Source: Actinophytocola gossypii
GTDB taxonomy: Bacteria > Actinomycetota > Actinomycetes > Mycobacteriales > Pseudonocardiaceae
Direction: 5' to 3'
DNA length: 36,983 nt
Assembly: GCF_025165815.1 (NCBI RefSeq)
Contig: NZ_JAFFZE010000035.1
Coordinates: 1-36,983 of the forward strand
Below are positions 1 to 36,983 of this stretch, one piece after another (the first letter of the stretch is position 1; each line of letters begins with the position of its first letter). Made by a program: the position numbers and the translations under genes. The notes under the pieces are model-generated. The model had not been told where the DNA came from and did not search any database. It worked only from the letters and a program-made list of their open reading frames with translations.

Positions 1-132
1 CAATCCGACACCGAACGCCGAACCGCCCTACCAGCCTGGCTCCACTTCTACAATCACCACCGAGCACACTCCGCCATCGGAGGCCAACCACCTATCACCC
101 GGCTAACCAACCTCCCTGAACACCACACCTAG
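1..132 (+). CDS. IS481-like transposase, C-terminal fragment (cut by window edge)
   Basis: The first 43 codons are open from the window edge to a TAG at 130-132. They end in the pattern FYNHHRAHSAIGGQPP followed by ITRL, the typical C-terminus of the DDE/rve integrase core in IS481- and IS3-like transposases. Only this tail is visible, so I cannot say whether the element is complete. Its stop codon overlaps the stop of the convergent P450 gene through a shared CTAG, and P450 coding sequence starts immediately. That leaves no room for an ordinary terminal inverted repeat outside the P450 gene, which suggests a remnant rather than a fresh insertion (inference). Confidence 0.75.
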   Translation, partial: QSDTERRTALPAWLHFYNHHRAHSAIGGQPPITRLTNLPEHHT

Positions 133-1217
133 CTCCAGCGGACGTGCAGGGCCGGGGGTTTGCGGAACACCAGGCCGCGGGGCGGGTCGTCCGAGGCGAG
201 GCGTAGGCCGGGGAGGCGGTCGAACAGGGTGCGGGCGGCGAGCTCGGCCTCCGTGCGGGCGAGCCGGGCGCCGATGCAGAAGTGCGGGCCCTGCGCGAAC
301 GCGAGGTTCTGCCGGGCGTTGGGCCGGCGCGGGTCGAAGCGGTCCGGGTCGGGGAACACGGCCGGGTCGCGGTTGGCGCCGGCGATCGACACCGACACCA
401 GGTCGCCCGCGCGGATCCGGGCGCCGGCGAGGGTGACGTCGCGGGTGGCGTAGCGGTCGACCATGGCCGCCGCCGGTTCCAGGCGGACGGACTCCTCGAC
501 GGCGTCGGGATCCGGGGTCCCGCCGTGCAGGAGCAGGTGGCGGACCAGGTTGGTGATCATGCCCTCGGTGGTGTCGATGCCGCCGAACATCAGCACCGCC
601 GCGTTGGAGACCACCTCGTCCTCGGTGAGGCCGGAGCCGACGAGCACCGAGCGCGGATCGCCGGCCGCCAGGGTGCCGGCGACGCTCTTCCGCAGCGCCG
701 CGTACGCCTCCTCCCCCGCCGGCGTCGGCTCGCCGCCCGCGGTGACGGTCGAGACCGACTCGACGAACGTCGCGTACCAGGACAGCACCGTCGGCACGTC
801 CACGCCGGCGAGGCCGAGCGCGTCTGCCACCACCGCGACCGCGAGCGGGCCCGCGTACGCCGACCGGAGCTCCACCTCGCCGGGCGGGAACCCGTCGACC
901 AGTTCCCCGGCGAGCCGCGCGACCAGCGGGGTGTACCGGTCGCGCACCGGCGCCGGGCGGAACGGCGGCACGAACGGCGCCCGGTGCCGCGCGTGCTCGG
1001 CCCCGTCCAGCGACAGCATGCTCGGACCGATCACGCGCCCGGTGGAGAACCGGGGGTCGTCGACGGTGAACGTCGCCGGGTCGCGCATGACGGCCATGGC
1101 CAGGTCGTGCCGGGTGACCAGCCAGCCGTTCAGGTCCGGCAGCCACGCCACCGGCTCGGTCGCGCGCAGCCGGGCCAGCAGCGGGTGCGGGTCGGTCGAC
1201 AGCTCATCGATGGTCAC
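129..1217 (-). CDS. Cytochrome P450 (short, 362 aa)
   Basis: This is a soluble bacterial class I P450 monooxygenase, which needs ferredoxin and ferredoxin reductase partners; none are encoded nearby. Visible motifs are the I-helix oxygen-binding segment FGGIDTTE (about residues 211-218), the K-helix ExxR as E242-S-V-R245, and the heme loop FAQGPHFCIG with the cysteine ligand at about 314. At 362 residues it is some 40 shorter than the usual ~400-residue actinobacterial P450; most of the missing length is at the N-terminus and in the B-C/F-G regions. The GTG start at 1217 begins MTIDELSTDPHPLL and the 1218-1323 gap is shared with the divergent sugar-transport operon. The substrate cannot be told from sequence. 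Nothing links it to the sugar genes beyond position. Confidence 0.9.
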   Translation of the reverse strand: MTIDELSTDPHPLLARLRATEPVAWLPDLNGWLVTRHDLAMAVMRDPATFTVDDPRFSTGRVIGPSMLSLDGAEHARHRAPFVPPFRPAPVRDRYTPLVARLAGELVDGFPPGEVELRSAYAGPLAVAVVADALGLAGVDVPTVLSWYATFVESVSTVTAGGEPTPAGEEAYAALRKSVAGTLAAGDPRSVLVGSGLTEDEVVSNAAVLMFGGIDTTEGMITNLVRHLLLHGGTPDPDAVEESVRLEPAAAMVDRYATRDVTLAGARIRAGDLVSVSIAGANRDPAVFPDPDRFDPRRPNARQNLAFAQGPHFCIGARLARTEAELAARTLFDRLPGLRLASDDPPRGLVFRKPPALHVRWS

Positions 1218-1243
1218 CCGACCGAGTGTGCCTTGGCTGTGTC

Positions 1244-1273
1244 TTGACGCTGCGGCACGGCCTCGGCTAGCTT
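1244..1273 (+). promoter_or_regulatory. Probable sigma70-type promoter of the rha transport operon
   Basis: TTGACG at 1244-1249 and TAGCTT at 1268-1273 are separated by 18 bp. They fit -35 and -10 boxes, placing the transcription start near 1280, just before the palindrome at 1288-1299. Read by eye only; the start site is inferred. Confidence 0.5.
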
Positions 1274-1287
1274 CCCCGCAGCACCTG

Positions 1288-1299
1288 TGAAACGTTTCA
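1288..1299. promoter_or_regulatory. Perfect 12-bp palindrome TGAAACGTTTCA, LacI-family type operator
   Basis: TGAAACGTTTCA is its own reverse complement, with the central CG typical of LacI/GalR-family operators. It lies directly downstream of the inferred start and 24 bp before the ATG of the ATPase gene, a classic roadblock position for a repressor. No LacI-family gene is present in this window, so the cognate regulator must be elsewhere. Confidence 0.6.
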
Positions 1300-1323
1300 T
1301 ACGGACCTACGGGCAGGTGAGAC

Positions 1324-2823
1324 ATGACGGCGACGCGGCCCCTGCTCGAGCTCCGTGACGTGCACAAGTCCTTCGACGCGGTCCGGGCGCTGCGCGGGGT
1401 CTCCCTCGAACTGCTCGCCGGCGAGGTGCACGCGCTGGCCGGCGAGAACGGCGCCGGGAAGTCCACCGTGGTCCGGATCATCGGCGGCGAGCACCGGCCG
1501 GACGCCGGCGAGTTGCTGCTGGACGGCGAGCCGACCCGGCTGCGCGGCCCGCGCGAGGCCCAGCGGCACGGCATCGCGGTCATCCACCAGGAACCGAGCC
1601 AGTTCCCCGACCTCACGGTCGCGGAGAACGTGTTCATGGGCCGCCAGCCGCTGCGCGCGGGCCGGCGGATCGACCGGGCGGCGATGCGCGCGCGGACCGC
1701 GGAACTGTTCGACTCGCTCGGCGTGCCGATCGACCCGGACCGGGTCACCCGCGGGCTGTCCATCGCCGACCAGCAGATCATCGAGATCGCCAAGGCGCTG
1801 GCCGCCGAGGCGCGGATCATCGTGATGGACGAGCCGACCGCCGCACTGTCCACTGTGGAGGCGGAGCGGCTGTTCCGGGTGGCGCGCCGGCTCGCCGACG
1901 GCGGCGCCGCGCTGCTGTTCATCTCCCACCGGCTGGAGGAGCTGGCGGCGCTGTGCCAGCGGGTGACCGTGCTGCGCGACGGCGCGCTGGTCACCACCGC
2001 GATGATGGCCGACATCGACCGGGAGACCCTGGTGCGCAGCATGGTCGGCCGCGACGTCGAGCTGCTGTTCCCCGGCCGCGAGCACGAGCCGGGCGAGGAC
2101 GCGCTCGTCGTCGAGGGGCTGACCCGGTCCGGGGTGTTCCACGACGTGTCGTTCACGGTGCGGTGCGGGGAGGTCGTCGGCCTGGCCGGGCTGGTCGGGT
2201 CCGGGCGGTCCGAGGTGGCCAGGGCGGTCTTCGGGGTCGACGAGCGGGACGCCGGCACGGTCACGGTCGCCGGGCGCCCGCTGCGGACCGGTGACCCGCG
2301 CGCGGCGATCGCGGCGGGGCTCGCCATGGTGCCGGAGGACCGCCGCGAGCAGGGCCTGGTGCTGGACCTGTCGATCGAGCGCAACGCGACCCTGGCCCGG
2401 CTGCGCGCGGTGTCCCGTCTCGGCGTGGTGCGGCGGGCGCGGGAACGCGCGGTCGCCGGCGAGTGGGCCGGGCGGCTCGGGCTGCGGTTCCGCCGGCTCG
2501 GCGACCCGGTCGCCACGCTGTCCGGCGGCAACCAGCAGAAGGTCGTGCTGGGCAAGTGGCTGGCCACCGAGCCGGCGGTGCTGATCGTCGACGAGCCGAC
2601 CCGCGGCATCGACGTCGGCGCGAAGGTCGAGGTGCACGCGCTGCTCGCCGACCTCGCCGCGCGCGGGATCGCGGTGCTGATGATCTCCTCGGAGCTGTCC
2701 GAGGTGCTGGGCATGGCCGACCGCGTGCTGGTCATGCACGAGGGCAGGCTCACCGCGGAACTGGACCGCGCCGAGGCCACCGAGGAGGCCGTCATGCACG
2801 CCGCCACCGGGGGTGGACCGTGA
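1324..2823 (+). CDS. rhaT: Sugar ABC transporter ATP-binding protein (rhamnose/ribose type, two ABC domains)
   Basis: This 499-aa tandem ATPase of the CUT2 (RbsA/XylG/RhaT) class powers monosaccharide uptake at the membrane. Domain 1 has Walker A GENGAGKST (40-48), the degenerate signature LSIADQQ (145-151) and Walker B IIVMDEPT (165-172). Domain 2 has a degenerate Walker A (GLVGSGRSE, about 289-297), a good signature LSGGNQQK (399-406) and Walker B VLIVDEPTRGID (419-430). This asymmetry is normal for the family. The start is set by AGGTGAG just upstream. Its stop overlaps the GTG of the first permease (GTGA). It is the first gene of a five-gene operon ending in L-rhamnose isomerase. The rha naming follows the rhizobial system and rests on that neighbour; L-fucose or another sugar is possible. 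Confidence 0.88.
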   Translation: MTATRPLLELRDVHKSFDAVRALRGVSLELLAGEVHALAGENGAGKSTVVRIIGGEHRPDAGELLLDGEPTRLRGPREAQRHGIAVIHQEPSQFPDLTVAENVFMGRQPLRAGRRIDRAAMRARTAELFDSLGVPIDPDRVTRGLSIADQQIIEIAKALAAEARIIVMDEPTAALSTVEAERLFRVARRLADGGAALLFISHRLEELAALCQRVTVLRDGALVTTAMMADIDRETLVRSMVGRDVELLFPGREHEPGEDALVVEGLTRSGVFHDVSFTVRCGEVVGLAGLVGSGRSEVARAVFGVDERDAGTVTVAGRPLRTGDPRAAIAAGLAMVPEDRREQGLVLDLSIERNATLARLRAVSRLGVVRRARERAVAGEWAGRLGLRFRRLGDPVATLSGGNQQKVVLGKWLATEPAVLIVDEPTRGIDVGAKVEVHALLADLAARGIAVLMISSELSEVLGMADRVLVMHEGRLTAELDRAEATEEAVMHAATGGGP

Positions 2824-3845
2824 GCACCCAGGCCACCCGGACCCGCGGCGCGTTCGCCGGCAGGGAGCTGGGGATCGTCATCGCGCTGGTGGCGGTGGTG
2901 GGGGCGGCGACGATCGCCCGGCCGAGCTTCCTGTCCGCGCAGGGCCTGCACGACCTGTTCCTCAACGCCTCGATCATCGCGCTGCTCGCCGTCGGCCAGA
3001 CGCTGCTGGTGATCACCAGGAACATCGACCTGTCGGTCGGGTCGGTGATGGGGCTGACCGCGTTCCTCAGTGGACAGATGTTCCTGAACGACAAGGACAC
3101 CCCGGTGATCCTGGTCGTGCTGGCCGGGATCGCGCTCGGCGCGGTGTGCGGGGCGGTCAACGGCGCGCTGGTCGCGATCGCGAAGGTGCCGGCGCTGGTG
3201 GTCACGCTCGGCACGCTGTACGTGTTCCGCGGCGTCGACTACGCGTGGGCGTCGGCGACCGACGTGCAGCAGGTCAACGCGTACCAGATGTCGCCGGAGT
3301 TCCTCTCGCTCGGTTCCGGCTCGGTGCTGGGCGTACCGAACCTGACGCTGATCGCGCTCGCCGTGCTCGCGGTCGCCGCGTACGGGCTGCACAACTACCG
3401 CGCCGGCCGCGAGCTGTACGCGATCGGGTCCAACCCGGACGCCGCGCGGTTGGCCGGGATCCCGAGCGGGCGCAGGGTGTTCGGCGCGTTCGTCGTCTCC
3501 GGCGCGCTGGTCGGGCTCGGCGGCGTGCTGCACGCGGCGTACTTCGGCACGATCAACGCCTCGGTGGGCACCGGCGAGGAGCTGTCGGTGGTGGCCGCGG
3601 TGGTGGTCGGCGGGGTGGCGATCTTCGGCGGCAGCGGCACGGTCGTCGGCGCGGCGCTCGGTGCGCTGCTGCTGACCACGGTCACCAGCGCGCTGCCGGT
3701 ACTCGGGGTGCCGGCGTTCTGGCAGCGCGCGGTCGACGGCGCCGCCCTGCTGGTCGCGATCTCGCTGGACCGGGCGGTGATGCTGCGGCTCGCGGCCCGG
3801 CTGCGGGAGGAACGCGGGCGGCGCCGGGCAGGGGGTGCGACATGA
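2820..3845 (+). CDS. rhaP: Sugar ABC transporter permease 1 (CUT2, RhaP-like)
   Basis: This 341-aa polytopic membrane protein of the BPD_transp_2 family (RbsC/XylH/RhaP) has about eight to ten hydrophobic segments. It carries the family pattern LVITRNIDLSVGSVMGL near residue 65 and GGVAIFGGSGTVVGAALG near residue 265. The GTG start overlaps the ATPase stop by four bases, and its own TGA overlaps the next ATG (ATGA), so the three genes are translationally coupled. It should form a heterodimeric channel with the following permease. Confidence 0.88.
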   Translation: MSTQATRTRGAFAGRELGIVIALVAVVGAATIARPSFLSAQGLHDLFLNASIIALLAVGQTLLVITRNIDLSVGSVMGLTAFLSGQMFLNDKDTPVILVVLAGIALGAVCGAVNGALVAIAKVPALVVTLGTLYVFRGVDYAWASATDVQQVNAYQMSPEFLSLGSGSVLGVPNLTLIALAVLAVAAYGLHNYRAGRELYAIGSNPDAARLAGIPSGRRVFGAFVVSGALVGLGGVLHAAYFGTINASVGTGEELSVVAAVVVGGVAIFGGSGTVVGAALGALLLTTVTSALPVLGVPAFWQRAVDGAALLVAISLDRAVMLRLAARLREERGRRRAGGAT

Positions 3846-4879
3846 GGACCCTGCGCTGGGAAGCGGTACTGCTCGCGTTGTGCGTGGCCGTGCTGGCCTA
3901 CGGCGCGGCGACCACCGACGGGTTCACCGAGCAGGGCAACCTCGCGTTCCTGCTGCTCGACTACAGCGAGGTCGCGCTGCTCGCGCTGGCACTGCTGCCG
4001 ATCGTGCTCACCGGGGAGATCGACCTGTCGGTGGCGTCCACGCTCGGCTTCTGCTCGGCGCTCACCGGAACCCTGTGGGAGGCCGGGCTGCCGTTCGAGA
4101 CGATCGTGCCGCTGGTGCTGCTGGCCGGCGCCGCGCTCGGCGCGGTCAACGCGGTACTCGTCGTCTACTTCGGACTGCCCTCGCTCGCGGTCACGATCGG
4201 CACGCTCGGGCTGTACCGGGGGCTGGCATACGTGCTGCTCGGCGACCGCGCGGTCACCGGCTTCCCGGCCAACTACCGCCCGCTCGCCACCGACTCGATC
4301 GGGTTCCTGCCCTACGCCACGGTCCTCGTGCTCGTGGTGGGGATCGGGGTGGCGCTGCTGGTGCACGTGACGCCGGTGGGCCGGTCGCTGTACGCGATCG
4401 GGCTGAACACCCAGACCGCGCGGTTCTCCGGGATCCGCGTCGACCGGGTGAAGCTCGCGCTGTTCGTGCTCTCCGGCGCGCTGGCCGCGCTCGCGTCGCT
4501 GCTCTACACGCTGCGCTACAACAGCGCCCGAGCGGACAACGCCAACGGCATGGAGCTGGTCGCGGTGGCGGCGGTCCTGCTCGGCGGCGTGTCGATCTTC
4601 GGTGGGCGCGGCACCGTGCTCGGGGTGGCGACCGCGCTGCTCGCGATGGCCGGGCTGCGCAACGTGCTGTTCCTCGACGACGTCAGCAACGAGATCCAGA
4701 ACGTGATCACCGGCCTGCTGCTGATCGTCTCCGTACTCGTACCTGTTCTGTTCAAGCCGAGGAGGACCAAGGATGCTCCGCTCGACAAGTCTACATCGGA
4801 CACTGGTGGCGATCCTGGCGGTGGTCGCGCTCGCGGCCTGCGGGGGGACCACGAGGGGGTCGGACGCGGCGGAGGGTGA
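3842..4879 (+). CDS. rhaQ: Sugar ABC transporter permease 2 (CUT2, RhaQ-like) with a C-terminal tail overlapping the next gene
   Basis: A second BPD_transp_2 permease, 345 aa. It carries ALLPIVLTGEIDLSVAST early and GGVSIFGGRGTVLGVAT late, the same landmarks as the first permease. The hydrophobic core ends around VLVPVLFKPRR. The frame then continues for about 33 polar, Gly/Arg-rich codons to a TGA at 4877-4879, running 107 bases into the binding-protein gene, which has its own strong Shine-Dalgarno inside the permease frame. The tail is not typical of the family. It may be a chance read-through after loss of an earlier stop. Confidence 0.86.
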   Translation: MRTLRWEAVLLALCVAVLAYGAATTDGFTEQGNLAFLLLDYSEVALLALALLPIVLTGEIDLSVASTLGFCSALTGTLWEAGLPFETIVPLVLLAGAALGAVNAVLVVYFGLPSLAVTIGTLGLYRGLAYVLLGDRAVTGFPANYRPLATDSIGFLPYATVLVLVVGIGVALLVHVTPVGRSLYAIGLNTQTARFSGIRVDRVKLALFVLSGALAALASLLYTLRYNSARADNANGMELVAVAAVLLGGVSIFGGRGTVLGVATALLAMAGLRNVLFLDDVSNEIQNVITGLLLIVSVLVPVLFKPRRTKDAPLDKSTSDTGGDPGGGRARGLRGDHEGVGRGGG

Positions 4880-5846
4880 CGGCGGTGGCGGCAACGAGCG
4901 CAGCGCCAACCCGGACGCCGAGATCCAGGAGGGGCTGAAGATCGCCTTCCTGCCCAAGGAGATCGACAACCCGTACATGACGATCATGGACGAGGGCGGC
5001 ACCACCGCGGTGGCCGAGACCGGCGGCGAGGGCAAGGCGGTCGGCCCGTCCGACGCGTCGGCGTCCTCCCAGGTGTCCTACATCAACACGCTGATCCAGC
5101 AGCAGCAGGACGCGATCGTGATCGCCGCGAACGACCCGAACGCGGTGGCGCCGGCGCTCAAGGACGCGATGAGCCAGGACATCGCCGTGGTGACCGTGGA
5201 CTCCGACGCGGCGAAGGACGCCCGGCACGTGTTCGTCAACCAGGCGTCGGCGGAGGAGATCGCGCTCACACAGGTGGAGCTGATCACCAAGCAGATCGGT
5301 GGCAGCGGCAAGATCGCGATCCTGTCGGCCACCCCGAACGCCACCAACCAGAACGCCTGGATCGCGATCATGGAAGAGGAGCTGAAGAAGCCGGAGTACG
5401 CGGACATCGAGCTGGTGGCGACGGTCTACGGCGACGACGACGACCAGAAGTCGTTCCAGGAGGCGCAGGCGCTGCTGCGCTCGCACCCGGACCTCAAGGG
5501 CATCGTCTCGCCGACCACGGTGGGCATCGCGGCGGCCGCGCGGTACCTGTCGTCCTCGCCGTACAAGGGGAAGGTGGCGCTGACCGGTCTCGGCACGCCG
5601 AACCAGATGCGCCAGTTCGTCAAGAACGGCACGGTGACCGAGTTCGCGCTGTGGGACCCGGCCGAGCTGGGCTACCTGGCCGGCTACGCGGCCGCCGCGC
5701 TCGCCTCCGGCCAGATCTCCGGCGCGGAGGGCGAGACGTTCGAGGCCGGCAAGCTCGGTGAGCGCACGATCGGCGCGGACGGCGAGGTCATCCTCGGCCC
5801 GCCGACCGTGTTCGACGCCGAGAACATCGACGACTACGACTTCTGA
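4773..5846 (+). CDS. rhaS: Sugar ABC transporter substrate-binding lipoprotein (RhaS-like)
   Basis: This 357-aa protein has a lipoprotein signal: basic n-region, hydrophobic stretch LVAILAVVALAAC, and lipobox LAAC with the cysteine at 23. An acidic/Gly-rich linker follows, then a Peripla_BP_4 fold (MTIMDEGGTTAVAET, DAIVIAANDPNAVAPAL, GIVSPTTVGIAAAARYL). This is the RbsB/RhaS class that feeds CUT2 transporters. The start is fixed by GAGGAGG about 8 bases upstream of the ATG at 4773. It overlaps the previous permease by 107 bases and sits 12 bases before the isomerase, with which it is surely co-transcribed. The ligand is likely a 6-deoxyhexose (inference from context). Confidence 0.88.
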   Translation: MLRSTSLHRTLVAILAVVALAACGGTTRGSDAAEGDGGGGNERSANPDAEIQEGLKIAFLPKEIDNPYMTIMDEGGTTAVAETGGEGKAVGPSDASASSQVSYINTLIQQQQDAIVIAANDPNAVAPALKDAMSQDIAVVTVDSDAAKDARHVFVNQASAEEIALTQVELITKQIGGSGKIAILSATPNATNQNAWIAIMEEELKKPEYADIELVATVYGDDDDQKSFQEAQALLRSHPDLKGIVSPTTVGIAAAARYLSSSPYKGKVALTGLGTPNQMRQFVKNGTVTEFALWDPAELGYLAGYAAAALASGQISGAEGETFEAGKLGERTIGADGEVILGPPTVFDAENIDDYDF

Positions 5847-5858
5847 CCAGGGGGTCCG

Positions 5859-7025
5859 ATGACCGACCAGCGGGCGGTGCGGGAGGCGTTGCGCACCCAG
5901 CACATCGAGACGCCGTCGTGGGCGTACGGCAACTCCGGCACCCGGTTCAAGGTGTTCGCGCAGGAGGGGGTGCCGCGCGACGCCTACGAGAAGATCGACG
6001 ACGCGGCCGTCGTGCACCGCTACACCGGGGTCGCGCCGACGGTCGCGCTGCACATCCCGTGGGACCGGGTGACCGACTACGGCGACCTGGCCCGGCACGC
6101 GCGGGAGCGGGGCATCGGGATCGGTGCGATCAACCCGAACGTGTTCCAGGAGGACGAGTACCGGCTGGGCAGCGTGTGCAACCCGGACCCGGCGGTGCGG
6201 CGCAAGGCGCTGGACCACCTGCTGGAGTGCGTGGACATCATGGACGTCACGGGTTCGGCGGACCTGTCGCTGTGGTTCGCGGACGGGACGAACTACCCCG
6301 GCCAGGACTCGATCGCCGACCGGCAGGAGCGGCTGTCCGAGGCGCTGCGGGCGGTGTACGACCGGCTGGGCGACGGGCAGCGGATGCTGGTGGAGTACAA
6401 GCTGTTCGAGCCCGCGTTCTACACGATGGACGTGCCGGACTGGGGGACGTCGTACGCGCACTGCGTCGACCTCGGGCCGCGGGCGAAGGTGCTGGTGGAC
6501 ACCGGGCACCACGCGCCGGGGACGAACATCGAGTTCATCGTGGCGTTCCTGCTGGCGCGGTCGCGGCTGGGCGGGTTCCACTTCAACTCGCGGTTCTACG
6601 CCGACGACGACCTGATGGTGGGGGCGGCGGACCCGTACCAGCTGTTCCGGATCATGGTGGAGATCGTGCTCGGCGGCGGGCTCGAACCGGCGGCGGGCGT
6701 GGCGTTCATGCTCGACCAGTGCCACAACATCGAGCCGAAGATCCCGGCGCTGATCCGCTCGGTGCTCAACGTCCAGGAGGCGACGGCGAAGGCCCTGCTC
6801 GTCGACGCGGCCGCGCTGCGCGGGTTCCAGCGCGAGGGTGACGTGCTGTCGGCGAACGCGGTGTTGACCGACGCGTTCGCCACCGACGTCCGCCCGCTGC
6901 TGGCCGAGCTGCGCGAGGACATGGGCCTCGACCCGGACCCGATCGCCGCCTACCGCCGCTCCGGCCACTTCGAGCGGATCCGCGCCGAGCGCGCGGACGG
7001 GGCCGCGGCCGGCTGGGGCGCCTAG
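5859..7025 (+). CDS. rhaI: L-rhamnose isomerase (RhaI type)
   Basis: This 388-aa TIM-barrel sugar isomerase of the RhaI family (the Pseudomonas-type L-rhamnose isomerase) interconverts L-rhamnose and L-rhamnulose using divalent metal. N-terminal landmarks are SGTRFKVF and GVPRDAYEK. Probable metal and catalytic residues are E179 (LVEYKLFEP), D214 and H217/H218 ([11 protein letters not shown]), H241 (GGFHFNSRF) and D249-D251. The ATG at 5859 follows a GGGGG purine run. It is the last gene of the transporter operon. The usual partners, rhamnulokinase and rhamnulose-1-phosphate aldolase, are absent from the window. Its TAG at 7023-7025 shares CTAG with the stop of the convergent lactonase. Broad specificity is known in this family, so a role on another deoxy sugar is possible. 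Confidence 0.9.
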
Positions 7026-7825
7026 ACGCCGTACACCCGGGCGGCGGTGCCCCCGAACACCGCCGCCCGCTCCGCCTCGGACAGGCCGGCGGTGAGAGCC
7101 TCGGCCGCGGCGGTGACCTGGGAGTAGGTGGCGGCGAGTTCGCAGACCGGCCAGTCGGAGCCGAACATGACCCGGTCCGGGCCGAACGCGGTGAGCACGT
7201 GGTCGGCGTACGGGCGCAGGTCGTCGATCGACCAGGTCGCCCAGTCGGCCTCGGTGACCAGGCCGGACAGCTTGCAGGTGACGTTGGGGTGCCTGGCCAG
7301 CTCGGTGATCGCGGTCGCCCATGGCTCCATGGCGCCGGTGGCGATCGGGGGTTTGCCGGCGTGGTCGAGCACCAGGCGGGTGGGCACCCGTCCGGCGAGT
7401 TCCACCGCGGCCGGGAGCTGGGGTGGGCGGACCAGGACGTCGTAGGCGAGGTCGGCGTCGGCGAGCGCGTGCAGGCCGCGCAGGACGTCGGGGCGCAGCA
7501 GCCAGCGCGGGTCGGGCTCGTCCTCGGCCTGGTGCCGGACGCCGACGAGGAGTTCGTGGTGGCCGGCGAGGCGGTCGGCGATGTCGGGGGCGGTCAGGTC
7601 GACCCAGCCGACGACGCCGGCGACCAGGCCGCCGGCGGTGGCGAGGAACTCGTCGGTCTCGGCCTCGTCGGAGACCGTCTGCACCAGGATCGTGCGGGTG
7701 GCCGGGGTGACCGCGCGAAGGTCGTCGAGGGTGTACGGGCGGCGGATCGGGGCCAGGGCGTCGCCGGCCATCCACGGGTGGTCCCTGGTCGCGGGGTCCC
7801 ACAGGTGGTGGTGCGCGTCGATCAC
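7022..7825 (-). CDS. Amidohydrolase-family sugar lactonase (L-fucono-lactone hydrolase)
   Basis: This 267-aa protein of the COG3618 amidohydrolase_2 group opens L-fucono- or L-rhamnono-lactone to the acid. It begins [11 protein letters not shown] (metal histidines 5-7). It also has [22 protein letters not shown] and a late FGSDWPVC carrying the catalytic aspartate. The GTG start at 7825 has GAGGAGG upstream and overlaps the stop of the aldo/keto reductase by four bases. It is the last gene of the mutarotase-AKR-lactonase operon, directly after the enzyme that would make its substrate. Its stop codon shares CTAG with the end of rhaI, leaving no terminator between the convergent operons. Confidence 0.85.
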
Positions 7826-8784
7826 GTGGCCTCCTCGGGCAGTGGGGTGTCGGCCCGCAGCAGGCCCTCGGCGACCAGGTCGGCCCAGAGCGCGCCCGGG
7901 ACGCGGGCGGACGCGCGGGCCGCGTTGGCCTCGACCTGGGCCGGGGAGCTTGCGCCGAGCACGACGCTCGCCACGGCGGGGTGCGCGGCCGGGAGCGCGA
8001 CCGCCGCCTCGGGCAGCGTGACCCGGTGCCGCGCGCAGACCTCGGCGATCCTGGTGGCGCGCTCGACGAGCGCGGTGGGGGCGGCGTCGTAGTTGTAGGT
8101 GTGGCCCGGGGTGTCGGAGGCGAGGATGCCGGAGTTGAACACCCCCGCGGCGATCACGTCGACGCCGCGCTGTTCGCACAGCGGCAGCAGCTCGTCCAGG
8201 GCGGGTTGTTCGAGCAGGGTGTACCGGCCGGCGATCATCACCACGTCGACGTCGGCCCGGCGGACGAACTCGGCCAGGACGTCGTCGAAGTTCATGCCGA
8301 GCCCGATTCCGCGCAGCACCCCCTGCTCGCGCAGCTCGACCAGGGCGGGCAGGGCGCCGGTGAGCGCTTCGTCGACGTGAGCCTCTGGATCGTGCACGAA
8401 CGCGATGTCGATCCGGTCCGCGCCGAGACGTTCCAGGCTCGACTCGAGCGAGCGCAGGACACCGTCCCGGCTGTAGTCGCGGCGGCGGACGTGGGTGGCC
8501 GGAACGTCGAAGCCTTCGGGGTCGCGCTCCCCCGGGTCGCCCGGGTTGTCCACGAGCAGCCGCCCGACCTTGGTGGACAGGACGTAGTCGTCCCGCGGCC
8601 GGTCCGCGAGGGCGGCGCCGAGCCGCCGCTCGGACAGCCCGAGCCCGTAGTGCGGAGCGGTGTCGAAGTAGCGGATTCCACGCGCCCAGGCGGTGTCGAC
8701 GATCGCGGCCGCGGTCTCGTCGGACATCGCGCGGTAGAGGTTGCCGAGCTGCGCACACCCCAGCCCGAGGTTCGGGATGTTCAT
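7822..8784 (-). CDS. Aldo/keto reductase, probable L-fucose (6-deoxyhexose) dehydrogenase
   Basis: This 320-aa (beta/alpha)8 NAD(P)-dependent enzyme has the AKR tetrad visible as D41, Y46 (YFDTAPHYGLGLSE), K72 (LSTKVGR) and H131 (FVHDPE). It resembles the L-fucose/D-threo-aldose dehydrogenase branch of AKRs, which oxidises the pyranose C1 to the lactone. The ATG at 8784 overlaps the mutarotase stop (ATGA), and the following lactonase gene overlaps its own stop. The mutarotase, dehydrogenase, lactonase order matches the first three pathway steps exactly. Preference for L-fucose over L-rhamnose is inferred from the downstream L-fuconate dehydratase. Confidence 0.85.
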   Translation of the reverse strand: MNIPNLGLGCAQLGNLYRAMSDETAAAIVDTAWARGIRYFDTAPHYGLGLSERRLGAALADRPRDDYVLSTKVGRLLVDNPGDPGERDPEGFDVPATHVRRRDYSRDGVLRSLESSLERLGADRIDIAFVHDPEAHVDEALTGALPALVELREQGVLRGIGLGMNFDDVLAEFVRRADVDVVMIAGRYTLLEQPALDELLPLCEQRGVDVIAAGVFNSGILASDTPGHTYNYDAAPTALVERATRIAEVCARHRVTLPEAAVALPAAHPAVASVVLGASSPAQVEANAARASARVPGALWADLVAEGLLRADTPLPEEAT

Positions 8785-9104
8785 GGTCCGACCCGCTCGG
8801 GAAGCTCCCAGACGAGGCCGAGCCCGGTGTCGGTGCCGGAGTAGTCGTCCTCGACGTCGAGGAGTTCGGCCATCCTGGCCTGCCAGCGCTGGTTGCCGGG
8901 GTGGTCGCGCAGGGCGTGGCGCATGGCGGCGTAGTCCTCGACCTCGACGACGTGGAACAGGTCGAGGCCGTCGCGCCAGATGCGCCAGGAGGTGACGCCG
9001 GCGGCGCGGAGGGCGTCGTCCAGGTCGTCGGGAATCGTGGCGTGGACGCGTTCGTACTCGGCTTCGGCGCCCGGCTTGAGCCGGGTGTGCAGGGCTACCC
9101 GCAT
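8781..9104 (-). CDS. L-fucose/L-rhamnose mutarotase (COG3254)
   Basis: A 107-aa ferredoxin-like protein of the L-rhamnose mutarotase family, which interconverts alpha and beta anomers of 6-deoxyhexoses. Its pattern EYERVHATIPDDL aligns with EYQRRHNPIWPEL of E. coli RhaM, with the conserved histidine at 21. SWRIWRDGLDLFHVVEVEDY and HPGNQRWQARM are also family-like. The ATG at 9104 has GGAGG seven bases upstream. It is first in its operon, only 63 bases from the divergent GntR gene, and an operator-like palindrome fills that gap. In the Xanthomonas-type fucose pathway a protein of this family is part of the cluster. Confidence 0.87.
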   Translation of the reverse strand: MRVALHTRLKPGAEAEYERVHATIPDDLDDALRAAGVTSWRIWRDGLDLFHVVEVEDYAAMRHALRDHPGNQRWQARMAELLDVEDDYSGTDTGLGLVWELPERVGP

Positions 9105-9135
9105 GGATCCTCCATTCGTGGCACGCTGGGCTGAG

Positions 9136-9150
9136 AGACATCCGAGGTCT
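9136..9150. promoter_or_regulatory. GntR-type operator, site 1 (AGACATCCGAGGTCT)
   Basis: An imperfect palindrome in the 63-bp gap between the divergent mutarotase and gntR starts. It matches the site before the dehydratase (12099-12113) at 13 of 15 positions. One site here could control both the operon and the regulator itself. Confidence 0.6.
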
Positions 9151-9167
9151 GTGGAAAGGGTCGTGCC

Positions 9168-9857
9168 ATGCCGGTCACCGACGAAGCGATCGACAAGATC
9201 AAGGGCATGATCATCTCCGGCGAGCTGGCGCCGGGCGACCGGCTGCCGAAGGAGGCGGACCTGGCCGGCCGGCTCGGGCTGTCGCGCAGCTCGCTGCGGG
9301 AGGCGGTCAAGGCGCTGTGCCTGATCAGGGTGCTGGACGTGCGGCAGGGCGACGGCACGTACGTCACCAGCCTGGAGCCGAAGCTGCTGCTCGACGCGAT
9401 GACGTTCGTGGTCGACTTCCACCGGGACGACACGGTGCTCGACTTCCTGGCCGTGCGGCGCATCCTGGAGCCCGCGGCGACCGCGATGGCCGCGCTGCGG
9501 ATGACCGACGACGACGTCGCCGACCTGGCGGAGCTGCTCGAGGGCCTGGACGAGTCGCCGACGGTCGAGGCGCTGGTGGCGAACGATCTGGAGTTCCACC
9601 GCCGCATCGCGCTGGGGTCGGGCAACCCGGTGCTGTGCTCGCTGATCGACAGCCTGTCCGGCCCGACGACGCGGGCCAGGATCTGGCGCGGCCTGACCCA
9701 GGAGAACGCCGTGGCCAAGACCCGCGAACAGCACCGAGCGATCTACGAGGCGATCGCCGGCCGGGAGCCGGAACTGGCCCGTTCGTGGGCGACCGTGCAC
9801 GTGGCCGGGGTCGAGCAGTGGCTCCGCACAACCCTCGGCCCCACCGACGAGGCGTGA
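9168..9857 (+). CDS. GntR-family regulator, FadR/FCD subfamily
   Basis: This 229-aa transcription factor has an N-terminal winged helix (residues about 1-70: IISGELAPGDRLPKEADLA, LSRSSLREAVKAL, VRQGDGTYV) and an all-helical FCD ligand-binding domain carrying the metal-ligand pattern ANDLEFHRRIA. FCD-GntR proteins commonly repress sugar-acid and lactate genes and are released by a pathway acid. The ATG follows GGAAAGGG. It is transcribed divergently from the mutarotase operon. The same palindrome occurs before all three catabolic operons, so it is the best candidate for their common repressor; the inducer may be L-fuconate or a later keto acid (inference). The 3' end lies inside a 21-bp tandem repeat. 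Confidence 0.88.
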   Translation: MPVTDEAIDKIKGMIISGELAPGDRLPKEADLAGRLGLSRSSLREAVKALCLIRVLDVRQGDGTYVTSLEPKLLLDAMTFVVDFHRDDTVLDFLAVRRILEPAATAMAALRMTDDDVADLAELLEGLDESPTVEALVANDLEFHRRIALGSGNPVLCSLIDSLSGPTTRARIWRGLTQENAVAKTREQHRAIYEAIAGREPELARSWATVHVAGVEQWLRTTLGPTDEA

Positions 9858-9928
9858 CCCCGGGCCGACGAGGCATGGCCCCGGGCCGACGAGGCATGGC
9901 CCCGGGCCGACGAGGCATGGCCCCGGGC
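9849..9928 (+). repeat. 21-bp tandem repeat, about 3.8 copies, spanning the gntR stop codon
   Basis: Units start at 9849, 9870, 9891 and 9912 (last one partial). Each carries the core CCCCGGGCCGACGAGGC. The first unit encodes the last codons and TGA stop of gntR. The next units read GCATGG where the first reads GCGTGA, so they contain no stop. The period of seven codons suggests slippage or unequal duplication of the gene end. Confidence 0.85.
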
Positions 9929-9946
9929 GCGGGGGCCCCCCGCTTT
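9929..9946 (+). terminator. Possible weak terminator after gntR
   Basis: A GC-only inverted sequence, GCGGGGGCCCCCCGC at 9929-9943, is followed by TTT. The stem is strong but the T-tract is very short, so this is a candidate only. Confidence 0.3.
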
Positions 9947-10024
9947 CCAGCCTAGCCGGTTCGGCCGGGGGGTGGCGGGGGCTCACGGCGGCTGTGGACA
10001 ACTCGGGGCGGCGAATGGCACGGG

Positions 10025-10774
10025 TCAGGGCCTTGGGCGGGGGCGGAGGCCGTACATGCCGCCGTCGACCGCAAGGGCGGTGCCGGTGGTGGAGCTGGAA
10101 CCGGGGCTGGCCAGGTAGGCGATGGCGCCGGCGACCTCGTCCGCGGTGACCAGGCGGCCCATCGGCTGGCGGGCGGCCAGGGCGGCGCGTTCGGCGGCCG
10201 GGTCGGCGGCCGAGTCGAGCAGGCGGCCCACCCACGGGGTGTCGGCCGTACCGGGGCACACGCAGTTCACGCGGATGCCGTCGTCCAGGTGGTCAGTGGC
10301 CATCGCCAGGGTCATGGCCATCACGGCGCCCTTGCTCGCCGAGTACAGGACTCGGTTCGGCAGCCCCTGCCACGCGGCGATCGAGCAGGTGTTCACCACG
10401 GCGGCCGAACTCGACTCGCGCAGGTGCGGGAGGGCCGCTCTGGTCACGCGTGCCATGCCGACCACGTTCACGTCGAGCACTCGGTGCCATTCGGCGTCGT
10501 TGTTGGTGGTCACGTCGCCCTGGGCGCCGATGCCGGCGTTGTTGACCAGCACGTCGATGCCGCCCAGGGTGGTCGCGGCTTCGGTGACGGCCCGCTCGAC
10601 CTCGGGCGTGGAGGACACGTCGCAGCGGTAGCCGAGCAGGGGCTCGGGTACGTCCGGGGCCACGTCGAGGACCGCCACTCGGGCGCCGCGGGTGGTCAGC
10701 AACCGGGCCGCGGCCAGGCCGATGCCGGACGCGCCGCCGGTGACCACCGCGCGCAGGCCTTCGAAGTCGTTCAC
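10025..10774 (-). CDS. SDR oxidoreductase, probable 2-keto-3-deoxy-L-fuconate 4-dehydrogenase
   Basis: A 249-aa classical short-chain dehydrogenase. Visible motifs are the cofactor motif TGGASGIG (12-19), the aspartate at 37 (VAVLD) favouring NAD, NNAG (78-81) and the catalytic triad S131, Y144, K148 (YSASK). The C-terminus ends with the usual [13 protein letters not shown] followed by an Arg/Pro tail. The GTG start at 10774 overlaps the stop of L-fuconate dehydratase (GTGA), so the two are coupled. This coupling points to oxidation of the C4 hydroxyl of the dehydratase product to the 2,4-diketo acid. A GTG at 10792 would add six residues, but the overlap start fits the family better. Confidence 0.85.
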
Positions 10775-12072
10775 AGGAGACCGTCCCTCCACTCCGGACC
10801 GTCGGGAAACGCGTACCGGGCAAGGCTCTCATCCCGGATCCGCGCCGAGAAGCCCGGCTCGGTCGGTGCCAGGTAGCGGCCGCCGCGCACCACCGCCGGG
10901 TCGGTGAAGTGCTCGTGCAGGTGGTCCACCCACTCGATCGCCCGGTTCTCGTCGGTGCCGGACACCGCCACGTAGTCGAACATCGACAGGTGGCGCACCA
11001 GCTCGCACAGGCCGACGCCGCCGGCGTGCGGGCACACGGGCACGCCGAACTTGGCCGCCAGCAACAGGATCGCGACGTTCTCGTTGACCCCGCCCACCCT
11101 CGCCGCGTCGAGTTGCAGCACGTCGATCGCGCCGGCCTGCAGGAGTTGTTTGAAGACCACGCGGTTCGCCACGTGCTCGCCGGTCGCCACCCGGATCGGG
11201 CGGACGGCGTCGGCCACGGCGCGGTGGCCGAGCACGTCGTCCGGCGAGGTCGGTTCCTCGATCCAGTACGGGTCGTACGGGGCGAGCGCGCGCATCCACT
11301 CGATCGCGGGGCCGACGTCCCAGCGCTGGTTGGCGTCCACCGCGATCCGAACACCGTCGCCGACCGCCTCGCGGGCCAGCCGCATCCGTCGTACGTCGTC
11401 CTCGACGGACGCGCCGACCTTGAGTTTGATCATGTCGAAGCCGTCGGCGACGGCCTGCTTGGCCAGGCGTACGAGCTTCTCGTCGGAGTAGCCGAGCCAG
11501 CCGGCGCTCGTGCTGTACGCGCGGTAGCCGGCGGCGCGCAGGTGCGCGGCACGCTCGGCGCGGCCCGGCTCGGCGGCGCGCAGGAGGTCGAGCGCCTCGG
11601 CCTCGGTGAGCGCGTCGGTGAGGTAGCGGAAGTCGACCAGCCCGACGATCTCCTCCGGCGACATCTCCGCCAGGAAGCTCCACAGTGGACGGCCGACGCG
11701 CCGGGCGGCGAGGTCCCAGGCGGCGTTGACCACCGCGCCGATCGCCATGTGCGCCACGCCCTTCTCCGGGCCGAGCCAGCGCAGCTGCGAGTCGCCGACC
11801 AGGGCGGCGGACAGCGCGGCGAGTTCGGCCGCCGTGTCCGGGGTGGGGCGGCCGACGACCAGGTGCGCCAGCGCGTGGATGCCGGCGGCCTGCACCTCGT
11901 TGCCGCGGCCGATGGTGAACGCGAGCCCGTACCCGTCCGGCCCGTCGTCGGTGCGCAGCACCACGTAGGCGGCGGAGTAGTCCGGGTCGGGGTTCATCGC
12001 GTCCGAGCCGTCCAGCTGCCTGGACGTCGGGAACCGGACGTCGAACACGTCCATGCCGACGATGTGCGCCAC
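10771..12072 (-). CDS. fucD: L-fuconate dehydratase (enolase superfamily)
   Basis: This 433-aa enzyme of the mandelate racemase subgroup removes water from L-fuconate to give 2-keto-3-deoxy-L-fuconate, with Mg2+. From the GTG start every key residue sits two positions before its counterpart as I recall it in the characterised Xanthomonas enzyme: K216/K218 (IKLKVG), D246 and N248 (VDANQRWD), E272 ([10 protein letters not shown]), E299-H300 and H349 ([10 protein letters not shown]). The N-terminal [19 protein letters not shown] and [12 protein letters not shown] are near-diagnostic of this family rather than of rhamnonate dehydratase. The start has AAGGGGA upstream. It is first of a two-gene operon with the SDR, and the operator at 12099-12113 lies 27 bases ahead. 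Confidence 0.93.
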
Positions 12073-12098
12073 GGCAGGGTCCCCTTCCCTCACGAACC

Positions 12099-12113
12099 AG
12101 ACATCCGATGTAT
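12099..12113. promoter_or_regulatory. GntR-type operator, site 2 (AGACATCCGATGTAT)
   Basis: A near-perfect palindrome 27 bp before the fucD start. On the minus strand it overlaps a TATACAT sequence that could be the -10 box, which is a repressing arrangement. It shares ACATCCGATGTA with site 3. Confidence 0.65.
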
Positions 12114-12137
12114 ACCCGATCCGGCGCGCACAGGCCA

Positions 12138-12160
12138 CCCCTGGCACCCAAAGGCAGGGG
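12138..12160 (-). terminator. Hairpin after lutC, possible terminator
   Basis: Arms CCCCTG (12138-12143) and CAGGGG (12155-12160) form a 6-bp GC stem with an 11-base loop, 12 bases past the lutC stop. There is no T-tract, so termination is uncertain; it separates the lut operon from the fucD promoter. Confidence 0.35.
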
Positions 12161-12171
12161 GATTGATCCGA

Positions 12172-12792
12172 TCAGTTGACGATCAGGATCTCCAGGTTGC
12201 GGGGGCCGTGCACGCCCTCCACCCGGTCCAGCTCGATGTCGCTGGTGGCCGACGGGCCGCTGATGAAGGTGAGCGGGCTGGTCGGCGAGAGCCGGGCCAG
12301 CGCCTCCGGGACGGTGCCGACCACCTGGTCCGCTCGGACCACGCACAGGTGGTAGTCCGGCAGCAGCGTCAGCGCCCGCCGACCCTGTGCCTCGCCCGCG
12401 TCGAGCACGACCGTGCCGGTCTCGGCGATCGCGACGGCGCACCCGGTGAGCACCCCGTCGGAGCGGTCCAGCGCGCGGATGGACAGCGGGTGGCCCGGCT
12501 CGTCCAGCGACCACACCACCTCGCCGATCCGCCACCAGGCGGGCAGGTCGTCCGGGGCGGCCATCCGGCGCGCGCCCCTGGCGCGCAGGGACACGTCGAT
12601 CTCCTCGGCCAGCTCGCGCGGGCGTACTCGGCGGACCACAGCCCGGTAGTCGGCCGCCCGCTCGGCGAACAGCCCGACCACGTCCTGGACGTCCCGGGAG
12701 GTGTCGTAGTCGCGCGGCACGGGCGCCGCGGTGGGCCGGTCGGCCAGCGCCGCCCGGATCCGGCCGAGCACCACGTCCCGCGCGTCAGCCAC
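12172..12792 (-). CDS. lutC: Lactate utilization protein C
   Basis: This 206-aa LUD-domain protein is the third subunit of the LutABC L-lactate oxidising complex. The LUD core shows VLTGCAVAIAETGTVVLDAG, LLPDYHLCVVRADQVVG and LTFISGPSATSDIELDRVEGVHGPRNLEILIV, the last being very typical of the family end. The GTG at 12792 has GGAGG five bases upstream and overlaps the lutB stop by eight bases. An upstream GTG or ATG would only extend it into lutB. Last gene of the hydrolase-lutABC operon. Confidence 0.92.
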   Translation of the reverse strand: MADARDVVLGRIRAALADRPTAAPVPRDYDTSRDVQDVVGLFAERAADYRAVVRRVRPRELAEEIDVSLRARGARRMAAPDDLPAWWRIGEVVWSLDEPGHPLSIRALDRSDGVLTGCAVAIAETGTVVLDAGEAQGRRALTLLPDYHLCVVRADQVVGTVPEALARLSPTSPLTFISGPSATSDIELDRVEGVHGPRNLEILIVN

Positions 12793-14434
12793 GACGGCCT
12801 CCACGGACACGCCGCACCAGGTCGGCGAAGGCGCCGCCGAGAAGTGGGGCGCCGGTGTCCGGCGGCGCGGTTCCGGCGTCGTTCGGCAGGGTGCCGCGTC
12901 CGCGAAGGCGTCGCCACAGGGCCGAGTGGGCGGTGCGGCCCGGCGCCGGTGCACGGGACCGTGTCCGCGAGCCGGACGACGCCCGCGAGGTCGGGCCGCG
13001 GGTGCGGCGCCACCACGCCGAGAACGTCTCCTTCGGCGGCGCGGGCACGTCCCGCGAGTCCGTCCACAGCGAGGCCGGCCACGGCAGCCGCCGCACCCGG
13101 CCGTGCCTGGCCAGCAGCCGGAGTGGGCCGAGCAGGCGTTGGGCGAGCCGGAAACGGCTCGGCGACGTCATCACCCACGACGCGGCCGCCATCGCCACCG
13201 CCTCGGGGGTGTACGGGCCCTTCTCCGTCACGGACCGGGAGCGGAGGTGGACCAGCACCTCCGGAATGTCGATCCGCACCGGACACACCTCGTAGCACGC
13301 CCCGCACAGGGACGACGCGAACGGCAGCGACCGGAGCAGCGACGCCGTCGACGGATCGTCCGTGCCGGCGCCCAGCTGCGGGGTCAGGATCGCGCCGATC
13401 GGACCCGGGTACACCGAGCCGTACGCCTGGCCACCGGTCCGCTCGTACACCGGGCACACGTTCAGGCACGCCGAGCAGCGGATGCAGCGCAGGGCTTGGC
13501 GGCCGACCTCGTCCGCGAGCGTCGCGGTGCGGCCGTTGTCCAGGAGCACCAGGTGGAACTCGCTGGGGCCGTCACCGGGGGTCACGCCGGACCACACGGA
13601 CGTGTAGGGGTTCATCCGTTCGGCCGTGGATGATCTCGGCAGCAGCTGGAGGAACACCTCGAGGTCGCGCCAGGTGGGCACGACCTTCTCCAGGCCCATC
13701 ACGGTGATCAGGGTGCGGGGCAGGGTCAGGCACATGCGACCGTTGCCCTCGGACTCGACGACCACCACCGAGCCGGTGTCGGCGACGGCGAAGTTCGCGC
13801 CGGAGATCGCCACCTTCGCGGACAGGAACTTGCGCCGCAGATGAGCACGGGCCGCCTCGGCCAGGTCGGCGGGACTGTCCGAGAGGGACGGTGACGCGCC
13901 GGGCATGGTGGCGCGGAAGATGTCCCGGATCTCCGCCCGGTTCCGGTGGATCGCCGGGACCAGGATGTGCGACGGGCGGTCGTCGCCGAGTTGGACGATC
14001 AGTTCGGCGAGGTCGGTTTCCACCGCGGACACGCCGCCGGCGGCGAGGGCCTCGTTGAGGCCGATCTCGGCGGTGGCCATCGACTTGACCTTGACGACCT
14101 CGGACGCTTCGGCGGCGCGGACCAGGCCGAGCACGATCTCGTTGGCCTCCGCCGCGTCGCGCGCCCAGTGGACGACGCCGCCGCGGGCGGTGACGGCCGC
14201 CTCCAGGCGGGTCAGGTGCGTGTCCAGGTTGGCCAGGACGTCGTCCTTGATCGCCTCGCCGGCCAGGCGGAGGCGTTCCCAGTCGGGCAGTTCGGAGACC
14301 ACCGCTGCGCGCTTGGTGCGGATCGTGCCGGTGGCGTGGGCCAGGTTGCCGCGCAGCTGGGTGTCGGCGAGTGCGGCACGGGCGGCCGACGGGAAGGTCG
14401 GGCTGCCCAGCCAGGTCACCGGGTTGCGACCCAT
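12785..14434 (-). CDS. lutB: Lactate utilization iron-sulfur protein B, with C-terminal extension
   Basis: A 549-aa subunit with an N-terminal LUD domain (GNLAHATGTIRTKRAAVVSE, GANFAVADTGSVVVVESEGNG) and two 4Fe-4S cysteine clusters, CIRCSACLNVCPVY and CGACYEVCPVRIDIPE. It passes electrons from L-lactate, presumably to the respiratory chain. LutB proteins usually end soon after a motif like PPKETFSAWWRR. Here about 90 further Arg/Gly/Pro-rich, probably disordered residues follow. The ATG at 14434 has GGAGGAG upstream and overlaps lutA by 19 bases. Confidence 0.92.
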   Translation of the reverse strand: MGRNPVTWLGSPTFPSAARAALADTQLRGNLAHATGTIRTKRAAVVSELPDWERLRLAGEAIKDDVLANLDTHLTRLEAAVTARGGVVHWARDAAEANEIVLGLVRAAEASEVVKVKSMATAEIGLNEALAAGGVSAVETDLAELIVQLGDDRPSHILVPAIHRNRAEIRDIFRATMPGASPSLSDSPADLAEAARAHLRRKFLSAKVAISGANFAVADTGSVVVVESEGNGRMCLTLPRTLITVMGLEKVVPTWRDLEVFLQLLPRSSTAERMNPYTSVWSGVTPGDGPSEFHLVLLDNGRTATLADEVGRQALRCIRCSACLNVCPVYERTGGQAYGSVYPGPIGAILTPQLGAGTDDPSTASLLRSLPFASSLCGACYEVCPVRIDIPEVLVHLRSRSVTEKGPYTPEAVAMAAASWVMTSPSRFRLAQRLLGPLRLLARHGRVRRLPWPASLWTDSRDVPAPPKETFSAWWRRTRGPTSRASSGSRTRSRAPAPGRTAHSALWRRLRGRGTLPNDAGTAPPDTGAPLLGGAFADLVRRVRGGRRG

Positions 14435-15147
14435 GGCTCCTCCTCCGTGCTCGCCAGGATCTCCGCCAGGTGCAGCGCCCGCACCCCGGTGTTCAGCCGC
14501 GACAGCCCGCCGCCGATGTGCATCAGGCACGAGTTGTCACCGGCGGTCACCACCCGCGCGCCGGTGTCGAGGACGCCCTGCATCTTGTCCGCCAGCATCG
14601 CGGTCGACGTGTCGGCGTTCTTGAGGGCGAACGTGCCGCCGAAACCGCAGCACTCGCGCGCGCCGGGCAGCTCAACCAGGTCGAGCCCGCGCACCGCGCG
14701 CAGCAGCCGCAGCGGCTTGTCCCCCACCCCGAGCATCCGCAGCGAGTGGCAGGTCGGGTGGTAGGTGACCCGGTGCGGGAAGTACGCGCCGACGTCGGTC
14801 ACGCCGAGCACGTCGACCAGGAACTCGGACAGCTCGTAGGTCCGCCCGGCCACCCGGACCGTCGAGCGGTGCAGGCCGGGGTACAGGTCGCGGACCATGC
14901 CGGCGCACGAGCCGGACGGCGCCACCACGGCGTCGTAGCCGTCGAACGTCCTGGCCGTGTGGCGGGCGAGCGTGGTGGCCTGCCTGCGGTAGCCGGTGTT
15001 GTAGTGCATCTGGCCGCAGCAGGTCTGCGCGTCCGGGAACTCCACGTCGCAGCCGAGCCGCTCCAGCAGCCGGACCACCGCCCGCGCGGTGTCCGGGTAC
15101 AACGTGTCGGTCAGACACGTCGCCATCAGCGCGACGCGCGTGGTCAC
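14416..15147 (-). CDS. lutA: Lactate utilization protein A (CCG-domain Fe-S subunit)
   Basis: This 243-aa protein has two cysteine-rich CCG domains that bind a 4Fe-4S cluster. Motifs are TCCGQMHYNTGY in the first half and LPGARECCGFGGTFALKN in the second, plus ITVxGDNSCLMHIGGGL-like sequence near the end. It is part of the LutABC L-lactate dehydrogenase. I chose the GTG at 15147 because GGAAGGGG is well spaced from it; a GTG six bases earlier touches that same site. It lies 19 bases after the diketo-acid hydrolase, so lactate is made and consumed by enzymes of one operon. Confidence 0.92.
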   Translation of the reverse strand: MTTRVALMATCLTDTLYPDTARAVVRLLERLGCDVEFPDAQTCCGQMHYNTGYRRQATTLARHTARTFDGYDAVVAPSGSCAGMVRDLYPGLHRSTVRVAGRTYELSEFLVDVLGVTDVGAYFPHRVTYHPTCHSLRMLGVGDKPLRLLRAVRGLDLVELPGARECCGFGGTFALKNADTSTAMLADKMQGVLDTGARVVTAGDNSCLMHIGGGLSRLNTGVRALHLAEILASTEEEPWVATR

Positions 15148-15166
15148 CCGCACCCCTTCCGAAAAG

Positions 15167-16021
15167 CTAGGCCCTGGCGAGCACCTGCCGCTGCCGCCCG
15201 AGTCCCTCGATCTCGATCTCCATCACGTCGTCGACCGCAAGGTACGGGAACCGGCCGGACAGCGCGACGCCCTGCGGGGTGCCGGTGTTCAGCAGGTCGC
15301 CCGGTTCCAGCACCATGAACTCGCTGAGGTGGTGCACCAGCTCCCCCACCCCGAACAGCATGTCGGCGGTCGTCGAGTCCTGCCTGGCCTCGCCGTTGAC
15401 GAACGAGCGCAGGCGCAGCGACCCGGGGTCGACCTCGTCGGCCGGCACCAGCCACGGGCCGAGCGGGTTGAACGTCTCGCAGCACTTGCCCTTGCCCCAC
15501 TGTCCACCGGAGACGGCCGGGTCGAGCTGGAAGTGCCGCTCGGACACGTCGTTGGACACGGTGTAGCCGGCGACGTGGGCCAGCGCCTCCTCGGGCGATT
15601 CGAGGTAGCGGGCGCGGCGGCCGATGACCACGCCCAACTCGACCTCCCAGTCCACCTTCTCCGCGCCACGCGGCAGCAGCACCTCGTCGTACGGGCCGAC
15701 GACGGTGTTGGGGTGCTTGAAGAAGACCACCGGCTGGGCGGGCGGCGCGGCGCCGGACTCGGCGGCGTGCGCGGCGTAGTTCATGCCGACGCAGACCACC
15801 GACCACGGCCGGGTGATCGGCGCGCCGACCCGCTCGCCCTCGATGTCGACGGCCGGCAGGTCGCCCGCGGCCAGGGCGTCGCGTACCCGCGCGATGCCGT
15901 CGGCGGCGAGGAACGTGCCGTCGAGGTCGTCGGTCAGGCCGGCGAGGCCGAAGGCCCGCCCCTCGTCGTCGGTCACCACCGGCCGCTCGGCGCCGGCGGC
16001 GCCCACTCGCATGAGCCGCAA
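15167..16021 (-). CDS. FAH-family hydrolase, probable 2,4-diketo-3-deoxy-L-fuconate hydrolase
   Basis: A 284-aa fumarylacetoacetate-hydrolase-fold enzyme. It has the metal-binding pattern DWEVELGVVIG, SNDVSERHFQ with the aspartate ligand, and the end motif GDLLNTGTPQGV. In the L-fucose and L-rhamnose diketo-hydrolase pathways this family splits the diketo acid into pyruvate and L-lactate. It is followed directly by lutABC, which uses L-lactate; this supports that reaction over a fumarylpyruvate role. The TTG start at 16021 is preferred because GAGGAG lies eight bases upstream; an ATG nine bases later lacks one. It is first in its operon and has operator site 3 at 16089-16103. Confidence 0.88.
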   Translation of the reverse strand: MRLMRVGAAGAERPVVTDDEGRAFGLAGLTDDLDGTFLAADGIARVRDALAAGDLPAVDIEGERVGAPITRPWSVVCVGMNYAAHAAESGAAPPAQPVVFFKHPNTVVGPYDEVLLPRGAEKVDWEVELGVVIGRRARYLESPEEALAHVAGYTVSNDVSERHFQLDPAVSGGQWGKGKCCETFNPLGPWLVPADEVDPGSLRLRSFVNGEARQDSTTADMLFGVGELVHHLSEFMVLEPGDLLNTGTPQGVALSGRFPYLAVDDVMEIEIEGLGRQRQVLARA

Positions 16022-16088
16022 GGCACTCGCTCCTCACCTGGGCGCGCGATCAGTCGCACCCACCCTACTGTCGTCGACTCCGGGCACC

Positions 16089-16103
16089 ATACATCCGATG
16101 TAA
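16089..16103. promoter_or_regulatory. GntR-type operator, site 3 (ATACATCCGATGTAA)
   Basis: One base short of a perfect 15-bp palindrome and sharing ACATCCGATGTA with site 2. It lies 67 bp before the start of the hydrolase-lutABC operon. Confidence 0.65.
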
Positions 16104-16151
16104 AGGCGCTCACCAGCGTCGGTTGAGGCAGAACCGGCAGACGAGCCGTGA

Positions 16152-16166
16152 ATACATCAGATCTCG
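16152..16166. promoter_or_regulatory. Possible degenerate fourth operator half-site (ATACATCAGATCTCG)
   Basis: The left arm ATACATC matches the consensus; the right arm is poor. It lies between the hydrolase operon and the divergent methyltransferase, about 50 bp from site 3, and could help a dimer pair bind there. Confidence 0.3.
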
Positions 16167-16185
16167 GTTGATCATGAAATTCCCG

Positions 16186-16191
16186 TACGAT
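16186..16191 (+). promoter_or_regulatory. Possible -10 box for a leaderless methyltransferase transcript
   Basis: TACGAT at 16186-16191 would start transcription at or within two bases of the GTG at 16200. No Shine-Dalgarno precedes that GTG. Both facts fit a leaderless mRNA, which is common in actinomycetes. No convincing -35 box is visible. Confidence 0.4.
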
Positions 16192-16199
16192 CGTCAATC

Positions 16200-16979
16200 G
16201 TGTCGTTGAACTGGACCTCGTACGTGGACACGACGACCCCGGTCGAGCACGACCGACTGACCCTGCTGCAGGAGGCGTTCGACCCGCGCACCGCGCGCCT
16301 GCTCGACCAGGTCGGCGTCCGGCCGGGCTGGGACTGCCTCGAGGTCGGCGCCGGCGCCGGTTCCGTCGCCCGGATGCTCGCCGAGCGGGCCGGTGCCGAG
16401 CACGTCACCGCGACCGACATGAGCACCGACTTCCTCACCCCGCTCGCCGACCTCGGCGTCCGGGTGCTGCGCCACGACGTCACCCGCGACGACGCCCCCG
16501 GCCGGTTCGACCTGATCCACACCCGCAAGGTGCTCGAGCACGTCACCGAACGGGAGACCGCCCTGCGCCGGATGGCGTCCTGGCTCAAGCCCGGCGGCGT
16601 GCTCGTCGTCGAGACCGCCACCCCCGTACCGGAGGTGACCGGCGACCCGGCGGTCGGCCGCACGCTCGCCGCGATGGCCGAGGTGCTCGGCCGGTCGGTC
16701 GGCACCGACCCCTGGTGGGCGCGCACGATGCCGCTGCCGCTGGAGCGCGCCGGCCTGGTCGACTGCACCGCCGAAGGGCTCTCCCTCGCGGTGCGCGGCG
16801 GGTCGCCGATGGCCCGCTGGCTGGCCGAGACGTGCCGGCTCACCCAGGGCACCGCGGTGGCCGACGGCCTCGCCTCCGTAACCGACCACGAGGTCGCCTA
16901 CGCCGCGTACGCGAACCCCGCCTACGTGGACTACAGCTGGCTCAGCATCGCCGCCATCGGCCGGACCGCACGCGCCTGA
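16200..16979 (+). CDS. Class I SAM-dependent methyltransferase
   Basis: This 259-aa protein has a Rossmann methyltransferase core: motif I LEVGAGAGSVARML (about 50-63), an acidic post-I loop VTATDMSTDFL, FDLIHTRKVLEHV and LKPGGVLVVETATP. It resembles the Methyltransf_11/25 group acting on small molecules. The substrate is unknown. It is divergent from the fucose hydrolase operon and about 100 bases before the acyl-CoA operon. No Shine-Dalgarno is seen. I cannot tie it to either neighbour. Confidence 0.85.
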   Translation: MSLNWTSYVDTTTPVEHDRLTLLQEAFDPRTARLLDQVGVRPGWDCLEVGAGAGSVARMLAERAGAEHVTATDMSTDFLTPLADLGVRVLRHDVTRDDAPGRFDLIHTRKVLEHVTERETALRRMASWLKPGGVLVVETATPVPEVTGDPAVGRTLAAMAEVLGRSVGTDPWWARTMPLPLERAGLVDCTAEGLSLAVRGGSPMARWLAETCRLTQGTAVADGLASVTDHEVAYAAYANPAYVDYSWLSIAAIGRTARA

Positions 16980-17078
16980 CCTGCGCAGACGCCGAACCGG
17001 AGAGGCAGGGATCACCCGAGGCTGGCATCTAAGCCCGATTCGTGTTTGTGTGGGGGTTCGGGCGCCAGCGGAGGTGAG

Positions 17079-18704
17079 ATGCGCAAGGAGACGTTGGAGA
17101 GTTTCGTTCTCGGCGACGTCCTGCGGTCCCGGTCGGAAACCCATGGGACCGAGCCTTTCCTGAAGTTCCGGGAAGGTGAACTGACCTACGGCGACGTGCA
17201 CACGACAGCCAACCGGGTGGCCAGAGGGCTCATCGCGTTGGGAGTCGGCAAGGGTGACCACGTCGCGGTGATGTTGCCGAACTGCCCCGAGTTCGTGCCG
17301 GTGGTCTTCGCACTGGCCAGGATCGGGGCGGTCGCGGTGCCGGTGAACACCGCGCACCGCGGCGAGCTGCTGCGGCACGTGCTGTCCAGCTCGGACTCGA
17401 CCACGATGATCGTCGACTCGTCCTTTGTGGACAGGATCCCGCCGGTGGCGGACCGGCTGCCGACGCTGACCGGGCTGGTGGTGCGGGAGAACACCGACGT
17501 CGGGGAGCACGTTCCGCTCGGCGTGCTCGGCAAGCCCGCGGTGTCGTACCGAACCCTGCTCGACCACGGCGACGAGGAGCCGCGCGCCGGCGTCACGTTC
17601 GCCGACCTGCAGGCGATCATGTACACGTCCGGCACCACCGGGCCGTCCAAGGGCGCGATGTGCTCGCACGCGCTCGCGTTGACCTGCGCGTACGACTCGT
17701 TGAACTTCCTCGACCGGTGGGGCAAGACGATCTACTGCCCGCTGCCGCTGTTCCACGCCGCCGGGCTGTGGGACGGGATGCTCTCCGCGCTGCTCGGCGG
17801 CGGCACGCTCGCGGTGGTCGACCGGTTCAGCGCCTCCCGGTTCTGGGACGACGTGCGGCACTTCGACGCGAAGGTCGCGATGAGCGTGTTCTCGATGATC
17901 CCGATCCTGCTGAACCGGGAGCCGACCGACCGCGACCGCGACCACCCGCTGGAGATGTTCTACATGGGCAAGTCGGTGCTCGACGAGCCGCTGCGGGAGC
18001 GGTTCGGGGTGCGCTCGGTGGAGACCTACACCTCCACCGAGGCCGGCATCGCGATCGGCAGCCCGTACGGGGAGTGGCGGGTCGGCTCCTGCGGCACCGT
18101 CCACTCGGAACGGTTCGACGCGGCCGTGGTGGACGAGCACGACCGCGAGGTCGGCCCGGGCGAGCCGGGTGAGCTGGTGCTGCGGCCCAAGCAGCCGCAC
18201 GTGATCACCTCTGGCTACTACGGCGCGCCGGAGGCCACCGCGGAGGTGTTCCGCAACCTGTGGTTCCACACCGGCGACAAGATGTGGCGCGACGAGGACG
18301 GGTACTTCTACTTCCTGGACCGGATGAAGGACTCGATCCGCCGCCGCGGCGAGAACATCTCGGCGTTCGACCTGGAGTGCGAGGTCAACCTGCACCCGGC
18401 GATCCTGGAGAGCGCCGCCATCGGGGTGCCCTCCGAACTGGAGGACGAGGACGTGAAGCTCGCCGTGGTGCTGCGCCCCGGCGCGTCGCTGGATCACCAG
18501 GAGTTGGTGGAGTTCTGCACCGAGCGGTTACCCGGGTTCATGGTGCCGCGCTACATCGAGTTCATCGACGCCCTGCCGCGCACCCCGACCGACAAGGTCG
18601 CCAAGTACCGGTTGCGGGCCGAGGGCGACCACGGCATCACACCGTCCACCTGGGACCGGGAGAGTCCACCGGCGGCGGGACAGTCGGGACAGGAGAGCGC
18701 ATGA
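17079..18704 (+). CDS. ATP-dependent acyl-CoA ligase (AMP-forming)
   Basis: A 541-aa ANL-superfamily enzyme that activates a carboxylic acid through an acyl-AMP to its CoA thioester. Motifs are the P-loop YTSGTTGPSKG (182-192), YTSTEAG (A5), FHTGDKMWRDEDGYFYFLDR with hinge region MKDSIRRRGENIS, and the C-terminal lysine in PTDKVAKYRL. The overall pattern is nearest to CaiC-like and cyclic-acid ligases, but the acid cannot be read off. The ATG at 17079 has GAGGTGAG upstream. It is first of five genes, the next overlapping by four bases (ATGA). Confidence 0.9.
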   Translation: MRKETLESFVLGDVLRSRSETHGTEPFLKFREGELTYGDVHTTANRVARGLIALGVGKGDHVAVMLPNCPEFVPVVFALARIGAVAVPVNTAHRGELLRHVLSSSDSTTMIVDSSFVDRIPPVADRLPTLTGLVVRENTDVGEHVPLGVLGKPAVSYRTLLDHGDEEPRAGVTFADLQAIMYTSGTTGPSKGAMCSHALALTCAYDSLNFLDRWGKTIYCPLPLFHAAGLWDGMLSALLGGGTLAVVDRFSASRFWDDVRHFDAKVAMSVFSMIPILLNREPTDRDRDHPLEMFYMGKSVLDEPLRERFGVRSVETYTSTEAGIAIGSPYGEWRVGSCGTVHSERFDAAVVDEHDREVGPGEPGELVLRPKQPHVITSGYYGAPEATAEVFRNLWFHTGDKMWRDEDGYFYFLDRMKDSIRRRGENISAFDLECEVNLHPAILESAAIGVPSELEDEDVKLAVVLRPGASLDHQELVEFCTERLPGFMVPRYIEFIDALPRTPTDKVAKYRLRAEGDHGITPSTWDRESPPAAGQSGQESA

Positions 18705-19930
18705 ACTGGGAGGACACTCCCGAGGAGGCCGCGTTCCGCGAGGAGGTGCGCGGGTTCGTCAAGGAGAGGTTCCCGGCGGGCTACCGGCCGGACCGGGGCG
18801 GCGAGCACAGCCTGGAGCCGGAGGACGTCTGGGGCTACAACTGGCCGGCCGACCGGGTCAGCGACGACCCCGACCGGCGCGACGGCGCCCTGGCCTGGGC
18901 GGCGGCGCTGGCCGAGCGCGGCTGGATCACCCCGCACTGGCCGACCGAGTACGGCGGCGCCGGGCTGTCCACCATGCGGGAGTTCATCCTGCAGGAGGAG
19001 ATGATGCGCGCGCGGGTGCCGACGGTGAACGGCATCGGCGCGTTCCTGCTCGGCCCGACCCTGCTGGCGGCCGGCACCGAGGAGCAGAAGGCCGAGCACC
19101 TGCCGCCGATCGCGCGCGGCGAGCGCACCTGGGCGCAGGGCTTCTCCGAGCCGGAGTCCGGGTCCGACCTGGCGTCCGTGCGCACCCGCGCGGTCCGCGA
19201 CGGTGACGACTACGTCGTGAACGGCCAGAAGGTGTGGACCTCGCTCGGCCAGTACGCCGACTGGCTGTTCGTACTGGTCCGCACCGACCCGGAGGCGCAC
19301 CGGCACAAGGGCCTCACGTTCCTGCTGGTGGACACGAGGACCCCGGGCGTGACCGTGCGCCCGATCGTCGACATCCGGGGCGACACGCCGTTCGCCGAGG
19401 TGTTCTTCTCCGACGCGCGGGTGCCGGTGGCCAACCGGGTCGGCGAGGAGAACCGCGGCTGGTACGTGGCGATGACCGCGCTGTCGTTCGAACGGGCCGG
19501 GATCGGCGCCACGGTCAAGTTCGAACAGGCACTGTCCTCTTTGGTCGACTACGTGAACAGCGAGGAGGGCAGGCGCTACCTGCGCGCCGACACGACGGGG
19601 CTGCGGCAGGAGATCGCGCGGCGCTACGCCGAGGTGCGGGTGCTCTACAACCTGGCCCGCTACACCGTGTCCAAGCAGGTCGCGGGCGACGTGCCGGGCT
19701 ACGAGGCGTCGGTGAACCAGCTGTTCGGCGCGGAGCTCGCCGGGCGGATCGCGCGCACCGGCGCGACGGCGTTCGGCGCGTTCGCCGAGCTGTGGGGCCG
19801 CGAGGGCGCGCCGCTCGGTGCCGCGTTCACCCACCTGCGGCTGGACTCGGTCGCCGCGACGTTCCTCGGCGGAACCACCGAGATCCAGCGTAATGTCATC
19901 GCAACCAGAGGGCTGGGACTGCCCCGCTGA
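18701..19930 (+). CDS. Acyl-CoA dehydrogenase, large (FadE type)
   Basis: This 409-aa flavoprotein dehydrogenase forms an alpha,beta double bond in an acyl-CoA. It has FSEPESGSDLASVRTRA and VNGQKVWTS (flavin/substrate region), and the end pattern FLGGTTEIQRNVIATRGLGLPR. In that pattern the glutamate of the classic YEGT motif is replaced by glycine, as in many actinobacterial FadE proteins, so the catalytic base must lie elsewhere. A shorter partner is encoded at 21653-22606. Such long/short pairs often form mixed tetramers, as in mycobacterial steroid side-chain FadE pairs (inference). Confidence 0.88.
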   Translation: MNWEDTPEEAAFREEVRGFVKERFPAGYRPDRGGEHSLEPEDVWGYNWPADRVSDDPDRRDGALAWAAALAERGWITPHWPTEYGGAGLSTMREFILQEEMMRARVPTVNGIGAFLLGPTLLAAGTEEQKAEHLPPIARGERTWAQGFSEPESGSDLASVRTRAVRDGDDYVVNGQKVWTSLGQYADWLFVLVRTDPEAHRHKGLTFLLVDTRTPGVTVRPIVDIRGDTPFAEVFFSDARVPVANRVGEENRGWYVAMTALSFERAGIGATVKFEQALSSLVDYVNSEEGRRYLRADTTGLRQEIARRYAEVRVLYNLARYTVSKQVAGDVPGYEASVNQLFGAELAGRIARTGATAFGAFAELWGREGAPLGAAFTHLRLDSVAATFLGGTTEIQRNVIATRGLGLPR

Positions 19931-19953
19931 ACCCTTTCATGGAGAAGGAGAAC

Positions 19954-20703
19954 ATGGCCTACGAAACCCTGGACGTGAAGATCGAGGATCGGGTCGCCTG
20001 GATCACGCTCAACCGGCCGGACAAGCTCAACGCGCTGACGCCGGAGTCGATGCACGAGCTGCGGGCGCTCTTCACCGACCTCGACGACAACCCGGACGTG
20101 CATGTCGCGGTGCTTCGCGGTGCCGGGGAACGCGCGTTCTGCGCGGGCATGGACGTGCGCTGGTCGGAGGGCCTGACCCCGGCGGAGCGGATCGAGCAGG
20201 GCAGGCTCGGCGAGAAGACGTTCGCGATGATGGAACGCCTGTCCATCCCGGTCATCGCCGCCGTGCACGGCTACGCCGTCGGCGGCGGGCTGGAACTCGC
20301 GCTGGCCGCGGACTTCATCGTGTGCGCGGACAACGCGAAGATGGGGCTGGTGGAGATCACCCTGTCCGCGCGGCCGCCGTACCAGCCGAAGTTCATGGAC
20401 GGCAAGCCCGACCCGGACCAGCCGGCGTTCGGCGGGTCGGCGCCCGGCTGGGGCGGGGTGAAGCGGCTGCCGAAGCGGATCGGCAAGGCCAGGGCCAAGG
20501 AGCTGCTGTTCACCGGCATCCGGCTCGACCCCCAGCGGGCGCTGGAGCTGGGGCTGGTCAACAACGTGTTCCCGGCCGACGAGTTCGACAAGCACGTCGG
20601 CGAGCTGGCCGAGCGGATCGCCGCGATGAACCGCTACAACCTGCGGCTGGTCAAGGAACTGGTGAACAACGAGTACGACTGGATCGAGCCGCACCCCAGC
20701 TGA
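19954..20703 (+). CDS. Enoyl-CoA hydratase/isomerase family protein with an unusual insertion
   Basis: A 249-aa crotonase-fold protein. The oxyanion-hole region AFCAGMDVRW and GYAVGGGLELALAADF are clear. Both glutamates used by hydratases are kept (E114 and E134). After E134 the normal short segment leading to GGxxRLP is extended by about 25 residues (138-163, rich in Pro, Asp and Gly), next to the active site. That suggests an unusual substrate or a reaction other than simple hydration. The ATG at 19954 has AGAAGGAG upstream; an earlier ATG at 19939 lacks a good site. Confidence 0.88.
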   Translation: MAYETLDVKIEDRVAWITLNRPDKLNALTPESMHELRALFTDLDDNPDVHVAVLRGAGERAFCAGMDVRWSEGLTPAERIEQGRLGEKTFAMMERLSIPVIAAVHGYAVGGGLELALAADFIVCADNAKMGLVEITLSARPPYQPKFMDGKPDPDQPAFGGSAPGWGGVKRLPKRIGKARAKELLFTGIRLDPQRALELGLVNNVFPADEFDKHVGELAERIAAMNRYNLRLVKELVNNEYDWIEPHPS

Positions 20704-20714
20704 GGAGGGAACGC

Positions 20715-21653
20715 ATGCGTATCTACCGGATAGACCACGTCGCGCAGGTCGTGCCCGACCTCGACGCGCAGGTCTCGTTGCTGTCGACCGTGTTCGGCTT
20801 CCGCGCGGTGTCCAGGTGGGACAACCAGGCGGTCGGCACCCGCGGCGTGCGGATGGAGATCCCCGGCAGCTGGGGGCACGCCTGGCTGGTGCTCTCCCCC
20901 ACCGACGAGAAGTCCCCGCTGCGGACGTGGCTGGACGAGCACGGCGGGCGGCCGGGGCTGCACCACGTCGGCGCCGAGGTGCCCGACCTGGACGCGGCGA
21001 TCGTCGAGCTGGAGGAACGCGGGCTCACGCTGACCGACGGCGTGCCGGGCAAGTGGGCGGAGGCGTCGCTGTCGCCGCCGGAGCACGGGCCGGGGGTGCT
21101 GTGGCGGCTGCGCGGTCCTGGCACGCTGGCGATGTGCGGTGACGACTCGCCGTCGCCGGTGGAGGCGTCCGCTGTGGACGGCCCGACACTCGGTGTGGTG
21201 GCGCTCGACCACATCTGCCAGGCGTTCCTGGACCGTGACGAGCTGGCCCGCTGGTACGCCGACCTGGCCGGGTTCGTCCAGGTGTGGCGCACGCCGGACG
21301 ACGAGCACCCGGACATGGCCGACCTGGTGCTGAACGTGCCGGGGTCGAGCATCTGCTGGGAGGTGATCATGCCGCGCGGGGAGGACTCGTTCATCGAGAA
21401 GTTCTACGCCCGCAACGGTGCCGCCGCGCACCACGTGACCTTCCAGGTGTCCGACTGGGACGCCGCCAAGGCCGCGTGCGAGCACCACGGCCTGAACACC
21501 TTCGACGACGAGGAGGGTGTGACCGACGGGGCGGCGTGGAAGCACACGTTCGTGCACCCCAAGCAGACCGGCGGCGTGCTGGTGCAGCTGTTCTGGGAGG
21601 AGCGGCCAGGCGTGTGGGTGCGCTCGGACAAGATCGCGCCGGCGGCGAGCTGA
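20715..21653 (+). CDS. Two-domain VOC-superfamily protein (epimerase/dioxygenase-like)
   Basis: This 312-aa protein is made of two vicinal-oxygen-chelate modules (about 3-138 and 160-297). The C-terminal module keeps a full metal set like that of methylmalonyl-CoA epimerase or extradiol dioxygenases: H166 (LDHICQAF), E216 (ICWEVIM), H239/H240 (AHHVTFQV) and E295 (VQLFWEE). The N-terminal module keeps H8 and H83/H84 but lacks the last glutamate, so one site is probably active. In an acyl-CoA operon, an epimerase/isomerase or a ring-cleaving dioxygenase are both possible. Start ATG follows GAGGAGGGA. Confidence 0.8.
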   Translation: MRIYRIDHVAQVVPDLDAQVSLLSTVFGFRAVSRWDNQAVGTRGVRMEIPGSWGHAWLVLSPTDEKSPLRTWLDEHGGRPGLHHVGAEVPDLDAAIVELEERGLTLTDGVPGKWAEASLSPPEHGPGVLWRLRGPGTLAMCGDDSPSPVEASAVDGPTLGVVALDHICQAFLDRDELARWYADLAGFVQVWRTPDDEHPDMADLVLNVPGSSICWEVIMPRGEDSFIEKFYARNGAAAHHVTFQVSDWDAAKAACEHHGLNTFDDEEGVTDGAAWKHTFVHPKQTGGVLVQLFWEERPGVWVRSDKIAPAAS

Positions 21654-22606
21654 TGGATCTCACGCTCACCGAGGACCAGGAGCTGGTCCAGCGGACCGCG
21701 CGGGAGCTGCTGGCCGCGCGGGCGGACTCGGCGTCGGCCAGGGTGGCCGGCGCCGAGCCGGGCGGGTACTCGGCGGCGCTGTGGAAGGAGTTCGTCGAGC
21801 TGGGCTGGACCGGCCTGGCGTTCGACGCCGACCTCGGCGGGTTCCTGGAGGCGTGCCTGCTGTTCGAGGAACTGGGCCGGTTCGCGGTGCCGTCGCCGCT
21901 GCTGACGTCGGTGGTGTGCGGCATGGCGGCCCCGTCGGTGCGCGAGGACGTGTCGGCCGGGCGGGTGCACACGTACGCGCGGGTTGTGGACGGGGTGGCG
22001 GAGCTGGTCCCGTACGCGGCGTCGGCCGACGCGTTCGTGGTGTCCGACGGATCCGCGGTGTCGGTGGTACCGGCCGGCGACGTGGTGTCCGTCGAGCGCC
22101 AGGACGTGATCGGCCTGGACCCGAAGTACCGGGTGCGGTTCGACTCGCTGCCGTCCGCCGTGCCCGCCGGCGACGTGGAGTCCTTCGGCGCCGCGGCGGT
22201 GTGCGCGGAGATGGTCGGCGGCGCGCAGGCGGTACTGGACGAGACGGTCGCCTACGCCGGGCAACGTTCCCAGTTCGGCAAGCCGATCGGCTCGTTCCAG
22301 GCGGTACAGCACCACTGCGCGAACATGGCGATCGACGTGCTGGGTGCCAGGTTCATCGCGTACGAGGCGATCTGGCGACTGGCCCGTGGTCTGGACGCGG
22401 CCACGGAGGTGGCGGTCGCGAAGAGCTGGGTGAGCGAGGCCTACCAGCGCGTGTGCGCCCTGGGCCACCAGGTGCACGGCGCGATCGGCTTCACCGCCGA
22501 GCACGACCTGCACTTCCACACCCGCCACGCCATCGCCTCGGCCCTCACCTACGGCGACCCCGACACTCACACCGACCGTCTGGCCACCCTGATCGGGATG
22601 CCATGA
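21653..22606 (+). CDS. Acyl-CoA dehydrogenase, short partner subunit
   Basis: A 317-aa acyl-CoA dehydrogenase of the short FadE28-like kind. It has the usual RSQFGKPIGSFQAVQHHCANM and HQVHGAIGFTAEHDLHFHTRHA, but the middle beta domain is reduced and the N-terminal helices are short. Short subunits of this sort usually need a long partner, here plausibly the product of 18701-19930. The ATG overlaps the VOC stop (TGATG). It is the last gene of the operon; only nine bases separate it from the convergent acetyltransferase. Confidence 0.85.
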   Translation: MDLTLTEDQELVQRTARELLAARADSASARVAGAEPGGYSAALWKEFVELGWTGLAFDADLGGFLEACLLFEELGRFAVPSPLLTSVVCGMAAPSVREDVSAGRVHTYARVVDGVAELVPYAASADAFVVSDGSAVSVVPAGDVVSVERQDVIGLDPKYRVRFDSLPSAVPAGDVESFGAAAVCAEMVGGAQAVLDETVAYAGQRSQFGKPIGSFQAVQHHCANMAIDVLGARFIAYEAIWRLARGLDAATEVAVAKSWVSEAYQRVCALGHQVHGAIGFTAEHDLHFHTRHAIASALTYGDPDTHTDRLATLIGMP

Positions 22607-22615
22607 AGGACAGGG

Positions 22616-23215
22616 CTACAGGTACTTGGCGAGCACCAGTGAGTGGGGGTGGCGGCGGACCTCGGTGAAGCCCATGCGGTGGTAGAAGCCGATCGCGCGG
22701 GTGTTGGCGAGGGCCACGCCGAGGTGGACGCCGGGGGCGCCGGCCGCGCGGAGGGCGTCGAACAGGGTTTCCAGGAGGCGGCGGCCGTAGCCGTGGCCCT
22801 GGAGGCGTGGGAGCAGGTCGATGTGCAGGTGCGCCGGGTAGCGCTCCACCACGTCCTGTTCGACTTCCATGGGCTCGTGGATCAGGCGGACCAGCCAGCT
22901 GTCGTTGGTGTCCTGGTCGGCCGAGTCGCGCGGGTAGCGGGCGCGTAGGGCCGGCCACCAGTCGCGCTCGCAGGCGCGTTCGAACGCCCGGGTCTCGGCC
23001 GCGCCGAGGACGTAGCCGGCGACGCCGTCGTCGTCGACGGCCACGAACGCCAGGTCCGGGGCCAGCGCGGCGTACGGGCCGGCGAAGACGTGGCCGAGCA
23101 GGTCCGGGTCCCGGTACATGCCGGTGGCGTCCTCGCCGCTCGCGCCGGTGCGCAGGCAGATGTCGTACAGCGCGCGTTCGTCCCCTGGCTGGAACCCGCG
23201 GATCTCCCGGTGCAT
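22616..23215 (-). CDS. GNAT-family N-acetyltransferase
   Basis: This 199-aa single GNAT domain has the acetyl-CoA binding motif A as RLQGHGYGRRLLETLFDALRAAG and motif B as GVALANTRAIGFYHRMGFTEV. The N-terminal part IRGFQPGDERALYDICLRTGASGEDAT resembles the acetyltransferase-like proteins related to the O-GlcNAcase C-terminal domain. The acceptor is unknown. It is convergent with the acyl-CoA operon and divergent from the membrane protein at 23261, with 45 bases between starts. Confidence 0.85.
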   Translation of the reverse strand: MHREIRGFQPGDERALYDICLRTGASGEDATGMYRDPDLLGHVFAGPYAALAPDLAFVAVDDDGVAGYVLGAAETRAFERACERDWWPALRARYPRDSADQDTNDSWLVRLIHEPMEVEQDVVERYPAHLHIDLLPRLQGHGYGRRLLETLFDALRAAGAPGVHLGVALANTRAIGFYHRMGFTEVRRHPHSLVLAKYL

Positions 23216-23260
23216 GCCGTCGAACGTAACGGGTGGACGGTCCCGGTCGACGCAAGGGCC

Positions 23261-24322
23261 GTGAACGCGACGGCCGGGCGCGGCATGGCGGTACTCATGG
23301 GGCTGATCGCGGTCGCGGCGGCCTTCCCGCCCGCGGTGCTGCTGGCGCGCGAGGCGGACGGGGTGGACGGGCCTTCGCTCGTGGCGCTCGTGGTGGGGCC
23401 GGTGGTGTTCCTCGCGCTGCGGCGGTTACGGGTGGCGCTGTCCCGCCGCTACGTCGCCGCCTGCGTGGCGCGGGGCTCGTACAACCCGTACACGTCGCCG
23501 GCGTTCGGGGTCACGCTGGTCGCCTGGCTCGTGCTCGTGGCCGCGCTGGCCGTGGTGGCGTCCCGGGGCGATCTCTCCGACGTCGACGAAGCCGACCAGC
23601 CGGGCCTGCTGGCGCTGTCGGTGCTCGGCGTACTCGCCGTCGCGGCGTACTTCTCCTGGGACTTCCGCCGCCGCGCCGAGATCCCCGCGCTGGCCGAGGC
23701 GGGCGTGGTGCGGGTGGTGGAGCCGCCCGCGGCGGCCACCCGACTGCGGCTGCGGATGTGGCGGGACGCCACCCTGATCGAGGCGCTGTTCCTGGCGGGG
23801 GCGCTGTTGCCGCGACTGCTGCCCGGCGCCGAGCGACCGACCGAGGACGACGTGGCCACCGGCGTGTTCCTGCTCGTCGGCGGCCCGGCGGTGATCAGCT
23901 TCGTGTTGCTGGGATGCCTGCTGGTGCTCGCGGCGACCCGGCGGTCGGCGGTGGAGGCGCTGCGCCGGCCCAGCTCCCTGCTGGCGATCGGGCTGGTGGC
24001 GGCGGGTTTCGCGCTGGACGCCGGCGGCCTGGTGGTTCTCGGCTGGCTCGCCGCGCTCGGCGGCCTGCTGCTCGGGTCGATCACCTGCCTGAACGTCATG
24101 GAACGCGGCCGGCAGCCGTGGCTCGGGCTGACGTTCCTGCTGTTCAGCTACACCTTCGGCTACCTGACCGCCCCGGACGGCACGGTCGCGCTGCCGGACG
24201 GGTGGTCGAACTGGGTGGTCGCGGTGGTGGCGGCCGGGTACGCCGGTTACCAGATCCGCGACCACTGGCGGAAGTGGCACGGTCTGGAGCCGGGCCGGGC
24301 GCCCGAGACCGCCGCGGCCTGA
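23261..24322 (+). CDS. Polytopic membrane protein of unknown function
   Basis: A 353-aa protein with about nine hydrophobic segments, for example MAVLMGLIAVAAAF, LVALVVGPVVFLAL, VTLVAWLVLVAALAVV, GLLALSVLGVLAVAAY and GLVAAGFALDAGGLVVL. It ends with a cytoplasmic, charged tail (IRDHWRKWHGLEPG). I recognise no family. The GTG at 23261 follows AAGGG closely; an ATG at 23285 is an alternative, and the frame stays open upstream to 23090 opposite the acetyltransferase gene. It is convergent with the next gene, four bases apart. Confidence 0.65.
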   Translation: MNATAGRGMAVLMGLIAVAAAFPPAVLLAREADGVDGPSLVALVVGPVVFLALRRLRVALSRRYVAACVARGSYNPYTSPAFGVTLVAWLVLVAALAVVASRGDLSDVDEADQPGLLALSVLGVLAVAAYFSWDFRRRAEIPALAEAGVVRVVEPPAAATRLRLRMWRDATLIEALFLAGALLPRLLPGAERPTEDDVATGVFLLVGGPAVISFVLLGCLLVLAATRRSAVEALRRPSSLLAIGLVAAGFALDAGGLVVLGWLAALGGLLLGSITCLNVMERGRQPWLGLTFLLFSYTFGYLTAPDGTVALPDGWSNWVVAVVAAGYAGYQIRDHWRKWHGLEPGRAPETAAA

Positions 24323-24326
24323 CGCC

Positions 24327-24803
24327 TCACAGCGCCGGCGGCTTGCCCCGGCCGTTCGCCCAGCGGTACTCGCGCACGGCGTCGCGCATCGGGAGTACGA
24401 AGCCGGCGACCCAGCCACCGAGGCCGCGGTTGACGCCGCGCTGGAGCATCCGGCCGGTCGGGTTGGCGCCCTGTTCCTGATTTCGGTCGGCCTCGGCCAT
24501 CGCCCGGTCGAACTCCCGGCGGTCCCGGCTCTGGTTGTGCGACATCGCGACCAGGAGGTGGTCGGTGGTGAAGCCGCTCGTCGGGGCCTTGCGCACGACC
24601 TTGTACTCGGGGGTGCGGCGGGCGCGCCAGTACCGGAACCGCCACAGCAGGCTCACCGGCACCAGCGCGACCAGGAGCAGCAGCACCGGCCCCAACTGCC
24701 CGGTCAGTACACACAGGACGACGCCGAGCCAGCACAGCGCGGTCCAGCCACCGGCGACCAGCACCCAGACACGCGGCGATCGGGAGGGCGGTTCGACGGA
24801 CAT
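24327..24803 (-). CDS. Small membrane protein with two N-terminal TM helices
   Basis: This 158-aa protein has two adjacent membrane spans (VWVLVAGGWTALCWLGVVLCVL and GPVLLLLVALVPVSLLW). A charged cytoplasmic C-terminal half follows (RFRYWRARRTPEYKVVRKAP and SRDRREFDRAMAEADRNQEQ). No family is recognised. The ATG at 24803 has AAAGGA eight bases upstream. It is convergent with the polytopic membrane protein and divergent from the ABC exporter operon across 237 bases, in which I see no clear promoter or operator. Confidence 0.7.
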   Translation of the reverse strand: MSVEPPSRSPRVWVLVAGGWTALCWLGVVLCVLTGQLGPVLLLLVALVPVSLLWRFRYWRARRTPEYKVVRKAPTSGFTTDHLLVAMSHNQSRDRREFDRAMAEADRNQEQGANPTGRMLQRGVNRGLGGWVAGFVLPMRDAVREYRWANGRGKPPAL

Positions 24804-25040
24804 CGAGGCGTCCTTTCGGCAGACAGGACCCCGACTCACTGACTCGCGTCGACCGAAGGGCGCCCGGCGTTACGCCGGATATTCGGCGACGATCGGCGGG
24901 ATCACCCACCAGCGATTTGTCACGACCGAAAGCGTAATACCGGAGAGCTACGTCCGAGATTGGCTCCGTGGAGTGACGACGGTGAGTCCCGCCCATGCCT
25001 ACTTTGGTCCCAGGAGACAACACGAAACGTTGGGGTTCTG

Positions 25041-25979
25041 GTGATCGAGCTACGTGGTTTGACCAAGCGCCATGGCGGGAAGCTGGCGGTGGACCAGCTC
25101 TCGTTCGATGTCCGGCCGGGGCGGGTGACCGGCTTTCTCGGTCCGAACGGGGCCGGGAAGTCCACGACCATGCGGATGATTCTCGGTCTGGACGAACCGA
25201 CCGAGGGCGGCGCGCGGGTCAACGGTCGGCCGTACCGACGGCTGCCGGCACCGTTGCGTGAGGTCGGTGCGTTACTGGACGCGCGCGCGGTGCACGGCGG
25301 GCGCACCGCCTACGACCACCTGCGGTTCCTGGCGGTGACCGCGGGTATCCCGCGGCGACGGATCACCGAGGTGGTGGACCTCGTCGGTCTCACCGCGGTC
25401 GCCCGGTCCCGCGCGAAGGAGTTTTCGCTCGGGATGGCGCAGCGGCTGGGAATCGCGGCCGCGTTGCTCGGTGATCCGGGAGTGCTGATACTGGATGAGC
25501 CGATCAACGGGTTGGACACCGAGGGGATTCGGTGGCTGCGCGGGTTGCTGACCGGACTGGCCGGTGAGGGACGCACGGTACTGCTGTCCAGCCATGTGAT
25601 GAGCGAGATGGAGCTGACCGCCGACCATCTGGTCGTGATCGGCCAGGGTCGGCTGCTGGCCGACATGCCGATGCGCGCGTTCATCGCGGCCAACTCCGAG
25701 ACCTCGACCGTGGTCCGGGCCACCGACCAGGACAGGCTGTCCGCGCTCCTGCGCGAGCGAGGGGCCACGATCCGGCCGGATCCGGGAGGCGGCTGGATCG
25801 TCGGTGGGCTGGACGCCACGGCCATCGGCGAGCTGGCCAACGCACAGCGGCTCAGCTTGCGCGAGCTGACGCCGCGGTACCGCTCGCTCGAGGAGGTCTA
25901 CACCCGGATGACCAGGGACGCGGTGGAGTACCGGACCGCCCGGCACGCCATTGCCGGCGGAACGGAGACGTCATCGTGA
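25041..25979 (+). CDS. ABC-2 type exporter ATP-binding protein
   Basis: A 312-aa ATPase of the DrrA/BcrA/NatA type. It has Walker A GPNGAGKST (34-42), signature FSLGMAQRLGIA, Walker B VLILDEPINGLD, the H-loop SSHVMSEME, and a C-terminal domain DRLSALLRERG typical of bacitracin and drug-resistance ATPases. The GTG at 25041 follows GGGG; the frame is open further upstream but lacks a better start. It couples by GTGA overlap to the permease. The downstream kinase and response regulator suggest an antibiotic or envelope-stress sensing module, substrate unknown. Confidence 0.88.
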   Translation: MIELRGLTKRHGGKLAVDQLSFDVRPGRVTGFLGPNGAGKSTTMRMILGLDEPTEGGARVNGRPYRRLPAPLREVGALLDARAVHGGRTAYDHLRFLAVTAGIPRRRITEVVDLVGLTAVARSRAKEFSLGMAQRLGIAAALLGDPGVLILDEPINGLDTEGIRWLRGLLTGLAGEGRTVLLSSHVMSEMELTADHLVVIGQGRLLADMPMRAFIAANSETSTVVRATDQDRLSALLRERGATIRPDPGGGWIVGGLDATAIGELANAQRLSLRELTPRYRSLEEVYTRMTRDAVEYRTARHAIAGGTETSS

Positions 25980-26749
25980 CCCGGCACCCGACCGTCGAGG
26001 TCACCACGAGGTTCACCGGGGTGCTGGCCGGTGAGTGGGTCAAGCTGAGCACGGTTCGCTCGACCAGGTGGGCGCCGGTGGTGCTGGTGCTGGTCACTGT
26101 CGGGGTCGCGTTCCTCGGGGGGATCACCGAGAGCATCCAGCGGGGCGAGACGATCCTGGGCAGCACGGCCAACGGATCGGTGCTCGGGATGCTGGTCGCC
26201 GGGTTGCTCGGCGCGATGGCGATGTCGAACGAGTACGGCACCGGAACGATCCGTGCGACGTTCGGCGCCTGCCCGCGGCGGCTTCCCGTGCTGGGAGCGA
26301 AGGTGGCCGTGGTCGCGACGCTGGTGTTCGTCGTGGCGTTGCTGGCCTGTGCCGGCGCTCTGCTGACCGGCCTCGCGGTGCTCTCCGGAAAGGGCTACGC
26401 CACGGGCGATCCGCTGCCGGCGCTGCTCGGCATGGCAGCGTGCTTCGCCGCAGTCGCGGTGCTGGGGTTGGCGGCGGCGGCGATCCTGCGGCATGCCGCG
26501 GCGGCGGTGGTGGCCGTGGTCGGTGTCGTCCTGCTGCCCTCGCTGCTCGGGCCGTTGTTCGGCGCATGGCAACGGTGGGTCGTCGGCGCGTCGCCGATGG
26601 CCGCCGTGCAGAAGCTGGCGCAGAGCACCGACGCCGCACCCGACGCCCCGGGCGGTCTCGGACCGTGGCAGTCGCTCGGCCTGGTCGGCGCCTACACGCT
26701 GGCCGCGCTGGTGGTGGCCGGGTGGTTACTGCGGCGCCGCGACGTCTGA
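25976..26749 (+). CDS. ABC-2 type exporter permease
   Basis: This 257-aa membrane protein has about six hydrophobic segments. It carries the pattern NEYGTGTIRATFGACPRR (residues about 82-99), common in ABC-2 permeases that pair with BcrA-like ATPases, and ends LLRRRDV. The GTG overlaps the ATPase stop. It sits 20 bases before the sensor kinase, whose ribosome site AAAGGAG lies in that gap. It likely forms a homodimeric exporter with the preceding ATPase. Confidence 0.86.
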   Translation: MTRHPTVEVTTRFTGVLAGEWVKLSTVRSTRWAPVVLVLVTVGVAFLGGITESIQRGETILGSTANGSVLGMLVAGLLGAMAMSNEYGTGTIRATFGACPRRLPVLGAKVAVVATLVFVVALLACAGALLTGLAVLSGKGYATGDPLPALLGMAACFAAVAVLGLAAAAILRHAAAAVVAVVGVVLLPSLLGPLFGAWQRWVVGASPMAAVQKLAQSTDAAPDAPGGLGPWQSLGLVGAYTLAALVVAGWLLRRRDV

Positions 26750-26769
26750 CGCATGATCAAAGGAGCGCG

Positions 26770-28062
26770 ATGGTGTTCGACGCACCACGATGGCGGGCCG
26801 TGACCCGGGGGATGGCCACTGTGCCGTCGGAACTGTGGCGGGACCTCAACCCGATGGCCGGCGCGCCGTTGCGGCGATGGCACGCCCCGCGGCTGCCGTG
26901 GGCGGGTTGGTTGCCGCACACGCTGGTCCTGGCCGGCGCGGTCGTGGTGGGTGTGCTGGCCTGGCGGGCGGTGTCCTCGGCTGCTCCGGATGCCGGGCAG
27001 GGGGCGGTCCTGCTGGGTGCGCTGCAGGGGGTGCCGCTCGTGCTGTGCCTGTACCGGCCGATGGCCGGGTGGTGGGTGTCGCTGATCGCCGGGATGCTGG
27101 TGAGCGAGGTGTCCAGGGCAGGCGCGCTCGGCCCGGTGTGGGCAGAGCCGGCGGTCCTGGCCCATCTGGGTGTGCTCGCCCTGGTGGCGTTGCGGACGCG
27201 GCCGAGGGTCCTCGTGGAGATGTGGCTGTTGACACTGCTCGCCGGCGCGATCCTGGTGCAGCGGATGCCCGCCGGGTACGACGCGACCGACCTGCTGGAG
27301 CTGAGCGCCCTGTCCGCGGTCGCGCTCCTCACCGCCGGGGCGTTGCGCGGTCGCGGCGAGGCGCGCCGGCGGCTGGCCGAGCAGGAGCGGGTCAGCGCCA
27401 CCGAGCGGGAACGGCGGGCGATGCTCGAGGAGCGCAGCCGGATCGCCCGCGAACTGCACGATGTCCTCGCCCACCACATGTCCGTGATCGCGATCCAGGC
27501 CGAGGCCGCGCCCTACCGGGTCACCGACCCGCCGCACCCGCTCACCCGGAGCTTCGCCACCATCCACAGCCACGCCACGGACGCCCTCATCGAACTCCGT
27601 CGCGTCCTCGGTGTCCTCCGCGCGACCGAACCCACGGCCGAGACCGCGGCGCCCATCGCACCCCAACCCACCCTCCGCGACGTCGACGTCCTGGTCGCCG
27701 GCGCCCGCGCCGCCGGTCTGACCCCGGTCGTGGCGGTCACCGGCACGCCGCGCCCGATGCCACCGGGGCTGGAGTTGTCGGCGTACCGGATCCTGCAGGA
27801 GGCCCTGAGCAACGTCATGCGACACGCACCCGGCGCCGAGGTGGACCTGGAGATCGCCTACCAGCCGAGCACCCTGCGGCTGCGGGTCCGCAACGGACCG
27901 CCTTCCAGTCCACCAGCACCATCCACCGGTACCGGACACGGCATGCTGGGCATGCGCGAACGGACCGCGATGCTCGACGGGCGACTCACCACGAGTCCGC
28001 TGCCCGACGGCGGCTACCTCGTCACAGCCGTCCTGCCGGAACGGAAAGGTGAGGGCAGTTGA
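26770..28062 (+). CDS. Sensor histidine kinase (NarL-type system)
   Basis: A 430-aa membrane sensor. It has an N-terminal region of about five hydrophobic helices (residues 47-190) with almost no extracellular domain, a coiled linker, and a HisKA_3 dimerisation box ARELHDVLAHHMSVIA with phospho-acceptor H230. A HATPase_c domain follows, with LQEALSNVMRHA and GTGHGMLGMRER. The lack of an outer sensing domain, plus the linked ABC exporter, suggests intramembrane sensing of an agent or of the transporter itself (inference). Its TGA overlaps the TTG of the regulator. Confidence 0.9.
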   Translation: MVFDAPRWRAVTRGMATVPSELWRDLNPMAGAPLRRWHAPRLPWAGWLPHTLVLAGAVVVGVLAWRAVSSAAPDAGQGAVLLGALQGVPLVLCLYRPMAGWWVSLIAGMLVSEVSRAGALGPVWAEPAVLAHLGVLALVALRTRPRVLVEMWLLTLLAGAILVQRMPAGYDATDLLELSALSAVALLTAGALRGRGEARRRLAEQERVSATERERRAMLEERSRIARELHDVLAHHMSVIAIQAEAAPYRVTDPPHPLTRSFATIHSHATDALIELRRVLGVLRATEPTAETAAPIAPQPTLRDVDVLVAGARAAGLTPVVAVTGTPRPMPPGLELSAYRILQEALSNVMRHAPGAEVDLEIAYQPSTLRLRVRNGPPSSPPAPSTGTGHGMLGMRERTAMLDGRLTTSPLPDGGYLVTAVLPERKGEGS

Positions 28063-28724
28063 CCATCCGGGTGCTGATAGCCGACGACCAGGCACTGATC
28101 CGCGAGGGACTCGCCGTGCTGCTCGCCGCCCAGGCCGACATCGAGGTCGCCGGCGAGGCCGCCGACGGGCGGGAAGCCGTCGACAGAACCGCTCGGCTCC
28201 AACCGGATGTCGTGCTCATGGACATCCGGATGCCCGTTCTCGACGGCCTCGAGGCGACCCGCCAAATCACCCGTGCCGGGTTGGCCGGCAAAGTGCTCGT
28301 GCTCACCACCTACGACCTCGACGAGTACGTCTACCAGGCCCTGCGGGCCGGTGCCAGCGGCTTCCTCCTCAAGGACGCCTCCGCCAACACCCTCACCGAC
28401 GCGGTCCGCGTCGTCGCGGCGGGCGACGCGCTGCTCGCCCCCTCGATCACCCGCCGGCTGATCAGCGAGTTCGCCCGGCTCGGCGCGGTCCGGGCACCCG
28501 CCCGTGCTCAGCTCGACCGGCTCACCGACCGCGAGACCGAGGTCCTCACCCAGATCGCCGGCGGGCTGTCCAACGCCGAGATCGCCACCCGGCTCGTGAT
28601 CGCCGAACAAACCGTCAAGACCCACGTCAGCCGCATCCTCACCAAGCTCGACCTCCGTGACCGCGCCCAGGCCGTCGTCCTCGCCTACGAGATCGGCCTC
28701 GTCAAACCCCCACAGGACCCGTGA
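28059..28724 (+). CDS. NarL/LuxR-family response regulator
   Basis: This 221-aa regulator has a receiver domain with acidic pocket D9-D10, phospho-acceptor D55 (VVLMDIRMP), the switch threonine in VLTTYD and lysine in GFLLKD. Its C-terminal LuxR helix-turn-helix is LTDRETEVLTQIAGGLSNAEIATRLVIAEQTVKTHVSRILTK in outline. The TTG start follows AGGTGAGGG and overlaps the kinase stop by four bases. It most likely controls the exporter operon in which it sits. Its stop lies six bases before the duplicated alpha-galactosidase fragment. Confidence 0.9.
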   Translation: MTIRVLIADDQALIREGLAVLLAAQADIEVAGEAADGREAVDRTARLQPDVVLMDIRMPVLDGLEATRQITRAGLAGKVLVLTTYDLDEYVYQALRAGASGFLLKDASANTLTDAVRVVAAGDALLAPSITRRLISEFARLGAVRAPARAQLDRLTDRETEVLTQIAGGLSNAEIATRLVIAEQTVKTHVSRILTKLDLRDRAQAVVLAYEIGLVKPPQDP

Positions 28725-28729
28725 CCGGG

Positions 28730-28814
28730 GTCAGGTCGCAGGTTCGGCGGTGAGCTCCACCAGCCACGCCTGTTCGGGGGCCAGCAGGGGCGGGCGCAGG
28801 CCCACCTCGGCGAG
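28730..28814 (-). repeat. Direct repeat copy A: orphan 3' end of an alpha-galactosidase gene
   Basis: These 85 bases match 30481-30565 with four mismatches (81/85, counted by eye), in the same orientation. Read on the minus strand in the alpha-galactosidase frame they encode LAEVGLRPPLLAPEQAWLVE then LTAEPAT and a stop, the gene's last 27 residues in a slightly different version. No other part of the gene lies here, so this is a displaced or duplicated gene end. Confidence 0.9.
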
Positions 28815-28840
28815 GCCTTCCGGCGTTGCGCCCCGAACCC

Positions 28841-29017
28841 TCAGCGCTCGAAGCGCCCAGCCTGGATCGCCCTGGTGAGCGCCAGCGCGTCCCCGCGGAG
28901 CACGGGACCCGCCACGTTCTTCGAGTCCCGCACCTGATCCAGCGTGTTGCGCACCTCAACGCAGTTCTGACCGTTCTGACTACGCCTCGACTTCCGCCAC
29001 ACGTGCTCGGTTGTCAC
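28841..29017 (-). CDS. DUF397 small protein
   Basis: A 58-aa protein with the DUF397 signature: WRKSRRSQNGQNCVEV at the N-terminus, VRDSKN in the middle, and a C-terminal segment LTRAIQAGRFER in place of the usual W..F end. DUF397 proteins are almost confined to actinomycetes and are usually encoded next to an XRE-DUF5753 regulator, as in the Streptomyces WhiJ-type loci. The GTG at 29017 lies inside the end of the XRE gene (38-base overlap), so the pair is coupled. A role in modulating the regulator is inferred from family context. Confidence 0.88.
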   Translation of the reverse strand: MTTEHVWRKSRRSQNGQNCVEVRNTLDQVRDSKNVAGPVLRGDALALTRAIQAGRFER

Positions 29018-29885
29018 AGGTCTCCTCCATTCGCTTACGCAGATCGTCAACGAGTCTCGCCGACGCGTCCGCGGACAGAACCAGCGGCATGATCTGCTCG
29101 ATCGAGCGTCGATAGGCGCGAACATCACGGTCCTCGTGCAGCATGAGAATCGACCGCCGCGTCTCGACGAAGGCGATCGTTGCGCTACGCGCCAACACCC
29201 GCCTGCCAGTGGCGGCATCGCTCGACTCGATGAGGGTGAACGCGCCCTCCAGTCCTGGATGCCAGCCCCGATGGTCGGGAACGATGCGCAGATCGACGTT
29301 CGGACGAGCAGCCATCTCCAGCAGGTGCCGGAGCTGCTCGATCATCACCTGTCTGCCGCCGATCTCCTGATTGAGTGCACCTCGGCCGAGCAGAACCAGG
29401 ATATCCGCAGGGTTGCGCTTCGTCAGCACATCTCGGCGGCCGATCCGCGTCGCGACTCTGGTGGCGATCTCGCTGGTCGGTACACCACCGGCCGTCATGA
29501 TCGCCTTGATGTAATCGGAAGTCTGGAGCAGGCCGGGGACCAGCAGCGGAGCCACCTCGACGATCCTGCTGGCGTTCTGCTCCCAGTCGAGGTAGGCGGT
29601 CATCTGCTGGCGCTGCTCCGGCAGGGTGGTCGCGGACCATTGTGACTCAGCGGTGCCGTACGCCAGCGTCATGATCTCCTCGTAGCGTTCGCCGTTGACG
29701 CCCAGCGTGGTGAGGACCTGAGCCACCTGCTCGGGCTTCGGCGTTCGGTCGCCGGTCTCCCATCGGGACAGCACGCCGATGTCCCGATCGATCGCCTTTC
29801 CGAGCTGACGCAGGAGCAGCTTCTTCTCCTCACGCGCCTGGCGCAGTGCCGCACCGAGCGCGAGAGCCTTCGGGGTTCGAGCCAT
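28980..29885 (-). CDS. XRE-family regulator with DUF5753 domain (WhiJ-like)
   Basis: This 301-aa protein has an N-terminal Cro/CI helix-turn-helix (residues about 8-65, ALRQAREEKKLLLRQLGKAI, VLSRWETGDRTPKPEQVAQVL). The long C-terminal DUF5753 domain has ASRIVEVAPLLVPGLLQTSDY, RQVMIEQLRHLL, NVDLRIVP and GWHPGLEGAFTLIE. Such regulators pair with DUF397 proteins and affect development or antibiotic production in Streptomyces. It is divergent from two small genes across a 137-base gap with repeated ACCGCA motifs. Codon use and the gap are visibly less GC-rich than the neighbours, which fits acquired DNA. Confidence 0.92.
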   Translation of the reverse strand: MARTPKALALGAALRQAREEKKLLLRQLGKAIDRDIGVLSRWETGDRTPKPEQVAQVLTTLGVNGERYEEIMTLAYGTAESQWSATTLPEQRQQMTAYLDWEQNASRIVEVAPLLVPGLLQTSDYIKAIMTAGGVPTSEIATRVATRIGRRDVLTKRNPADILVLLGRGALNQEIGGRQVMIEQLRHLLEMAARPNVDLRIVPDHRGWHPGLEGAFTLIESSDAATGRRVLARSATIAFVETRRSILMLHEDRDVRAYRRSIEQIMPLVLSADASARLVDDLRKRMEETCDNRARVAEVEA

Positions 29886-29908
29886 CGTGAAATTCCTATC
29901 GGAGAGTT

Positions 29909-29939
29909 ACCGCAAACTTCACCTGATGCGGTGACCGCA
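29909..29939. promoter_or_regulatory. Inverted and direct ACCGCA repeats in the XRE divergent promoter region
   Basis: ACCGCA at 29909-29914 and its inverse TGCGGT at 29927-29932 are 12 bases apart; a third ACCGCA follows at 29934-29939. They lie 24-54 bp before the XRE start and resemble an autoregulatory operator. On the + strand TTGGCA at 29945-29950 with an A-rich stretch near 29967-29975 could be the promoter for the small genes. Confidence 0.4.
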
Positions 29940-30022
29940 AGCCATTGGCAATCTTTTGTGGGCTTGGAAAATACTCAGCAAGTCCACGACACAAGCTACC
30001 GCACGGAAAGGGAACCGGCAGA

Positions 30023-30253
30023 ATGCGAAACTCGTCAACGGGCATCTGGGCCAACCTCGACGAGGGCTGCTCGATGACCTGCAAGGTGGAGGGCAGCGAC
30101 ATGGCGACGATCGCGATCGCCGGTGAGAACCACAGCCTGGAGTTGGTCTTCAACGCCGAAGGCCTGCGCAAACTGGCCCAGTCCACCGGCACGGCCATGG
30201 TCGAGATGGACGCCCTGTTCGAGCGAGAGAACGCGGTCAGGGAATCAGCGTGA
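30023..30253 (+). CDS. Small protein of unknown function, first of a tandem pair
   Basis: This 76-aa protein begins MRNSSTGIWANLDEGCSMTC. I recognise no family. Its segment LELVFNAEGLRKLAQSTGTAM resembles NVVFERPALARLVEVADHVL of the next gene, so the two look like ancient paralogues. The ATG at 30023 has AAAGGGA about 11 bases upstream. The stop overlaps the next GTG (GTGA). The pair is divergent from the XRE regulator and inside the 1.75-kb segment bounded by the direct repeats, so they may be the regulator's targets or partners (inference). Confidence 0.65.
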   Translation: MRNSSTGIWANLDEGCSMTCKVEGSDMATIAIAGENHSLELVFNAEGLRKLAQSTGTAMVEMDALFERENAVRESA

Positions 30254-30504
30254 AATGCAACTCGCCGCACGCCGCCGTCTGGCTGAACATTCCCCGAAGC
30301 ACGCACCTACGCGCCGGATTCACCGCCGACGGCGACATCCACGTATCGTTCGGCTCCTCGAACGACGAGGTGAACGTGGTGTTCGAACGCCCGGCCCTGG
30401 CACGCCTGGTGGAGGTCGCCGACCATGTGTTGGCGGTACCGCCCCGAAAAGGCGGCGTCATGACGACGCGGCCGGCCTACGTCAGGCCGAGGGTTCGGCG
30501 GTGA
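30250..30504 (+). CDS. Small protein of unknown function, second of the pair, 3' end in the alpha-galactosidase repeat
   Basis: An 84-aa protein starting at a GTG that overlaps the previous stop. It has a beta-rich middle (RAGFTADGDIHVSFGSSNDE) and the VVF....L..L pattern shared with its neighbour. The last residues (PAYVRPRVRR) are basic and read from the antisense of the alpha-galactosidase end, stopping 24 bases inside repeat copy B. This suggests the natural C-terminus was cut at the cassette boundary near 30480 and replaced by chance sequence. Confidence 0.6.
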   Translation: MKCNSPHAAVWLNIPRSTHLRAGFTADGDIHVSFGSSNDEVNVVFERPALARLVEVADHVLAVPPRKGGVMTTRPAYVRPRVRR

Positions 30505-30565
30505 GTTCCACCAGCCACGCCTGTTCGGGGGCCAGCAGGGGCGGGCGCAGGCCCACCTCGGCGAG
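30481..30565 (-). repeat. Direct repeat copy B: resident 3' end of the alpha-galactosidase gene
   Basis: The counterpart of 28730-28814. It contains the stop codon (30482-30484) and last 27 codons of the intact GH36 gene. Copies A and B are 1751 bp apart in the same orientation. Confidence 0.9.
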
Positions 30566-32602
30566 TGCGCGGCCGGTGAGCACTCTCGGCGACCAATCCG
30601 GGCCGGAGGACCCCACGGTCATCGGCGGCCCGGCCGGCTCGACCACGCGTACGCGGTACCGGCGGTCCGGGTCGAGGCCGGGCGGGCGCATCGCGGTCGG
30701 GACCGCGTTGGCGGAGGTGGTCAGCTGGACGTGGGCGAACAGCGCGGCCGACCGGTCGGGTGCGACGACGCCGTGGACGTACACCGACGGGTCGGGGTGG
30801 TCGGCGCGTACGACCTCGCCGGTGTGCAGGAGGGCGCGGTGTTCGCGGTAGTAGGCGATTCCCGCCGCCATAGCGGCTACTTCGGACTCGGAGGCGGACG
30901 CGATGTCCCATTCCAGGCCGAAGTGGCCGAACAGCGCCGTCGCGTAGCGGAACGACGTGTGCTGGGTGCGGCCGCTGGAGTGGACCGTCGGCGGGCCGAC
31001 GTGGGCGCCGGTCAGCTCGGGTGGCAACAGCAGGGCGGTCCAGCGTTGGATCGTCTGGCGTTCCAGGGCGTCGTTGGAGTCGCTGGTCCACACGCGGTCG
31101 GTGCGCGCCAGGATCTCGAGGTCGACCCGGGCGCCGCCGCTGGAGCAGCTTTCGATCTCCACGCCGGGGTGTCGTGCGCGTAGCTCGTCGAGGAGGCGGT
31201 AGATCGCGACGGTCTGGCCGTGGACGCCGGAACGGCCCCGGTGCCCGGCGGCGACCAGGTCGCGGTTGTGGTCCCACTTCACGAACGCGATGTCGTTGTC
31301 GCGCAGCAGTTCGTCGAGGCGGGACAGCACGTACGTGTACGCCTCGGGGACGTTCAGGTTCAGCACCTGCTGGTTCCGCGCCCTCGGCGGCAGCGTGCCG
31401 TCACCCGGCGCGAGGACCCAGTCCGGGTGTTCCCGGAACAGGTCGGAGTCCTCGTTGATCATCTCGGGCTCGACCCAGATGCCGAACTCCATGCCGAGGC
31501 CCGTGACGTGCTCGATGAGCGGGGTGAGGCCGGACGGCCACACGGTTTCGTCGACGTACCAGTCGCCCAGGCCGGCGGTGTCGTCGCGGCGGTGGCGGAA
31601 CCAGCCGTCGTCCAGTACGAAGCGTTCGACGCCGATCCTGGCCGCCACGTCGGCGAGGTCGCGCAGGCGGCCGAGGTCGTGGTCGAAGTAGACGGCCTCC
31701 CACGTGTTCAGCACGACCGGGCGCGGCGTGGCCGGGTGCCTCGGGCGCGACCGGAGGTACGTGTGGAACGCGGCGCTGAGGCCGTCCACCCCACGGCCGC
31801 TGTACGCGGCGTAGAGCCACGGCGAGGTGTACTCCTCCCCCGGCGCCAGGATCACCTCGCCGGGGGCCAGCAGCTCGCCGCCGCCGAGGACGGCGGGGCT
31901 CTCGGGCATCCGCTCGGCGTGGGTGACGTGGTTGCCGCTCCACGCGACGTGCAGGCCCCACACCTCGCCGTGGCGGAAGCCGAAGCCCGCGGTACCGGCG
32001 AGCAGCGCCAGCGTGGCGTCGTGGCCGGTGCGGCCGCGGCGGGACTCGCGGGACCAGGTGCCGAGATCGAACCGCCTGCGCTGCGGGTGGCGTTCGCGGG
32101 CCCAGTGGCCGGTGAGGTCGAGCAGCTCGGTCGCCTGGGCCGGTACCGGGAGCGCGGCCTCCAGGCCGTCCAGGGTGTACGGGTCGGTGCCGTCGTTGAC
32201 CAGGCGCGACCGCAGCCGGAGCACGCCGGAGCGGGTCAGCTCGACGGTGAGCTCCAGGTGCAGCATGGCGTGCGGGTCCTCGGCGACGACGAGCACCGAC
32301 GTGTCGGTGACGCGCAGGTCGGCCACCCGGAACGAGGTCACCCAGGCGGTTCCGGCGCGGTGGCCGCGCAGGCCGGGGCGGCCCTGGTAGCCGCGGACGG
32401 CCTCGGGCAGGAGCGACACCGGGACCGGCGCGTCCGGGGTGCTGTTGGCCTGCGGCGGCACGGCGGTGTCGGCGAGGACCAGCAGGTCGTCCTCGGACAG
32501 GTCGCCGAGCGGGGCGCCCCAGTGCACGACCACCGGCAGACCGCCGCCGCGGGCGTCGAGGACCAGGCTGACGGTGTCCGAGGTGAGGTGGACGACGGTC
32601 AT
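30482..32602 (-). CDS. Alpha-galactosidase, glycoside hydrolase family 36
   Basis: This 706-aa cytoplasmic retaining glycosidase (no signal peptide) cleaves alpha-1,6-galactosides such as melibiose or raffinose. Its N-terminal beta-supersandwich is followed by the catalytic barrel with VVLNTWEAVYFDHD (298-309), FVLDDGWF (328-335), GIWVEPEMIN, KWDHNRDL with nucleophile D444, SCSSGGARVD, and TSDSNDALER with acid/base D508. Length is normal for GH36. The ATG at 32602 overlaps the stop of the inner permease gene (ATGA), making it the fourth gene of the binding protein-permease-permease-hydrolase operon. Its last 85 bases are duplicated upstream of the DUF397 gene. Confidence 0.93.
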   Translation of the reverse strand: MTVVHLTSDTVSLVLDARGGGLPVVVHWGAPLGDLSEDDLLVLADTAVPPQANSTPDAPVPVSLLPEAVRGYQGRPGLRGHRAGTAWVTSFRVADLRVTDTSVLVVAEDPHAMLHLELTVELTRSGVLRLRSRLVNDGTDPYTLDGLEAALPVPAQATELLDLTGHWARERHPQRRRFDLGTWSRESRRGRTGHDATLALLAGTAGFGFRHGEVWGLHVAWSGNHVTHAERMPESPAVLGGGELLAPGEVILAPGEEYTSPWLYAAYSGRGVDGLSAAFHTYLRSRPRHPATPRPVVLNTWEAVYFDHDLGRLRDLADVAARIGVERFVLDDGWFRHRRDDTAGLGDWYVDETVWPSGLTPLIEHVTGLGMEFGIWVEPEMINEDSDLFREHPDWVLAPGDGTLPPRARNQQVLNLNVPEAYTYVLSRLDELLRDNDIAFVKWDHNRDLVAAGHRGRSGVHGQTVAIYRLLDELRARHPGVEIESCSSGGARVDLEILARTDRVWTSDSNDALERQTIQRWTALLLPPELTGAHVGPPTVHSSGRTQHTSFRYATALFGHFGLEWDIASASESEVAAMAAGIAYYREHRALLHTGEVVRADHPDPSVYVHGVVAPDRSAALFAHVQLTTSANAVPTAMRPPGLDPDRRYRVRVVEPAGPPMTVGSSGPDWSPRVLTGRALAEVGLRPPLLAPEQAWLVELTAEPSA

Positions 32603-33480
32603 CCTTTGGTGGCTCCCAGGGTCAGGCCGGCGCGCAGGTGGCGTTGCAGGACGAAGAAGATGATCAGCGTGGGGATCGCGACGATCACCGAGCCGGCGGA
32701 CAGCAGGTTGTAGTCGGTGAAGAACTGGCCGCGCAGGTTCTGCAGCGAGCTGGTCACCGGCATCTTGTCGCCGGTGCGCATGAACGCCACGGCCCAGAAG
32801 AAGTCGTTGTAGACCCAGGTGATCTGCAGCGTGGCGAGCGCGGCCAGCGCCGGGCGGCACAGCGGCAGCACGAGCTGCCAGTACCGGCGCAGCACGCCGG
32901 CGCCGTCCACCAGGGCGGCCTCGGTCAGCTCGCGCGGCAGCGTCTTCATGTAGTTGCTGAGCACGAACGTGCAGAACCCGGTCTGGAACGCGATGTTCGC
33001 CGCGATCACCGCGACGTAGGTGTCGTAGAGCGAACCGGAGTCGCTGACGTCGTAGGACAGCTCGAAGTTGAGGAACAGCCGGAACAACGGCACCAGCAAC
33101 GCCTGCTGTGGCAACAGGTTCGCCGCGGTGAACAGCGCGAGCAGGGTGAGGTTGAACGGGAAGCTGAACCGCGCCAGCACGAACGCCACCATCGACGCCA
33201 GCAGCAGGGTGATCAGCACGGACGGGATGACGATGATCGCGGTGTTGTAGAACGACTGCCCGAACTCGCCGCGCGACCACGCCTCGACGTAGTTGTCGAG
33301 GGTGAACCCGCCGACCGAGAAGTACCCGTTGACCGACGTGTAGTCGAAGTCGCGCAGCGAGTTGTAGACCGCCCACGCGATCGGGAAGATCCAGCCGACC
33401 GCCATCACGATCAGGAACGCCTGCAACACCACCCGCGCCGGTCGCACGGGCTTGCGCCGCTTCTTGACCGCCGCTGTCAC
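32599..33480 (-). CDS. CUT1 sugar ABC transporter permease (MalG-like)
   Basis: A 293-aa permease with six membrane spans. It carries the EAA loop as ELTEAALVDGAGVLRRYWQLVLPLCRP, which contacts the ATPase. The N-terminus is basic (KKRRKPVRPAR). The GTG overlaps the stop of the MalF-like gene. It should import an oligosaccharide with its partner. No ATPase gene lies in this operon; as in many actinomycetes, a shared MsiK-type ATPase encoded elsewhere probably serves it. Confidence 0.9.
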   Translation of the reverse strand: MTAAVKKRRKPVRPARVVLQAFLIVMAVGWIFPIAWAVYNSLRDFDYTSVNGYFSVGGFTLDNYVEAWSRGEFGQSFYNTAIIVIPSVLITLLLASMVAFVLARFSFPFNLTLLALFTAANLLPQQALLVPLFRLFLNFELSYDVSDSGSLYDTYVAVIAANIAFQTGFCTFVLSNYMKTLPRELTEAALVDGAGVLRRYWQLVLPLCRPALAALATLQITWVYNDFFWAVAFMRTGDKMPVTSSLQNLRGQFFTDYNLLSAGSVIVAIPTLIIFFVLQRHLRAGLTLGATKG

Positions 33481-34403
33481 TTCTGCTCCCGCATGACCTG
33501 GATCAGGTAGATCACGATGAACACCGTGGAGATCGCGATCATGATCGTCGCCAGCGCCGAGCCGAAGCCGACCCGGCTGGCCTCGCCGATCACGTTCTGC
33601 GTCACCAGCGTGGAGATCAGCTCCAGGCCGTTTCTGCCCTTGTTGATCACCCAGGCGATGTCGAACGCGCGCAGCGACTCGATCACGGTGATCACCAGGA
33701 TGACGATGTTCACCGGCCGCATCACCGGCCAGATGACCCGCAGGAACGTCCGCACCTCACCGGCGCCGTCCACCGCCGCGGCCTCGCGCAGTGCGGGGTC
33801 GACCGCCTTCAGCCCGGCCAGGTACAGCAGCATGATGTAGCCGGTGTGCCGCCAGCCGGCCGCGACCAGCACCGCCCACAGGTTGATGTCCGGGTTGCCG
33901 AAGAAGTCGATCCTGGCGCCGCCCTCCAGGCCGAGCACCTCGTTGAGCAGCCCCTGGTCGCGGGAGTAGATCAGCTGCCAGATGAAGCCGACCAGCGCCA
34001 GCGACAGCACCACCGGCATGAAGAAGATGCTCTGGTAGATCCGGCTGCCGCGCAGCTCCCGGTCCAGCATGACCGCGAGGATCACGCCGAGCAGGGTCGG
34101 CCCGACGAAGAACACGACCAGCCAGAGGACGTTGTGCCGGATCGCGGGGCCGAACGGCGGGTAGTTGGTGGTCGCGTCCTCGTAGTTCTGCCACCCGACG
34201 AAGTTGATCTCGCTCAGGTTGCCGATGCCGTTCCAGTCGGTGAACGACAGCAGCACGGTGGCCAGGGCCGGACCCCACACGAGCCCGACCACCACCACCG
34301 TCGGCACCGCGACCATCAACGCGACGGTCAGGACGTCGACCCCGGACAGCGTGCGCACGCGGCGCGGCCGGCGGGGCGGGCGGCGCACCGCCTGGTCAGC
34401 CAC
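33477..34403 (-). CDS. CUT1 sugar ABC transporter permease (MalF-like)
   Basis: This 308-aa permease has six spans after an Arg-rich N-terminus (RRPPRRPRRVR). The EAA loop reads LREAAAVDGAGEVRTFLRVIWPVMRP. A periplasmic loop carries VLSFTDWNGIGNLSEINFVG, typical of MalF/UgpA-like proteins. The GTG at 34403 overlaps the end of the binding-protein gene by eight bases. Partner of the MalG-like permease. Confidence 0.9.
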   Translation of the reverse strand: MADQAVRRPPRRPRRVRTLSGVDVLTVALMVAVPTVVVVGLVWGPALATVLLSFTDWNGIGNLSEINFVGWQNYEDATTNYPPFGPAIRHNVLWLVVFFVGPTLLGVILAVMLDRELRGSRIYQSIFFMPVVLSLALVGFIWQLIYSRDQGLLNEVLGLEGGARIDFFGNPDINLWAVLVAAGWRHTGYIMLLYLAGLKAVDPALREAAAVDGAGEVRTFLRVIWPVMRPVNIVILVITVIESLRAFDIAWVINKGRNGLELISTLVTQNVIGEASRVGFGSALATIMIAISTVFIVIYLIQVMREQK

Positions 34404-35691
34404 CGAAGATCGACGCCTTCTGTTCCTCGATGCTCTTGGTGAGCCCGTCGACGTCGTCGGGGTCGCGGAGGAACGCCTGCAGCGACGGGATCATCACGGT
34501 CGAGGCGAAGTCCGGGCGGGTGTCGCGGTCGAGGAACTGGGAGATCGACTTGGCACCGGAGACCAGCTCCTGCGACTTCTTCTGCAGCGCGCTGTAGCCG
34601 CTGGTGTCGGCGTCGTCGTGCGCGGCGACGTTGTTCGGGTCGACGGCGAGGTAGGCGTCCTCGGCCTCGGCGGTGCCGAGGTAGCGCAGCAGGTCCTTGG
34701 CGCCCTCCTCGTTGCGCGGGCGGGCGGCCATCATGAACCCGTCGATCGGGGCCTCGACGGCGTCGGCGCCGACGGCGGGGTCGATCTCGGGGAACGGGAA
34801 GAAGTCCAGGTCGTCGCGCTCGGGGCCCTCGGGGAACTGCTGGCCCATGAACATGCCGATCAGGTACATGCCGGACTCCTTGCGCAGCAGCGTCTGCGCC
34901 GCCTCCTGCCAGGTGCGGCCGAGCGCGTCCGGCTGGTGGTAGGGCAGCAGCTCGCGCCAGGCGTCGAAGACGTTCTTGACCTCCTGGGAGTTCCACGGGC
35001 GCTCGCCGGCCATCAGCTCGACGTGGAAGTCGTAGCCGTTGATCCGCAGGTTCAGGTAGTCGAAGGTGCCCATCGCGGGCCAGCCGTCGGAGTCGCCGAA
35101 GGAGAGGGGGACCAGGCCGTCGCCCTGCATCTGCTTGGACAGCGCGACGAACTCGTCCATGGTGGCGGGCGGGGTGTAGCCGCGCTCGGCCCAGACGCTC
35201 TTCCGGTAGAAGACGGCCCACGGGTAGTAGTAGAGCGGCACGAAGTACTGCTTGCCGTCGGCGCCGGTGGCCTGCTGCTTCATGGCCTCGGAGAAGCCGG
35301 AGCCGATGTCGGACCAGACGTCGGAGATGTCGCCGACCAGGCCCTGCTCGGCGAAGAACTGCATCCGGTAGCCGGCGAACCAGCCGAAGACGTCGTCCGG
35401 GCCGCCCTGCAGGTAGTTGTTGATGTTCTCCTGGAACGAGTTGTGATCGACGGTGTTGATGGAGACCTCGGCGTCGTGGCCCTTCATCATCGCGGCGATC
35501 GCGTTCTTGGGGACCTCGTCCGACCAGTTCGACCCGAACGTCACGGCACCGCCGCCGCCACCGCCGTCGTCGCCACCGCCACAGCCGGCCAGGCCGGCGA
35601 GGGCACCCGCGCCGAGCGCTCCCTTCAGCAGGGTCCGTCGCCGGATCGCCATGGCGGAGACCCCGCCGGCTAAGGGTCGAGGGTTCATCAT
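34396..35691 (-). CDS. CUT1 sugar-binding lipoprotein with twin-arginine signal
   Basis: A 431-aa extracellular solute-binding protein (SBP_bac_1). The signal has RRRTLLKGALGAGALAGLAGC: a twin-arginine motif followed by a lipobox LAGC, so it is probably exported folded through Tat and lipidated. The mature chain begins with a Gly/Asp linker, then shows VTFGSNWSDEVPKNAIAAMM and a normal oligosaccharide-binder fold. I took the first ATG (35691) because GAGGAGG sits eight bases upstream; an ATG 13 codons later (MAIRRR) is the alternative. It is first in the alpha-galactoside operon. The ligand is inferred from the GH36 gene. Confidence 0.9.
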   Translation of the reverse strand: MMNPRPLAGGVSAMAIRRRTLLKGALGAGALAGLAGCGGGDDGGGGGGAVTFGSNWSDEVPKNAIAAMMKGHDAEVSINTVDHNSFQENINNYLQGGPDDVFGWFAGYRMQFFAEQGLVGDISDVWSDIGSGFSEAMKQQATGADGKQYFVPLYYYPWAVFYRKSVWAERGYTPPATMDEFVALSKQMQGDGLVPLSFGDSDGWPAMGTFDYLNLRINGYDFHVELMAGERPWNSQEVKNVFDAWRELLPYHQPDALGRTWQEAAQTLLRKESGMYLIGMFMGQQFPEGPERDDLDFFPFPEIDPAVGADAVEAPIDGFMMAARPRNEEGAKDLLRYLGTAEAEDAYLAVDPNNVAAHDDADTSGYSALQKKSQELVSGAKSISQFLDRDTRPDFASTVMIPSLQAFLRDPDDVDGLTKSIEEQKASIFGG

Positions 35692-35743
35692 CGAACGCGC
35701 CTCCTCGGGCCGAAGTCGAACAACACTGAACGCGACCTCTCAG

Positions 35744-35867
35744 AATCGAAACCCTGGCCAACCCCGGGGCGGGCTGTCAAGAGGCCGGGCGGGAAGCGAC
35801 GCCCAGATCGTGACGGCGCCCGCGCGTCACCCTTCTGGGGCGACACGTCGGGCAAAGATGTTCGATT
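35744..35867. promoter_or_regulatory. Divergent promoter region with inverted AATCGAA / TTCGATT heptamers
   Basis: In the 241-bp gap between the binding-protein and deoR genes, AATCGAA (35744-35750) and its exact inverse TTCGATT (35861-35867) face each other. TTCGATT next to an AT-rich stretch (GTTAGTTTATGG) is the least GC-rich part of the region. Facing heptads of this kind are plausible DeoR-family sites, but the call is speculative. Confidence 0.35.
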
Positions 35868-35932
35868 GCGTTAGTTTATGGTTGAATGGCGATCGGATTC
35901 GGGAACTTCACGGGGTCGGGTTGGGAGAGGCG

Positions 35933-36718
35933 ATGCTGGCAGCGGAGAGGCAGGCCCGGATCGTCGAGGAGATCCACAAGCGGGGCGCCGTCCGTGTGAT
36001 CGAGTTCGCGCAGATGCTGGGCGTCTCGGACATGACGATCCGCCGCGACCTGGACGCGTTGGCCCAGCAAGGACTGCTGGACAAGGTACACGGCGGGGCG
36101 ACCCGGCGCTCGGCCTCGACCGAGGAGCCGGGGTTCGAGGCCAAGTCGCTGCGCCAGCAGCCGGAGAAGGAGGCCATCGCGCAGGCCGCGGCCGAGCTGG
36201 TCTCGCCGGGGACCGCGGTCGGGCTCTCGGCCGGCACCACGACCTGGGCGCTCGCGCACGTGCTGCGCCAGGTCGACGGCCTGACGATCGTGACGAACTC
36301 GATGCGCATCGCCGACGTGCTGCACGCCCGGCCGTCGACGGATCAGAACGTGGTCGTGGTCGGCGGCGTGCGCACCCCGTCGGACGCGCTGGTCGGCCCG
36401 ATCGCGGTGTCCGCGTTGGGGCAGCTGCACCTGGACATCGTGTTCCTCGGCGTGCACGGCATGGCCGAGACCGCCGGGTTCACGACGCCCAACCTGCTGG
36501 AGGCCGACACCGACCGCGCGCTGGTGGCGGCCGGCCGCCGGCTGGTCGTCCTGGCCGACCACACCAAGTGGGGCACGGTCGGCCTGTCCACGATCGCCCG
36601 CCTGTCCGACGCCGACGTCGTCATCTCCGACGAGGGCCTACCGGACGAGGCCAGAGCCGCCCTCACCGAACACGTCGAGGACGTGCGCCTGGTTCCGATC
36701 GGGGAGATGAGCGCGTGA
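35933..36718 (+). CDS. DeoR-family transcriptional regulator
   Basis: This 261-aa repressor has an N-terminal winged helix (RQARIVEEIHKRGAVRVIEFAQMLGVSDMTIRRDLDAL in outline, then GLLDKVHGGA) and a DeoRC sugar-phosphate sensing domain (GLSAGTTTWALAHVL, TIVTNSMRIADVL, VVVGGVRTPSDALVGP, DHTKWGTVGLSTIA). The effector is likely a phosphorylated galactose derivative (inference). It is divergent from the alpha-galactoside operon and probably controls it. The ATG at 35933 has GGGAGAGG upstream. Its TGA overlaps a GTG that opens the repeat frame at 36715. Confidence 0.92.
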   Translation: MLAAERQARIVEEIHKRGAVRVIEFAQMLGVSDMTIRRDLDALAQQGLLDKVHGGATRRSASTEEPGFEAKSLRQQPEKEAIAQAAAELVSPGTAVGLSAGTTTWALAHVLRQVDGLTIVTNSMRIADVLHARPSTDQNVVVVGGVRTPSDALVGPIAVSALGQLHLDIVFLGVHGMAETAGFTTPNLLEADTDRALVAAGRRLVVLADHTKWGTVGLSTIARLSDADVVISDEGLPDEARAALTEHVEDVRLVPIGEMSA

Positions 36719-36983
36719 GCGGGAGCGACGAAGCGTCCGCCGGCTGGACCGACGAGCAGCGCAGCCGTGAGGAACGAACGGCGAGCAGCACAGGAGGGAA
36801 GCCGGGGGGTAGCGCAGGAGCGGAGCGAACCGAAGCCACCGTGAGCGGGAGCGACCAAGCGTCCGCCGGCTGGACCGACGAGCAGCGCAGCCGTGAGGAA
36901 CGAACGGCGAGCAGCACAGGAGGGAAGCCGGGGGGTAGCGCAGGAGCGGAGCGAACCGAAGCCACCGTGAGCGGGAGCGACCA
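36715..36983 (+). CDS. Open frame of 42-residue tandem repeats, runs off the window (coding status uncertain)
   Basis: A GTG at 36715 overlaps the deoR stop (GTGA) and opens a frame without stops to the window end (89 codons). It reads VSGSDEASAGWTDEQRSREE then RTASSTGGKPGGSAGAERTE and AT, repeating from 36841 and again from 36967. The product would be very hydrophilic, with Ser, Glu, Arg and Gly. The repeat length is a multiple of three, so the frame stays open by construction, and the minus strand is also open here. It could be the N-terminal part of a downstream gene (such as a sugar kinase after deoR) or non-coding repeat DNA. Confidence 0.4.
   Translation, partial: MSGSDEASAGWTDEQRSREERTASSTGGKPGGSAGAERTEATVSGSDQASAGWTDEQRSREERTASSTGGKPGGSAGAERTEATVSGSD
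36715..36983. repeat. 126-bp tandem repeat, two full copies and the start of a third
   Basis: Units begin at 36715, 36841 and 36967. The two full copies differ visibly only at GACGAAGCG (first) versus GACCAAGCG (second), so the duplication is recent. The unit is rich in GAGCG/AGCGAAC-like steps common in actinomycete intergenic repeats. Confidence 0.95.

Follow-up and report, generated by a model that had tools for sequence, protein, structure and literature searches.

A probable L-fucose regulon with a built-in lactate exit in Actinophytocola gossypii

Results and discussion

Gene content and layout of the locus

In the window, by which we mean the whole stretch of 36,983 nucleotides of A. 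gossypii DNA that was analysed, the genes from 7022 to 16012 taken together probably make up, as judged from the sequence, a fucose regulon that carries its own exit for lactate. Genes for six predicted enzymes of the non-phosphorylating L-fucose route, which the sequence-only reading had placed here, were indeed found. On the minus strand, the gene of an FAH-family hydrolase (15167 to 16012; PF01557, 2.8e-67), the predicted 2,4-diketo-3-deoxy-L-fuconate hydrolase that would release pyruvate and L-lactate, is followed directly by a complete lutABC set in order, namely lutA (14416 to 15147; cysteine-rich CCG protein, PF02754 in two stretches, 2.1e-34), lutB (12785 to 14434; LUD and 4Fe-4S domains, TIGR00273 440.5 bits with a cut-off of 444.8), and lutC (12172 to 12792; LUD domain, PF02589, 2.3e-23). 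These are followed on the same strand by fucD, for an L-fuconate dehydratase of the enolase superfamily (10771 to 12072), and by an SDR gene (10025 to 10774; PF13561, 2.8e-55), whose predicted role as 2-keto-3-deoxy-L-fuconate 4-dehydrogenase comes from its position in the cluster. The gene of a GntR/FCD regulator proposed for the fucose genes (9168 to 9857, plus strand; PF00392 and PF07729) is convergent with the SDR gene and stands between it and a second minus-strand block, which encodes a RhaM-type sugar mutarotase (8781 to 9104; PF05336, 1.2e-20), an AKR predicted to be an L-fucose (6-deoxy-L-galactose) dehydrogenase (7822 to 8784; PF00248, 2.6e-48), and an amidohydrolase-2 protein predicted to be L-fucono-1,5-lactonase (7022 to 7825; PF04909, 6.5e-52). 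With start codons picked by homology, lutA starts 19 bp after the hydrolase gene, the pairs lutA/lutB, lutB/lutC and fucD/SDR overlap, and lutC and fucD are 99 bp apart. A reading of the whole locus as a single operon was given up: gntR splits it into two blocks, between the SDR gene and the mutarotase gene, and the palindrome occurs in three promoter regions, which gives three units, one of them the contiguous FAH-lutABC. A tRNA scan and an Rfam scan of the window at the gathering threshold gave no matches.

One palindrome at the fucose promoters

The same palindrome, ACATCSGATGT, is present at the gntR and pathway promoters: it is perfect upstream of FAH-lutABC (16091 to 16101) and inside the lutC-fucD gap (12101 to 12111), and a copy with a single mismatch, a variant that recurs in many relatives, lies between the gntR and mutarotase genes (9138 to 9148; ACATCCGAGGT). 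At up to one mismatch the window holds four sites against 0.65 expected, a count that 0 of 100 shuffles reached; besides the three just named there is one at 16154, likewise before FAH. The draft genome has four perfect sites and none for the reversed-pattern control. Two are those before FAH-lutABC and fucD-SDR, the third precedes a distant ABC transporter-GH95 operon, and the fourth (C28:120426) was left without explanation after inspection; the relaxed form ACATCSGAKGT, as at 9138, occurs at six further places in the genome.

The distant operon, on contig C45, has the order ABC-permease-SBP-GH95, and the longest ATPase frame begins 53 bp after its perfect site (C45:105576). A perfect site is upstream of this type of transporter in all four genomes found to have it (this one, G066, G132 and G031), and in G066 the site is followed by a second FucD, then ABC, then GH95. 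It was not found among the first-look candidates scored in two members of the genus, G094 (150 of 252) and G115 (150 of 271); in both of these the fuc locus itself contains an ABC transporter.

Among relatives, 174 genomes had a fucD match, and 79 of these supplied the 80 family fuc regions compared here (two from G066); they were taken from the top of the list and from points spread over the remainder. The order FAH-fucD-SDR recurs in relatives, which argues for an arrangement beyond chance. Of the 80 regions, 72 have a site with at most one mismatch no more than 250 bp upstream of FAH or fucD, a perfect one in 56, and 8 have none there. In the 1.58 Mb of these regions we counted 61 perfect ACATCNGATGT sites, whereas seven of eight rearranged control palindromes gave 0 and one gave 4; at up to one mismatch there were 139 matches against 88 for one control palindrome. 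The GntR protein is 90-94% identical within the genus, 79-88% identical in the fuc loci of genus g16, and less so elsewhere. The pattern of palindromes thus favours placing lutABC in the fucose regulon, and we infer that the GntR protein is the one that pairs with the site. This protein scores about 100 bits with each of the NCBIfam NanR, LldR and PdhR models, far under their cut-offs (311 for LldR), and since the LldR and PdhR scores equal that of NanR it might sense lactate instead of fucose.

lutABC as part of the regulon

That lutABC is fused with the hydrolase in its regulation, as had been proposed, gains support from the perfect palindrome before FAH-lutABC, which is also perfect in G066 and G031, where the same placement is kept; the corresponding promoter of G094 has a two-mismatch site only, and that of G115 stood outside the site comparison. 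We saw no sign that the lut genes are controlled independently of the hydrolase: lutA begins 19 bp behind it and no promoter of their own came to light. A search of six stretches of the window for TNGT..ACNA, which we take to be the form of LldR/LutR-like sites, gave none. The lutABC genes are flanked by FAH and fucD, with neither a regulator nor a lactate permease of their own adjacent; gntR lies 2.3 kb beyond lutC, and no PF02652 lactate permease was found in the genome. The genome gave no second LutB match (E <= 0.001) besides this one, whose C-terminus extends beyond that of its relatives, and for LutC the only solved relative listed is 2g40, a conserved hypothetical protein. There are two LldD-like FMN dehydrogenases elsewhere in the genome, with scores below cut-offs, so LutABC may not be the sole L-lactate oxidase.

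A search for fucD near lutABC showed the two linked within the fetched flanks in 6 of the 80 family regions and in 1 of 80 named-genome loci, where the two sets overlap in some organisms and loci cut by contig ends count as lacking lutABC. Linkage is not unique to this strain: it occurs in this genus, in two other genera and in one Streptomyces. LutA matches in L053 and L208, at 37% identity, were not taken as lutABC. G132 has FAH-lutABC on one contig and fucD on another, with no fucD within about 0.9 kb after lutC. Within the same LutB clade (tree of 46 loci, a forty-seventh, the partial L287, being excluded), a site with at most one mismatch precedes lutA in 11 of 12 operons that lie away from fucD; among genomes that lack a fucD match this is so for 1 of 8. 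Both counts, and the Fisher values drawn from such comparisons, are uncorrected for descent. Ten of the eleven unlinked sites are one base off and end in GATGA, and the lutA site of one relative is ACATCCGATGA; G047 has no fucD match and yet has the lut site. This count covers 44 + 20 genomes, the latter being controls from the 123 that lack a match at E <= 1e-120 (15 with LutB, 14 with a full lutA promoter), and 220 bp of lutA promoter was scanned in the controls against 140 bp in the others. The second LutB of G017 (C31) was left out, as was the L142 match upstream of lutA, which is spurious because the start extends past the edge of its region. From 11 of 12 against 1 of 8, the coupling of lutABC to fucose seems wider than the physical fusion, which would be the form it takes in this genus. 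Going further, we put forward tentatively, at somewhat less than even chances, that one LutABC clade in Pseudonocardiaceae-like actinomycetes is a terminal module of L-fucose catabolism and not of lactate utilisation, reached in trans by the fucose regulator where it is unlinked, mostly missing the site where fucose catabolism is missing, and fused behind the hydrolase in this genus.

That lutABC is a general lactate-utilisation operon standing here by chance is very improbable: in its favour, the fetched flanks lacked lutABC for 74 of the 80 family regions and for 79 of the 80 named loci, with some of them truncated at contig ends, 14 of the 15 genus g16 genomes that were searched carry fucD without a LutB match at E <= 1e-60, and the GntR protein is as LldR-like as it is NanR-like, but against this stand the tight placement behind a perfect site and its retention in G066 and G031, the unlinked lutA sites, the nine lutABC operons of genus g22 that have TGTGGTCNGACCACA-like palindromes instead, and the missing PF02652 permease.

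The substrate

L-fucose, the substrate originally proposed, is favoured by the dehydratase, by the relatives of the lactonase and the AKR, and by the transporter-GH95 operon with its perfect palindrome. The dehydratase by its sequence is FucD-type and not RhmD-type: it matches the L-fuconate dehydratases 1yey, 2hne and 2hxt with about 650 bits over 429 residues, the L-rhamnonate dehydratases 3fxg and 2p0i with 65.5 bits, and the RhmD model NF011968 with 72.8 bits (cut-off 393). The K-x-K motif typical of the family and its D, E, E and H residues line up with those of the L-fuconate dehydratase structures. The best solved relative of the lactonase is 4dlf (173.6 bits; named Amidohydrolase 2), which we take to be an L-fuconolactonase. 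Both the lactonase, with 225.5 bits to the NCBIfam FuconLaconase model NF052480 (cut-off 400), and the hydrolase, with 265.5 bits to NF053535 (cut-off 500), missed the equivalog cut-offs. Homologues of the dehydrogenase, lactonase, C4 dehydrogenase and hydrolase are thus all within the cluster, with the SDR, whose best solved relative is the probable oxidoreductase 4dqx, placed by position only.

The cluster could instead serve L-rhamnose, or both 6-deoxyhexoses, with import by the adjacent RhaSTPQ transporter and with lutABC also clearing the L-lactate of the rhamnose route (RhaEW), which we consider unlikely though the best of the alternatives. Directly adjacent to the fucose unit, but outside it, is a rhamnose half on the plus strand (1324 to 7025) with the L-rhamnose ABC transporter (1324 to 5846; TIGR02637 402 bits, cut-off 342; ATPase 1324 to 2823, permeases within about 2813 to 4876, RhaS 4773 to 5846) and the L-rhamnose isomerase RhaI (5859 to 7025; TIGR02635 629 bits, cut-off 531). 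The mutarotase is RhaM-type (about 35 bits to the L-rhamnose mutarotase/RhaU structures 2qlx and 2qlw), and the best solved relative of the hydrolase is 8gsr, an L-2,4-diketo-3-deoxyrhamnonate hydrolase (207.6 bits), the intermediate being common to both routes (PMC11199699). RhaEW and an FGGY kinase have matches on C41, RhaEW yields L-lactate and DHAP, and lldEFG is in the RhaR regulons of certain Actinomycetales (PMC3870299); the distance from fucD to a close relative of RhaT is about 15.5 kb in G115 and 31 kb in G094. However, the dehydratase is not of the RhmD type, RhaI is in 0 of the 80 family fuc regions and RhaS in one, at 23% identity only, and the fuc site leads to the GH95 operon. 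Moreover, the promoter of the rhamnose transporter carries a LacI-type palindrome of its own, TGAAACGTTTCA, at 1288 to 1299, and a fuc site is absent there even with one mismatch allowed; TGAAACGTTTCA, a form inferred from the window, is not at the lut promoter and at up to two mismatches is found in the window only at 1288 and 19928. For the dehydratase type, the separate palindrome and the GH95 operon, L-rhamnose was rejected as the main substrate.

A still smaller chance is given to a stereochemical relative such as L-galactose or D-arabinose being the real substrate of the same enzymes, with fucose secondary. The five best solved relatives of the AKR are all L-galactose dehydrogenases (top 116 bits), and GH95 also contains L-galactosidases. 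For D-arabinose there is the Campylobacter fucose cluster that supports both it and L-fucose (PMC11365321). Against this reading are several alpha-(L-)fucosidases among the solved relatives of the GH95 protein and, for L-galactose, the product that the hydrolase would then give, L-glycerate and not L-lactate, which would leave lutABC without a role.

Proposed pathway

With L-fucose as the likely substrate, we infer the following order of steps. Once L-fucose has been imported, the AKR would oxidise it to L-fuconolactone, which the lactonase would open for dehydration by FucD; the SDR would then oxidise at C4, and cleavage of the product by the FAH hydrolase would yield pyruvate and L-lactate. 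LutABC, whose genes are presumably transcribed right after that of the hydrolase, would oxidise the L-lactate to a second pyruvate with a presumed electron acceptor. The GntR/FCD protein at ACATCSGATGT would keep the three local promoters and the distant ABC transporter-GH95 operon shut until derepression by fucose or a product, possibly L-lactate itself. If so, the lactate of the fucose route gains a defined fate, one short palindrome predicts a fucose regulon of GH95 enzyme, transporter, pathway and lactate oxidation, and LutABC, for which lactate utilisation is the usual annotation, can serve sugar catabolism as a dedicated step, so that genome-based models would have to read these genes differently.

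Comparison with known systems

The palindrome-linked regulon and the lutABC fusion are a new arrangement of known parts. The predicted steps are like those of the non-phosphorylating L-fucose route 3 (FucF/FucG, diketo-hydrolase), which ends in pyruvate and L-lactate (PMC11199699), and a fucose route with a fucosidase has already been described in an Acidimicrobiia (actinomycetotal) genome (PMC12263773). What differs from route 3 is that lutABC is directly behind the hydrolase, in a palindrome regulon linked to GntR/FCD. The aldose dehydrogenase here is an AKR, whereas other described clusters are known to use an SDR. Compared to the LutABC (LldEFG) operon, all three subunits with their CCG, LUD and Fe-S domains are present, but the directly adjacent regulator or permease is not, nor is PF02652 anywhere in the genome, and the palindrome is shared with the fucose locus. 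A link between lldEFG and rhamnose catabolism in Actinomycetales has already been published: Rodionova et al. 2013 (PMC3870299) describe RhaR regulons that include lldD/lldEFG in certain members of the Actinomycetales and Rhodobacterales, so the coupling of lutABC to fucose is a variation on a known theme. In both, an L-lactate dehydrogenase is under a 6-deoxyhexose regulator and an extension to pyruvate is proposed; the RhaR regulons are for rhamnose, phosphorylating, with RhaEW and, in Actinomycetales, a LacI-type regulator, whereas the locus described here is predicted to be for fucose, non-phosphorylating, with a GntR-linked site and with lut fused behind the hydrolase that would make the lactate.

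Gene organization of the predicted fucose locus

The window is the whole of contig C21 (36,983 bases) of a draft genome of 7.38 Mb. On its minus strand the FAH hydrolase gene (15167-16012) is followed in order by lutA, lutB, lutC, fucD and the SDR gene, which ends at 10025. The GntR/FCD gene of the proposed regulator is on the plus strand (9168-9857), and beyond it, again on the minus strand, are the genes for a RhaM-type mutarotase, an AKR and a lactonase that ends at 7022. FucD is nearest to the proteins of Amycolatopsis and its kin. A 21-bp tandem repeat (9844-9928, 4 copies, 96% matches) lies where the gntR and SDR genes converge, and lutB extends about 60 residues beyond the end of its relatives (12785-12973) in a tail rich in R, P and A.

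Convergent with the lactonase gene are the L-rhamnose ABC transporter and L-rhamnose isomerase genes (1324-7025, plus strand), of which the rhamnose binding protein and the isomerase both score above curated cut-offs. A perfect LacI-type palindrome, TGAAACGTTTCA, precedes this operon at 1288. RhaEW is on another contig (1053 bits, cut-off 568), where it and an FGGY kinase match are behind a LacI-type gene. Close relatives of the rhamnose transporter ATPase (80-81%) are found about 15.5 kb and 31 kb from fucD in G115 and G094, two genomes of the same genus, and because of this the proximity of rhamnose and fucose genes may be older than the A. gossypii strain.

Substrate and predicted pathway

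FucD scored about 650 bits against L-fuconate dehydratase structures and 65.5 bits against L-rhamnonate dehydratases. The top five solved relatives of the AKR are L-galactose dehydrogenases, which fits L-fucose (6-deoxy-L-galactose) and also L-galactose. The nearest solved relative of the FAH hydrolase is a diketo-deoxyrhamnonate hydrolase, but this does not decide the sugar because the fucose and rhamnose routes, according to PMC11199699, converge on one common intermediate. The lactonase and the hydrolase both score under the NCBIfam equivalog cut-offs, and the SDR had, at the threshold applied, no near relative among solved structures with a named function. From homology, we infer that the AKR would convert L-fucose to L-fuconolactone, the lactonase this to L-fuconate, FucD this to 2-keto-3-deoxy-L-fuconate, the SDR this to 2,4-diketo-3-deoxy-L-fuconate, and the FAH hydrolase this to pyruvate and L-lactate, which LutABC would oxidize to a second pyruvate. 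The predicted fucose route would thus work without a kinase or an aldolase.

A shared palindrome at the fucose promoters

The palindrome ACATCSGATGT is perfect at 16091, before FAH-lutABC, and at 12101, within the 99-bp gap between lutC and fucD, and in the gntR/mutarotase gap (9138) there is a variant, ACATCCGAGGT, that recurs in many relatives. At up to one mismatch, 4 sites were observed in the window against 0.65 expected. When 80 family regions around fucD were examined, 72 had a site at up to one mismatch no more than 250 bp from FAH or fucD (perfect in 56), and the 8 without one all come from the set whose FucD is only 70-72% identical to that of the window. Over the 1.58 Mb of these regions there were 61 perfect sites, compared to 0 for seven of eight rearranged palindromes and 4 for the other; at up to one mismatch the counts were 139 against 0-9 for the seven and 88 for that same control.

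The draft genome has four perfect sites, two of them in the window, and the relaxed form ACATCSGAKGT occurs at six further places. The third site is 53 bp ahead of an ATPase-permease-binding-protein operon whose last gene encodes a GH95 protein (PF22124, 566 bits) with alpha-fucosidases among its solved relatives. Three genus members have the same transporter (84-90% identical), each time preceded by a perfect site, and in G066 the order is site, second FucD, transporter and GH95. The transporter was not found in G094 and G115 among the candidates scored (150 of 252 and 150 of 271, respectively), and both have an ABC transporter inside the fuc locus; the window genome, G066, G031 and G132, all of this genus, have none there. 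The fucD paralogue beside the transporter in G132 (L289, 439-1443) lacks its middle part (query residues 98-182) and, barring an error in the draft assembly, is a gene in decay; its counterpart in G066 is near full-length, and in the window genome the site stands directly before the transporter. The fourth perfect site (G000:C28:120426) is near a HAD-like gene without evident link to fucose.

Proposed coupling of lutABC to fucose genes

The lutABC of the window contains the only LutB match of the genome. In the fetched flanks, lutABC is near fucD in 6 of the 80 family regions: G066 and G031 have the gene order of the window; in G094 and G115 lutABC ends 5-7 kb before fucD, behind FAH in G094 and likewise downstream of FAH in G115, where FAH is beyond the fetched stretch; and in G008 and G030, it is past a GntR gene at the opposite end. 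In G132, fucD and FAH-lutABC are on separate contigs. Among 80 loci from named genomes only one, from Streptomyces (L085), has lutABC near fucD, and LutB is present in 30 of 44 chosen genomes with fucD. The FAH hydrolases of the genus (that of the window, L137, L138 and L141) share 57-64% identity with those of the eight other family loci compared; among themselves the latter reach 66-91%, and this reads as faster change or replacement.

In one LutB clade, 11 of 12 lutABC operons away from fucD have the site (up to one mismatch, within 140 bp of lutA), and a further 11 operons away from fucD, among them the nine of genus g22 described below, had none. For genomes without a fucD match (among 20 listed of 123) the site was at 1 of 14 lutA promoters. 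The comparison within the one clade is 11/12 against 1/8 (Fisher p 0.0008) and over all operons away from fucD 11/23 against 1/14 (p 0.013), neither being corrected for descent. The LutB tree (46 rows) places the six sequences of the genus in one group (100/98), adjoining four operons that carry the site away from fucD. We read this as lutABC having been coupled to fucose in trans first, with physical fusion later. The weak points of this reading are G047, the one genome without a fucD match that has the site at lut, the poor FAH-lutABC site in G094, and the ending GATGA, one base off the consensus, in 10 of the 11 lutA sites. This ending may be a true variant of the palindrome, since it is also at the fucD promoter in eight Streptomyces loci (L021, L022, L024, L026, L045, L046, L047 and L052). 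A further weak point is the GntR protein, which scores about 100 bits against each of LldR and NanR, under the cut-offs; as it is as similar to the one as to the other, lactate itself may be its signal. In nine lutABC operons of another clade, from genus g22 (L264-L272), TGTGGTCNGACCACA-like palindromes precede lutA and a GntR relative is upstream in 3 of the 9, which looks like a dedicated LutR system.

Comparison with known systems

The fucose route and its gene clusters are already established (PMC11199699), and an Acidimicrobiia genome has been described as having the route along with a fucosidase (PMC12263773). Among the matches listed, titles and abstract openings linked neither lutABC nor lldEFG to fucose or L-fuconate dehydratase, and those on lutABC with rhamnose or on a GntR fucose regulon described no fucose-lutABC linkage, many subscription papers being outside this scope. 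Rodionova et al. 2013 (PMC3870299) place lldD/lldEFG within the rhamnose regulons of certain Actinomycetales, so a link between lactate oxidation and a deoxyhexose has a precedent of the same kind.
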